Assembly: GCA_017506865.1 (NCBI GenBank)
Contig: JAFCMP010000176.1
Span: 1 to 64,000, forward strand
DNA length: 64,000 nt
From: Tribonema minus
Lineage: Eukaryota; Sar; Xanthophyceae; Tribonematales; Tribonemataceae
Direction: 5' to 3'
Every line of letters starts with the position of its first letter. Within the stretch, counting starts at the first letter, position 1. The translations under genes and the position numbers were made by a program. The notes under the pieces are model-generated. The model saw nothing but the letters and a program-made list of their open reading frames with translations, ran no database searches and was not told where the DNA came from. Of this stretch, positions 1 to 64,000 are shown one piece after another.

Positions 1-355
1 TGAAACAAAGTTGGGGTTATATTTGTTATGTTAAGCCTGTCTTACTTGTAGATGGGGCAGCGTTGGCTTGGGCTGATTTAGACGGGTCCATGATGGTTGA
101 TGGTTGTTGGCTTCAGTTGTCTCTATCCTGGAGCCGTGGTATCCTAGCTGAGTGACAAGAACCGAGGCCTTGCAAGCACAACCCTTCATCTGGGGAGACT
201 CAAGGGTCTCACCGGTTAAGGGGTTTTCCTGCAATGTTCCCCTAGTTCGAACCAATTGCCCTGGGCCCTAATAACGGCCGAATATAATAGAGTTGAAACA
301 TCATAAGCCAGAAGGCTACATAAATAGTTTACTTTACATACAGCTGCCCGTGTCA
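1..355 (-). repeat. 3' LTR of the methyltransferase retrotransposon
   Basis: Begins TGAAACAAAG and ends CCCGTGTCA. It matches 11029-11383 with a constant offset of 11028 bases and I saw no mismatch. On the coding strand this is the downstream LTR. The 74-codon ORF inside it is present in both copies only because the LTRs are duplicated; nothing suggests it is a gene. Confidence 0.95.
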
Positions 356-368
356 ACTCCCCCTTCTC
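356..368 (-). other. Polypurine tract
   Basis: On the minus strand this reads GAGAAGGGGGAGT, directly abutting the start of the 3' LTR (TGACACGG). A purine run in this place is the usual primer for plus-strand DNA synthesis in LTR retroelements. The function is inferred from position and composition. Confidence 0.8.
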
Positions 369-608
369 ATGATTTCTCTGTCCCCAGAGAAACGCATAGC
401 ACCACAGGGATCAACGTTGCTACAGTTCTACGTTAGCGTATGTGTAATTCAATTTGCTTCACCTCCACACCCAACCTTTACAGACCCTCGTATAGAGTAT
501 CCACATAGGTACTGTGCAGCGCAATATTCGTTTAAGGCGCCGCTGCACAGCTCGAGGATAGCTTCATGTCACAGCGCCGGCCAGCCACTGAGCACATGCG
601 TGGTGTAG
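369..608. other. 3' untranslated part of the retrotransposon
   Basis: About 240 bases between the ORF2 stop and the polypurine tract. I see no domain. A plus-strand ORF of 79 codons here has no recognisable content. Confidence 0.6.
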
Positions 609-3440
609 CTACCTCACATCACCATCGCTCAAATCCATGTCATCGCCACTGTATGAATCTGAACCTCCCTGACCAGACTCCTGGCCCAAGGGGACCTCTT
701 CTGCGACCGTGGTCAGCAGTAGGTTCCAACTGGACATAGGGTCTGCCTCAGCCTGCTCGCTTGTAACTGCGGTGCTGTAGTAGTCAGGCCTCAGCCGCAC
801 GGTGATTAAACGCGTGACTGGGTGCCCGTTGTAATGCACGCGAAATGTGTACTTGCCGGCCCGGGGCAAGTATTCCTTGAGCACTGCACGGCTCCAACCA
901 GTTGCACTTTTGACTCTCACGGTCTGACCATGGTAAGTCGCACCAAAGTCTGGTGGGATCCCAGGGCACATTTCCTGCACCACCTTGGGGCTAGAAACCG
1001 TGACGCCCAGATCCTTTGCGCGCTGCTGAGTGGCTTCAGCCAACGCAATTGCGCATTGCAACTGCCGCTTTGTGAAGTCCTCCCAGTCACCATCTTCATA
1101 GCGCACGCGCCAGTACGGGGCGAGGTAACCAGTGATGGTTCCCCATAGGTACTTGACTTGTTGCTTAAGCGCGCCGCGCTCCTCACGCACCACCTTAGTA
1201 CCTCTCGGGAATAGGGCCAGCGCAGCCTCTTTCGTGGATACGCGCCGGTCCTCCCGTGGTATCCTCGTGGCGTAGTCAGGCATGTCATTCACATGCTTCA
1301 ACTCGTAGAGCGCGTGAAAAGTATCGAGCGTCCAAGGCATGGCAACCTCGAGTGCATCGTCCTCTGTCTTCCATGTGCTCAACGTACCATCTCTGAGCAG
1401 CCAACGGTAGTCCCACGAACCATTGGGGTTGTACCGGCGGTCTACCAGCCTCTCTAGCCAGCCATCCTTGGGCAGTTGCTTAATGTCTTCCTCATTAAGC
1501 ACCGCGTAGGGGTTGTCAAGTTCCATGACACTTGGCCTTAAATGAAAAGGCTTCATGTTGGTCACATGTGCCCGCGTGCGACGCACCCGGCGCCCCATCA
1601 TGCGGCATGAAAATGACAGCCCAGATCCGCCAGTTTCCTCTGCTACCACCCATGGTCCAATGAATTTAGGGTCCAGCTTCCTGGAGCGTCCCTTAGCAGG
1701 CTTCTGCTTGATCATGACCAGGTCCCCAACTTTAACCTTCATTGCGCGCTTGACCGCTTCATTAGCCTTGTCAACTCTGCGCGCCTTGATGCCATATGCC
1801 TCATCAATAACCTTCTGTGCCATTTTGAGGTTGACGCGCTTGCGTTCAATCTCAGAATGTAAGTCGCCACCATGCACTTCATCAGGGAAGGTTTCGAACG
1901 GCAGGGACGGCTCGCGGCCATACACACAGTAGAAAGGGCTCAGGCCTGTTTCTTCTCTGGGGGTGGACCGGAGAGCGAACTGCACAGCCTCAACGCCCTC
2001 ATGCCAATTCTGTTGGGTCTTGTCAACCCAGGCAGTCAGAATGGCCATGATGCGTTCATTTTGCCGTTCAGCGACCCCATTTGCCTGTGGGTGGTATGCA
2101 CTTGTGTCAATTTTCATGATCCTGAAAATTGAGCACAAATCGCGCACCACAATGTTCAGAAACTCCTTGCCTTGGTCCGACACCAGCTCCTCTAACATGG
2201 ATCCCATTTCTAGGATTACCTTGTACAAGAGCCTTGCAACCGTATGCATGTCCTTGTTTTTAATTGGCATGAGCCAGCAAAATCCAGAGCGTGCCTCAAT
2301 TACTGTCAGCAGCCCTATGTGCCCCTCTGAAGACACCACCGAGGTCATGGTGATGTCAGTGTGCGCTCGCTGAAACATGCGAGTTGGCAGTGTTAACATC
2401 ATCTTGGCCTTGCCAGTCGTAGCCTTCTTGCGCTGTAGGCAAGACATGCAACTAGTGACATACGTGTGTACATCACTGCTGATGCGAGGCCAGTAGAAGC
2501 GCTCAAACAGGCGGACATACGTGGCGCTTGCGCCGGCGTGACCGGCCGTGGCGTCGTCATGCCCCAGCCTCAAAACCAGAGGGCGCAGCGCGGCGGGTAC
2601 AAACCATTGGCGCAGCACCATCCCGCGTTTGGGGTGGCTGGTGGCCAGATGTACCAGCAGGCCGTCCTCCTCGTGACAGTACCAGTCACGGTTCACCATT
2701 AAGTGTGCAGCCAGCTCACTATCCTGCGGGTATATATTGTCCCTCAGAGTGCGTGACACTGCCTGACACAAGGGGTCCCGCTGCTGGAGCTCAATAAACG
2801 CTTCCCGGCTTAGCATTGCCGGCACAGGCGTGGTCCCGTCAACTGGTTCAGGGACCAGTTCATGGCTGGGCCTGCTGAGTGTGCGCTTACGGCGTGGCTC
2901 CGACACCCCCTCTGTTCGCTGCGGGGGGATGGCGCCCCCTGGTAGCGGTACAGCGGTGTTGGCAGCGACCCGGCGGCGCTTGGCAGATATGCTCGCAGTC
3001 TTGCTAGATGCCGGGGAGTCCCAGTCAGACTCTGCCGCCTCATCCATGCATGCATTAGCATACATATGCAAAGTAGCTGGACTGAAAGACATCGACGCAG
3101 TCTCTCCATCCGTCCACGAAGAGTCTTCCTCGTCCAGCTCACATAGCAAAACATTGACCTGTTGGACCGTAAGCGTAGCCAGCCTGGCTGCTATGCTTGA
3201 GTCCTCACTTGCATTCTTCATGGCTAGCTCATTGAGCGAGAAGGGAGTGCCCCACTCGTTGCTCACCAGTTTACCCCTGAAGTTGGCAATTTTAATTGCC
3301 GCTGCAGAAACATGTGACCCATGGTTGGTCGCCTTTGCTTGGTCAGCAAACTCCCCTAAGGGCGCCGCAAACTCTCCACAAAATGTGCAAACTTCACCCC
3401 TGAAGGTGGTGCTGCAAAGCATGGAATTGAGTCTGACCAT
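609..3440 (-). CDS. Retrotransposon ORF2: integrase with chromodomain-like and Tudor-like C-terminus
   Basis: 943 aa, the second half of the polyprotein. After a variable, partly charged N-terminal 200 residues come the integrase zinc module (H294, H301, C331, C334) and a complete DDE core: D362 in HTDIT, D422 in SDQGKEF and E458 in NGVAERQ, giving D-59-D-35-E spacing. A GPW motif lies near 595. Residues 655-700 (LERLVDRRYNP, YRWLLRDGTLSTWK) resemble a divergent chromodomain. Residues 747-795 (GTITGY, RVRYEDGDWEDF) resemble a Tudor-type fold, and 838-888 may be a second copy. The frame overlaps ORF1 by 85 bases and sits at -1 to it. It is open only from a TGA six codons before the Met at 3440, so it needs frameshifting, reinitiation or another mRNA. 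The final stop is TAG. Confidence 0.92.
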   Translation of the reverse strand: MVRLNSMLCSTTFRGEVCTFCGEFAAPLGEFADQAKATNHGSHVSAAAIKIANFRGKLVSNEWGTPFSLNELAMKNASEDSSIAARLATLTVQQVNVLLCELDEEDSSWTDGETASMSFSPATLHMYANACMDEAAESDWDSPASSKTASISAKRRRVAANTAVPLPGGAIPPQRTEGVSEPRRKRTLSRPSHELVPEPVDGTTPVPAMLSREAFIELQQRDPLCQAVSRTLRDNIYPQDSELAAHLMVNRDWYCHEEDGLLVHLATSHPKRGMVLRQWFVPAALRPLVLRLGHDDATAGHAGASATYVRLFERFYWPRISSDVHTYVTSCMSCLQRKKATTGKAKMMLTLPTRMFQRAHTDITMTSVVSSEGHIGLLTVIEARSGFCWLMPIKNKDMHTVARLLYKVILEMGSMLEELVSDQGKEFLNIVVRDLCSIFRIMKIDTSAYHPQANGVAERQNERIMAILTAWVDKTQQNWHEGVEAVQFALRSTPREETGLSPFYCVYGREPSLPFETFPDEVHGGDLHSEIERKRVNLKMAQKVIDEAYGIKARRVDKANEAVKRAMKVKVGDLVMIKQKPAKGRSRKLDPKFIGPWVVAEETGGSGLSFSCRMMGRRVRRTRAHVTNMKPFHLRPSVMELDNPYAVLNEEDIKQLPKDGWLERLVDRRYNPNGSWDYRWLLRDGTLSTWKTEDDALEVAMPWTLDTFHALYELKHVNDMPDYATRIPREDRRVSTKEAALALFPRGTKVVREERGALKQQVKYLWGTITGYLAPYWRVRYEDGDWEDFTKRQLQCAIALAEATQQRAKDLGVTVSSPKVVQEMCPGIPPDFGATYHGQTVRVKSATGWSRAVLKEYLPRAGKYTFRVHYNGHPVTRLITVRLRPDYYSTAVTSEQAEADPMSSWNLLLTTVAEEVPLGQESGQGGSDSYSGDDMDLSDGDVR

Positions 3441-6400
3441 TGCTCGTCTGCTTGCTCATACTCTCTAGGAGCGTCCAACTCTTTTTGCATAGGGAGCCTG
3501 GACAGGCCGTCTGCATTTGAGTTCACCAGGCCTGGTCGGTGTTGTACGGTAATGTCGTACTCCAGCAACCTCATAGCCCACCGCATAAGCTTGCCATTGT
3601 GGTCCTGCAAAGTCAGCAGCCATCGTAGGGCCGCCGCATCTGTAACCACTGTGACTGGGTTGCCCCACACGTAAGGTCGGTAATGGTTGAGTGACAGCAC
3701 GACGGCCAGGCACTCTAGCGCGGTAGCGCCAAGTTTGGCGTCTTGTGTGGAATTAATTTTTGAGAAGTAACCCACTACTACTTCCATTTCCTCCTTCCCA
3801 TTTACTGTGCGCCTGCGGCCTGCCGCGGGGGCAGCTTCTTTGCCACTAAGTGCCTGCACTGGTTTAAATTGCGTCAAAATGCCACTAGTGGCAGTTTGAG
3901 ATGCATCAGTGTACAGCACAAATGGTAGTGAGAAGTCTGGGTGTGACACCAGTTTTGCCTCGCACATTGCCTTTTTTAATGCCTCAAAGGCATCGCGCCT
4001 GCGCCTATCCCATACCATTTCTGCATCACTTTTGGTCAGCTCCACAAGTGGGGCTGCCAATGTCGCAAAATCTTGAACATACCGCCGGTAATAGTTGAAG
4101 CAGCCCAGTACTGTACGTACTAGCCCCTTGTCAGCTCTCCCTTTGGCATTCAATGGCGCGCTCATGTCAGACATTGCCTGAACCTTTTCTGGGTCCGGAC
4201 GAATGCCCCCTGATCCCACAATGTGACCAAGGAACTTGATCTCAGTTTGGAACCATTGGCATTTGTGCCGCGCCACACTTAGACCAGCGTCTTTGATGCG
4301 TGATAGGACGTCACGGATATGCGCAAGGTGCGTTTCCATGGAGTCATCATATATCAAGACGTCGTCGACGTAAACCATGGCATATGCACCTAGGGCAGCG
4401 CCCAAAGTGTTGTGCATCAAGCGTGTGAATTGCGCAGGCAAATTCACAAGCCCAAAAGGTGCCACTGTGTACTGCCATAGCCCTCCATCAGGTGTGCGGA
4501 ATGCCGTTTTAGGCTTGTCACTTTCGCGCAATGGTATCTGATGGTAGCCCGCGGCCATGTCGACTGAGGACACGTACCGGGCGCCCTTCATTTGATGCAC
4601 CATATCATCGATGTTGCCTAGACCTCTGCTGTCGCGCTTCGTGACAGCGTTGAGACGGCGGAAGTCCACGCAAAATCGTATCTTATCACCTTGCCTTGCT
4701 AGTACTGGGTTGCATGCCCATGGACCATTGCTAGGCTCCACTTGCTTGCGCACATGCATGGCCTTGACATGTTCCATGATGTACTCTGCCTCCTTTTGCG
4801 CCCACCTCCTAGCCTTTTCAGCGATAGGCATTGCATCACCAGTGTCAATCTCAAACTCCATGAGGTTTGTCACTGTCGGATTTTTGGGGTCCTTTGCAAA
4901 CACGCTCGCGAATTCGTTGAACACATCCATCAGATGCTCAGCATATGGCCTACCATCGGGGGCTTTCATATCATGAAGGTCACCTTTGGTGGGTAGCATC
5001 TCGCGTAGCTCTGCTTCAGTGCAGGGTTCCTGTGTGGTACGAGTGCGTTCTGTGCCTGGTGTAGCAGCAGACACATTAGCAGCACCATAGGTACCAGCAG
5101 CCTTCCCCAATGCAATTGCTCGCAGCGCCGCGGTTGCAGCGTAGCTGAACTCGCTGTTCGGGTGGTGAGCTGCAGCCACCTGCAAGAGCTGTTGCTCAAG
5201 CTTGGTCGCAGATGCGTCCTCCAACTCAATGATATCCTCAGGCGAAGCCGGCCGTGCCTCACCAATGAAGGTGTTTCTGGCCATAAGCACCGGCTGGTCT
5301 GAGAAGTTTACCATGCGTGCGCGCACAGGGTTGTGCGCGCCAACAATATCCACCGACATGGCGGCCTTTACGCCCCTTTCTTGCAACTTCAACATCGTCT
5401 GAGACATTGCGGGTTGTATTACTGCCGAGTAGGGGCTCAGCCCTTTCACTGGTGGGTGTAATGCAACTTCAACGTTCACCTCGGTGTGCGCTGGAATGAG
5501 TATGTCATTCACCAGGCACACGGCACGATGCGCAGGGGGGGCTGGTACTTTGGGGCTAATTTTCACAGCCCCTGCGGTCTTAGCGCCTTGCCACACCGTC
5601 CCATGCGCTGCCTCGCTGCCTAGCATCTTCAACTTTGGGCCGTCCGAACCTAACGGCTGGTATGTCAAATCCTCATAGTCAAAGAGGGTTTTGTACATGC
5701 CAAAGAAGTCGCTGCCTAGAATGGTGGTGATGGCCAAGTCCACAATGTAGAACTTGTGCCGCACCAGCTTGTTACCAAACCGTAAGGTGAGGTGCAAAGC
5801 GCCTACGATCTTGACCTGTGTGCGACTGTCTGCCAGTTCTATGACTGAATGGTCCCCCTTCTCAAGAGGGCATGTCGTCCCTGGAGATAGCTCATCCGCC
5901 GTTGCTTTTGCCATGATGCCTGCCTCAGCGCCGGGGTCCAGCAATGAGACAAAGTCTCGTTCTTTGAACCCACGTTGGTGCTGCACGCGTGCCTTCAGCC
6001 TGGCAAACCGCTGCTTGCTGGGCTGGCCACTTGGCAACACAACTGTCTCTCCCGGCCTCACCGAGGCGGGATCCACTTCAGCGGCTTGTGAGCGGCTCGC
6101 TTCATCGTGTAGCTTGGCAGCCACAGCGCTCACGCGAGGGTTGCCTAGCCCACGCCTGCGAGTTGCCTCATGCACCGTGTCGTCAAAGTGATGCTCGTCT
6201 TCACTGGCGTATGCACCTTGTGAGGAGCCGCTAGGGTGTGACTGCACAAGTTCCTCTTCCTCAACTTCATCAACATCAGAGTCTGAGTCATTGCACGAGT
6301 CATTGAGCGCTGTGCAAGACCAAGGACCTGTATTCAAACCTTCTGCACATATCATATCAGGGGTGACTGCATACTGCCAAGCACTGTATCGTGCGGTGAT

Positions 6401-9400
6401 GGCCGCAACCCTAGCCTGCACCTTGCCTTGCTCAGTAGGAGTCTCTGCCACATGCATGTAATCTTCAGACCCTGGCAGCATCCATTCAGGGGGGGGTGCA
6501 CTAGGGTCATGGTCCAGGCGGACACCCCGGGGACAAGGGGCGCCTACTTGAAGATCAAGCATGCCAGATCCCACAAGCCCAACGGCAATGTGAAAAGCCA
6601 TGCGTGGCATGACTAAGTTTACAAGCCATAACTTCATGTCCTCAATGGTGGCCTTGCATGGCAAGTCACGTGTAAAGGTGAGCAGGACAGCCATTTCACG
6701 CAATGACAGTACTCTTGCATTTTGCACAGGGCCAGCATCATGTTCATCATCAGCCACATAGTCAGCCAGATCCACTGGTGGTTTTCCAGGGTTCCGCCTG
6801 ACCGGGCTGGGCATGCAGTCATCGGCATCATACACACTCTTGGTACCCTTCACGCGAGATTTCCAAAAGAAACAGCGCTCAGGGCAGCGAAGAACGCGCC
6901 GTACGGACATGGGTAATGATGAACGCTGAATTGCATTAATTAACGCCCCGAACCGTGCCATAGCGGTCGTGACACCAACCCCTGCCCGCGCAATCACCAC
7001 ATACAGCCGCCGCCGGTGGCACGCTATGCTAAAATCCGACCCCTTCAGCTTGCTGACATAGAGACAGTAGCCGTGGGCCAGCAGCAAAGCCTGCGCGCGC
7101 GCCCACGCCTTGGAGCTGAGCATGGATACCACATTCTCGATGACACAGCAGCGCAGCTTCGCCCTCACAATCAGCCGCGCCGCCATGATCGTCACCTCCG
7201 CCGCTGCCCCCTCAACGCCACTCCCGTTTGCATAATCTGTGCACGGGGGGGACATTGTGGTGAGGTCAGGATCCAGTTCAGCCAGTGCTATGGCTACTGC
7301 ATCATCGCTCAGGCACGCGTTTAAAACCTTGTGGGTGCCAGGGTGCAGTTCGTGGTACGCCTCACACACGCGGGGGCACTTGTCAACAGCAAGTTGAGTG
7401 TCCACCACAAGGCCTGCCACACTTGCCTGCTTTAAACCCTCGTCCCAGCCACCAATGCCGCAGCATATGGAGGCGTGTGTCACATGCCGCGCTGCACCCG
7501 CCACTGGCATGCCAGCATCAGGGTCCTGTGTCACAGCGGTAGCACAGACAGGCGATTCGCTTGCATTAGGTATGGTAACCGTATGCGGCGAACCAGTGTT
7601 TGATGGGGGAGTATCGTTTGCACTATCACCTTCAAGTTGCATGTTAGCATCAGCCGTAGACTGCGACACTTCCGCGAGGGAAGGTACGCTGGGTAACGAA
7701 GGATGCAACATAGCCAGCAATACGGCGTCATTGTGCCCAGGCGCGCGCTCACGTGGTGAGGTTGCGATGGACGCGGAGACGCACATATCACGTTGACCAA
7801 AAGCATGTTCAAGTTCAACTGCGGCGCGCGCACCGCTGGTGCCACCCCCTGAGAGGGCCGCACGCGCGCGCGCGAGCGAAGTAGACTCACCCTGAGCCCT
7901 CTGCCAGGCCACAAAGGCCATCATCTTGTGATACTCGTCCGCCTCCGCTGGCGTTGGCGCAGCGGCAGCAGCCGCCGCTGCCACGACCGGCGCCTGCGGC
8001 ATAGCAGCCGGGGGCGGAAAAGGGGGGCGGGGACCGTACCGCGTGTACTGATTCGCCTGATGCGCCGGTGGCGCGCCGCGCGGCTCACCGCGCGGCCCGC
8101 CGTACGGTGCGGCGCGGGGGCGGCGGGAAGGATCAAACGCCGGGCAGTTGGGCGTGTTGCGATGCATGTCAACGGCGATACCGCGCGGCAGCGTTGTCTG
8201 GCAGTCAAAGCATACCCAGTGAGAACGCGGGTTGAACTGCACCATGCCTGAATTGTCATGCTCAGGCGCGGTGGGCCCACGCCTGGCGGGCGCGGCTGCC
8301 GGAGCCGACTTGGCGGCTACAGCAGCAGCTCGCACCTCCAAGGCTTTCTCCTTTTTGGCGAGGCGCCTCTCCTTGTCCGCCAGCGCCCTCTCCTTGCGCG
8401 CAATCTGCGAGGCAGAGGGCGTCTGGCGCGGCGCGTCACTTGCTTGCGACGCGTCGTCGCGCAAACTCTCGCGGTCAGAACCATCCTGCGACGTGGGTCC
8501 GCCCTTGCTCGCGGCATGGGCTTTCCCGTTCCAGGTGCGCTCAATGTGCTCCTGAATGCTCGCAAGACCAGCGTCCTGCCAGCCCCTCCCCAGTGCAACC
8601 CTAGCGGCCGTCCGCTCCTTGGATGAGATGAGGCGTAAGTAGTGAAGCTTTTCAGAAAACTCACGAGAACTTTCGCTACCACCTGCCTGTACAACCATGT
8701 TCCGCACGCGGAGAGCCAACTCCCCAGGGCTCTCGCTCGGGAGACGCCTGGCTTGAAGTAGAGAATTGTACACCTTCTCTTGGGCAGCTTCAGAGTTGAA
8801 GTGCTCAATTATGGCTGCACAACGTTCTGCGTACGTTAGCTGCTCCCACCCCTTCCGCTTGCCGCCGACCTCTAGGGACAGTAGGCGCACAGTTGAAAGT
8901 AAGGGTTTGTCCTTCGACGCCTTTATGGCCACACTTAGAGCGTGGACCTTGACGTCCTCTGCCATGGAGCGCAGCGCAGCGGTGAGTGAGTCAAGCCTGG
9001 TGACACATACACCTACGCGAGAAGAGAGGTCGGCTACGCCGGCAATCCTACCAGCCTTCGCATAGACGTCTCCCTTGCCCCTGTTAGCAGCGTCAGCGCC
9101 GTCCGCTCGGGACGGTTCACTGCCATCGTCGCTGGGGGTCGTGGTGACCCCAGTGCTCGACGGCGCAGTATGAGACATCTGAATCGAGGCCGCCACGCCA
9201 ACGCGGGGCGGGGCAACCTGGACCAAACGCCCTGCCTGCAAGTGCTGCACCAGCTGCACCTTCTCGAACGCCTTGAGACGGCGCAGTGTATCTGCATCGC
9301 CAAGATCGCGATCCATGATTGCGTCGAGTTCTATGCGAGCAGTCTCCAAAGCGCTGAATCTCTGTGAGTACGCGCAGCGGTCAACTTCTACCTGCTCCAT

Positions 9401-9913
9401 GCTCGCCTTAAGACGTGGAAGCTGGTACGTGATCGCATAGAGGTCCGTCTTGTACATTGTACGTTCAGGGGAACCCTCCTTGCTAGCATCGCGCAGGCCA
9501 CGCAACACCTTAGCCTGGGCGTCAAGGTCCTGGAAACGTTCTTGCAGCTGTACCTCGTCTGCAGACAGTCTCGCCGAGGCAGATGCCCCGGACTTGTGCG
9601 AGGCCGCCAACAGCTCGAGCAGCCGGGTATAACGGGCTCTGGATACGGTTAGACCGGCACCAGTCTCACCCGCATCAGAGCTGGCGTCGTCACCGGCGCC
9701 AGCGCATATCTCGTCGTCGAGCTCCGCCTCTCGCTCGCTACCGCCAACGGCCGGCGCAGGAGGGGTTGCGGGCTCCTTTGACGACTTGGACTTCTTCGCG
9801 GGCTTCTCCGGCTTGTCAGCCGGTGCCGCATCAGCCTTGCCCTTACTCCCCTTTCTTTTCGTGGAGGAGTCCGAGTCTGCACATGGAACAGGATCATGTG
9901 TTGAGTCTCTCAA
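3356..9913 (-). CDS. Retrotransposon ORF1: Gag, DNA methyltransferase, protease, RT, RNase H
   Basis: 2185 aa in one open frame. Residues 1-560 are Gag-like: a Lys-rich start, long helices and a charged coiled coil near 505-535. A CCHC-like finger uses C568, C571, H584 and C590. Residues 811-1120 are a cytosine-C5 methyltransferase. The aspartic protease (about 1315-1410) has LLDPGAE at D1326 and ILGSDFF near 1398; DPG replaces the usual DTG or DSG. RT spans about 1690-1880 with YVDD at 1848-1851. RNase H spans about 1995-2140 with YTDAS (D2003), E2067, D2092 and NADGLSR (D2135). The ORF stops with TAG inside the ORF2 overlap, just before integrase. I chose Met at 9913 because it opens the longest frame after the leader. 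Such a fusion should make reverse-transcribing particles that also contain a methyltransferase. Confidence 0.93.
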   Translation of the reverse strand: MRDSTHDPVPCADSDSSTKRKGSKGKADAAPADKPEKPAKKSKSSKEPATPPAPAVGGSEREAELDDEICAGAGDDASSDAGETGAGLTVSRARYTRLLELLAASHKSGASASARLSADEVQLQERFQDLDAQAKVLRGLRDASKEGSPERTMYKTDLYAITYQLPRLKASMEQVEVDRCAYSQRFSALETARIELDAIMDRDLGDADTLRRLKAFEKVQLVQHLQAGRLVQVAPPRVGVAASIQMSHTAPSSTGVTTTPSDDGSEPSRADGADAANRGKGDVYAKAGRIAGVADLSSRVGVCVTRLDSLTAALRSMAEDVKVHALSVAIKASKDKPLLSTVRLLSLEVGGKRKGWEQLTYAERCAAIIEHFNSEAAQEKVYNSLLQARRLPSESPGELALRVRNMVVQAGGSESSREFSEKLHYLRLISSKERTAARVALGRGWQDAGLASIQEHIERTWNGKAHAASKGGPTSQDGSDRESLRDDASQASDAPRQTPSASQIARKERALADKERRLAKKEKALEVRAAAVAAKSAPAAAPARRGPTAPEHDNSGMVQFNPRSHWVCFDCQTTLPRGIAVDMHRNTPNCPAFDPSRRPRAAPYGGPRGEPRGAPPAHQANQYTRYGPRPPFPPPAAMPQAPVVAAAAAAAAPTPAEADEYHKMMAFVAWQRAQGESTSLARARAALSGGGTSGARAAVELEHAFGQRDMCVSASIATSPRERAPGHNDAVLLAMLHPSLPSVPSLAEVSQSTADANMQLEGDSANDTPPSNTGSPHTVTIPNASESPVCATAVTQDPDAGMPVAGAARHVTHASICCGIGGWDEGLKQASVAGLVVDTQLAVDKCPRVCEAYHELHPGTHKVLNACLSDDAVAIALAELDPDLTTMSPPCTDYANGSGVEGAAAEVTIMAARLIVRAKLRCCVIENVVSMLSSKAWARAQALLLAHGYCLYVSKLKGSDFSIACHRRRLYVVIARAGVGVTTAMARFGALINAIQRSSLPMSVRRVLRCPERCFFWKSRVKGTKSVYDADDCMPSPVRRNPGKPPVDLADYVADDEHDAGPVQNARVLSLREMAVLLTFTRDLPCKATIEDMKLWLVNLVMPRMAFHIAVGLVGSGMLDLQVGAPCPRGVRLDHDPSAPPPEWMLPGSEDYMHVAETPTEQGKVQARVAAITARYSAWQYAVTPDMICAEGLNTGPWSCTALNDSCNDSDSDVDEVEEEELVQSHPSGSSQGAYASEDEHHFDDTVHEATRRRGLGNPRVSAVAAKLHDEASRSQAAEVDPASVRPGETVVLPSGQPSKQRFARLKARVQHQRGFKERDFVSLLDPGAEAGIMAKATADELSPGTTCPLEKGDHSVIELADSRTQVKIVGALHLTLRFGNKLVRHKFYIVDLAITTILGSDFFGMYKTLFDYEDLTYQPLGSDGPKLKMLGSEAAHGTVWQGAKTAGAVKISPKVPAPPAHRAVCLVNDILIPAHTEVNVEVALHPPVKGLSPYSAVIQPAMSQTMLKLQERGVKAAMSVDIVGAHNPVRARMVNFSDQPVLMARNTFIGEARPASPEDIIELEDASATKLEQQLLQVAAAHHPNSEFSYAATAALRAIALGKAAGTYGAANVSAATPGTERTRTTQEPCTEAELREMLPTKGDLHDMKAPDGRPYAEHLMDVFNEFASVFAKDPKNPTVTNLMEFEIDTGDAMPIAEKARRWAQKEAEYIMEHVKAMHVRKQVEPSNGPWACNPVLARQGDKIRFCVDFRRLNAVTKRDSRGLGNIDDMVHQMKGARYVSSVDMAAGYHQIPLRESDKPKTAFRTPDGGLWQYTVAPFGLVNLPAQFTRLMHNTLGAALGAYAMVYVDDVLIYDDSMETHLAHIRDVLSRIKDAGLSVARHKCQWFQTEIKFLGHIVGSGGIRPDPEKVQAMSDMSAPLNAKGRADKGLVRTVLGCFNYYRRYVQDFATLAAPLVELTKSDAEMVWDRRRRDAFEALKKAMCEAKLVSHPDFSLPFVLYTDASQTATSGILTQFKPVQALSGKEAAPAAGRRRTVNGKEEMEVVVGYFSKINSTQDAKLGATALECLAVVLSLNHYRPYVWGNPVTVVTDAAALRWLLTLQDHNGKLMRWAMRLLEYDITVQHRPGLVNSNADGLSRLPMQKELDAPREYEQADEQWSDSIPCFAAPPSGVKFAHFVESLRRP
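6554..7483 (-). other. C5 cytosine DNA methyltransferase domain within ORF1
   Basis: Residues 811-1120 of ORF1. Visible motifs: motif I, SICCGIGGWDEGL (816-828), the AdoMet site; motif IV, MSPPCTDY, with the catalytic Cys at 891; motif VI, VIENVVS, with Glu926; motif VIII, CHRRRLYVVIA (965-975). A target-recognition-like stretch follows, then a C-terminal segment near 1098-1117 where motif X is expected. Order and spacing match DNMT or M.HhaI-type enzymes. PPCTD replaces the common PPCQ. No chromatin-reader domain precedes it, so it looks like a bare catalytic domain. The predicted product is 5-methylcytosine in DNA. Sequence specificity cannot be read from the sequence. Confidence 0.9.
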
Positions 9914-11010
9914 ATATACCCCTCACCATCCAACAATAAGATATCCATCAGCCTGGGAGAACAAAAATTATTATAGTACTCATCAAGAGAGCCTCTCTTG
10001 GAACATGGGATGTCCCTGTGCGCTCGCCCGTGCAATTAGCCAGCCCGGGACGTGCACAGAACACACCGGCACTCCCATGAGATGCATGTGGTTGCCAATC
10101 ATAGCCACGCAAGTCAGTAGAACCACGGGCTCCCGCAACCGTGTCAACCGCGGCATGCTATGTCTCAATGCATTTGATTCTAGTGCGGCAGCGGCAGAGC
10201 AGAGTTACTGTTGTTGCTGCGCAAGCACCATATGCACACCTGTTTATCGTCGTAGTTAACGCTGTTGCCTAGCTGATTGTGGCCTGCACCAATCCAACAC
10301 CTCCGGTATGCAACCGTTACCTAAGTTGCTCTGGGTAGCAACTTCAAGCGAGCGTCGACGCATTCGCAAGACGAACTGTGATCATCAGCTCGATTACACC
10401 ATCATCAGATGGTGCCGAGAAACAAAGGGTGGGGGGTGATGGGTAACCTCGCAAGCCCACTAATGCCCGTGCAAGTCAGTACGGGAGAACCCGTACCGCA
10501 GCTTTCGACAGTCAGCCTCATCATCTCAATTACACAGCGTTAACAGCCGACGTCATGCGAAGCAACTACGGGTGTGTGAGCCGCTGCTAAGCATGATTCC
10601 TCCGACACAGGCACTGGAGCTAGGGCGGCTCACGCAGCATAAAAGCACTGCTGCTCAGTGTTCACTTGGTAGCGACAGCTGGCACAACCAAGCAAAGGAT
10701 GCGGCATGCAGGCGCATATTTACAATGTGCATGCACACCGACCCCTGCGCTAAATTCCTCCTCGTAGCTGCCTCCAGTTAGTACGAGCGGTAACCAACAC
10801 TCAGCGCGTCCGCCTCGCGAAGGGCCGATACTGAATGATTGGACGATTTCCTATTCGGTCCATTGGCCTACGTTAAGGAGCGGGAAAGCAACGTTGGCGC
10901 TCCAGAGCACGTGTTGATGAGGGCAAGCGAGGGCTAACGATACGATATTTAAGGAGCACGTGTAGCTTGGTTCGTCAGGGCCCGCCAGAGCGAAGCAAGG
11001 GGTGGGTAAG
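9914..11010. other. 5' leader of the retrotransposon
   Basis: About 1.1 kb between the PBS and the ORF1 start on the minus strand. I see no convincing upstream gene. A long leader like this would carry packaging and translation signals, but none can be identified by eye. Confidence 0.6.
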
Positions 11011-11028
11011 GACTGTCTGTAGGTGCCA
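11011..11028 (-). other. Putative primer binding site
   Basis: On the minus strand, TGGCACCTACAGACAGTC begins immediately after the 5' LTR. A TGG start pairs with the CCA end of a tRNA, as expected for a PBS. The pairing tRNA would end in CTGTAGGTGCCA. It is not the common initiator-Met PBS (TGGTATCAGAGC), and I cannot name the tRNA. Confidence 0.7.
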
Positions 11029-11383
11029 TGAAACAAAGTTGGGGTTATATTTGTTATGTTAAGCCTGTCTTACTTGTAGATGGGGCAGCGTTGGCTTGGG
11101 CTGATTTAGACGGGTCCATGATGGTTGATGGTTGTTGGCTTCAGTTGTCTCTATCCTGGAGCCGTGGTATCCTAGCTGAGTGACAAGAACCGAGGCCTTG
11201 CAAGCACAACCCTTCATCTGGGGAGACTCAAGGGTCTCACCGGTTAAGGGGTTTTCCTGCAATGTTCCCCTAGTTCGAACCAATTGCCCTGGGCCCTAAT
11301 AACGGCCGAATATAATAGAGTTGAAACATCATAAGCCAGAAGGCTACATAAATAGTTTACTTTACATACAGCTGCCCGTGTCA
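11029..11383 (-). repeat. 5' LTR of the methyltransferase retrotransposon
   Basis: The second 355-bp LTR copy, apparently identical to 1-355. On the coding strand it is upstream of the PBS and should contain the promoter. A TATA-like tataat (11309-11314 on the plus strand) is present, but orientation and use are unproven. Confidence 0.95.
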
Positions 11384-12754
11384 CGTTGAAGACTTCGGCG
11401 ACTGCACATGGTGTTTGGCCCTACAGTGCAGGCACTGTATGCCCTGACGCGTTGATTTAATACGTTCCAGAAGGCGTCTTTCCAACAGCGCGTCACCGGT
11501 GACGATTTTCAAACGGTTTGCTGACGAGGACAGAAGGAAACGTTTCCGTTACGTCAATCCTTCTTTAGTCTTTGATTCGCCTTTAGTTGAACGAGCCGCA
11601 CGCATTAAGGGGTACATGCCACTTGCACCTCTGCATGCACCGCTGCCACACAATGGCGATGCGATAAGATGACGAGATGCGATACGGATAGCGAGGGAGC
11701 CTTGCAAGTACGGCGACATGTCCACACTTGAAACGACCGAGAGTCGATCAGTCAGACACTGCAGCCATCATGAGAAGAAACACATACTGTAGCGGCGAAA
11801 ACTGCACCGACACCGTGTTGAAGCAAAGTGGTGCACAAAGACAAGTGGGCAACAGCACCGTCAGCAATCTATGATCTCAGCGAGGTGCGCATTTGCAGAC
11901 ATGTCGTCTCCGTATCAGCGCCGCTGCAGTCTCTGCCTCCTTACTTCTAGAACAATGTGCGCGGAGTGTCACATCTTACTTTCAAAAAAAGGTGTTGGAC
12001 AACTTCAAAGAAAGTGCGGCGATAAAAGAAGCGGCGATAAAAGAAGTTGGCACAGCACGCGTTGCTCTCATGGAGGGATGAAGTGATGCTATCAACTTTC
12101 TCAACAGTGTCAACTTTTTTGAGGGAGACTAAGACTCTCCGTCTACCTCGCTCCCCTTCTCAGTGGCCCTGGCTGGTTCCAAGCTTTCGGCTCCATTTGC
12201 GCTGTCTGACGACATGACTTCATGGTGAATGTGATTGCTCATCTGCTGCTTGCCATTCGAGTGGCAGGTGCATTCGAAAATGATCAATGTGCTGGTACTC
12301 TGTGTCAGCTGGCTGGTCACAGCAAATGTGTATCTGCGTCACAGGTCAACTGACTCATGTCCTAGCTGTACAGCGAGTTTTCCGTCTGAAATTCTGCCTC
12401 TGGGTGGAATCCAACCTGCAGTTCGGAAGCGGCACACTCAGGGGGGAGAAAGATCATTGCCGTTCAGGTAGCATATTGACTAGCACTGCCTGACAGCCAT
12501 GGGGACAGCGTCAGCGAGAAATTTTCATGCAACGCTTTTTGAAGTACTGGCATGAAGCGGTCGCTGTCCATAACGGAACATAGTTGATGCTAGAACACTC
12601 CATTCAGCCCGTCCCAGAACGCCCTGTTATCCCCTAGATCATCAGCATGGAATCTGTGTGGAATCCGTGTTCCATCAGTGCGACTGCGGCATCAGTCATC
12701 ACTGGGCTCAATATATCTGAAGTTTGCAAGACTCACTGGAGGTGAAGGCTAGAA
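11384..12754. other. Intergenic, no gene recognised
   Basis: No convincing coding region. 11591-11621 (gagccgcacgcattaagggg and on) closely resembles 24031-24060, so it is a dispersed repeat. The short direct repeat gcggcgataaaagaag lies near 12017-12045. Confidence 0.5.
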
Positions 12755-13450
12755 TTAATTCATGCCAGCCGACGTCCAACTAGGGCCGTCACACGCAACG
12801 ACAGGGGTGGCAATTTCCACTACCGCCTCATGTTGTCTCGAAGCATGAAGTGCAACAAGAGGGTCATGTGAAACAATGGTATTGGTAAGGACCCATAGCC
12901 TGAGATAATAGAGCGCAGGCCGCAAGCAACACTGGCAAAAGCCCCACAGATCAGCGCTCAACAACAACATCTTCGCCATAGCGATGGCGAAAGAAATGCG
13001 GTCAACAGAATCCTGGATGAAGGCCACCAATAGCCATCACCATTCGTCGAGCGTGCCACAGTAAGTGTTTGTGCTTTGCTTTCTCCCCTCTGCCGCCGCA
13101 AAGCAGTCCTTGGATGCCGCACTAATCCTGACTGGGCCGATGCAGTGGTCTGCAGCCGGCGCTCGCACGAAGGTATCCAGCATCACCCCTTTGTACCGAT
13201 ACTGCGTGCTGCGTGCCAGTATCATGCTGCCGGGCTGTATGACTGTATCAGCGTCTGACACCTTGAACATGGAGGGGTCTTCGTTGGTGACCCGCAGCAC
13301 ATGGCATTCATGCAAGATGCGCTGCAGGCCACGCTTCTGTAATTGATGATTAGCGAGATACCCACGCATAGCCTGCGCATGGCACCCTACAGCATAAGTG
13401 CAGAGTGGTGTCTTGCATGCGGCGCTGCCGCAGCGGCGGAAGGGGCACAT
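12755..13450 (-). pseudogene. Possible gene relic interrupted by one TGA
   Basis: Two consecutive minus-strand ORFs, 13450-13037 (137 codons) and 13030-12755 (91 codons), are in the same frame and separated by a single TGA at 13039-13037. The upstream part has protein-like composition, with stretches such as VSDADTVIQPGSMILARS. I do not recognise a family, and no start or splice structure is evident. It could be a decayed gene, an exon or chance. Confidence 0.3.
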
Positions 13451-13940
13451 GTCTCCGCTGATACGCCACGCATCTACGTAAGACCATTGTCACGGCTGCC
13501 GGTGTGGTCATGGAGGACGGCCCGGAGGTCACACTAAGCCAGGTCGCACTAAGCCACGAAAGGGCTCCCGTATCCCGCTAGCTGCGCAGCTGAGGGGAGA
13601 ATCACCTTACCGATCACGCCCTGCTGCGTAGCTGCCGCTTCAGCTGTTGCATATGCAGCCATGTGAGCTCATTGAGCACCTTGATTGGCTTTTTGCGGCC
13701 GTCCTCGTCCGCCCCCCTGCCCTGCTGCCAGCGTTCTCACTTGTTAACGCTGCCCACTCCTCGTCAGCCGCAACGTGCAGGTCTGCGTCGTCATTACCAC
13801 CGCGCTGTACACCAGCACCAAGAGTATCAGCGGATGCTGCTGATTTTGCATTTCAACTACACTTTTGCGCTGAACACAGTATGTAGCACTTTGTACTCGC
13901 ACTTGCATTATCACTTCTCGAATGCAAACAAAGCTCAATG

Positions 13941-14050
13941 TTGATTTCGAATATTTTTGGCAAGTGATAGAAACCAGGAGAGCGTCGTAATCCTGCACTA
14001 GTTGCTTTTGCTCTGTGGAAACTAATGAGGGACAAAAGTTTGTGGGATGC
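13941..14050 (-). repeat. Dispersed copy of the 121-bp repeat family
   Basis: The reverse complement carries the family landmarks in order: cttttgtccc, tagtttccacagagcaaaag, acgacgctctcctg and a closing aatattcgaa. These match the tandem units at 43045-43357, with diverged bases between. Confidence 0.65.
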
Positions 14051-14524
14051 ATCAGACACAAACTTCAAAAGGCTGACGCGCTGACCTGTGTCTAGCAGGT
14101 CAGGACGGTTTTTGGTACAAGGTTGAGAGGTCCAGTGAAGTTCATCGCCAGTAGACACACTCAAGAACAAGGCACCAGACTGTTCATGTGGTCAAGATAT
14201 GTATTGGCATTCTGTGGAGAGGGGGAGACCGGGTCCGATCGCGCTTGCGCCTGTGGCCTTGGGCCCAAGAAGTGTGCTGTAAAGTCATGACAGCGATCCA
14301 AGCAAGCTCCGTGGCTGAACAAGGAGATGTCTTCATTCCATGATTTTGGGTGTTCAGTGATTATTTAAAACCAGATAGACATGCATGCAGCATTGCTCAG
14401 CGCGGCCCGCTGAGCATCCACTCCAGAGTCTCAACTTCAACTGGAGTGTGTTGAACATTGCACAACCTCAACTTCAACACTTGTCAAACTTCAACTTCAA
14501 CTTGAAGTTTAACTTCAGCTTCAA

Positions 14525-14584
14525 CTGTTGCCACAGTGCTCAACATGCATTTCTGCACCCTTCTGCCTACCGCTGCCACATACC
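14525..14584. repeat. Dispersed 60-bp repeat, copy 1 of 3
   Basis: tgttgccacagtgctcaaca, then a T-rich segment and cctaccgctgccacata. Related copies are at 29543-29601 and 32883-32937. Two of the three copies follow AACTTC-type sequence, which suggests a shared mobile or satellite origin. Confidence 0.7.
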
Positions 14585-15001
14585 CCCCCCCTGCATGGTG
14601 CTCTCTGCATCCATGCACAACCTGCAGCGGTACAAGCAATATGCATGTGCTGTGCCATCACTGGATGTCCTCACATCACGTGCAAACAATCCGTTACACC
14701 TTGCTGCAAAACAGAAGCAGAAAACGCATACAGCACAATGGCCGGTGCCGACGCACTGCGCTTGCGCAAACGCGCACAAACAACACTCTCCCCGCCCCCA
14801 CGTCCTAGGCTGACCCATTTGTACAGTCCGTCGCACCACGCTAAGGGTCGCAACCAACCTCTTGGTATCCCAAACCCCGGCCTCGTTCCAGGCGCTAAAT
14901 AGTCAGCAGCCAGAACTCTCGGGCGTTGTCTGCGTGATAACAACATCCTCCTGAATGGGACGGGTATGGCACAGCACAAGGCTATTGTACATATGACATG
15001 C

Positions 15002-15104
15002 ACGCCTTGCGCACATATGAAAACTACCCCTTGTTGCCCCCATGTATGCGAGATGGACGCCTTGCGCACATATGAAAACTACCCCTTGTGGCCCCCGTGT
15101 ATGA
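15002..15104. repeat. 55-bp tandem duplication
   Basis: acgccttgcgcacatatgaa begins at 15002 and again at 15057. The two units are nearly identical over about 48 bases. The duplication lies just outside the 3' end of the second retroelement's coding region. Confidence 0.85.
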
Positions 15105-15147
15105 GCGTGTAGCTGTTTATGACCCGTCTGCGGTGAGCATTCCGTGG

Positions 15148-15462
15148 TCACACAGCCATCGCCAGCGACTCCGCCTTTGCTAACGCTCTCCCCTCCAGAG
15201 GTACCCACAGTGCTGCGACTGGGGCCGTGGCAGGCTGTTCTGCAATAAGAGGGTCATCCGCCTCCACCTCCAGCTTCCTGTACCACCACTCATGCCAATG
15301 TTGCACCTGCATGCCCTTATAGAGCTGCAAGTAGCGAGGAAGCGCCTGTTGAAAAGCATCCTGATCGGGGAACTCCCTTGGGCAGAGTATATGCAGCAGT
15401 CGGTTGCGCTGATCTATGTCCTCTGGGTGTACTCCCCCTCCCCCGGCAAGAGACAACGCCAA
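15148..15462 (-). pseudogene. C-terminal tail of element 2 polyprotein, frameshifted
   Basis: 104 codons, open in the frame -1 to the integrase ORF and overlapping its end. The shift falls around a G-rich run (gggggaggggga in coding sense, about 15428-15440), a likely spot for an indel or slippage. The segment includes QHWHEWWYRKLEVEADD. I recognise no domain. By position it continues the polyprotein after GDWVYLTGAFW. Confidence 0.5.
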
Positions 15463-17456
15463 AATGCGCCTGTGAGATATACCCAGTCACCCTTTTGGAA
15501 GATGCGACCAGCATTAGGTCCCGCCTGCGCAGTGATGCGCTCATGCGGAGAAGTCTCCAATTCCCCTGGCAGTTGTGTGTCCGATTCTGGTGAAGATGAT
15601 GCTGGTACCGATCTGACATCGTAGGGGCGGAGTCGAATGGCGTGTACGTAAGGATTCGCCATCGCTGGGCCTGGTAATTGATCATGCCCGAGTGCTGGCT
15701 TCACCAGGTACGTATCACTGCGTGCCACGCGCCTCTCCACCACGTATGGGCCAAACCATCGCTCTGCAGTCAACTTAGGGCTACGCCCCTTGCGCCGCAA
15801 GAAATAGTATACCCACACTTTGGATCCCACACCAAACCGCCGTTGTACCGCCTCCGGAGACCCCGCAGCCTGATCCCGCAATTGCTGTTGTTCTTGCAGG
15901 AACACCCTGACAAGTTCATGCGAGGCCTGTAAGTCCTCCTCCAGCAACTCCATGTACTCTGCTACATCCCTCCAGCGCGGAGGCAACACGTTCCGCTGGT
16001 GTTCTAGCGCTGCCTCAAATGGTAACACTGCCTCTCGACCATAGAGGAGTCGGAAGGGGCTGACGCCGAAAGTCAAGTTGAGTGCTGTGCGGTGTGAGAA
16101 GAGGACCAAAGGTAGCCGCTCGTCCCAGTCACGCTGTCCACTGTCGGCAATCATGCTCAAGAGGGCCACTAACGACCCATTGGCTCGCTCCGTTAAGCCA
16201 TTGCACTGTGGATGATATGGGCTTGAGAATCGCCGTGAAACTCCCATCAGACGGGTCACCTCTCGCAGCAGCGTACTGCGAAATTCTGCCCCGTTGTCAG
16301 ACAGGAGAATGCGTGGAGCCCCGTGTCGCGCAATGACTTCTTGTACGAGGAGCCGTGCTACTGTCGGCGCCGTATGGTCAGATGTTGCAAACGCCTCCAC
16401 CCATCTAGTCAGGTAGTCCGTGAAGACAACCATGTACTTGTTGCCTCGATTGGAAACTGGGAAAGGCCCAACAACATCCACCCCCACCAAGTCAAACGGC
16501 CCTCGGAGTTCCTCCCTGCCAAAACCGCGCACTGGTACTCCGCTTTGCTGTCGGAGCTTCCGCGCCAAGCACGTAGGGCACTTCAGCACGTGCTCTGCGA
16601 ACGCAGCATACATGCCGACCCAGTAGAAACGCTGGGCAATCTTGGCAAATGTGTGATCGAAGCCGCAATGGCCTCCGCCAACTGGGTCGTCGTGTGCTCC
16701 ACTCAGGACCTGAGGGACCAACACTGCCGGTAACACCAACCTGTCCTCCTCAGGTACCCGCCTGCCGCGTCGTGCCGCAATATAAAGCCGCCCTGCTAGC
16801 ACATAGTAGCCAGCCCACTTGGCAGCATGTACCTCCTTGAGCTGCTGTTCCGAGAGGTCAGCGCTCACCACTCCGCCCTCCAAATGTGCCATTATTGCCC
16901 CTAGGAACGGGTCGGCGCGCTGAGCTGCTGACACATCGTCGCTCCCGGGTAACTTCGCCCTGCGACGTCCCACCAAGACCTGTGCGCCACATAGTGCCAC
17001 GCCACATTGGAAGCACCCCACCGCGTCTGCAGTGAGGCCCCGCTTGGTCAGACAGACGCACCCCCCTGAAACCACCGTCCTGCCCGCGGCGCCCTGTGAC
17101 TGCGCCTTTGCCTCCGGTGCCGTGTCCTGCCAGTGTCCTCCAACCAGGCGCGACAAAGCGTCAGCATTGGCGTTTTTGTGCCCAGGCCTGTACGCAATTG
17201 TCATGGCGTACTCCTGCAGCACTGTGACATAAGGTTCCTGCCGTTTAGTGCGTATGTCACTGGTGGGATTGAGCAGGTACTTCAGTGCGGCGTGATCCGT
17301 CTCCAGCACAAACGGACGCCCATTGTGCAACAAAGGTCTGAAGTGTAGAACTGCTTCCACCGCTGCCAGCGCTTCCCGGTCGTACACGGAGTAGTTGCGC
17401 TCCGCCTTGTTGAGAGTACGGCTGTAGTAAGCAAGCGGCTGTTCGGCATGACCACG
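15414..17456 (-). pseudogene. RNase H C-terminal half and integrase of element 2
   Basis: The frame continues directly after the TGA at 17459-17457 (RGHAEQPLAYYSRTL), so it is part of the RT polyprotein and not a separate gene. RNase H residues include E in YDREALAAVEA, D in ETDHAAL and D in NANADALSR. An unusual Cys-rich insert (CVCLTK, then CFQCGVALCGAQ) follows. Numbering from the Met at 17387, integrase has H232, H240, C270 and C273, then D304 (GVDVVGPF), D364 (SDNGAEF) and E400 (GLTERANG), with GPY near 546. All integrase catalytic residues are intact. It ends TAG, with the tail in another frame. Confidence 0.85.
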
Positions 17457-18059
17457 TCATTGTGATAGCACCACCCCCAGTCCCACATCACTGGCGTCGG
17501 TCTGGAGCACCAACTGCGTCACGCCCTTTCTGATGCCCTCGTAATCAGGGTTAGCCAGTAGAGGGGCTGACCGTAGAGCGTCCTTCAGCATGGACCAGGC
17601 TGCAACTACCTCGTCTGTGAGCTCGAAGCTGGCATCCTTCCGCAACAAAGCCGTGATGGGCTCTGCTATGTCCGAATAGTGCGGAATGTACTCGCGATAG
17701 TACGATGCCATCTGCAGGTATGACCTTGCTTCCGCCAGATTGAGGGGCGGCTCCAGTTTCTCAATCGCCGCCACCTTGGCCGGGTCCACCTCCCGACCAC
17801 CGCCGTGGACTATGTGCCCCAAAAACTTCACTTGAAGTTGAGCAAAGTGGCACTTGGTCGGTTTGAGCACCACTCCTGCCTGTGCTAACCTCGTGAAGAC
17901 CCGCTCCACGTGAACCAGGTGCTCGCTAAATGTGCGTGAGAAAATGAGCACGTCGTCGATGTAGACCAGCGCGTATACCCACAGAGCGTCGTGACCGACC
18001 GCTAGTTCCATCATACGCTGGAATGTTGCTGGCATACGCATGAGCCCCATGGTCCCCAC
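17457..18059 (-). pseudogene. RT palm and thumb plus start of RNase H, element 2
   Basis: Same frame as the RT segment upstream, entered after a TAG. It opens with VGTMGLMRMPATFQ, the equivalent of the usual MPFGL-APATF motif, then YIDD (ALVYIDDVLIFS), VKFLGHIV and the first RNase H Asp in LQTDASDVGLG. It stops at TGA right after VLSQ. The codon at 18059 is GTG, so there is no real start here. Together with its neighbours this would be one continuous RT-RNase H frame if the two stops were read through. Confidence 0.85.
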
Positions 18060-18640
18060 CTACCACTGAAACTGGCCCCAACGAGTCTGGAACGCTTTGA
18101 TCGGCCGTGACTCTGCGTCGAGCTCAATCTGCCAAAACCCATCCTGTGCGTCTGCGGCGGAAAAGTAGACAGCGCCGTCAAGCGCGTGGTGCATCTCGTC
18201 CGTGCGCGGCAACGGGTAAGTGTCCAACCCGTAACCCCTCTCCATGACTGCTTTGTTGACTGCACGTAGGTCCTGCACCACCTGAAGGCGGCCGTTCGGC
18301 TTGGGCACTAGTAGCAGTGGAGAGTTCCAGGGCGATGATGCTGGTTCGATGACCCCCATCCGCAAGAGCCGGTCAACCTCTTTCCAGAGAGTTTCCAACT
18401 CCAGGATTAAATATCGTCGCATCTTGGCCCTGTAAGGCGCAGAGTCACCCACATTGATATGGTGTCGAACCAGGGGCGTTGGCCGAGGCAGCTTGCCATC
18501 AAAACTGAACGCACCAACCTGCGCAAGCCGCAAAAGCACCAGGTCGAGCTCCATCTGCTCATCGTCGGTCAAGTGGGCCGTCCGTTCTCGTGTGAAACAG
18601 GCGAGCACGGCTATCTCCTCTGTTGTAGGTGGTGGGTGTA
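18060..18640 (-). pseudogene. RT fingers of element 2, ending in an in-frame TAG
   Basis: From the Met at 18608 it reads into a Ty3-type RT: YRAKMRRY, VIEPASSPWNSPLLLVPK, QDLRAVNK, YFSAADAQDGFWQI. The frame opens slightly upstream, after a TGA near 18650. It ends at TAG (18062-18060) between two conserved RT motifs, so the stop is within the enzyme core. The frame is +1 relative to the spacer ORF upstream. Confidence 0.85.
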
Positions 18641-19803
18641 CTCACGCCAGTCTTAAGGTGTTCACGCAGCCATTGCCAACGACCCTGCGTGCCATGCGGT
18701 AAAGTCGTAGGTTGCTCCTTTGCCGGAAGCGGATGTTGTCCTGGTGGCTCATTGATGTCTATAGCCGGTTGAGGTTCTGCCGCATTGCAGTCCTGCGCAA
18801 GAGAGGTAGTGTCAATTTGCACTCTCAAAATCGATTTGACAGACAACGTCGCTGTTGCTGCTGTTGCTTCTGAGGCCGTGGTACCTGAGTCACCCCCCCA
18901 TGCTTCAACATCCTCAGCCCATGTCACCTGCTTGCTCTCCTTTTTCTGCACAGCAGGCAGTGTTGCGCTATACTCCCCCCCTGCACACGAAGCGTGTGCA
19001 CAAGCGCAACCACTGGGCCGGGTGGGTGGGCGAAACTCATCCGGAGGTTCATCCTCCTCCGCGGTGTCGCCACTGGCACTGGAAGCAGAAGCATCAGTGA
19101 CATCAATGTGTGGGATGTAAGGGCCGCCAACAGCCTCAAATTTGGCCAGCATAGTGTTGGAGCCCTCCACGAAAAACAGTCCTGAGGCAACCGCTCCTGC
19201 CCTGATCTTGAGTGTGCACGTAGCCCACCCAGCGTTCTTAACCGGGCCCTGTAAATATGTGGCTGCCACAAGAGCGAACCGTTGGCGAGAGTAAGGCTGT
19301 TCTGCCATGAGCGGCACTTGATCAAAGGGGTGGACGCCGTCCAGACCATCGGCAGGCGGTACGTCCTCGTTCAACTCCACTCCCTTTCTCGCTCCGCTGT
19401 TCAACAAATTGAGCTCTGCCTGCAGTAGTATTGGCAATTGCGCGGTCGCCGTTGCTCCAAACGCCCATGCCACAGCTTGCGCCTTGCACTGTTGCAGTGT
19501 TGGCAGTGACGGCATCCGCATTTGGCATTTGGGTACCGCCGCCAAGCCGGCCGCCTCCACCGCATCTGCTACTCTGTCTGTGACTGACCCCCTCGCCGAA
19601 CGGGCGCTTGAAGCCGCAAAGCTCGAAACCGAAGCAACTGGATGTACGTCATCTGCCTCCACCATGCCAGCTGTTGAACGCTTTTGTTGTGGTGGCTCGC
19701 AATTGGGCTCATCTGCCTCTCCGCCCAGCCCTAGAGGTGGGCAGTCCGCGTATATGCCATCTACCAGGCACACTCCCTGCATTGATACCTCCGCGGTCTG
19801 CAA
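18559..19803 (-). pseudogene. Spacer region between methyltransferase and RT, element 2
   Basis: 414 codons, Ala- and acid-rich. No catalytic domain recognised. The stretch around CTLKIRAGAVASGLFFVEG resembles the LVEP-type spacer that normally lies between protease and RT in Ty3 elements. It overlaps the methyltransferase frame by 95 bases and the RT frame by about 50, each in a different frame, so it is probably one polyprotein broken by indels. Confidence 0.55.
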
Positions 19804-20811
19804 GTCCTGTATTGGGCTGCTCAGATCTGGACGACGCCGGCTGTGCGAATATGGCTTTCAGCACTGCTGCTCGCACTTGCGGCACCACCATGTCTGCCAA
19901 GCCCTGTGCCCAGGTTCGCTTAGTGGTGCCAACCGGCACTTTCAGGTACAGAGCACCGACCAGACGCATTTTCTGCAAAGGGGACAGCGTCGTGAAGTCA
20001 TCCACTCCAACTTTGTCTCTAGGCCGTGGTTGCAGTCGGTGCTGTGGTTTGTTGCATGTAAACATGCGAGCCTGAGCATTGGGATACTTGCCAGTCGTCG
20101 GATAGACCTGTGGGCCTTCCCTGCTGCGAGGTTGATTCCACACGCCTGTGGAACCTGTACGCAGCAAACCCTCAATGCTACACTGCTGATCTGGAGGCAG
20201 CCGTCCACTGAGGAGTTGCAGAGACATCTGTGCTAGGGCGTCACGCACTTCAGTCCCACCCTGAGCCATGACTACAAATAAGCGCCGCCGCTGGTATGGT
20301 GGCCCAAAGTCACTGGCGTTCAGCCGTAGGAAGCACAGATGATACCCCCTTTCGCGTGCTAATGCAAAGGCCTCCTGTCCTCGAGTCATTGACTCAATAG
20401 ACACAACATTTTCCAACACCACCAGTGGCATCTGCATTTGCGTCAGCTGATGCACCAGCAAGGGCGTGAGGGCTGCTCTGGTGCCCTCTCTACGCTCCCC
20501 TTTGTCTGCTCGTACCAAGCGTGCTGGTGTGAAATCTGTACAAGGGGGCCCCGTTACTACCATGCCAGCGCCAGAGGCCGCCAGTTCCTCCCACATGTCA
20601 GAGGTGTACGGGTCTCTGGTGGAGAGCTCAGCACCAACACCTCGATTGGCATCGTAACGGGCTTCGCTGCGGCGTTGCGGTCCATGGCGTACACTACACG
20701 CCCTCCTGCCATCTGTACGGCACGGCTGAACCCCCCAATGCCGGCACAGAGGTCTGCCACTTTTACCGCGTCCGGCCCAGGGTCCCCCATATCACCTGGC
20801 TGTTCCCAGTC
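19709..20811 (-). pseudogene. C5 cytosine DNA methyltransferase of element 2, frameshifted
   Basis: Motif I is in the frame 20811-20557 (VADLCAGIGGFSRAVQMAG, then VYAMDRN). Motif IV (VVTGPPCTDFTPA), motif VI (VVLENVVSIES) and motif VIII (YQRRRLFVVMA) are in the frame of 20596-19709, at -1 to the first. The break falls between motifs I and IV, at about 20600-20665. All key residues are present, so one indel or frameshift separates it from a full catalytic domain. It shares PPCTD, ENVVS and RRRL(Y/F)VV with the methyltransferase at 6554-7483. The upstream TAG at 20814-20812 is in frame with motif I. Confidence 0.88.
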
Positions 20812-22674
20812 CTATAGTGGAGCCCAGCCAGGCTCGTGTATGACTGCGCCGTCTGACCCAAAGTATCGATACCACCCCCCGCGACGCCAATCACGCTTCG
20901 TAGTGGCGACCCCAACCTCAAAGATGGAACGCCGTTCCGGCAACTTCATGCCCAACAGGTAAGGCGGAATGTCTGCCACAGGCGTGCCAGATTCGGAGGA
21001 AGAGTGATCTGATCCTTGAGCCGCGAAGCGATCAGCAGACGGCAGACCCTCTGGTAGCACTGTAGACGGAGTTGTTGGTACTTTGTGAGCGGCCATTTTC
21101 CGTCCACTGTTATCCCCCATAGTGCCAGCGGTGGTGGCATCTGTCTGTGCAGCGTTTCGGCGTGCCATAGTCTCCTTGCGACGCCGTCGCTCCGTTGATG
21201 ACATCCTGCGTCGGTGTGGCACATACGAAGAGCTGCCAGGTGTGTCCGATGAGGCTGGTTCCCTGGTGCGAGGCTGCCCCTGTTCAGACTGTTGCACCGC
21301 GCGGTGTATGCGCTGAATGGATCGGAGGCGCATGCGAGTGAAGCGTCTCAAAAGCACTTTGTACAGTGCAGTGATGCGCTGACGGCGGCCTGCCCTAGGT
21401 ATCTCCAGTGCATGCTCTCGCAATAGAGCCTCCACCCAACGGCGTGCGTCAGCCCTCGCCACCGTTAACATGTGGTCTGCATCAGATTCTGGGAAGGCTG
21501 CCACCCCCCCATCATCGGAGCTGATGTCCGCCCCATCCAAGGAACAGGTATTGGCAGCACGCACTTCTGTCAGCAGGCGCTCTACTTCTGCCCGTAACTC
21601 AACGGCCACCAGACCCTCCTCACCAGATGAGAGCGGTTGAGCTTGAGACTGCTCCCCAGCAAAGCGCCGGCGAAGCAGCTCCGTTCGTGCGGCTGCGACC
21701 AAGCTGCGCATTCGCAAGTCCAGCGGGCTCTGCCTATCCGCATGCTGCTCCAGGAAAGCCTCCGTCGTTTGCGATGCATTAGCCAACGCATCACGTGCAA
21801 CGTCGAGTAGCTTCTGGTGCTTGATGGCCATCTCGTCCAACTTTGGATCTATGCAAGGCCACTCCGCTGTACGCTTCTCCTCAATAGATGCCAACCGTGC
21901 AGCCTCACGGAGCGCCGCCATACGTCGACGCCGACGCAGAGCCGCCCGCTGTTGGTAAGCCTGCACGCGCTCGCCAGACAGCGTAGAACTGCTATCTGAG
22001 GACTCCTCCGAGTTATCCCCCTTGTTCTTCTCCATGATCTGGTCCACCTCATCACCAAGGCCCTCCGGTAGGGACGCCAAAGGCTCAAAGAACCCATGCC
22101 CACCATGTACGTTGACAATCGCCTCCGGTTGCGATGCATGACGTATGGGGCTGTCAATGTCGGCTGCATGTGATTGCACGCAACGAGCTGTTGTATGCAA
22201 GGTGCTGTGCACCGTCTGGGGCCTGGCAAGCTCCACCCGTTCCGCGGCCCTTATGGCCTTTATCAGATCACGACTGTCAGGATCCAGTACTGAGTCATTG
22301 AGAACCCAGTCCTCCGCCGACAGTGGCATGGCTGTGTCATCTTGCCGTGATAGACTACCATCGCTCTGAGCAGCTGATGCCCCAAGGTTGTTGGACATTT
22401 CAACATTGCTGGAGTTGCTGCCGCCCAGGTTGACGCTGTGCGCGTTTGAGCGGCTATCTGCCCTGCTTGTCACGAGACCATCATCCGGCTGGGAGGCCAC
22501 TAACCCCTGATCGCCTGCGGCCTCATTACTATCACCACCCATCTGCGCCCTGAGCGCGGGCTGCGTACTCATTACTGTCACCACCCTCAGAGCTCTGAAC
22601 GCGGGCAGCGCTGTCACAGCGATCACCACCTTCAGCGCCACAGCCGACCAAGCTGTTGTTCGTGAGCCCCGCAA
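20812..22674 (-). pseudogene. Linker or Gag-like ORF of element 2, ends at TAG before the methyltransferase
   Basis: 620 codons, Ser/Ala/Arg-rich, with helical charged stretches (for example ALRRRRRMAALREAAR). No named domain. It ends with TAG at 20814-20812, and the same frame continues without interruption into methyltransferase motif I. The stop is therefore either a nonsense mutation or a readthrough site (TAG followed by G, as in Gag-Pol readthrough of some retroviruses). It overlaps the preceding ORF by 143 bases in another frame. Confidence 0.5.
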
Positions 22675-23479
22675 CGTCGTCGCAGCAAACAGTCAGCGCA
22701 TTCTCACGTGTCAAGGTCGATGAGGCGTCCATGTTGCCTGCCCGCGCCTCGTCTTTGATCACGCCCTCTACCTCTGGCGTTGAGGCGGTACTGTCAGCTG
22801 CAGCGGTGGCACCGGCCGGCGTGTCAGCGATGGTAGGTGCAGCAATGTTCCCAGCAGTGTTCCTCCCCCCCACACACGAAGCCACCGGCGAGTGTGTCGC
22901 ACACTGCGGGCGGGAGGGTGGGCTGCACGTATGGAGAGATGCACCTGTAACTGAGCTCGCAGCAAGAGCACGGTGGGCGTCCGGAGAGCCGCAGCTAACG
23001 ATGTCGGCAAGCGGGATGCCCTCCAGAAGCACCTCCTTGCCAGCTAGCACAGCAGCCACCACGAAGCGTACGTTGGCGGCGTTCTGAGCCATAGAAAGCT
23101 GTACTGATCCTGTGCTGTCCAAGGATGTCAGCCTCACTGCTGCTGACTGCAGAGATGCGAATAAGTCAGCAGGTGTGGCATCCGCGTGCTCGACCCTGGC
23201 TGCTGCACTCATGTCGCGACCCATAACTGCGTTTGAGTGTTGCCTGCTGCCATTGCCACCGCCCGAGGCCCCAGGAGCGCTATTGTTCCTGATGTCATCA
23301 TAGAAACGATCGACATCAGTAGAATCACGCACCGGGTATTCAAAGTCCTTGCCATCAACGCTGACAGTGAATGACTTGTAACCCGGGTTGGGCCTCCAGT
23401 CATTGGCGCGCAGTAAGTCCAGACCCAGCAGAAGGAGCTGAACCAGCACTCGAACCAGGTGGAAGTCGACCGGCACCAC
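22532..23479 (-). pseudogene. Protease C-terminal part plus linker, element 2
   Basis: 315 codons. The N-terminus (LLLLGLDLLRANDWRPNP) matches the C-terminal end of Ty3-type retropepsins, the ILGMDFL-like motif. The DTG half is missing: upstream in the same frame is a TAG at about 23505, and I find no DTG or DSG nearby. The rest is low complexity. The first codon is GTG, so this is an internal fragment and not a gene start. Confidence 0.5.
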
Positions 23480-23631
23480 TATGTGCTCGCCAGCCCCACC
23501 CGCCTACGCTTTCTCCTAATTCTAGCCCTTACATGCCCCACCGTCCTTCCTCCTTGTCCGTCCGTCTTATGGGTGTGTATCTGCACTCGCTGGCAAACAG
23601 GCTCCGAATCGGCGTATAGGAGGGGTCGGCA

Positions 23632-23904
23632 CTAGCATGCTCGACTCGCGTCTTCAAGTTGCTGTTTAAGAGTGGGCCTGATGTACACCCTGAACGACGC
23701 TGACCGCCACCTGCCTGCTGCCATTATCTCCGTATCCGGCGCTCCCGCGGCCTCTCTACCGTTGTTATGCGCCGAGAGCTCTGACAAGACATATTTGAGA
23801 ACGCCAAACCGTACCAAACTATCATACCTCCCGGCCATGCCTCTCATGAGGTCATTCCTGACCGTGCGCGCACCAGCGTGTCCCACTAAAATGGCTGTCG
23901 CAAC
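23632..23904 (-). pseudogene. Tyrosine-recombinase-like C-terminal fragment
   Basis: About 90 codons, starting after a TAA. The end, EIMAAGRWRSASFRVYIRP, resembles the last catalytic segment of tyrosine recombinases (GxWxS with a downstream Tyr), as in DIRS, Ngaro, Crypton or phage integrases. The Arg and His boxes expected upstream are not visible, so it is a fragment. It lies about 150 bases upstream of the element 2 remnant on the same strand, and may be an unrelated neighbour or insertion site. Confidence 0.4.
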
Positions 23905-25074
23905 TTAGGCACATTCCCCCCTCCATGCCCCTGCCTCCTTGTCAGCCCTGCTTTACCATGGTTGGAACTTGTGGTCCTACCGGGTAGGCAAATGTGGCCT
24001 GCACCCCGGCCATGAGGCTCGCTGCGTGACGAGCCGCATGCATTGAGGGGTACATGCCATTACCAGCCACACGCTTTGAGGGGTACATGCCATGTATCAC
24101 CATTCGTTGCGTATCAGCAACAACAACAATAGTCTTTCTGCGATGCGAAAGCACATCACACTGCCTCAGGCGCAGACTATGACAGTTGCCAGCGTTGGTA
24201 CTCAGGCGGGACTCTAACAGTGTCATCATGTATGGGCATTTTTGTACAGCTGCTTTTGCGCACCAAGAAGATCACGCATGCTTGCCTCATGTACTGAAAG
24301 TGCAGTCGTTCCTCACTCAATCATCACAGTGTCATGAAGGCAGCCTTCCAGCGCATGCTGAACTTGTCAACCAGGATGCCAACAGCCTGACACTGCCTGA
24401 TCACTTGCGCAACTAGAGGTGCTTCCAGCAGCGGCGCCTGGCCATCACGTACTGGGCCCTGGTCCAAGCCCCACGGGCGCGCATCATGGATGACGATGAT
24501 GACCCCAATACCCAGGTCCACATGACTGTGCTGCCGGGCACCAGATGGGCGGCAGATCATCAATGCCCTGTCTTCACAAGGCGGCATGTGCATATGTTTG
24601 CAAACAGTTTCTGGAGCGGCCCGGGTACTCTCATCAGCACCATGGCGTTTGCGAAGTGCGAGTTATTCGGGTGTCTCAACGGCACACTTTTCTGCAGTGC
24701 TTGCGGTGCATGATGTACATGTTGATGATGTGCTACTTTTCGCGTCAGCACGGCCGGCTACCTGAACAGAGGGCTGGATGCAGGCTGCAATCACATTTGC
24801 GGCAGCCCTGCTCGGCAGCGGTGGAAATGGCAACACGCAGCTATTTTTGTCACTGGGCGCAAGTGATGTGGAAAGTTTCTGGACACTTTCCTTGCTGTTA
24901 AATCTTGGTAAATGAGCCACACACTGCATGTATGCACCTTGTATACAGAACGTTGGTGTGTGCTGGCCTGCTCAGAGTAATCAACCTGCAGTCTGGATAT
25001 TCCTGACTTGGCCTTACAGCCAGCCTTGATGTGTTCTTCAAGTACAATTACATAGAGTGACAGTGCTTATTGCC
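23905..25074. other. Intergenic with a short tandem repeat
   Basis: ttgaggggtacatgccat occurs at 24043-24060 and 24076-24093, and a related copy is at 11605-11621. I see no gene. Several ORFs of 75-118 codons overlap in different frames and none shows a family signature. Confidence 0.45.
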
Positions 25075-25570
25075 ACCCAAGTCACGAACTTCGCCTGGCC
25101 AAATTGATTGCATGTGATGCTCCCAGGGCTGTGTATGACTTGGCGGAGCTGGTGACCAGCTATGAAGGCAACGACCTGCATGGGAAACTGCAGGCACGCT
25201 TCAACCAGCTGGGGTGCAGAGCTGGATGCTGACGTGCAGGAGGGCGCCGATTGTCTGAAGATCCTAGACATCTGCGAGACGGTGCGTCACCTGCCTAACG
25301 GCGACAGCTCAAGCGCCGGCTTTTCGCATAGCTGCAGCAGCTATATGTGGAGACCGACCGCACAGACTACCAGGAGCTGATGTCGGGGCTGTTTGAGCAG
25401 TTTCCTGGCGATGCCGCAGCGCGCCGCAGAACAGGGACGCTGTGAGGGGGCCTGCTGTCGGTCCCTACAAAGCTCACTTCTCCCTCCCCCGCTTCAAGCC
25501 TCGGCCGGCGTTCAACCGCATCGACCGCTATGCTATGAGTTGCCGCCACATAGCTGCGTGGCAGATGATC
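25075..25570 (+). pseudogene. Possible coding relic, unknown family
   Basis: GC-rich, codon-like sequence with protein-like pieces in different plus-strand frames: LAELVTSYEGNDLHGKLQAR near 25138, ADCLKILDICETVRHLP near 25250, and LYVETDRTDYQELMSGLFEQ near 25342. The frame changes suggest a decayed gene or unrecognised introns. I cannot name it. Confidence 0.25.
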
Positions 25571-26771
25571 TATAAGCTCCTTCGACCCCGAAGTTCGCTA
25601 ACCGAAGTACAGTACAGGGGTATGACGCGCGCGTGCATATGGGCGCGTACACATGGGTGCCTCTAGGGCTGCAGGCATACTATTGGTCTCGCTGCGGAGT
25701 ACTTGTCGACAGGATAAGCACGCCTTGCCTACTAGTAGTAGCGCACTACAGATTTGTTTTAGCTTAGCTACTGGTAGTGTCACACTGCAGATGTATCCTA
25801 GCAGCATGCTTGACCTGTCGCTTTGTCAACTTTTGGGGTGATTACCATGGTCTCACCACTCATGCGTGATATTGTAACCACTGAGCGGCTGTCTAAGTCT
25901 GCTGAGCACCACATGCTGAAACCTGGCAGTCGCAGTCAAATGTGATGATTGATATTGTCGTTTCTCAGCGGTTGATTGATTCCTGCTTGCATACTACCAG
26001 TACGCATCCACATCGCACGTGCAGCGGCACGGGTGAGCTGTTTCCACATCGTGCTGAGCTGATGGCCGATCGGGGCCTCTGGTGGTATGCTGATTTTCAT
26101 GCAGTCATAATATAGCCCTGCGGGCGCGGGAAGAGTCCTACGGACGCGTGCCAGTCGAGTGCACTATGATCACACATGCATCAAGAGATTTGTGTCCTGC
26201 TCACACACTGTGGAAATTTCACATCACAGGGTGTTGTATTGCAACATGTCGGAAAGCTGGCCATACAGACAGACCCACTAATGTCACTGCACAGCAGCAG
26301 AGGAAGCAGCGGGCACTGGAGGCCCAGTGAACCTGTGTGCAAAAGAGAGCAGTACATCAATGACACTTACAAATGCACAGAAGGTGGTTGCGGAACACCT
26401 GGGAGTATATTATCCTTCCGCAAAACGTGACAGTATTCTGAGCCAAAACGTCACACATCTTGGTATCTGGAGAGCAGCGTTGTATTGACAACACCTGGGC
26501 ACAAAGTAAGAGCAAGCTTTGCTGACAAGAACAAATAAGTTGTGCTTTCTGAGAGCCCCGTACACTAATTCCGGCGATTCCTTGGGCGGTTTCGAGCTTT
26601 CACAGCTTCGCGTGTGTTGGACTGTAGCGTTATCTTACAGATTGAATAATACTACAATTACTGATGCGGCTCTCTGCTGCGTCTACTCTGGCTGCTGCTG
26701 CTCCTGTTGCTGCTGATAGTCACCCACACAGCCAGGCGAAGCCTCCAGGGTTTAGGCTGAACGAGGCCGGT
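25571..26771. other. Intergenic, no gene recognised
   Basis: Nothing with a convincing coding or RNA signature. A short GCT/CTG-rich run lies near 26665-26715. Confidence 0.4.
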
Positions 26772-27620
26772 GCCCTATATCCGGCGTTTTCTTGCCGGTT
26801 TCCGCGAGCGCGCGCGCGCACTTTCGAACCAAATGCTATTGATTTGCGCCAAAGAAATCAACTCATCACAGCTGAGGAGTTAGCTATAGGTTGTTCAACA
26901 AGAACTCATGTATTCACGCAGGGCTACAAAAGTATGTACCGTTCGGGCTAAAGAGCTCACCATCTCACGAACGGGTCAAAAACAGAAATCAAAAATCAGT
27001 CCTTCCTAAGCTAACACCAAGATGGCCATGGCGTTAGGCCAAACCCATACATACTTTCATTAAGTGCAGCAGGGGGCTATCCATCAAGCCATCAGCGCCG
27101 CAAACCATGATGTTGCAGGGGAGTTGATAAGTTTTCAGAGTGCGCGACATTTTTAGTTTTCTTGAGAAAGTGATCATGGCGCGCGCTGTACGACACAGCG
27201 GCGACGCGGGGCCAGGCAGTAGCTAGCATGAATGTACTTTGTCGGCGCCATAGCGGTAGCAACGCAGCGCACCGCCTCTAGCAGGAGTGGTGTGCATTAA
27301 CGCTGCTGTGGAACCCGAGAGGTCCCAACACGAAAAGGTGTTTCTTAGCCGCTAGCACCCACATTGGGGAGGCATGCGCGTCCGCCAGAGCAAGCTGCGT
27401 AATGTCCACCAAACACGAGGGCAATGTACTCAGCAATAGCGTTCGGTAGGCAAGAACGCAAGTATCTAAGGCGACTGGGACATGTCTCGCTGCCTCCTGC
27501 CGTGGAGTACATCACGCGTCAGCGCCGTAGACCAACATGCCTAGGGCTAGGGTTAGCGCCAAATCAAAGCGACCCCAGTTGGTCGGGAGAAACGCCGGAA
27601 TCAGGGTACCGGCCTCTTAA
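26772..27620. repeat. Dispersed repeat, copy A (about 850 bp)
   Basis: Aligns along its length with 33374-34241. Landmarks in order: atccggcgtttt, cgccaaagaaatcaactcat, gggctaaagagctcaccatc, ccatcaagccatcagcgccg, ggcgacgcggggccaggcag, cctctagcagg, cgagaggtc and aacgccggaat. Copy A has about 70 bases (near 27365-27440) that copy B lacks. No protein is encoded. It is probably a non-autonomous element or solo LTR. Confidence 0.85.
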
Positions 27621-29483
27621 ATTAATCCTTAACCCTAAGCCCTGGCCCCTGACCCCTAAACGCTCACTTTACACCCTACACGCCGCCATGACCTCGTACT
27701 ACTACATTTGCTCTTTTTGGACAAGGACATGCTGCACTCACCGGTAGTGGTGGCAGCTGCCTGCTTGTTGACCGCGTCGAGCAGGCGCTGCTGCTGCAGC
27801 TGCACTTGTCGCAACTGCCGTTATATCTCTGTTGCATCCATCCAGGTCTCTGACATATAGGCACAATGGAAATGATTTAGAGAGGCAGCAGCAGCGCAAG
27901 AGGAGGCGGACAGGAACAACATGAAAGCAGCGGCAGAGACGGGCATCACTCACGAGGTCTGCAGGACATCATCTAACTATCCTGCATGCACAGGGTTGTG
28001 TCGAGCATACCACGATATATAGTATACTTCAGTGACACATGTACTAGTATGTACACTCATGACCAAAAATGCCGGCATGCTGTGTACGCTTGGCATTGTG
28101 GCAAATTGGCCGTCTTGGCATATTCTTAACAGCGCACGGCATGCAGCTCGTGGTCCTTGCAGTTTGACAGACAGGGTTTGCTTCTGAAACTTTTCTCCAG
28201 GATTTTAATTGAACCAGCGTTCGGTGATTGTAGGAAAACCATTGTCATCTACTGCTGCTCAGCAGGTGCTATGAGGGACAACTCCACTTGTAACTGGTGT
28301 TTGTGCTTGTAGTCGTCATCAAAGCCCCTTCTGGTGCTAGTCATGCAATGCCTGCAATTGCAGCTGTGATGCTTACCGAATCAGTTGTTTCGAAGAGGTG
28401 ATCCGCATATATATAGTATACATTCGCATATGCATTACTTGTACATTACTTGTAACATAGCAAGGATATGTTGTACGTTGTATACTTCGCCTGCTATGCT
28501 ACTGCTCGTAGGTGAGGAAAGGAGAACGCTACGGATAGCTCGTGCTAAACAACCTGGATCCTCCATGTCGCCGCTCGGATGGTTCAGAACCCGCTTATCA
28601 CCTTCTGCACTACGCGCATTCAAGAGCGCTGTCACTAGCTGCTGAACCTCTGTGTTGTGCCGCTGGCTGGAGCTGGCCTACCGAACACGTGAGACCTGTC
28701 CATACAGAACACCCATGCCTCGAACGCTAAAGCTTGCACACAGAAGTCTCTTTTTGTCTACTGTGGTTATGGTGGCACTGTTTGACTCGTGGCCAACGAC
28801 TGCAGCAGCGGCGACCACGGTTATTGGTGGAAGGCACTCGCGGCTAGCCATCCCTTGCCACCTAGAGCTCAACGATCTTTTTGATCCGTTTTGCATTCAG
28901 TATAGTTTAGTTTTCTTCGTGATACGTTGGCGCATATCTATGCATACGCAAGTGGCATGACATCACAGGCATAATACGCATGGTGCATAGCCAGTACGCT
29001 GCATGCGACGTGCGAGTTACGCGGACTATGTACAGTGTATGTTCGAGTGACGTGGCATGAGAATGATGCCTATATGCACTGCCGATCGGTTCCCTCCTGG
29101 AGCATAATGAGAGACAGAGGGCACCAGCAGCCCGCGCGAAGAGCAGGAAGAGCAGTTGATGATCTCGCAACTGCTTACATATCGTGTGATACTGCATGCA
29201 CAGGTGCTGAAGTAGACGCGTATTGCACACCAGGAGCTGCCAGCGGGCGCGCAGTCACTTGGGTGTAATATCTATATCACCAGGTTTTTGCCTGATGTCT
29301 AGAGACAACGCAGCATCACCTCGGAAGTAATCGACAACAGCACAATCATCGACATGCTCACCTTCAGAAGTCGCTTTCTCCTCGCTTTCTCCTCATTTGA
29401 AGCGTCAACAGGGCTACCACTCGCCACACCCGCAGAGCTATCTGCAATTGAGAAACGGAAGGAGGACAAATAAGACTTGTGCA
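27621..29483. other. Intergenic, no gene recognised
   Basis: No supported gene. A plus-strand ORF at 28385-28645 and others are short and without family features. The short stretch aaccctaagccctggcccct near 27633 is loosely telomere-like only. Confidence 0.4.
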
Positions 29484-30359
29484 TCAATGTTGCTGTTCAC
29501 ACCGAGAGGTCACAACGCGAAAAATGGTTTCGTAACCGCTAGTGTTGCCACAGTGCTCAACATGCATTTTTGCACACTTCAGCCTACCGCTGCCACATAC
29601 AGTCGAAGCGGTGCTAAGCCATGCACTCACCCCATACTCCCTACCATGGCCATTGTGACCTAGAGGATTCCACACAGACACGTGGTCGTCGGCGTGCAGA
29701 AGCGGTTGAGACGCCGACTCTCCGTAGTCAATGACTTGTACAATGCGCGGCTTCGGTTTCTCGCCGTCAGAGCTGCGCGAGTACATGAGCGTGAGCTCGC
29801 CAAGCTGTGGCGAGAATGGCGCAAGGAGCCCCTGATGAAAGCCCATATCCGCCTCAATAGCCTCCAGCTGACGGTCTGGCCGTACTCGTCCCTGGGCAGT
29901 ACTGCCACCACCCCGCGTAAGTGTTATTTGCCCATCGTCATGACAGTCGCGAAATGTCCATACGACAAGTTCAAGGCCGTTGTGATCTTCGATCACTGTG
30001 CTTTCCGCGACGCCCAGCTCAAAAGCATCGCCGGACGCCTCGTTGCGTGGTTTTAACATCGCCAACATGGTGCCACCCACCAAGCAGCCAGTACCGTATG
30101 CACGAAAGTCTGGCAAGTCAGTAGGAAACCCGCCAGGCCGCATGAACGGCGTGCCAGCGCGCATGTCTGCTAGCTGCTGACGAACTGCAGGATGCTGGCC
30201 AGCCAGTGCCGCGCCTCGCGACCACGGCTGTAGGCGACCACGGCTGTAGAACGAGACGACGTGAGACAGGCTGATCGTGTGCAAGCAATCCCATATCAGT
30301 CGTTGCGGCTGAGTTTGTTGTGCCCGATGGCACCCTTGACGCACCTCTCGCCGATACAC
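29484..30359 (-). CDS. Unrecognised ORF, 291 codons
   Basis: The longest ORF in this region. The middle part looks like real protein (for example TGCLVGGTMLAMLKPRN, and SPQLGELTLMYSRSSDGEK), so part of it may be an exon or a relic of a gene. Its C-terminal 35 codons lie inside dispersed repeat sequence (29487-29601), which argues that the annotated end is not original. No domain, signal peptide or membrane segment is evident. Start and splicing are unknown. Confidence 0.35.
   Translation of the reverse strand: MYRREVRQGCHRAQQTQPQRLIWDCLHTISLSHVVSFYSRGRLQPWSRGAALAGQHPAVRQQLADMRAGTPFMRPGGFPTDLPDFRAYGTGCLVGGTMLAMLKPRNEASGDAFELGVAESTVIEDHNGLELVVWTFRDCHDDGQITLTRGGGSTAQGRVRPDRQLEAIEADMGFHQGLLAPFSPQLGELTLMYSRSSDGEKPKPRIVQVIDYGESASQPLLHADDHVSVWNPLGHNGHGREYGVSAWLSTASTVCGSGRLKCAKMHVEHCGNTSGYETIFRVVTSRCEQQH
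29487..29601. repeat. Fragments of two dispersed repeats joined
   Basis: 29487-29542 matches part of the 850-bp repeat (cgagaggtcacaacgcgaaa, cgctag). 29543-29601 matches the 60-bp repeat seen at 14525 and 32883. The junction suggests the 60-bp repeat is part of, or inserted into, the larger family. Confidence 0.6.
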
Positions 30360-30560
30360 CAGACTGCTGCGGCAGCGAAGTCACCGCTGTCGTCGGGCCT
30401 GATGCAAAATCCCCTAGATTTGAGGCAGCCTCCCGAAGGCTGCGCAGAGTGTGTTTTGCCCCAAGCTGACGCGAATCCATGCCGTCAGCTAACAGGAAAA
30501 AATTCCTGATTGACATCACACCCTATGTGAGCTGCACGAAACTGAGAGCTGTGCAGCCCG

Positions 30561-30597
<37 letters not shown>

Positions 30598-31436
30598 AGC
30601 GTCAAGCAGGCGATGGAGGGTTGCACAGCGAGCCAAGAGGATGTCAATCAACTGTCAATCACCAGCACCCACCGAAAATAGGAGAGTGCAGGAGATACTG
30701 TGTGAATTCCGCAGTTATGTTAGAAGTCAAACAGAGCTAGTACCACGGCGGCGTGGTGCTTGAAGTTGACAATGCCGTCTGGATAAACCACTGCATGGGC
30801 CACAACGTCTCCGCCTTGCGCTCTGGCACAGCGTTGCTGCTACACTTCATACGCCTACCTTGCAGGGAGGGCTTGAGCATGAATCCAGGGAGCCACTGCT
30901 TGTGGATGAGCGATCGCGACCTGACTTCTGTCCTCGCCGTACTCTAAGCTGTCTGCGCTCCGCTTTGCGTCCCCTGCAAACACTGTTCATAAATGAATGC
31001 GTGGTGTGAGTGCATGCAGGACAAAATTGAAACTTAAGGTACGCACACGTCATCAAGCACAGCGTGCCATTATCATAGTGCTGCGAATTGAGCATGCAGG
31101 GTGTCGTGGGGCGGTAGCTGTGATACTCTCGGCCCATTTGGCCGCTCACATTGAATGTTGAAGACAAGCTTCATGCATCAGATTCTTGCTGCTGCAGTAG
31201 TTCAATGCAGCTTTGAAGTCTGCGCATGTTACTCTGCGCTCACCGCATGGGGTCAAGCAGGCCAGAAATCGGGGCATGATCAAAGGATCAGCGGAAGTTG
31301 AGCGCAACGTGTTGTGTTACTGCGCTTGCTACACACTGCGCATAATCGGGCCCCGTGAAGGTTAATTGTGACCATACGTATCAGTTCACACCGTGATTTA
31401 CCATGCTGACATTGGGCAAGCCACGCGCAACCGGCA
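30360..31436. other. Intergenic with C37 tract
   Basis: No gene supported. The notable feature is the homopolymer at 30561-30597. Confidence 0.4.
30561..30597. repeat. Homopolymer of 37 C
   Basis: An uninterrupted C run (G on the minus strand). Such tracts are rare, mutate in length and can form G-quadruplex or i-motif structures. The exact length in an assembly is uncertain. Confidence 0.9.
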
Positions 31437-32153
31437 TCAGAGGCATGTTGTCAGCTGCGCTCCCTCCAGAGTAAGCATTGGTTGCCGACGCGCAGAAGCA
31501 TCCGCACTCTTTGACACGTAGGCTTTGTTTTCTGCGGCGGCGGCAGCAGTGCTCCCATCATACCAGTTGCCGCCTCCAAAGCAGTCGTCGTCTGCCGCCA
31601 CAGAGGCAGCAGAGCGGCCTCCAAGGTAGCCATTGGTCACTGTCGTGGGGGCAGCGGCTTTGTCCCCAAAGCATCCACCATCAGCTGAGTGGTGCTTGAA
31701 CTGCTGAGGATGGGTGTGATGTTGTACATGCGGTCGCCGTGCACCATCAGCTGCTTGCTTCAGTGTCGCGCCCGCGCTGTTGTGCTGCATCGGCTCATGG
31801 GCACTTTGATGCTGCATCGGTGGCGCTGATGCTGGTGCTGCACCTGCGGCCAGGGCCGTTAGCGCTCCCCGACTTTGATCAAGCAGCGACTGCGACATAA
31901 CAAGCAGTGGTGGAATTAATTTGTCGCGCTTTTCAGCTTTGCGGGTGCAGCAGTAATGGCCGCGGACCAAGTGATGCAACCTCAGAAATACCATTGACAC
32001 CTGCAGATGTAGAAACTGCGAATACATACCTTCACGCTTGTTTAAAGATAAATCTGGCAGCCTCTCACGCCCACTTGCGCTCCGCACACGCCCACTTGCG
32101 CTCCGCACAGTTGAACAAGCATGTCTGGTGTAAAGTCGGTTATAGATTGTCAC
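31437..32153 (-). CDS. Unrecognised low-complexity ORF, 238 codons
   Basis: Ala-, His- and Gln-rich with short internal repeats (PMQHQSAHEPMQHNSAG; DDDCFGGGNWYDGS). The N-terminal part crosses a small direct repeat (cccacttgcgctccgcacac at 32071 and 32091). I recognise no family. It could be a fragment of a gene or chance open frame in GC-rich sequence. Confidence 0.2.
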   Translation of the reverse strand: MTIYNRLYTRHACSTVRSASGRVRSASGRERLPDLSLNKREGMYSQFLHLQVSMVFLRLHHLVRGHYCCTRKAEKRDKLIPPLLVMSQSLLDQSRGALTALAAGAAPASAPPMQHQSAHEPMQHNSAGATLKQAADGARRPHVQHHTHPQQFKHHSADGGCFGDKAAAPTTVTNGYLGGRSAASVAADDDCFGGGNWYDGSTAAAAAENKAYVSKSADASARRQPMLTLEGAQLTTCL

Positions 32154-33373
32154 ATCGTTTGTGGTGCATTGCAGGCTGAAGAAAAATAAACTATGGGCAA
32201 CAATTGCCAGTGGTCATGTGCCCCCAAGTGCTAATGAAATTGCACATGTTGCCAGCTGGTACTGCATGAGGGTTCACGCAAGCCAACCTGCCCCTTCTGC
32301 TTTGCGTCCATCTCCTGCTACTTTGCTGCATCTTGCGCAATCTTTGCAGACTCACGTGCGGCACTCTCAGCTTGCTGTCTCTCCTGGCCACCTGCAAACA
32401 TCAGCACGACGGCACACACATCATGCTATTAGGCAGTGTGCAGAAACATCATGACAAGACACGCACTCAAAGCAGATTTATTTCCGCAGCACACGTGCAG
32501 GAAGTTCACTTTACCAACGATTGAATTGAGGGCCGCCTACAAAATTGTCATCTGGCTTTAGCAACTGTCACAACCTACTAGTCCAAATGACTCGGTGCTA
32601 ATTCAACATCACAAGATGATATACCAGTGTCCCAGATGTAACCTGCAGTCCTTGTGCTTGCAGCTGCTGGGAATTGCGCCTCAAGAATGACAGAATTGCT
32701 TGCGCAATAGCTGCCTGCAGCGCAGGTGACAGGGGTGGTGGTTGACCAGCCTGCTGTTTTTTTCTAGTGATCTTGTTGGCAATCATCCATTGAATCAAAT
32801 TGCCCTTTCTGTCACTTTTCTTGTCGTTGGTTTTCTTCGCTGCCTTGAACCAGGCAGCTTACAATTAAAGTTCAAATTCAACTGTTGCCTCAGTGCTTAA
32901 CATGAATTTTTCACACTTCAGCCTACCTCTGCCACAGCACCTTTTAGCGGCACGGTTGCAAGCATTATTCACGTATTTTCGTGATCCCCTTCACTCTAGG
33001 TGCGAAAGCACCACCCGAAGAAACTACTGCACAGCCACATCGTCGTGAAGTCGTTATGTGGTCGGGCGAAAACATACCACACACACCATCACCAACTCAC
33101 CAGTTAGATAGCAGGCGGAGGCAAGAAGGATGGATGCAGAGTGCGAAGGACCACAGCTCAGATGATAGTTTTGCAGTGGTAACACTCAACAACACAACGC
33201 AGTTTCCAATCTCATGATGCTGTCATTCTATGCGAGCCACTTTTCCGCTTACGTTTCAAACACTACGCGCACCTTCCATGCACATTATACAAATCACTTG
33301 TAAGAGTACATCTCTGATGCACCTACGCGTGCCTTTCATGCATGTTGTAGAAAACACGTTTTAAGAGACCCTA
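32154..33373. other. Intergenic with repeat fragment
   Basis: Contains copy 3 of the 60-bp repeat (32883-32937, starting tgttgcctcagtgcttaaca). No gene recognised. Confidence 0.4.
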
Positions 33374-34241
33374 GCCCTACATCCGGCGTTTTTCCTGCGG
33401 TTCCGCGAGCGCGCTTACGCTTTCTGTTTGAACCAAATGATATTGAAGTGCGCCAAAGAAATCAACTCATCACGAGTTAGCTATATGTTTCTTAACAGGA
33501 ACTCATGGATTCACGCAGGGCTACAAAAGTATGCACCGATCGGGCTAAAGAGCTCACCATCTCACGAACGGGTCAAAAACAGAAATCAAAAATCAATTCT
33601 TCCTAAGCTAACACCAAGATGACGATGGCGTTAGGCCAAACCCATACATACTTTCATTAAGTGCAGCAGGGGGCTATCCATCAAGCCATCAGCGCCGCAA
33701 ACCATGATGTTGCAGAGGAGTTGATAAGTTTTCAGAGTGCGCGACTTTTTTAGTTTTCTTGACTAGTGATCATGGCGCGCGCTGTACGACACAGCGGCGA
33801 CGCGGGGCCAGGCAGTAGCTAGCATGAATGTATTTTGTCGGCGCCATAGCGGTTTTCTTGAAGAAATCATTTTATTTGATCAAGGCGCACGCTGTCAGAC
33901 ACAGCGACGACGCGGGGCCAGGCGGTAGCCAGCATGAATGTATATTGTCGGCACCATAGTGGTAGCACCGCAGCGCACCACCTCTAGCAGGCGTTGTGCA
34001 TCAACGCTGCTGTCAAACCCGAGAGGTCTCAACACGAAAAATGGTTCTTAGCCGCTAGCGCCCAGTTGCGGTGGAGCGCTCGGTAGGCAAGCACGACTGT
34101 ATATCAGGCGACTGGCACGCGTCTCGCTGTCACCTGCTGTGGAGTACAGCGCGCTATTCCATGCAAGCCAGGGTTTGGAGCTAATTGAAACCGACTAGTG
34201 TAAGCCTCCAAAACGCCGGAATGGGGGTCACGGTCTCTTAA
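33374..34241. repeat. Dispersed repeat, copy B, with an internal duplication
   Basis: Long match to 26772-27620. In this copy an internal segment of about 80-115 bases (gcgcgctgtacgacacagcg through tgtcggcgccatagcggt) is present twice in tandem, the second unit (about 33850-33965) being diverged. It lacks about 70 bases found in copy A. Confidence 0.85.
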
Positions 34242-35441
34242 GATCAAAGTTTTCGGCAATTTTAGCACAAATGGAGCCAAAAACCAGGAACCAGCAGGGG
34301 GCGCAGAGGAGGAGGAAGGCCGATGGTGCGGGCGCCTAGGTCCCACGCAGCACAGTCTCAGCCGGAGACAGACATGCAGCAATCAGCAGACCAACGTGAC
34401 CCCCAGGTGGCACGTGGGGCTTGCAGCTGCTTAGGCAGAGATCGATCAGCGGCCATGCGTTCCCCGTGATGATAGTTTTCCCCCCACCATATCTGTCAGT
34501 TTCTAAGCTGTCTTTTGCACTTGTGTGCGATGCTCCACAGTGCTCATGCAGCGTCGATTCTGTGCGCCTTGCATCGCATTCCGTCGATTTCCGTTTTTGA
34601 CCCGTTCGTAAGGTGGTCAGCTTTTTGGGCACACCCGATACGTAGCATTGTAGCCCTTGGTGCATATGTGGTGACTGGGTGGTGTCCCAGCTCACAGTGT
34701 TGACTCTTCAGGAGTGAGGAACTGCTCCATTGCTCCAGTTACAGCCTAAAGCCTGCGAATGTTGCCTTGAGAAAGCAGCGGCGCTTGCAACTACTCTCTC
34801 CAGATACCAAGTGCCATGGCGCCGGTAAACGTGGCGGTGCAAAAGCAGACAAAAGCCTTCCTTAAAGCATGTAGATCGGTTTCTGATCATTAGGCGAACA
34901 CAAGCACAAATGCAGCTGAGCGCTGCTGCCATTCAACTTGAGGTGACTGTTGACAAATACGGGCACAACTCTCCAATTGAGCCCTGGCCACCTCAAGGCG
35001 TGCTACGTGCTGCCAACACACATCTATCATCCTAATGCACGCTAATGGCGGCCGCTTCACGACATACGCCCCCATCCATGACGTCATCGACCGTCTGGAT
35101 CAAATAACAGTGAAGCGTGCAAGGAGCTACTGCAAGCCCGGCCTACCGCAAATAAGCAATGCAAATCCTCAGCAGATACAGCACGCCTGGCACCACTTTA
35201 CTGCGCGCCAAGTGTTGTCGATGCGATTGCAACACCTGATTGCGCATCACAAGCAGATACTACCCCTCTAGGCGGCGGCTGCGGCTACACGGTGGCGGCG
35301 ACACCGGCAGCGGCAGAGCAGCACCATATGTTGACGTCATGGTACTGAAATAACAGAGGGGAGTACTGCCAGTGTGTGGCTATATGCCTCTAATGCTGCA
35401 CCCGTCAAAGAGGCTGCACCACTTACATACGCCCCGGTAAT
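34242..35441. other. Intergenic, no gene recognised
   Basis: Several overlapping ORFs of 60-120 codons, none with a family signature. No tandem repeats seen. Confidence 0.4.
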
Positions 35442-36674
35442 TTACTTCATTGACAATGTCAAGTGCTTGCATGCGGCCTTGTGCGTAGGCGTCACTGCTC
35501 GAGATGTTTTCCATGAGTTGAAGTAGACCTTGGAAAGTGTTCGAGAAAACTTGACTGCGAAGAAGGGCCGCATTTGACGGTACGGGTCGTTCTCAGAAGT
35601 GAATGCCTCAGCGATGTTGACTGCGCTAGCATATTGGCTGATGGCATCCTCCAGGCTCGTGCCTTCGGGGACTGTGAACTGCTCCAATGCTTGTGAGTAC
35701 TGGTCAGGGTTCCCCTTGTGCAATACCTCTGCAATTTCAACTTCAACTTTCTTTAGCAGAATTGAGTCAGGCATGCCACCTGTCTCCTCCTTGACGCGCC
35801 GATCTATCATGCCATCGATGTGGTTCGCCAGGCGCTCTGCACTGGCTAGCCCTACTTTCTTGTTGATGCACTCTTTGACGAGCAACAAGTAGGTACGCAC
35901 CCAGTCACACTGATAGTTGAAGTCAGAGTGGCGCAGGTGCTCAATGTGGCGCAACCCGCGGGGTTCATTCCGCCTGCTTACATCTCTAGTGCATGCAGTG
36001 GTCACAGCATCACGCAGTTTCTTCAGCACGTCTGGAAGCCACTTGGCGTTGGTCAGGTAATCATTGGGTGGTATTGACAGCCCTACTGGCTTTTTGATCT
36101 CGGGTTTGGCGCGCTCACCTCTTCCATCATGGCGGTCCGATGCTGAGAATGATGTGCTGGTGGAGTGCGCTACTGATCCCGCCATACTGCGGGTATCACC
36201 GCTGTCTCCCCCGCCGCCGCCTCCGCCGCCACCACCGCTGCCGCCACCGCCGCCGCTGCCGCCGCCGCCGCCACCACCATTTCTGCCACCGCTGCCCCCG
36301 CAGCCTCCGCCCCCAGGACCCCCGGCGCCGCCCAACCCCCTGCCGCCGCCGCCAAGATCGCCGCCACTGCTGCTGTCATCTCCTCCACCGCCGCCGCCGC
36401 CACCAGCGCCGCTGCAGGCCGGAGGGGTGAAGCTGGGCGACTGCGATCCGCGCATGGCGTGCTCATCACGTTGTACCATGGCGTCCGCCTGGTCCGCTGT
36501 CAGGGCTGCTACAATCGTGGGGCCAGTGGTGCGCCACAGTCGCAGTGTCTCCAGCACACCGTTGTGCCAAAGCATTATCTGCTCCAGCGCGCCATCAGGT
36601 ACTGGCTGTCCCCTCGACATGTCGCCATACAGTCCTGCGATGGACATGCGCATGTCTGCTATGTCGCGTTCCAT
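35442..36674 (-). CDS. Gag-like ORF with poly-Gly linker
   Basis: 410 codons. Residues 1-80 are helical. A Gly-rich linker (about 89-160; CCGCCR repeats on the plus strand, 36189-36425) follows. The C-terminal 220 residues form a compact helical domain (LPDVLKKLRDAVTTACTRD, CDWVRTYLLLVKECINKK, NPDQYSQALEQF) resembling capsid-like parts of retrotransposon Gag. No zinc knuckle, protease or RT follows downstream. It overlaps the upstream ORF by 16 bases at -1 frame, its ATG lying in that ORF's final codons. It could be ORF2 of a non-autonomous element or a host gene derived from Gag. Confidence 0.45.
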   Translation of the reverse strand: MERDIADMRMSIAGLYGDMSRGQPVPDGALEQIMLWHNGVLETLRLWRTTGPTIVAALTADQADAMVQRDEHAMRGSQSPSFTPPACSGAGGGGGGGGDDSSSGGDLGGGGRGLGGAGGPGGGGCGGSGGRNGGGGGGGSGGGGGSGGGGGGGGGGDSGDTRSMAGSVAHSTSTSFSASDRHDGRGERAKPEIKKPVGLSIPPNDYLTNAKWLPDVLKKLRDAVTTACTRDVSRRNEPRGLRHIEHLRHSDFNYQCDWVRTYLLLVKECINKKVGLASAERLANHIDGMIDRRVKEETGGMPDSILLKKVEVEIAEVLHKGNPDQYSQALEQFTVPEGTSLEDAISQYASAVNIAEAFTSENDPYRQMRPFFAVKFSRTLSKVYFNSWKTSRAVTPTHKAACKHLTLSMK

Positions 36675-38575
36675 GCGTGTGACGTGGGCATAATCGCGCG
36701 AAGGTGCATGCCTGAGAGGGTGAGACCGATCTGGCCATCGTTCGTGGCGGCTCGCTGCGGCCGCGCGCCCTGCGCCGCCGCTGCCGCGGCGGCCGCTGCC
36801 GTTGTTGCCGCTGCTGCTGCAGTGGCCGTTGACTCTGCCGCCGCCGCTGCTGCAGCTGCCGTTGCTGCTGCTTTGTCTGCTGCTTTCTGGTCCAACATCT
36901 GCTCCAGCTGTCGGACGGACCGTACTGCACCTGCTGCCGATGCAGGAGCCGTTGTTGCTTGAGCGTTGGCAATCCGCTGCTCTAAGCCCGTGGTAGCTTG
37001 CCGCACCTTTGTTGCTTCGAGCTTGGGTGCCTTGAGCTCGAGCTGCCGGTTGCGCGCCTCGCAGCGTGCAATGCTCTCACGCAGTTTGCTGGCACTCGAC
37101 GTGAGCGCTGCTGCTGCGAGGGAAGAGCATGATGGGGTGCTGGGCGCAGCGCCATCCGATTCGTCGTCGCTGTCGCCGTCGTCGTAGAACTCGTCGCTGT
37201 CTCCCAAGAAGGCGTCGTCTTCAAGAAGTTCAAGGTGAGGTGGTGTCGGCGGTGGCGATTTGTTGGCTGCAGCGGCGGGAGATAGCAGTCCACCGCCGCG
37301 TGCTGCTGATGCGTTGCTGACTGCCGCTGCGCGTGTACCGCCGCGCGCTGCCGGTGCGTTGTTGGCTGCGGCGGCGGTAGGCAGTGCTCCGCCGCGTGCT
37401 GCCGGTGCGTTGTTGGCTGCAGCGGTGGTAGGCAGTGCTTCGCCGCGTGCTGCCGGTGCGTTGTTGGCTGCGGCTGCGGTAGGCAGTGCTCCGCCGCGTG
37501 CTGCCGGCATGTCGTCATTGGCGTTCGAGTTGACGGCCGGTTCAGGGCTAGGTGAACCCCGCAGTACCTCGAACCTTGAGTTGCTTGGCGGTGCGGCGCC
37601 GTCGCTCAGGCTGCTGCCGCGAGTCGTGGTTCGGCCTCTGGCGGAGCGCTGCTGCCCCTGTACCATGAAGCCTGCGTTAGGGTCGATAGCAGGAGTCTCT
37701 GCCGTGGAGCGCTGCTGCCAGAGAGTGAGCTCCGCAATCTGCACCTGCTGAGCCATGATGGTGTCGTTGAGCAGGACGCTACTCGCTTCCGCTGCTACCG
37801 CTTGGCTCCTCTGCTGGTCTAGCAGTCCTTGCTGAAACTGTTTCATGCTCGCAGAGAGGCTGGCTATTGCATCCATCTTGACATCCAGCTTGGCCGCCGT
37901 GGCCTCTGCTAGTTCCTGGGCGCGTTGCTCAGCTTTAGCAGCCCTGGCCACCATCTCCCCATGAGACGTGTTGAGGCTGTTGCGCGCCGCGTTCCTGTCC
38001 TTGAGTCGAGCGGACGCAGCGTGTTGCTCCGCCGCTGCTGCCGCTGCCAATGCGCGCTGCTCAGATGCCTGCAGTGTCTCCGCCGCATTTCGGACTGCTG
38101 CTATGTGGGCTGCAGCAGTAGTCAGTGCAGTGAGCTCCTCCATGCTCTGCGAGAAGCGTAAGTTGTACGCTGCCACCTGCTGTGTGAGCACGACGCTTTG
38201 ACCAGCTATGGTGACGTGAATGCCCTGCAGTTGAGCACTGATGTCTGCCAGCTGATCATCCTGCTTGTCCGCGCGCTCCTCCAGCGCCACCGCCGAGTCA
38301 GCCAGTATAGCCGTTGTGTCCTGTAGCTGGGAAAATACAGGCGACTCTGTGACTTTGCGGGCCGTGTAGCGGATGAGCTGCTGTTTGAGGCTCTCAGTGT
38401 GCCTGTCGTCGTCCGTCGCGGCGATGTCCTCTGCCGATGCTGCCACAAGAGCCGTCTGCTCCATGCTGAGTGCGTTGGGTGCCGCTGTCCTTGCGGTACC
38501 TTCAGTCTGCTGAGTGGGGGTTCTCGTTGTTGCTGCCGCCTCGGCAGCATTGTCCATGGGAGCCATCTGCTCCAT
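36659..38575 (-). CDS. Ala-rich coiled-coil ORF with 17-residue repeats
   Basis: 638 codons. Residues about 60-290 are predicted long coiled coil (heptad-like, Ala/Glu/Gln-rich). A tandem repeat of 17 residues (unit GGALPTAAAANNAPAAR, 51 bases, three near-perfect copies and one diverged, about 37320-37520) follows, then an acidic patch (EDDAFLGDSDEFYDDGDSD), another helix and a poly-Ala stretch. No catalytic domain. Tight overlap with the Gag-like ORF downstream on the same strand suggests co-expression, by -1 frameshift or reinitiation. The function is unknown; a structural role in an element is one option. Confidence 0.45.
   Translation of the reverse strand: MEQMAPMDNAAEAAATTRTPTQQTEGTARTAAPNALSMEQTALVAASAEDIAATDDDRHTESLKQQLIRYTARKVTESPVFSQLQDTTAILADSAVALEERADKQDDQLADISAQLQGIHVTIAGQSVVLTQQVAAYNLRFSQSMEELTALTTAAAHIAAVRNAAETLQASEQRALAAAAAAEQHAASARLKDRNAARNSLNTSHGEMVARAAKAEQRAQELAEATAAKLDVKMDAIASLSASMKQFQQGLLDQQRSQAVAAEASSVLLNDTIMAQQVQIAELTLWQQRSTAETPAIDPNAGFMVQGQQRSARGRTTTRGSSLSDGAAPPSNSRFEVLRGSPSPEPAVNSNANDDMPAARGGALPTAAAANNAPAARGEALPTTAAANNAPAARGGALPTAAAANNAPAARGGTRAAAVSNASAARGGGLLSPAAAANKSPPPTPPHLELLEDDAFLGDSDEFYDDGDSDDESDGAAPSTPSCSSLAAAALTSSASKLRESIARCEARNRQLELKAPKLEATKVRQATTGLEQRIANAQATTAPASAAGAVRSVRQLEQMLDQKAADKAAATAAAAAAAAESTATAAAAATTAAAAAAAAAQGARPQRAATNDGQIGLTLSGMHLRAIMPTSHAWNAT
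37320..37520 (-). repeat. 51-bp in-frame tandem repeat
   Basis: Three near-identical 51-bp units and one diverged unit within the coiled-coil ORF. On the plus strand each contains cgcgtgctgccggtgcgttg. The unit length is a multiple of three, which keeps the frame and suggests selection for coding or recent expansion. Confidence 0.8.
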
Positions 38576-40543
38576 GTTTGATGTTGAGGCCGTTGTGTTG
38601 GCCCTGACATCTTATTCCCCTATTAAGACTTGCCCCTTGTTGGGGGGTTTACAAGTGTTCGTGGTCATGAGATCTGCAGGAGCACACAACTGAGAGCTTG
38701 AGCAACAAGACCAAGTAGAGGCACAGTGACTGAAGCCACCCAACAACATCCACTATGGCTCCCCCAGCAGCAGCAGCATCATCAGCACCAGCAGCAGCCC
38801 CGGCTGCAGAGACAAGTAAGCCATGCATGCCACAGATCTTTACAACCACACACCTACATAGTTGCTTGTTAGAAAATCAGTACCCACAGCAGACTAGCAT
38901 GTTTGTCTCTCGCATATTTTGGACAGGACCTGGTGCAGACCCGCGCCAGTTCGTGCAAGTTCAAAAGCAGCTTGCATCTACTGGACTGCTGCTTGGCGCA
39001 TTCGTTTTTTTCTTGGCATGCTGCTCCCCTTTTAAGGCATCACCAACTTCCAAGACGCGCAGCCCCTGACGCTTCTATCGCCATGCTTTCAAGGTCTGCC
39101 AGATGCAAAAGTCCACCGGTGTTCAACGGCAGTGAGGAAGATTGGAATGTCTGCTTTGTCAGAGGGCACGATGCGGCTGAAGGCCAAGGCAGCTGTGTCC
39201 TGAATATATTTGATAGCGTGTTACACTGGTGCTCAACTTACAATCTAGAAGTGGTCTGGCCTGTCCACTCAAGTGGCGATTTAACAGCCAGGATCAGTGG
39301 CCGGCTCGTCCACCTCACTCTGGTTTCAGTGCGCACGTAGCCGGCTGTTTGCAAAACTTCTGCTTAGTCGGTGCCGCATCACCATCATGCCTGCAAATCA
39401 CAGCAGCACGATGGCAAAGAGGCAACAGCAGCAAGGCAGCAGTTGCTAGCTACAGCAGCTACAGTAGAGGCACATCGGCATGCAAGCGACAGCAATCATA
39501 TACCAGCAGCAGTAGCAGCAGCCCCAAATAGCAGATCATGCAGGGGCAGCGTGACATAAGAGCATGCACGAAAAAGACTTGCCAATCAATTGTTATAAGG
39601 GAATGCTGAATGAACAGCAGAGAGCTCTTGCGAGAGCAGACGCCTCAACTACCAACCTTTGCTGGAAATGGCGACGCCCTTTTGGTACTCAACTGGTACT
39701 TTCGTACTTCTTGGTGTGTGACCCAGGACAACATTTTGCTGCCTCAGTGATGGCTCGCATCGCCCTGAGATCTGGCAGCACACAGTGCCGATTGCGGCGG
39801 TATAGCGTTGTGCTGCCGCCTGCCCGCCTGCATACACAAATGTAGTGATGTATACTGCTTCAAGTTCTACTTGGTAACGGACATGAGGACTACGGTAACC
39901 CCAGTGTCTAGTGCTTCTGCAACAGTGGCTGGTGCAATGTACTGCTGCACGAACCCCCCGTGCCTCAGGCGCCTCTCCCCCCCGTATCCTCCCCCCCCCC
40001 CGGCCGTATAACCTTGGTGTCGCGGTCGATGTTAGCAACCCCTACAGAAATCGGGAGCGTGTCGTACCCCACCCTTGTTGCTTCTGCTCTATGCAAACTA
40101 AGTTCGGACAAAAGATTCGGGGATTGACATGGCAGCTTTGAGTCACATGCTGTAATTCGGATACTCTGCCGCCTTTGCGGAGTACAGGGCAACAACAGCA
40201 GCGGCAGCAAAATCCGATGTCAAATGCTGCTGCATGCGGAGAATGGCCGACTATGGAAAGTACATACATGGCGTATGTCGATCTTAAGACTTTGCCGTGT
40301 CCGTGTCAAAGGGCGCTTCCAATGTGCGACCGTATCGCCACGTTTTCAGAAACATGTTGAGAAAGGTCAACGGCTCTGCCTACTCGGCGAGATCTGTTAA
40401 GTAATGACCCGAACGTCAAACGCTCGACCCACGAGGGGCTGGGGGTACGGTTTATCTAATAATGCTGATTGGCAATGCAAGTGCAGTGCCGAGAATATAG
40501 CGGCTGAATTGATTGCAGTCTTTGATCGAGTCAATTGGCGATG
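38576..40543. other. Mostly intergenic; possible first exon at 38755
   Basis: A plus-strand ATG at 38755 in a good plant/algal context (ctATGGCT) opens a short Ala/Pro-rich frame that reaches a GTAAGC donor at 38816, so it could be a first exon; I cannot follow it further. CAG-rich DNA lies at 39405-39530. A reverse-strand fragment of the 121-bp repeat family lies at about 40038-40125. Confidence 0.3.
40038..40125 (-). repeat. Dispersed fragment of the 121-bp repeat family
   Basis: On the minus strand: cccgaatcttttgtccgaac, tagtttgcatagagcagaag, then acgacacgctcccgatttct. This matches the tandem units at 43045-43357 with mutations. Confidence 0.65.
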
Positions 40544-40980
40544 GCGCAGGCGGCTGCTCTGCAGCTGCTGCTAAGGAGGGCGACGTATCGCTGAGGTCAG
40601 CCCTGCACTCGCCCTGTTAAGCTGTATCTCCACGCGAAAGATGTTAATACGCATGCCTACTCAACGTTGCTCATTGCGTATAGCAAGTCTGATGCGCAGG
40701 CGGCTGCTCTGCAGCTGCTGCTAAGGAGGGCGATGTATCGCTGAGGTCAGCCCTGCACTCGCCCTGTTAAGCTGTATCTCCACGCGAAAGATGTTAATAC
40801 GCATGCCTACTCAACGTTGCTCATTGCGTATAGCAAGTCTGATGCAGCTGAAGGAGGGCAAGGTATCGCTGAGGTGGGCCCTGCACTCGCCCTGTTAAGC
40901 TGTATCTTCAAGCGAAAGATGTTAATACACAATTCATACTCAACGTTGCTGATTGCAATGTAGCAAGTCTGATGCGCAGC
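40544..40980. repeat. About 150-bp tandem repeat, three units
   Basis: gcgcaggcggctgctctgca begins at 40544 and again at 40694 (150-bp period, nearly identical units). A third, shorter unit of about 127 bases runs from about 40844 to 40970, and the start motif then recurs as gatgcgcagc. Related text (taaggaggcag, ctcgccccgtta) appears near 45890-46075. Non-coding. Confidence 0.85.
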
Positions 40981-42267
40981 AGCAGCTCTACACGTACGAC
41001 GGCGTCAAATTGCATGTGCACAATCTGGTCTGGGCAGCGTGGTCCGTATTTGCTGCAGAGCGTATCGTCCAACAGCTACGCTTGTGGGCCGGTAGTCATT
41101 CATCAATTGCGAGTTATTTGCATGCGTTGGCCGGCACAATCGTTTCCGCTTTATCACATCGCGTCATGTCGTGGTTTTTTCCGTGTCTGTCGCAGGTGCT
41201 GTTGTCGCTACAGTTGGTGTGGGGGCGGCCCCCGCCGTGTTCTTCTCCATGCACCAACCTCCGCCTTGGCAGCTAAGCAGAGTCAGTGGAGCAGAGGTGA
41301 GCTCTGTGACATTGAAAATAATTTGCAGGCACGCGCTGCTGCTCTGCACACCTGGCCACCACCATGAGTTGATACGCTTGATGAGGTTGATTGCAACACA
41401 GCCATACAATGTGGGACACAGCGTGCTGACGGCCATGAATGATAGGCGCTCGTGTTATGACATACTGCAGAAGTACATGCATACTCTCAACACACGTAGC
41501 GAATGGAGCGCTTGAGGCAATGGTCACTTTGTGCGGCACCCACCAATTGTACTGGCGCACACAAGCACTTCACGTCCGCCTGGAGGCAATTAGGGACATA
41601 TCGTGATCATGTCTGTTGTATGTATAGATGGCCCTGTATGCATTAGCCGCTGTCGCTGCTCGGGCAGGCACGTTGCAGGGATTGTGGCGTGGTGCGCTTG
41701 TACACTTAAGGCCGTGGCACACTTCCACTACGCCGACGAAGACCTGCGGACGCATATGAAAGTGAATGGAGGGACACTGACGACGATTGTTACAAGCCCG
41801 GATACGGACCCGACCCGTACATGTAACCCACCCCCCTCGGATGTCGCAGCCCGAATCATCTGCAAGGCTTGAATCATCATTGCAGTCCATGTCATCATCT
41901 GGCGATTCGCCGTCGGGGGGCAACATGACCGGCACATGGCGGTGGCCTGCACAGTAGTACTAATCAGCACGCACCCTGCCGAACTTGTAAACACTTTGGT
42001 TTCTCAGTTTTGGTTCTACGACGCTCTTTCGCCCTTTCCTTTGCCCTTGCTCTAGTTTTTGCTTGCATAGCTTCTCTGCGCCTCACCATGAAAGCCTGGT
42101 ATTCACTGTCCTCCATTTGTGTAGGCTAACACACCAACATAATGTTCAATGGCGACAACACTTGCACGCTGAGCTTGCACCACACTACCATAAGACAGCC
42201 ATTCATGGCCTGAAGTCAACCTCATATTTGTAGTTCGTGTGGCGTCTATCCACGAATCTTTTGTCCC
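40981..42267. other. Intergenic, no gene recognised
   Basis: ORFs of 90-131 codons occur on both strands but overlap in different frames and show no family features. A minus-strand ORF at 41570-41935 has an acidic N-terminus only. Confidence 0.35.
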
Positions 42268-43044
42268 ATAATGCCCCAATGGCGTCAAATTAAGGAAAAA
42301 TGAATTGCGTTACTTCACAATGTACATATGGCTCAATTGGAAGAGTTCTTCGTTTCACTGAAAAGGAATCGGGTTCAAATCCCACTGATGACAGTGATTC
42401 TGTTGTAATGCCCGTTACGGGTGTACAGAGTCCAGACCACGTAGGTTACTACTGGTCTTCATCAATATTCACGCCTACCTACGGGCAGGTTCAAATTAGG
42501 CTTCGGCTTAAGTTGACAACGGTGATAATGCCCAATGGCGTCAACTTAAGGAAAAATGAATTGCGTTACTTCACAATGTACATATGGCTCAATTGGAAGA
42601 GTTCTTCCTTTCACTGAAAAGGAATCGGGTTCAAATCCCACTGATGACAGTGATTCTGTTGTAATGCCCGTTACGGGTGTACAGAGTCCAGACCACGTAG
42701 GTTACTACTGGTCTTCATCAATATTCACGCCTACCTACAGGCAGGTTCAAATTAGGCTTCGGCTTAAGTTGACAACGGTGATAATGCCCAATGGCGTCAA
42801 CTTAAGGAAAAATGAATTGCGTTACTTCACAATGTACATATGGCTCAATTGGAAGAGTTCTTCCTTTCACTGAAAAGGAATCGGGTTCATATCCCACTGA
42901 TGACAGTGATTCTGTTGTAATGCCCGTTACGGGTGTACAGAGTCCAGACCACGTAGGTTACTACTGGTCTTCATCAATATTCACGCCTACCTACGGGCAG
43001 GTTCAATTTAGCCTTCGGCTTAAGTTGACAACGGTGATAATGCC
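42268..43044 (+). repeat. 256-bp tandem repeat with tRNA-like Pol III boxes, three units
   Basis: Units start at 42268, 42525 and 42781, followed by a short partial unit at 43037. They are nearly identical. Each contains TGGCTCAATTGG (42329-42340 in unit 1), which fits the tRNA A box, and GGTTCAAATCC (42372-42382), a textbook B box, about 31 bases apart; unit 3 has one change in its B box. Flanking bases do not fold into a good acceptor stem, so this is a tRNA-derived repeat (SINE-like) and not a working tRNA. The 105-codon ORF in each unit results from the repetition; 256 is not a multiple of three. Confidence 0.85.
42329..42382 (+). promoter_or_regulatory. Putative internal Pol III promoter (A and B boxes)
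   Basis: The A box-like element is at 42329-42340 and the B box-like element at 42372-42382. Same arrangement at 42585-42638 and 42841-42894. Inferred from consensus match only. Confidence 0.5.
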
Positions 43045-43357
43045 AAAAGCAAAATGGGCAAGGGACGACGCTCTCCTAATTTCTGCAATCGCCAGAAATA
43101 TTCAACTTCAATATTGAGCTTTAGTCGTTTCCCGAATCTTTTGTCGGGAATAGTTTCCACAGAGCAAAAGCAAAATAGGCGAGGGACGACGCTCTCCTGA
43201 TTTCTGCAATTGCCAGAAATATTCAACTTCGATATTGAGCTTTAGTCATTTCCCGAATCTTTTGTCGGAAATAGTTTCCACAGAGCAAAAGCAAAATGGG
43301 CGAGGGACGACGCTCTCCTGATTTCTGCAATTGCCAGAAATATTCAACTTCAAATTT
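43045..43357 (+). repeat. 121-bp tandem repeat, about 2.6 units
   Basis: agcaaaagcaaaatgggc, gggacgacgctctcctgatt, ccagaaatattcaacttc, then cccgaatcttttgtcggaaa and tagtttccacag, repeated with a 121-122-bp period (caaaagc at 43044, 43165 and 43287). It joins directly to the end of the 256-bp array. Other copies: 43861-43975 (plus), 13941-14050 and 40038-40125 (minus). Confidence 0.85.
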
Positions 43358-44010
43358 GATGATTGTGTCAAGGATGCTTCAAATGTGGAGTGTTGTTTGA
43401 CAGAGACTCTCAAATCACTAAGGTGAGAACTTGTTCAGCATTGTGCCGTGAGAGCGCGTGCAAATTATATCTGCGTACACCACAATTGTAGCATGTGGAG
43501 TGTTGACGCTGTCAATGAGGTGTACAAGTACCTCGCACCAAAATTTTATTCGTTATGCAATTGCGACGACTAATAGCAAGACACACGAGGTGATTCAAGC
43601 CTGGGCAATCAGTAGGGTGAATGATGCAGTCAGCGTGGTTATACGGAAGCCGAGGTACAAGGCACCACCCTGGCGCGATGGGTCATATGAGGAGGTGCAC
43701 GCCCTTTGGACTATCTCTCTTGTTGAGGCATTGGAGGCAAAGGCCAAATCCTATCGGCGAATCACATTCTTGTAGACTCAGCCTAGCATTTGCGCAGGTC
43801 CTCTCGAATGTTTGGTAACCTTCAAATGGTATAATCACTATTGCTCCCGAATGTTATGGTGTCCACGAATCTTTTGTCAAAAATAGTTTCCACAGAGCAA
43901 AAGTAAAGATGGCGAGGGACGACGCTCTCCTGATTTCTGCAATTGCCAAAATTATTCATCTTCAAGTGTGAGGTTCGGCCATTCCACGAATCTTTCGGCG
44001 CGCGTGCCCA
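43358..44010. other. Short spacer with a repeat copy and a small ORF
   Basis: The plus-strand ORF at 43458-43775 (105 codons, including SRVNDAVSVVIRKPRYKAPP) is unrecognised. 43861-43975 is a single unit of the 121-bp repeat. Confidence 0.35.
43861..43975 (+). repeat. Single dispersed unit of the 121-bp repeat
   Basis: ccacgaatcttttgtcaaaa, tagtttccacagagcaaaag, gggacgacgctctcctgatt in the same order as the tandem array about 500 bases away. Confidence 0.8.
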
Positions 44011-44556
44011 GTGCACAGGTGGCAATGCACATCAAGCCTCATTTATTTTGTGCATGGTGGAGCAACTACGGCGATGGTGATGGCTCCGATGACTTTGTTC
44101 GGGAGCCAGCTGATTGAGGCATGGCTGAATGTGACAGACGCACTACGCCAAGGACACCCACCTGCCACCTACATGTCCGCACTGGCAATTGAGCTACAGT
44201 CAATGGACTACGTCGTGCACTGCCAACGCGAGGCGCCCGTCATGTACAAGCAGACGCAGATAGGAACGGTAGTGCCGGACATGACTGTTGAGCACGACGG
44301 CGAGGTGTCTTTGGTGGGCGTTGAAAGTGACGACGTGGAGTATAGTTGTCAGCTACAGCGGATGCGCGCCATGGCAAGGTGTGTGGCCGGGTGCGAACAC
44401 GCATATATGCTGAACATCTATGATGAAGCGATGACATCTGTCAACGCACATAACGCTATGTACGAATATCGTTCCAGCGTCGCCGTCCAAGCCAACCGAT
44501 GGTGCAACCTTGAGATACATGAGGACATAAGGGCTCTGCAGCCCATGTCGATTTAA
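44011..44556 (+). CDS. GxxExxY-family (PDDEXK-like) protein, probably inactive
   Basis: 181 codons. Residues 31-135 follow the layout of GxxExxY proteins, a small restriction-endonuclease-fold family: helix (GSQLIEAWLNVTDALRQG), the signature region GHPPATYMSALAIEL (G48, Y54), REAPVMYK with Glu74, a strand with PD (IGTVVPDMTVE, Asp90), then QLQRMRAMARC. The signature Glu is Pro, and the ELK that should follow the Asp reads LVGVES, so the catalytic set is broken. The true start may be the Met at residue 22 or 24. The role of the family is not settled. No partner gene lies nearby; it follows a repeat array directly. Confidence 0.5.
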   Translation: MHRWQCTSSLIYFVHGGATTAMVMAPMTLFGSQLIEAWLNVTDALRQGHPPATYMSALAIELQSMDYVVHCQREAPVMYKQTQIGTVVPDMTVEHDGEVSLVGVESDDVEYSCQLQRMRAMARCVAGCEHAYMLNIYDEAMTSVNAHNAMYEYRSSVAVQANRWCNLEIHEDIRALQPMSI

Positions 44557-47126
44557 GACGCCACATCAGTACGTCACGCTCTCCAGGCCGTCGCATTCTG
44601 TCTTCCTCCAGTTCACAAATCGGGGCACGCGTGCTATCGACAGCTTGCTGTAGGGCCCGCTGGCGCAATGCAGGCCATACCTTACGTAGTCAGACACATC
44701 ATCGTAAATGTCAAGGGCGCATCGGTCATGCTTGTTTGGTGCCGCATCTGTCAACTTGAAAGATTCGAATGCTTCTGTATCGGCACCTGCCACGTACTTT
44801 CCAAACTTGGCCATGCAACAGTTAACGCGGGCTCCCGCTGGTCAAGCGGGAGAGTATCCAAGGCCGCCGTAACACGCATTGTACAAGACGTGCTCAAACT
44901 CAAGCACCTTGGCCAGCTGCTGAGTGATGGCCTTGTGCAACTGGCGCATGTGTACTCATCTTCGACAATGTTCTCACCGCTTGCGCCACTGTTGCATGCG
45001 TGTTGATTGGTGCGTAGCGGCTTACAAAATAGCGGCTTCACAATTGCAGCATGTCGTCGCAGCTGGCTCAAAGCTGTGGTGTCAGCAGAGCAACAAAGAG
45101 GACACGTACGCCGCTGCAATCACAGTTGCAAAAAATAAGGCTAGAATGTGGTAACTTCCATTACAGGTCTTCGCCGATGCAGCGTGTCAGACGTGTGGAG
45201 AGAATGTGCAACATGTATTGCCTGAAATGGGCAAGTCGCGCTGTGTGAAAACTTCTTCTGCTGGATGTGGCACCACGCGTTTGCGCACACAAATACACCA
45301 CAGTCCTTTGTGCTTGTCTGCTGACATGTTGCCGCTGCTAAGAATGGCTCTCGTGTGCTCGTGACTGTTACGACCATACTCAGAAGCAGCCCTTACTCAC
45401 ATCTGTCGCCACCCGCTCTCCTCACAGTGTCCGCGTCCATGACTGGCGTGTGCCTTGATACACCCTGAGAGAAGGCGGGCGTGGAAACAAAGGCCGGCAA
45501 TAAGTTAAGTTTATCAGATGCAGACACCTGTAAGTGCGGCAGGTGGCAGGCGCTACTCATGGTGCTGATATTGCATTGTTGCATTGGTTACCTTATTGCT
45601 TCAGGCACCAAAAGGCGTACGTACTGGTGCTGCTTGCAAAGTTCAAGTGTGTTTATGCCAAGAGTTGAAGTACGACGCTTGTGCTCTCTTGAAGTACGAC
45701 GCTTGTGCTTTCTGGGGTAGGCTGCTGCGCTGAGAGGGTTTGCTGACTAAGCTGCTGCCTGGGGAGGGCGCACTGCAGCCGGCGGCTGGAAGGAGTGCAC
45801 TGCAGGTGAGTCTTGAGCTCACCCCGTGACAAAGTGTCAGATGTGGCGATTTGGCAAGCCGCGGGTGGGAAGCGCTGCTTTCTGCTGCTGTTAAGGAGAG
45901 CTGCTGTCCTGCACTCGCACCGTTAAACATGACAGCAAGCGATACGTCCCCTCCTGGCAACGTTATCACCATGTCGATAAAGTTGACGCCCGTGGCACAC
46001 TGCTGCTGCTGTCGCTAAGGAGGCAGTTCACCACAAAGGAGCCACCTACGCTCGCCCCGTTATCTCTATCACCAATGCTGATACAGTCAATACGTGGTCC
46101 TGCTCAAGGCATGTGATTGAGCAGCGGCAGCGGCACTGATGGCCTCTGACCAGGCCGGATCACTCTGCAGTGCAAGTCCTGTGTTCGCCTCCTCAACTGT
46201 ATCAACAAGTTGATACGATCCGATACGCTGACCTACTGTGAGATTTGGTACATGTCCCGCTGATTTGGATGGCATGCGAGCAGTGCGGTGCCGCGCAGCA
46301 CATGTCATGCGCGCTGCACGTGCCCATGCCGTGACAGTCATCATCACCTACCACTTACATATACATAATTCTATTTGATGTACTCACGCGCAGGCATGCA
46401 GGAGCAAGTGGACGCACTCTACTCCACACTGCTGAAGCAGTGGGTTTAGAGTCAGGGATCTTCAATTAGCTAGGTCATACTTGCCTTGAACATTTTCAAA
46501 ACATTGACCGTCAGGGTTCGGGTTATGAGGATAGGATTACGCTAGCTCTAACTCGAAGTGTAATTAGTGGGCACTCAATGTGTGGCAAACGCCAAAAGTG
46601 GCCAAGACAGTAAAGCAGGGAAAGGCGTTGTTGAATGCCGGCGACTGTTCAAGTGGTAGTCACTTTGGGACCAGATCAGGAGGTTGAGCACTGATCTTGC
46701 CATATAGAGTAGGGTGATGCTCAGGCCTCATGCAATTTTTAGACTTGCGCCGCATTCGTGGTCTGTACTTCAAGTAGTGAAATACCCATTTGGTAGAGGG
46801 TGGAGGTGGCGTGCAGGTCCATCGCCTCAAGATCAGTCCAGATCCGGCCTACATCGAGACCGTGTTTCACCAGTGTAGTGCAGCCTAACTCTGCACTCTC
46901 ATTCACACGGCATTGCATCAGAGTCACCAGTTCAGTGCAGCCCAACTTTACGCTCTCATAGTGCAAACCCCTCCTTCTGTGGTTAACCCTACAGGTAGGG
47001 TTGGAACCCTAGTAGTAGGTCTTGAGGTTAGGGCCAAGGGGTGTGCTGACCACTACTTTGCGTGCCGTTAAAGGCATCGTTGAATCAGCGAAGATGAGAC
47101 AGGTCACACAAGCACGCATGCACGAC
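44557..47126. other. Intergenic, weak coding hints
   Basis: A minus-strand ORF at 44566-44814 (82 codons, MAKFGKYVAGADTEAFESFK) looks protein-like but has no family. A perfect hairpin-like stretch (gctcccgctggtcaagcgggag) lies near 44830. A short direct repeat, gaagtacgacgcttgtgct, is at about 45666 and 45690. 45885-46080 resembles the 40.5-kb tandem repeat. Confidence 0.35.
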
Positions 47127-47181
47127 TTAGGGTTAGGGTCAGGGTTAGGGTTAGGGTTAGTCACGCAAGCACGCATGCACG
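47103..47181. repeat. Telomere-like insert flanked by a direct repeat
   Basis: 47127-47160 is a run of TTAGGG-type repeats with one TCAGGG variant. It is bordered by two near-identical 22-bp sequences (47103-47124 and 47160-47181, core caagcacgcatgcacg). This looks like telomeric DNA added at, or inserted into, a break. Confidence 0.75.
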
Positions 47182-47630
47182 TCTCGGCATGGCTTCGCTT
47201 GCACCCTGAGTCAGTGGCGACACAGCTTTGCTAGGGCTTGCTCAGGTTTTAACATGCTTCAGACACATTCTGACCAGAGGTCACCGCAGGAGCTTTCGTC
47301 TTGAATCCACATTGGTCACTGCAGTGCTCTGACAATGACTGGATGTATTCAGTCATGGCCTGCACAATGGATTACACATGTTGACCTTAACCCTAACCTC
47401 AAGTATATGTTCTTTGAACCCTGACCCGAAGTATGTGTATACTTTAGATTCAAATAACAGATGTGCCTACATCTTGGCGCAACAGATCAATCGCCACTCA
47501 AAGCGCAAACGTCATGCACACAATGTGCAACAATCACACATGTCCTTTCCACTCTGCTTCGTTCAGAATTAAAGCAAGCTTGGCCAAGCTCTGTTCAGAG
47601 AGTTTGCCAAGTGGTTGCTGCTGTGCACAC
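47182..47630. other. Intergenic, no gene recognised
   Basis: No supported gene. Isolated aaccctaacc pieces occur near 47390. Confidence 0.4.
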
Positions 47631-47663
47631 TAACTCTAACCCTAACCCTAACCCTACCCCTAA
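47631..47663. repeat. Second telomere-like tract
   Basis: CCCTAA-type repeats (about four units plus variants) on the plus strand, in the opposite orientation to the tract at 47127. Confidence 0.75.
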
Positions 47664-50131
47664 GGTCATTTGCCACTTGTGCATGTACTGCTTTGTCCGT
47701 GATACGCAGGCTCCGCATCGCAGCTGCAACATGCGCCGATGGTAGTTCGTGTGCAAACATGTGCTTTTACTTCTACTGCTCAAGAGCACCTGTTTGCCAT
47801 ATGAAACGATAGATGTCACAGACATAGAATCTGGTGTCAGAAGCAGGCTGAACATTCACATTCAATGTAGAAGTACTTCAAATTACATGGTTACATACAC
47901 ATTTTGTGGCTCGTGGATGGTGATGTTGCCGCCCATAGTTTGCATCCTCACCCCGCCTTTCACAGATGCTGCTTTCACTACTTGTAATGTGTACGTTCAG
48001 AGCTAGCTGTGATAGCTGATTGGTGTTTGTGCACTTGCCAACGCGCGCCTTGCTTACAGGGTACCAGCAGCATGCGTGCAACAAGTGTTCGACAGCAGCA
48101 CAAGCGGTGTACAAGGCAGGCAAGTGCTGCAGCAGCAGCCTCCATGGATCTGAGGCACAGTGCGCGCACGAAGGGGGTAGGGGATGGAGGGAGACATACT
48201 GGTTGAGCTGCCACGGTGACAGGCATGGACGCAATGCAACGCAAATGCGCATGCTCCTTGGGGACCACGATATCCTTCGAAGTATGTTAATTGGTATGAT
48301 GTGAGTACACTATAGGTAGCTAGCTGGTGGGGGGGGTGGGGGGGGGCGCTGCAGATAGTACCTCTAGAAGTACTTCAAGTATCTGTTACACATGTTGATG
48401 TATACACTGTAGATGCCATGTATGCAGATGCACGACATGTATATGAGCGACTATCGCACGATCGCATGTGCAGCACAGCAGAGCAGCGCTGACATCACCA
48501 CAGTACACCAAATATACATGGCATCGTGTGTGAATTCTTCATGGCATTTATGGCGTGTATGCGAGCGTGCATACTCTCAACGCGTGCGCGCGTTCTCATA
48601 TATATTTATGCTTGATGCTGCACATAAGCATGCACTGCGCGGCCCGCATTCGTCATGCTACCTGGTCTCCTCTGCCTTGCCTGCACGCGCAAACGAGCCT
48701 GTGCGGCATTTCACACGGTGTCGTGCTGTATCCTTTGCATGTTTGTATGCCTTGCTCAATGTGCTCCTGGCTATAGCCCTTCCAAAAGGCGTACACCACG
48801 CTCAAGGCGTGGCTTCAACACACTTGTTCAATGTATACGCCCTCCAGAAGGTCTTCCATGGCGGGCCCTCTGAAACGGTTACCCTGGCCTTGCAGACCCC
48901 CCTAAATCATGTACCCGAGGTGACCCTATGCAGGGTCTGTCAGGGTGTTCCCTCCCAACCTTGCACTATGACCCTGTAACCCCTCCCCCGTGCCCACCTG
49001 TGAAGCGCAAGAATCTGATGCAGGTATAGTCCCCTGCAGGCTACTTGTACCATACTAGTACTTTTATTAATTTCGCTTCGCAAGGGGCGCGAAAAGCCCT
49101 CTCTTTGGATGTGCACTCAATGCAACATTCCTTCTCCGAAGAGAGACTCAAACGCAAACAGGCTTCCCCCTCTTCACACTACCACCAACACCCCACAACC
49201 AAACCCTACTTAGGATTGCCCAGCCGTGAGGCACACTTGTCCCGTCTTGAAAAAGATTTATGCAGGCCTGGGTCGCCTTTGACAGCGCCCAGAATAGAGG
49301 ACCATGCTGACACGTCTGAATCACGCCTCTAGGCAAAATGATCACTGGGCACCAGGCACTGGTGCTAAGGGTATCAATGCTGTTGCTACGAAGAGTCCAA
49401 CCCAACCCCATCAAACCCCACCCGAACCCCGATCGGTCCCCACTATCATGCTGCACCCAAGTGCCTAAGCTACTGCCTCTACACGACCAGACCCACTTTG
49501 AGGTTTCCCGTGTCTCTGCCAAAATGCTCCTAACCGTGAACAGCTTTGTGCAGGCCTGGGCTACTGGTAGCAGCGCCCAGAACTGAGGACAATGGTCATG
49601 GATCACTAAGTGCCAGGCACTGATGCTGCAAAGGCTGATGCTGTCACTCCAGCAAGCATATCTACTAAAACCCGCCCTTCTATTTGCTAGTGTTACCCCC
49701 CCCGGTGTCCCCGGCCGCACACTGGAACCCCTGCTGCGAACTCCTTCCTCCTGCTGCTCCTGCTCCTGCTCCTCCGCGCCGCTCCCGCCAAGCAGCTGCC
49801 GCCGCCTGCCCCGTCGCCGCGCACAGGCGCCGCTCTCTAACCACATGCCTTGGACAACACTCCGCAGAGTTGTATGACTAACAATCAAGGGTGCCGCGAG
49901 GCCCCAAGATAGTGTCCTTGTGTCGGTTGTGGGTTGAAGGCGTGCGCCATCGCCGGCGGCAGGGACGGCGGCGGATAGGCTCCGGTCTTCGACGGTGTGG
50001 TTGCAGGTGTTGGTGTTCGCGTTGATGATCTTGGCGCAGCAGGCAGCAGGCTTGACACTCGGTCGCTGCTAGTACTACTAGACTACTAGGCTTGTTGACC
50101 TGATAAATATGGCATGTATAGGTTCACACTC
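47664..50131. other. Intergenic with G-run and a diverged duplication
   Basis: A G-rich run lies at about 48328-48349. 49260-49330 and 49550-49625 are diverged copies of one segment (tgcaggcctggg, cagcgcccagaa, gaggac). A minus-strand ORF of 246 codons (49888-49148) is low complexity and spans this duplication, so I do not call it a gene. Confidence 0.4.
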
Positions 50132-50135
50132 TGCA

Positions 50136-50570
50136 AGAATTGAATTGCAAGAAACGGGACTTGACTTGGGAAAACGGGACCCAGCATCAAACCACTTTGG
50201 CGAAGTCTGGTTGAACCCTGCCAGCATTTGCTACTGAATTTCAACATGATGTTGAGGTTATGAGGTAAAGGGAACCAGTGTTGAAGTTGTTTAGGATGCC
50301 ATGATGAGCACTGAGCGCTTTCAAAACTTCAATTTGGAGTTGAACTTCCTCACTTAGCCAAAGTTCACAGTTGAGGTTTATGTTCAAGTCCAAGTTCAAC
50401 ATGGTATATCTCAAGATTCTCAACGCAGAAAAAAAATCTTTTCGCCCATTTTTTATGTTTAGGCATGACTATTACACCCACGTCATCACAATTGAGAGAA
50501 GTCAATTTGCAGAGTTCACGCCGGTGGGTCCCATTTTGAATTCAGGTCCTGTTTTTCGCAATTCAAACCT
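50136..50570. mobile_element. MITE-like element, copy A (435 bp)
   Basis: Ends are inverted repeats of about 46-48 bases (left agaattgaattgcaagaaac, right end reverse complement aggtttgaattgcgaaaaac, both running into aaaacgggaccca or close variants). It is bordered by TGCA on both sides (50132-50135 and 50571-50574), a plausible 4-bp target duplication. No transposase. It matches 55148-55581 throughout. Confidence 0.85.
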
Positions 50571-50574
50571 TGCA

Positions 50575-52326
50575 GGCCTATTGAACGAGGTTCACTGTGA
50601 CCGCATTGCCAAGCTATTGCACACTGATCAGGCTGAGCTTGACGACGTTGAGCTGCCACTTAAAATTTTGACTGCAATTATTCACATTGCATTGAACTGT
50701 CACAGCTCAGCCTGCCACTGAGTGGCCTGCGCCAAAGTCTGTACAGTTTCAAACATAACAATATCTATAACTATTATATTATTTATATACTGTCAGTGTA
50801 ACCTTCATGAACAAGCCGTGGCTGCTGGTCGAACACTGTCAGATTGCCAGCAGTACAAGCCTTAGGTCACAGTCACAGTGACTGTACAATGTCATGCCAA
50901 AAACCGTATCGGGTAGTACCAGCCTGAGGCTAAGCTGGTTTGGACTCATACTGCTGTACGAGCCAAAGGGCATGCCTGCATCATGATGACATTTGGTCTT
51001 CGTTAAAGAATGCCTGCAGATGGTCCAGGAGTGGCAACACTCAAAGGCCTAAGGCTTGAAGCTATTGTAGTATACTATATCCTCAGGTTGCAACCATGGT
51101 ACAGTCTTAACTCACACTCAGGCGTATCTTGGCGGCGCACTTCAGCTAGCTATAGATATATCTGCCGCGATAGCCCCTTCTGAAGCACTGTGATCTCCTT
51201 TGACACCTGCTCGTGTACACGTCGCGTTTCTTGTAATCGCTGAAGAGGTTTGCAAGCGCTGACCGCTTTAAAACAATTGTTGACATGTTGGATTTGGACA
51301 GCTGCCCAGCATCCTTCACCTCCATCAGCCATGCCACGAAGTCCTCCGCTGTCAGCCTGTCCCAGTGGACGGGGATCCGGTCCAATCCCGCCCGCAACCC
51401 GTATGCCTGGCAGAGCTTTGCGATCGACGGAAGGCACTATGTCCGCGTTGCCTAGTAGTACGCCAATCTCGGCAGCCTCGTGCTGAAACTGTGCCTTGTA
51501 CTCGTCAGTCAGCAGCTGAGGCTTCTTGGTTCACAAAGTACTACTGTAACAGTATAGTACCTAAAAAAATCCGCAGTGGGACGAGCATGTGTGCCTCTGG
51601 TCCCTTGGCCACGCGCATTGTGCGAAGCACTTGCAATATAGCTGCTGCATTAGCGGCCTCCTCCCCCACTCCATTACCCTCAGCCCCCGCGTCAGCGCCT
51701 GGCATGGTTGTTTACGTTGCTTATACTATAGTACTGGCTATAGCGTCTGCCGGGAATGTACATGGGGAATGTCGTCACCGACGGTCGCCGCCCGACGTGT
51801 ACACCCAGGCGCGTTACAACGTGTTGCTCGTGAGAGTGTGCGACACGTTGCGTCAACCTCGTGCTGTTCTGCACTGTCGACGGCGCTGTGCTGATGACGG
51901 GTAATAGCGCGCAGTGTTCCGGCACTAATCAGACCCACAATGTCTGCTGCGTGTCAGCGTGCTGGCGCTGGGGCTTTCAATGGCCAAGCTTAAGGTCGGT
52001 TGTGCCGGCGTCTCACTTCCAAGTCCTACCGTTTCGTTTCAATTTGCAAAACCACTCGGAAAGCAACATACATGGAGACCGCGTTGATGGCAACAGGGGC
52101 CATACCGGCCTATTGCAACCCCCTATGAGGGTACCACCGTACGATCGCAGAGAATTTTACTGGGTTTGGCAAATCTGACGATATTCGGGGCCCAACAAGG
52201 GACCTGAACGGCTCAGTGCGCGCTGCAGACCGGAGCAATATTTGCAATCTGAACAGATTTCATGATCATTGGTCGCACTGTTGGTCACACCTGCTGGCGG
52301 CTGCGCAGCTGGGGATCACGCACAGT
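50575..52326. other. Region upstream of the Pmp-like gene
   Basis: No gene supported. ORFs near 51150-51900 overlap on both strands without family features. The promoter of the downstream gene should lie at the right end, but I cannot identify a clear core element. Confidence 0.4.
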
Positions 52327-55300
52327 ATGGCCTGGAGAGGACGCGCCCGGTCAGCAGCGGCGCTGCTATTGCAGCATTTGCTATTTTCGACACACACTAC
52401 TAGAACTGCTGCAGCCCCAGTGTCGTGTGCCAACCCGGGTGATTTGAGCCCCATCATCAAGACACAGGAGGACCTAGCGGCACTTGCGGCTACCGCGGCC
52501 CTCAGCTGCCCAGGGGGGCTGGAAGTTGCCGCCACAGCAGCATGGACTGGTGAAATGGTAGTCAACGAAACAATCAATGTGGGGGCTGGCACCAAGCTCA
52601 CCTTCGCCAGCAGCACATGGGCTCCAGGGGCTCCTCAGCCCTCTCTGGACGACGCCATGCCGACCATTGCCGCTCGACCGTATCGCGGCTCCGGCGACTT
52701 GGGCAACGGCTTTTTGTTTAGCAACACACCTTACTTCTTGGTGGGGCCCGTGTCGGAGCCAATCGAATTTGATGACGACCAACCTGCAGCTACGCTGGTG
52801 CTGCGGGGTCTCAAACTGATGGACTATGGCGACGACATCGACGTTTCGTCGTTTCGTGCGGGAGTTCGCTCGGAGGTTGGCGTCTTGGAGGTGTCTGGCT
52901 GTGTGTTCCTCGGACTTTACGGTGAGGCTCTGAGCCCTGAGGCCGCGCATGACTGCGGGAAGTGTGCGTAGCATATGTATTCCTCTGCAAGCACAGACAA
53001 TAGTCTGCCTGAGACGAGGATCAGGCTTGTCTGCAGGCAATTTGAGCAATTCGAATTTGAACCAGAGCACACGGACGTACTGTTGAGGGTCTGTGTCCTC
53101 TTAAGCGAATTCTCTCCTTGTGCTCACGTCTCAGGTCTCTTGAAGATGCCTACGGCATGTGATCCTGCCGTGACGGTCATACATTCCGAAGCTGACAGCC
53201 TACTGTCGGTGCATGTGTAACCTCGCCGCCAGTGCCATCGGGTGCCCTCTGCGCTTATGTCTTGGGCCTGTGAACGCAACTTGCAATCAGTCGGACTCTT
53301 GTTGTAGACTGTAACCGCCTCTGTGAATGTGCACCTTCGAGCCGTAGCAAACGCCCACCCCTAGCAAACGCCCGCCCCTTCGCAAACGTAATCCCCCTTG
53401 TAAACGCTCATGGAGATGCTTGTCAACCCTCAGCGCGCAGCAACGCCCCTTCACCTCTTGCCCTTCTCCCTCACAACTGCGCTCCAGTAGCCAGACTGAG
53501 TGTGAAAATCATGATGCGTTGGCGCGCTGCTTTTGATTGCCGTGGTGCTGTTCAGGAGGCTGCGCTATGCAGCAGTCCTAAAAATTTGCTTCAGCACCAG
53601 CGCCGCATTCCCGTCAGCACTGCTACCACCGTCACCATTGGTACTGACACGCACCCATGTGCGCCTGTGGCCACTGGTCCTCTTATACTGTAGTAGTCTC
53701 TCCGCCAACCAGGAAAAAGTGTAGCGCACGGTGCTTCGCAGTGAGAGGAACCAATTGGATAAAAGCGACCGAGTCAGACGAAGAGCGACCGAGCAGTTCG
53801 TCCTAAGTGAGGTCATGGAAGATGGCCGAACCATGGAAAATGGAGGCCACCCCACTCGTAGCCCTCGTCAGTCCGCACATGAACATCTTTTTCATTTTTT
53901 GAACGGGCATCATGGTGCTCAGCAACCCTCCATGACGTGCAACAACTTGTTTGGAAACGTTCGCTCCTGTAATCGATGGGGGCCTAAACAGGGGGCTGGG
54001 GGTTGCTTCGGGGGGATAGATATTGACCCGAAACGGCTGATGGTTCGGGACAACTCACTTGGTCCCATGTGACATCTGATGCGCTGACCAACCGCTATCC
54101 TACGATACAACTCTTGAAGTTCACCTCCTTGATGTGTTGAAGTTGAGGTTTGGGGCTGAAGTTGATTCGGCCGTTTTGAAAATCGGTTTTCGGCATAACT
54201 CCTGACCAATCAGTTCAAATTCGGTCACTAACAGATATCGGTTCCGGGGGTTTTCGGGTCCGCTCTTTCCGCCCGTACGTGCCAAAAGACCATAGGATGC
54301 CATGGTAGCCCCCCCTGTCCTTCAAGTTGTGCCAGTCCAGATGTGGCAGCTTAGCTCTCCCGCACTCCTGCACCGGCAGATGCCCCCACCCCCCGTTGTA
54401 GATGCCCATGGGCGTGCTGTGCACGGTCTCAGATTCGCACACTCCCTTGGGCGTTTACAGGGGCATCTACGGTGTAACTCCGAATCATTCAGCTGTAGAT
54501 CAACTCTTGGCGTGCTGCGTTTGCGGCTACTGGTCTCACTTATGCCACACACAAACCCAATGGCATGCCCGTTTTGAGTTACGGCAGGCAAGGCTGTGCA
54601 TACGTCTCCGGAAGTTGAATATATTCACGTGCTGTCCGTACTACATATTGGTGCCACCTTTACCATGCGTTTTTCTCCTGTAGTGAACATTACTGTTGCA
54701 TCGCTTCATCCGCCTGTCTTTTGCAAAAGAATACAGCAACGGAGCAGCAATTAATGTGCAAGCGGAGCGTGGGCAGTACCCACCGCAACCAGCACTACAG
54801 GTCAACAGCTCCATCTTCGCCAGCAACGTCGGTACGTGCATATGAAAGACAGATCATGCTCTTTTCAGTCTGATTGTGGGTCATGCAGCAGTTGTAGCTG
54901 GGGGGGTAACATAATTTGTTTGATGAGTACGCTTAGAGCACCACCAGTGGTTCACGCTATCGCGCCCTCCCACGATATATGCGACCTCACACATGCAATG
55001 CGGCTTTGGACCAAATTGGCACACGCAAAACAGTGCACCTGTCAATGATTGCGTGTGCCGGCTTGGTATTGCGTGTGCGGGGCCGCATATATCACGGGAC
55101 GGCGCAATTGTGGAAATGTTTGCACTAACTACTGGTGGTGCTCATATAGGATTGAACTGCGAAAAACGGGACCTGAATTGGCAAAACGGGACCCAGCATC
55201 AAACCACTTTGGCGAAGTCTGGTTGAACCCTGCCAGCGTTCGATGCTCAATTTCAACATGATGTTGAGGTTGATAGGTGAAGTGCCCAGTGTTGAAGTTG

Positions 55301-58300
55301 GTTAGGATTCGATGATGAGCACTGAGAACCTTTCAAACTTCAATTTGGAGTTGAACTTCCGTACTTAGCCAGAGTTCACAGTTGAGGTTAAAGTTAAAGT
55401 CTAAGTTCAACATGGAATATCTTAAGATCCTGAGCGTTTAAAAAAATTCTATTTGGTTATTACTTATTTCTGGGGATGACTGTTACACCCACATCATCAC
55501 AGTTGACAAAAGTCCTTTTGCAGACTTCACCACTGTGGGTCCCGTTTTGAATACAGGTCCCGTTTTTGGCAATTCAAACCTTTATGCTGCAGCGGAAGCA
55601 CCTTAAATCATCCCTTTCTTTGCGGTGATGTTTCATTGCTCTCGAGCCGCCCTCGTATGCGCAGGGTGACAATTGTCACAAACATGATGATAGTGCAGAG
55701 TGAGACACCTGGTTTGCCTCGTTACTGTCAAACAGCTGAGCGGCACAAGATGCCGTGTGGCAAGTGAATGCTGGACCAGGTGTTGAATGTCGCTGACAGC
55801 GGTTTACGTATATATGTTATCATTGACGGGTCATCGGTCATAGCGTATTATTATTTGGGGCAATCCCCGGATACTAAAAGGCACCACAGGACATTTACTC
55901 AATAGTCGAGTTGCAGATTGCACAATCATTTGACCGAACATCAACAGTTCGCTTCAGCTCGCTCTGCGGACGATGATGCATCTTCAAACTTCACATTGGA
56001 CAAAGTTGACTCGAGATGCTACTGTGATTGAAGTATAACTTCAAGTTGAAGTTTAACATCACGCTCAATATCGACCATCATCTTCAATTTGAAGTTTGAC
56101 GGTTGCACCATCGTCCGCACAGCGACCTGAAGCGAACTGCTGATGTTCAGTTAAATGATTGTGCAATCTTCAACTCGATCACTGAATTAATGTCCTGTGG
56201 TGCCTTTTAGTATCCGGGGATTGCTCCAAATAATTACCTGCATGACATGCAGGTTTGTGCTTCCAGACAAGAGGGAAGACTCACAAACGCTAACGAGGTA
56301 GACTTTGTTGAAGGTAGCTATAGTATACAGTAACTGAGTGTGTATCCATGTATCGCTCCCTTGACACTGCATGAAGTGTTTGCTGTCGCGCTGCACCACA
56401 TCGCGCAACGCACGCAGACACATAGATGTTCTTCCTGCACAGCAGCAATCTGTTTGCTGGCTCATTCGTAGCGAGTTGCCAGCATCAGCATCTGCACCAC
56501 ACGTTTGTGCCAGCCAACAGTTACAGGTTAAAACCATTGCAACCGTTGAACAAATGCCTGTCTGGCATGCCCTAAAATCCACCACATTGTAGAGATCTGC
56601 AAATTGTAGGAAGCGCCACAACTGCCACGATGGCCGCTGCAATGATTCCGCAGTTGCAGTTTTAATTCGTTCACTTCATCAGCTGTGTTGTTTCCAGCCA
56701 AAAGCGTGAAAGCTTGAGAGCTATCTCCCCATGCTCAGCACTTTGGGATCAATTGACAACACTTGAATGATAGTATCGCCTCACAATATCGCCTCACAAG
56801 GGTGATTGCTTCCTGCTGTTCGAGTCTCACCAGTCTGTGCCATCTTGGTGCATACCCGAGTTCGCGTTTACCCTCAGCTACCATTCCACCCTTTTGCAAT
56901 GGCATGTGCACGCTTTTTCATCGTCGCAGTGTGGGGATTCGCAGCAGACGATGGCGGCTTGGGAGGTTCAGCTATTTATTTGCCAGAATATATTGGTGGA
57001 GGGCTGCCGCAGTCGATGATCATATCGGACAGTCGCTTCTATGACAATCATCTGGTTCAGGGCAGCGGAACAGTGCTGATTGGCGAGGAGGCCATCATCC
57101 ACCGATGCGTGTTCTCTGGCAACAAAGGTGCAGTGTATTGCATGCATGCCTGCGAGTCTGCTGCCTTGACTTTTGCTATCAGCCGCTGCAGACTGTCATC
57201 ATCGTAGGTGCAATGTGGTCTGTAAATAGCGAGGCTGTTTCAAGGCTTTTCAACACACTTTATGACTGGCACTCTCACTACGCTCAGCACCAGCAGCCAG
57301 TTGATTCGGCTTCTGGCAGCAGGAATTTGATTTGACAGCCTGAGCCTGCAGCTGCGGGTGACAACCTATGTGCTGAGCATTGCACCTGATTGTTGCATAC
57401 ACTGCAGGTGCAACAGTGGCCGCAAAGCTCAGTGACACTCCCCTTCCCGTTACTGCCGCTGTTACATCTTGTGTTTCCTTTTTGTTGACACCAAATTCCG
57501 TCTCTGCAGTGGAAGCTGGTGCTGGTGGTGCCCTGTACTTCAGCACAAGCGGTTTTGGCAAGGTGCTGGATTCGGTTTTTGATGGGAACGCTGCTTCAAC
57601 AGAAGGTGGCTGCATCGCATTCAAGGCCAGTAAGAATCTCGACATTCGGAATTCCACTTTCACACGCTGCACCTCTGCTGCTGGCGGCGGTGCTGTCTAC
57701 TCAGAGGGCAACACCACCATGGACAGGGTTAACGTGACTGATTGTACAGCACTGTTTGGGGGCGCAGTCCACATTCAAGATGATCCCTGGGAGTCATCGT
57801 CCACGTCCTGGACGCAAATAGACCACTTCGACAGCGGCCTTTCAGTGACAAGCTCGATCTTCACTGGCAACACTGCCTCGGCAGGAGGCGGCGCTCTCTA
57901 TGTCGACAACACCATCGCCTGCACCGTATCTGGCAGTTCATTCTCTGGCAACACAGCACGGGATGGCGGAGCTGTTTCGTGGGTGTACGACCCTGTGGGC
58001 ATGCTCCTTCGGGTTGTGAGGCCAATCCTTACAGTGAGCGACAGCCATTTCGTCGCCAATACTGCGCTCGTCGCTGGAGGCGCTATGCTGCTGGACTTGC
58101 AGCTGGCTGAGGACATGATCAATATCACAGCTGTGTCATTTGCCAGCAACACTGCAGCTAAAGGAGCGGGCATACTTGCGACAGTGCCATTCAAATTCGG
58201 TGAGTCGTCTGACATTCATCAACACTGCGGTACTTGATTATGCCACAACTTTGTGGATGTAGGCCACAGAGCAGGTGTTAAGTGAGGATTGCGCGTCCTT

Positions 58301-59107
58301 TAGCCCTGTGTGCAGTGCGCACTGACGCAAGTAGTAACAGCAATGACGTCATACGATGCCATTGCTTTCTGCACCGATAAGCATTGCCTTCTGCTACCGT
58401 CTTTTCCTTGGCGCGCACATGGCGGCATTGAACTTGCAGCACCAAATTAAATGTCACAGTGCACGCAAAGCACACCAATCTTGCGACCCACTGCCTGACC
58501 TACATGCGGGCATCAAATATGATTGCCCACAAACTCGTGATTTTTACGTTACATGATATTAGTATTGTACCTTCTGCGTGCTGCTGCTGTCATCCAGACA
58601 GTAGCATGTATAGCACCTGGACCTTCGCCGACAATTCTGCCTCGAGCTGCTATGTCCGTGGCTTCGGCTCGTCCGAGGAGTGGCTACTGGCTGGCAACAC
58701 CTGCGCGGATGTTGACGTCGTCTCAGCTGCGCAAGCTCTTGACTACGCTCCCGCCATTGGCAACGCGTACTTCAACACCGGGTCGGACTTGGAGGCAGAA
58801 CGCAGTTGCTGTGGAGCAGGCTTTGTTGCGCTGAAGAGCTCCAGCAGCGGCGATTGGCACTGCACCGTCTGCGATCGGACGGCATTTACCTGTCCGCAGG
58901 CCGGCACCGTGGTGGAGACAGTAACACTGGAGCAGGGCTATTGGCGCGGCAATGCGACGTTTCAGCTGCGCGGGTCAGAGGAGTACGTGGTGGTGCACAA
59001 GTGCTTACGAGAGTCGGCGTGCGAGGGTGGGCGCGTCTACGTTGCAGCTGGCGCGGACAGCGCGAATGCTGCCAATGGATACTGCAAGGATGGGTACTCT
59101 GGGCCAT
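52327..59107 (+). CDS. Secreted Pmp-like beta-helix protein, five exons, 3' end not found
   Basis: Exons: 52327-52921, 54730-54831, 56945-57127, 57510-58199 and 58598-59107. All donors are GT (GTGAGG, GTACGT, GTGCAG, GTGAGT, GTGAGT), acceptors end AG, and every junction is phase 1, keeping one frame of about 693 residues. The start is the Met before a signal peptide (RSAAALLLQHLLFS). The body has the GGA(I/L/V) and FxxN repeats of chlamydial polymorphic-membrane-protein type beta-helices (FTGNTASAGGGALYV, FSGNTARDGGAVSW, FVANTALVAGGAM). The tail is Cys-rich (HCTVCDRTAF, GYWRGNA, GYCKDGYSGP). The exon 4 start could instead be at 57409. The protein is likely secreted or cell-surface. The last codon is split at a donor, so further exons must exist; I could not place them. 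Confidence 0.75.
53340..53412. repeat. Degenerate 17-bp minisatellite in intron 1
   Basis: About four imperfect units of the type gcaaacgcccacccccta within intron 1 of the Pmp-like gene. Confidence 0.6.
55148..55581. mobile_element. MITE-like element, copy B (434 bp), in intron 2
   Basis: Same element as 50136-50570. Its inverted ends are clearer: left aggattgaactgcgaaaaac, right end reverse complement aggtttgaattgccaaaaac, both followed by gggacct and aaaacgggaccca. Flanks are atat and ttat, an imperfect target duplication. It sits inside intron 2 of the Pmp-like gene and encodes no transposase. Confidence 0.85.
55848..56236. mobile_element. Foldback element (389 bp) in intron 2
   Basis: The two arms, about 55848-55980 and 56100-56236, are inverted copies of about 130 bases. 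The left arm reads caatccccggatactaaaag and gattgcacaatcattt; the right arm gives the same on the reverse strand. The centre is rich in AACTTC-type hexamers. The transcript could form a long hairpin. No coding capacity. Confidence 0.85.
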
Positions 59108-62100
59108 GTGAGTGACCTGCAGCAGCGGTGCGCGTGTCAGTGAAGACAACATGAACAGAATTATGATCATTGTTGAGCTAGCCTTCGGTGTCACCACGCT
59201 CTGGTTGACTGGCATTGAACTTGCGACAATAGATCTCGAAGAACCATAACAAACCACCATCGCTCTCAGCAGTGTAGCACGCCAGTGTGACGACCAACTT
59301 TCATCTTTGCTGTTCGTGTATGATGGAACCATGCGATGCTACACGCCCTACAGGGCACAAACACTAGATGACGTTGCGCTCAGAGACGGGCCATCAATCC
59401 AGGCGATTGCAGATGTGGTCTACAATCATGGACGAGACATCTGCTGGGCGCTGCTGTCGCTCATGTGTGTTACACACATGTTTTGTTGGAGCCAGAAATC
59501 AGTATTAAAACTACTGTTACCATTTTGATAAGAGACAAGTATGCTTTTGCTGCTCAAACAAACAGCAGAGACTGCGGGTTGTAGAATATTCCAGTGTGTC
59601 AGCACGCAGATGCACTTGTCTATCCGAGAGTCAGCAGTTGTGGCCTAACCTCTACTAGACTGGTTGGCCATGGCAATCTCTCGGTACCCACTGAAGTGGA
59701 GGGATTGACGCTTTTTGACCAATTGCCCGATGAGATTTTCACAGTTTGGACGCATACACCATGTTCAATGCGTCACTAAAACAAGCTGGATGTGCGGCAT
59801 TGCATTAGCCCTTCACCTCTTTCGAATGCGCTGCGCGGTCCACTTCAAAGGGCTCAAGGGCTCAAGGGAAAGGGGGGCAAGCAGTGACCCCCTCCTGTGG
59901 TTGGTCTGTTGCGCAAGCTTTTTGCACATGTACAGGGAAGCTGTGATGTGACATACTTCCTCCGTCCCATAAGTATGTTGACCATTCTATTGACAATCAT
60001 TAACATTTCAGCATCAAAGAGGTGTGCAGACTGTCCTTTAATAAACATTGTTAGCTATGTCCAGGACTGCACTCTCTCAGATCCTGAGCTCCCAACTCCT
60101 CGATTTGGCCGTGTGACGGCCAATACCGTAGAGGTGCACACGACCGCATGGCAACCACGTTGCAGGCATTGTCTGCTGCCAACACTATTTTGGAACCCCA
60201 TTTGCTGCAGGGTTGTTTTAGGTACATCAGGTCAAGAAAGTTGGTCAATTATTGGGTCACAATACCATGTATAGCTGCATGGCGGTGCATAACGGTACTG
60301 TCACTTGAGGTTGGTGTAAGCACGCTGTGGCCTTCTGAAGGACTATGTGGCTAGCTGATGGTGCAGACGCCCATGCAGCACACTAACTGGTAAACCCAAA
60401 GCTATACCAATGCTTGAGCTTTGCAACAAATGCTGGTGGCTGAATGCATCAGCAAACCACTATAGCACCTGCCGGTTGCAGGGCATACTGACAGGTCATC
60501 CGATGCTAGGTACGACCGGCAAGAAGCCTTCAAGGCTGCTGTGAGAACACCGGCCTATGCAAGTGCCTGAAACCATGCAATAATAGCATGCTCTCAGACA
60601 CAAGCACTCCACAGCATCATTGAAGCAGTCTAGCCCACAATGTGGCTGATCAGTTTTCACGCTGTCGCGTTAGCAGCAACACCAGGGACCTGCTGTGCAG
60701 CATGTGTACAGCGTACCTACCGGCGATACGGCCTCGCTGCACGATGTGTGCTGCACAAGAAAGCGTTAGCATGCACTTGATGCATGCTGGGCCATCGGGC
60801 CAGCGAGATGTACCCACTCGCCTGTCACCCAGCTCCAATCATGATCCCCCACCACAACCCCGGCTTGCTGCCCACCGGCGCCTTCTCGCCGCACGGTGTG
60901 CGTATCAATTCCAAACATAAAGTCATCATCAATAGCTGTGCGAGCTCCCTTCAGTTATGGTGGTATGTGTGGTGTGCACTGTGCATGTGCCGCGATGGTG
61001 TGTTCAAACGCAAAACTGCAACTCTTGTCAGTTCAAAGGTTTTTGCCGCCAAACCGCAGCTCGAAACCGGTTTCGGCGGCTTTGCCGATTTCTTTCGCGG
61101 TATAAATCTGGTAACTGTCAACATGTGAGGGTATCGGCTGAAGCGTGACACTGTCAGCTTTCAGATGGGCATGGTTTTATGTCATATCATTGAAATTTGC
61201 AAAAGTTAGCTTTGACGTCACTTTTCGGTCAACATATTTATGGGACAGAGGAAGTACTTCGTGTGTCTCACATTTAATTTATCGCAGAGCTGAAAGTCAA
61301 CATTGGGTTTGCACTGCAGGTGATGACGGCCTCTGCAGCATCATACTCCAGCTTGAATTTGGTTGCAACTATTGCAAGCTCGCCCAGTCAAGTAGATTTT
61401 TGGATTGACCCATTTGTCAGGCAATTGTTGAGGTTCTTACGAGAGACGTTCTCTGAACTGGCAAACGCAAACATAACAACAGCACGTACACAGGCAATGG
61501 GCACTGAGCACGGTGCCAGCCTCAAGAAGAAATGTGCAGCAACAGTAGAGCTACCTGCACTGCAGCGGGCAGAGGCAGGCCCATCGTGGAGTGCTGGTAG
61601 CAGTGATGCAGCAGCATCAACCCTTTTCGAGGCCTTAGCGCCATGCCACAGCCGCTCCGATGCAGCAATGACAGCATGGCAAGTTGTTGTGCGGCAGCAT
61701 GCGCGCGCAGCCGCGACTTTGGCGCTACTGTCTTGAAGCCACACTAGAGGCTGCTTTGGTCAGGCAAGAATGGTCGTGACCGTGACTATTGACAACTTCA
61801 TCAAGGCCACTTTAAAAGGTTCGAAAGTTGCTTCTGGCAGTCTGAGATAAAAAGCGTCCATTGTCTTCTCAAACCCAAGAATCACGTATCAAATGAGAGG
61901 CTGATGACTGTCACAGAGTGCTGCATGCAGCAATGCCCAAGCAGCGAAGTGTAGGCGGATTTCGCTCAACACGCTCATCAGCGTGTCATCTGCGTGCAAC
62001 TCGGCCCACTTTGGAGGTCCAACATTGCCCGCACGCAGAGTTGCCCTAAAGCTGCAGCAGTGAGGTTTGGGAGTCATATTGCCCTATTTCTGTCGTGCTG

Positions 62101-62154
62101 GTTGTTATCTTTTGTTAATATCTTTGGTTCTGCTGTCTTCTTTGGCCACAATAT
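59108..62154. other. Region after the last identified Pmp exon
   Basis: Should contain the remaining 3' exons, but I cannot identify them. A plus-strand ORF at 61320-61736 (138 codons, Ala-rich, preceded by a tgcactgcag acceptor-like site at about 61310-61319) is the best coding hint. No family recognised. Confidence 0.35.
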
Positions 62155-62335
62155 GTCTAATCAGTTTTCGATTGTATAATCATATTAAACTGCTGTAGAG
62201 GAAGCGTTATCACCCAAACCTAGAGGAAGTGTTATCACCCAAACCTCCACACAACACGTCTAATCAATTTTCGATTGTATAATCATATGAAACTGTTATA
62301 GAGGAGGTACAATCACCCAAAGCCTCCATACAACG
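62155..62335. repeat. About 100-bp tandem duplication
   Basis: gtctaatcagttttcgattg begins at 62155 and its near copy at 62258, both continuing through tataatcatat and cacccaaa. Unit 1 has an internal duplication of gaggaagcgttatcacccaa (62199 and 62224). Confidence 0.85.
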
Positions 62336-63355
62336 CTAAGCCTGTGCCATCTTTGACAGAGTGCGTAGCACATGGTGATCTTACATTGAACCCATGCACT
62401 GAATTAGTTTCATGGAGACCTTGAGCTTACTACAACGAAACTCAAATGCGGGCGCTTAACACCTGCATATATGCAGCAAGTCCTTCACAGCTCACTCTGC
62501 ATGCACAGATGCACCTGTGGCACAGGTTCATACTCATGTGCGGACGACCATCGCAGAACCGATGCAATGCCACAGGGAAAACGTGTATCGGTGTGTGCAT
62601 GTTGAGCTTGGCCATGGGCATTCTTCGATGAAGAGCACTGTAAATTACAGGTTATCCATGCAAAGTGTCGGCTTTACCGGATGCAACGGGATATCAAACA
62701 CCGGGATCAAGCAAGCGAAATCTGAGTGTAAAGCGTCGCCATCTGATCTGGTACAGCCTCGAGCCGAACTGTTACATCCCTGAGACCTCTTTATTAGAAT
62801 GCGTCTTGCTTGGCCTTGTCACGGGCTGAAAGGGGGGAGGGGCAAAAGGTGCAATACTTGAGTCGATGGCAGCCAGTTGACAATTCTTGAGCTTGTGGCC
62901 ATTCAATGGACGTGATGCACTGTGATCTGGCTGCACAACTACCCAAATGGCACGCATGAAAGTGGTCATATAATATGGTGCTGTGTAACAAAGAATGCTC
63001 ATGGCACTGCAATTTGCACCCATGATCTTGAAGATTATCAAAGGAAGGCCGCAAGCCTGGCCTTGTGTGTTAGGACAATAGAGGTTGTGTCGGCGATTGG
63101 TGCTGTATAAGGCTCGCCGTGTCCCAGAAGGTCAAACATTGGGGTTGTACGCAGCCAAGTTGTCCTGCCCCCTCACATATGCATTGACATGCTCAGCAAG
63201 TTCCTGTGCTAGCGAGGTGTGCTCAAGGCGGAGAGAATGTGCTTTTTTGCCGCTATGGTTTGCGGCAAGTCTGGCCTGCAGGCCCCTCTGAGCATGGGGC
63301 CGAGTGCCCCGCGATGTTGTTTACGACCTGCAGTGTCTGAGCCGCTAACCTCTTT
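62336..63355. other. Intergenic, no gene recognised
   Basis: Only short overlapping ORFs. No repeats or RNA genes recognised. Confidence 0.4.
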
Positions 63356-63640
63356 TACAGCTCTTGCACGAAAAGTACGAGCATACTGCTCAGTGCGCTG
63401 TTGTGGAAGACAATCTGCTTGATCTGCCCCACCGCCGCAGTGTGACCGTCTGTGTTGGCAATGGCCCTGCCCGTCAGATACTTGAGGGCTGTAGACGCAC
63501 CACCGTTGTGTTGAGGACGACGCCTTTCCTCATGTAGACCTCGCTGAAGTGCAGGCTGCCAGGGACGATAAACGTGTCGGCACGGTAGCCGGGCTGCTTG
63601 GAGATGCTGGCGTCCTTGTTTGTTCACTGACACGTTACCC
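63356..63640 (-). pseudogene. Possible coding fragment, unknown family
   Basis: In two minus-strand frames the translation is protein-like: ADTFIVPGSLHFSEVYMRKG in one, then TGRAIANTDGHTAAVGQIKQ in another after a frame change. Conserved-looking and GC-rich compared with the surroundings, so it may be an exon or relic. I cannot assign a function. Confidence 0.3.
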
Positions 63641-64000
63641 TTACCGAAACCAGTATCGTGGTGCGCCAGCTATGCTCGATCGAGGCCAGTCATAATTGCC
63701 AATGGAGAGCCAATCTCACGTCAAACCCTCATCTCAAATCTCATTGCATTGTGGCACACCAGAAATTGTTGCAAACATATGTACACTTGTATTGATAACC
63801 TTATAGGCGCAGATTGGGCTTCATGCACCTCTGGTGCGATCTATAAATGCATGCAACCTTTTATCTTCATGTAGGAGGCAAGCAAAGAACTCACATACAT
63901 CATCGTTCTCACAACACTGTACCTGGTTCCGCAATGGCACGGACGGCGCACTTCCTCACAACTGACATAACTGTCAAAGTTTTCGGCGCAGAATCGTGCT
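63641..64000. other. Right end of the window, nothing recognised
   Basis: A-T-richer sequence with no supported feature. Confidence 0.4.

Follow-up and report, generated by a model that had tools for sequence, protein, structure and literature searches.

A C5 cytosine methyltransferase domain within the Gag-Pol of Ty3-type retrotransposons in the alga Tribonema minus

Why would a retrotransposon keep a DNA methyltransferase inside its Gag-Pol polyprotein? The question is raised by a stretch of 64,000 nucleotides from T. minus (C176:1-64000, hereafter the window), in which a sequence-only reading had recognized a complete C5 cytosine methyltransferase (MTase) as a fusion inside the Gag-Pol ORF of an apparently recent element. 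The host is a yellow-green alga of the class Xanthophyceae. That reading placed its finding within a known principle, and the capture of cytosine MTases by retrotransposons is indeed documented for the elements described in PMC5890265 (de Mendoza and colleagues, 2018). On balance, we lean slightly towards the view that a C5 MTase of bacterial or phage-like type was captured long ago by a Ty3-type clade of T. minus and has been kept working in Gag-Pol, where it would methylate the element's own cDNA.

The element occupies the start of the window, and all of its parts lie on the minus strand. Its 3' LTR (1..355) is identical over its full length to the paired 5' LTR (11029..11383), with the first mismatch at base 356—as the description of a recent element with apparently identical LTRs had it. 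Contig C176 starts exactly at the outer edge of the 3' LTR, as if the assembly had halted inside the repeat. Reading of the sequence further identified a candidate polypurine tract adjoining the 3' LTR (356..368), a role that we assign to this stretch from general knowledge of LTR elements, and a candidate primer binding site, TGGCACCTACAGAC, immediately after the 5' LTR (11015..11028). ORF1 (2185 aa, 3356..9913), the limits of which are those of the open frame with a putative start codon, comprises a Gag region, the MTase, a protease-like region, reverse transcriptase (RT) and RNase H. ORF2 (943 aa, 609..3440) contains an H2C2 zinc-binding domain (Integrase_H2C2, E 1.5e-18), an integrase core (rve, E 3.5e-10) and a Tudor-like C-terminal stretch, the match of which to PTM_DIR17_Tudor (E 1.4e-4, 22.1 bits) falls under the Pfam cut-off of 27.2. 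The two ORFs are in different frames in the window copy, splitting the polyprotein between RNase H and integrase. The order of RT, RNase H and then, downstream in ORF2, integrase is that of Ty3/Gypsy elements, as is the joint presence of paired LTRs and of both priming-site candidates.

A domain search of the 2185-aa ORF returned C5 MTase, RT and RNase H, so that the identification of the MTase withstands a profile check. The domain (6554..7483) displays motifs I, IV with its Cys, VI with ENV, and VIII, together with a C5 MTase fold across its whole length—complete, as had been claimed—and its SPPC motif, with the predicted catalytic Cys891, lies within 7232-7252. Classical bacterial and phage C5 MTases have PCQ in motif IV; in the window enzyme a Thr takes the place of this Gln, and motif X is degenerate. 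The MTase is flanked, again as proposed, by a zinc-finger-like motif that closes the Gag region (C-X2-C-X12-H-X5-C; 8144..8212) and by a protease-like region (5594..6043) with the motif LLDPGA at 5912-5944; the latter region is conserved in relatives, in which a D-x-G-A/S protease-like motif was read by eye. Gag and protease of the window element were assigned by position, motif and conservation alone, with no match to Pfam Gag or protease models at E up to 1. The RT (3974..4813; PF00078, E 1.5e-29) carries YVDD at residues 1848-1851. Moreover, the T. minus protein JKP88DRAFT_250746 (P0006) contains Gag-like and MTase pieces of the window family, including a motif similar to the zinc-finger-like one.

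We searched the T. minus genome with the MTase (at least 128 scored matches of 437 candidates) and with PF00145 (at least 123 scored matches of 378 candidates). Merged, both searches yielded at least 203 distinct loci, with element context established for part of them and four (L039-L042) resembling host genes. Among the 123 PF00145 matches listed, 88 lie in open frames of at least 1000 aa and 48 in frames of at least 2000 aa. Full-length matches to the window MTase at 98-100% identity number at least 31, the window's own locus included. Of these 31 listed copies, 8 each lie in an uninterrupted frame of 3104 aa, unlike the split copy of the window. The order of MTase, protease-like region and RT is kept in all 20 of the 6.5-kb relatives (L019-L038; 50-100% MTase identity), with Gag matched in 15 and unmatched in the four 50% relatives and in L022. 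Starting from the RT instead, a listed MTase lies within 4.5 kb upstream in 106 of the 138 scored relatives (549 candidates); among the 32 others, the four that were checked all hold an MTase (one whole, three partial). The MTase is thus nearly always present in one Ty3-type clade—retrotransposon capture on a large scale, amounting to some 200 listed loci in a genome of 158 Mb. In addition, the JGI-sourced proteins P0001-P0005, at 44-79% identity, show that the family exists beyond the present assembly. The split polyprotein frame of the window copy could be held to mark a passenger domain or an assembly artefact, an explanation made scarcely credible by the large copy number, the purifying selection described below and the JGI-sourced relatives. 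Some loci depart from the common layout: the upstream part of L022 is non-homologous and the N-terminal MTase half of L067 is replaced, making both possible recombinants. At G000:C311:3913-4836, an MTase match sits in a 6208-aa open frame, roughly double the normal length, as though one element had run on into another without a stop.

The MTase-bearing elements fall into several lineages. Lineage A includes families F2, F7 and F8, whose RTs share 54-65% identity with that of the window; in all three, the match to the protease-like region falls between the MTase and the RT. Lineage B (F4, F5, F6), with RTs just 32-36% identical to the window RT, also has its RT downstream of the MTase; in F6 (L075) and F4 (L076), the MTase is preceded by a DSG protease-like motif that was assigned by eye. 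A search with the lineage B RT led to lineage D (36-37% identity), ordered as Gag, protease-like motif, MTase-like domain and RT. The MTase therefore occupies two positions in the polyprotein—before the protease-like region in lineage A, after it in F4, F6 and lineage D—which, together with the distinctness of the lineages, implies either two insertions or a single insertion followed by a move. A second, decayed element in the window (15417..20811, minus strand), Ty3-like and with broken frames, represents F3: its MTase pieces (19712-20791 and 20560-20811; PF00145, E 9.8e-10) are in different frames and share 33% identity over 120 aa with the window's first MTase, its RT (17460-18641) has a stop inside, and RNase H and integrase follow at 15417-17456 (rve, E 1.1e-15). 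An RT of the lineage D group is also found on contig C176 past the window (C176:80364-81122).

Our phylogenetic reconstruction of the MTases (29 rows) supports lineage A (99/96), lineage B with P0008 (100/100), D with F3 (99/97.5) and A with D and F3 (96/95); a single clade of all element MTases, at 55/26 in this tree and with an AU test giving p 0.213, is neither shown nor rejected. The RT tree (11 rows, comprising A, B and F3) recovers A (97/97) and B (100/99), with F3 in an intermediate place on a branch that is long and uncertain. The groupings A and B are common to both trees, and the computation shows that the MTase shares its history with the RT in lineage A.

As to the source of the enzyme, we tentatively read the element MTase as a bacterial or phage-like capture, different from the Dnmt3 of Klebsormidium, on the strength of a tree whose references are of classes other than Dnmt3 and Dnmt6. 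PADLOC and PHROG models match most of the domain, and M.HaeIII is the top match in structural comparison (18% identity in the structural alignment). M.HaeIII, M.HhaI and PHROG_116 resemble the element MTase in whole-domain fold and motif order, and differ from it in being stand-alone enzymes; the low identity just given applies to M.HaeIII. Counting against this reading, a profile of 12 element MTases, which matched 53 PDB sequences at E up to 0.001—among them Dnmt2, M.HaeIII, DNMT1, M.HhaI and DNMT5 (in an entry named Rad8)—found its best matches in Dnmt2 chains (E 1.1e-23). DNMT3 is missing from these 53 sequences and likewise from the 50 structure-comparison matches listed, the latter absence arguing nothing against DNMT3 kinship. 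Phage relatives reach 22-31% identity only, and P0007 (426 aa, ENA, 30%) is the sole lineage A profile match besides the JGI and Tribonema relatives. No match was returned by a homologous-protein search with polyprotein region 760-1200, by searches of IMG/VR viral contigs with A1, P0007 and A4, or by a search of GTDB genome contigs with P0007. The same Dnmt2 matches would suit an RNA methyltransferase of Dnmt2 type acting on element RNA or primer tRNA, as would the tree analysis, which does not reject a grouping of L042, a Dnmt2-like exon of the host, with the enzymes of A, D and F3 (AU p 0.147); we nonetheless judge this role quite improbable. Three of the host-like loci, L039, L040 and L041, are single-frame C5 MTase ORFs of 367-390 aa, apparently without an element; L039 and L040 group with phage MTases in the tree, and all three may be of viral origin.

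The pattern of substitutions in the intact kind of element points to constraint. Among the window copy, L023 and L024 (80% relatives), the MTase Ka/Ks is 0.12-0.16 at a Ks of about 1, and that of the RT 0.02-0.05 with Ks saturated. The lineage B pair F6/F6b has an MTase Ka/Ks of 0.064 at Ks 0.40; the values are 0.20-0.23 for F5/F6, 0.18 for F4/F4b and 0.21 for F7/F8, Ks between subfamilies being high except for F6/F6b. Within young families, pairs range from 0.08 to 0.83, with too few changes for use. The motif IV Cys and ENV are kept in all 40 counted copies of A, B and F3, one of which (L038) has a stop; this count includes L051 and L056, which the motif pattern missed and in which motif IV reads APCV by eye. 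Outside the count stand the host-like L039-L042, the loci L046, L052, L054 and L055 (motifs present by eye) and L065-L068, of which L065 has PSC and ENV, L066 has SSC and has lost the E of ENV, and L067 and L068 are without the part holding motifs IV and VI. These computations show an MTase that is intact and under purifying selection and that, by its sequence, appears to be a working part of Gag-Pol.

Lineage D (L073, L074, L077-L087) presents a different picture at the catalytic loop. None of the 13 copies read has the PPC loop: D1 carries a deletion that removes this loop of motif IV, catalytic Cys included (5/5 copies), and TRC replaces PPC in D2 (5/5) and D3 (3/3), the Cys staying in these 8 altered copies. 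ENV has become ENA in D1 and is retained in D2 and D3. The lineage is nevertheless abundant, with 27 D1 loci at 98-100% identity, four of them in open frames of 3452-3455 aa, and 33 D2/D3 loci, and Pfam still matches its domains (E 1e-4, 2.5e-9 and 3.5e-13). Ka/Ks between its groups is 0.14 (D1-D2), 0.16 (D1-D3) and 0.21 (D2-D3), at a near-saturated Ks of 1.4-1.6; the D1 branch has Ka 0.08 and Ks 0.85, values that span the whole branch irrespective of where on it the loop was deleted. The Ka/Ks of 1.59 for the D2 pair L074/L083 reflects too few changes for use. We regard this as good evidence for selection on the D1 domain after loop loss, not final because Ks is near saturation and the deletion is undated on the branch. 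With their Cys retained, D2 and D3 are not necessarily dead enzymes. That lineage D is abundant although its motif IV loop is altered or deleted suggests that catalysis need not be required in every lineage, and its MTase-like domain is probably a nucleic-acid-binding or particle-assembly module.

These observations bring into focus an alternative for the family as a whole: the MTase-like domain may be kept mainly for a non-catalytic job—nucleic-acid binding in the particle, assembly or polyprotein spacing—with catalysis incidental or lineage-specific. The uniform loss or alteration of the loop in D1, D2 and D3, the low Ka/Ks among them and along the D1 branch, and the many near-identical D1 loci in long frames all speak for it. 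The conservation of Cys and ENV in 40 of 40 counted copies argues against the irrelevance of catalysis, under which variation would be expected, and the saturation and dating caveats on lineage D weaken its case; we hold this explanation to be possible, yet doubtful. Comparable in weight, and equally tentative, is a broader proposition in which the domain has become a general part of Ty3-type Gag-Pol in T. minus, acquired at or shifted to two places, with intact motifs in A, B and F3 and as a conserved pseudo-enzyme in D1 at least. Here, the elements may supply much of the de novo cytosine methylation, since the host reportedly lost DNMT1 and kept DNMT5. A further option, which we deem unlikely, is that the MTase acts on the chromatin of the host or of rival elements, e.g., by seeding silencing at integration sites in concert with the Tudor-like integrase tail. 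Such a role would draw on the Tudor-like C-terminus of ORF2 and on the Tudor-domain Gypsy homolog reported in T. minus (PMC12477816), but the Tudor match falls under the Pfam cut-off, and the MTase lies between Gag and the protease rather than beside the integrase.

The Gag-Pol of LTR elements is packaged, and double-stranded cDNA is made inside the particle. Methylation of the element's own cDNA, the reading that we prefer, would most likely have the MTase packaged together with protease and RT; the enzyme would then methylate the new double-stranded cDNA before or at integration, the host could copy the marks set by the element, and every new copy would arrive pre-marked. A maintenance route may exist in the host, since PMC10538959 reports that T. 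minus has lost DNMT1 and has DNMT5, HELLS and a CDCA7-like protein. The same source places a T. minus protein with DNMT4, and this candidate de novo methylation enzyme of the host could act instead of the elements. Isolated DNMT domains of other retrotransposons methylate CG in yeast according to PMC5890265, which also describes the SymbioLINE domain tested there as yielding no DNA methylation in yeast. Several observations count against cDNA methylation: the RT seems more constrained than the MTase, though its Ks is saturated; motif X is degenerate and motif IV has Thr for Gln; ENV is lost in L066; and the inner part of the element displays no CpG depletion as a sign of self-methylation, its observed/expected ratio being 0.82 vs 0.79 for the rest of the window. 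The 355-bp LTR has a ratio of 0.46, and the values for L073 and L062 are 0.70 and 0.96. Among 10 near-identical copies (12 minus L022, non-homologous upstream, and L008, with 40 singletons mostly clustered at one end), we counted 23 singletons; 6 of the 10 C:G>T:A changes fall at CpG (P 0.024 vs a share of 289/1112), an excess made unreliable by the small number of changes. Together, singletons and LTR ratio weakly favour CpG methylation of the copies, by the element's enzyme or another.

The closest known system is KnitGypsy-Dnmt3 of Klebsormidium nitens, described in PMC5890265 as a Gypsy LTR element whose polyprotein includes a C5 MTase under purifying selection, as in the window element; it differs by its Dnmt3-type enzyme in the Pol ORF, a DIRS-like repeat arrangement and a streptophyte host. 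The Tribonema elements, for their part, combine ordinary LTRs, an MTase of bacterial or phage-like appearance and a stramenopile host with several lineages, of which one has its motif IV loop altered or deleted, and with two MTase positions. The Symbiodinium elements SymbioDIRS-Dnmt3 and SymbioLINE-Dnmt (PMC5890265) are alike in reaching hundreds of retrotransposon MTase copies and, for SymbioDIRS, in having two domain orders, but they are DIRS and LINE elements rather than Ty3-type LTR elements, and their enzymes belong to Dnmt3 or to a class specific to Symbiodinium. The Ectocarpus element Gypsy-10_Ec32 and its T. minus homolog are likewise of Ty3/Gypsy type, with a Tudor tail after the integrase to which the sub-cut-off Tudor-like stretch of ORF2 may correspond, and the account of them in PMC12477816 that bears on these features mentions no C5 MTase; Ectocarpus is said there to be without cytosine methylation. 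Stramenopiles are named in PMC6338049 among the hosts of retrotransposons with adenine or cytosine MTases, pooled and without detail. Our literature search found no report of C5 MTases in Ty3 elements of Tribonema or other stramenopiles, in keeping with the suggestion that host and architecture may be new. The novelty lies chiefly in the scale, the bacterial or phage-like look, the two polyprotein positions and the lineage that conserves the domain despite a broken motif IV loop. With these elements, the known range of cytosine MTase capture by retrotransposons comes to include a stramenopile and, apparently, a bacterial or phage-like enzyme. Since a single genome contains versions with intact and with broken catalytic motifs, the question of why retrotransposons carry a DNA methyltransferase becomes directly testable, and the Tribonema elements allow what catalysis contributes to be separated from what the domain contributes.

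Finally, additional features were observed in the window and elsewhere in the genome. Two long low-complexity ORFs of Gag-like look lie at 35442-38575 on the minus strand, with no Pfam match for 35442-36674, and an ORF at 57380-58237 on the plus strand resembles beta-helix/Chlamydia PMP-repeat proteins. A PF00016 search of the genome gave two short fragments, both interrupted by a stop. Two light-harvesting exons were compared with the PDB: L011 matches antenna proteins of fucoxanthin type (Fcpb5, 112 bits), and the best matches of the other are LHCI chains of entry 9vfj. L012 is a light-harvesting exon in which, by eye, a single frame seems to encode at least two antenna domains, suggesting a polyprotein-like gene.
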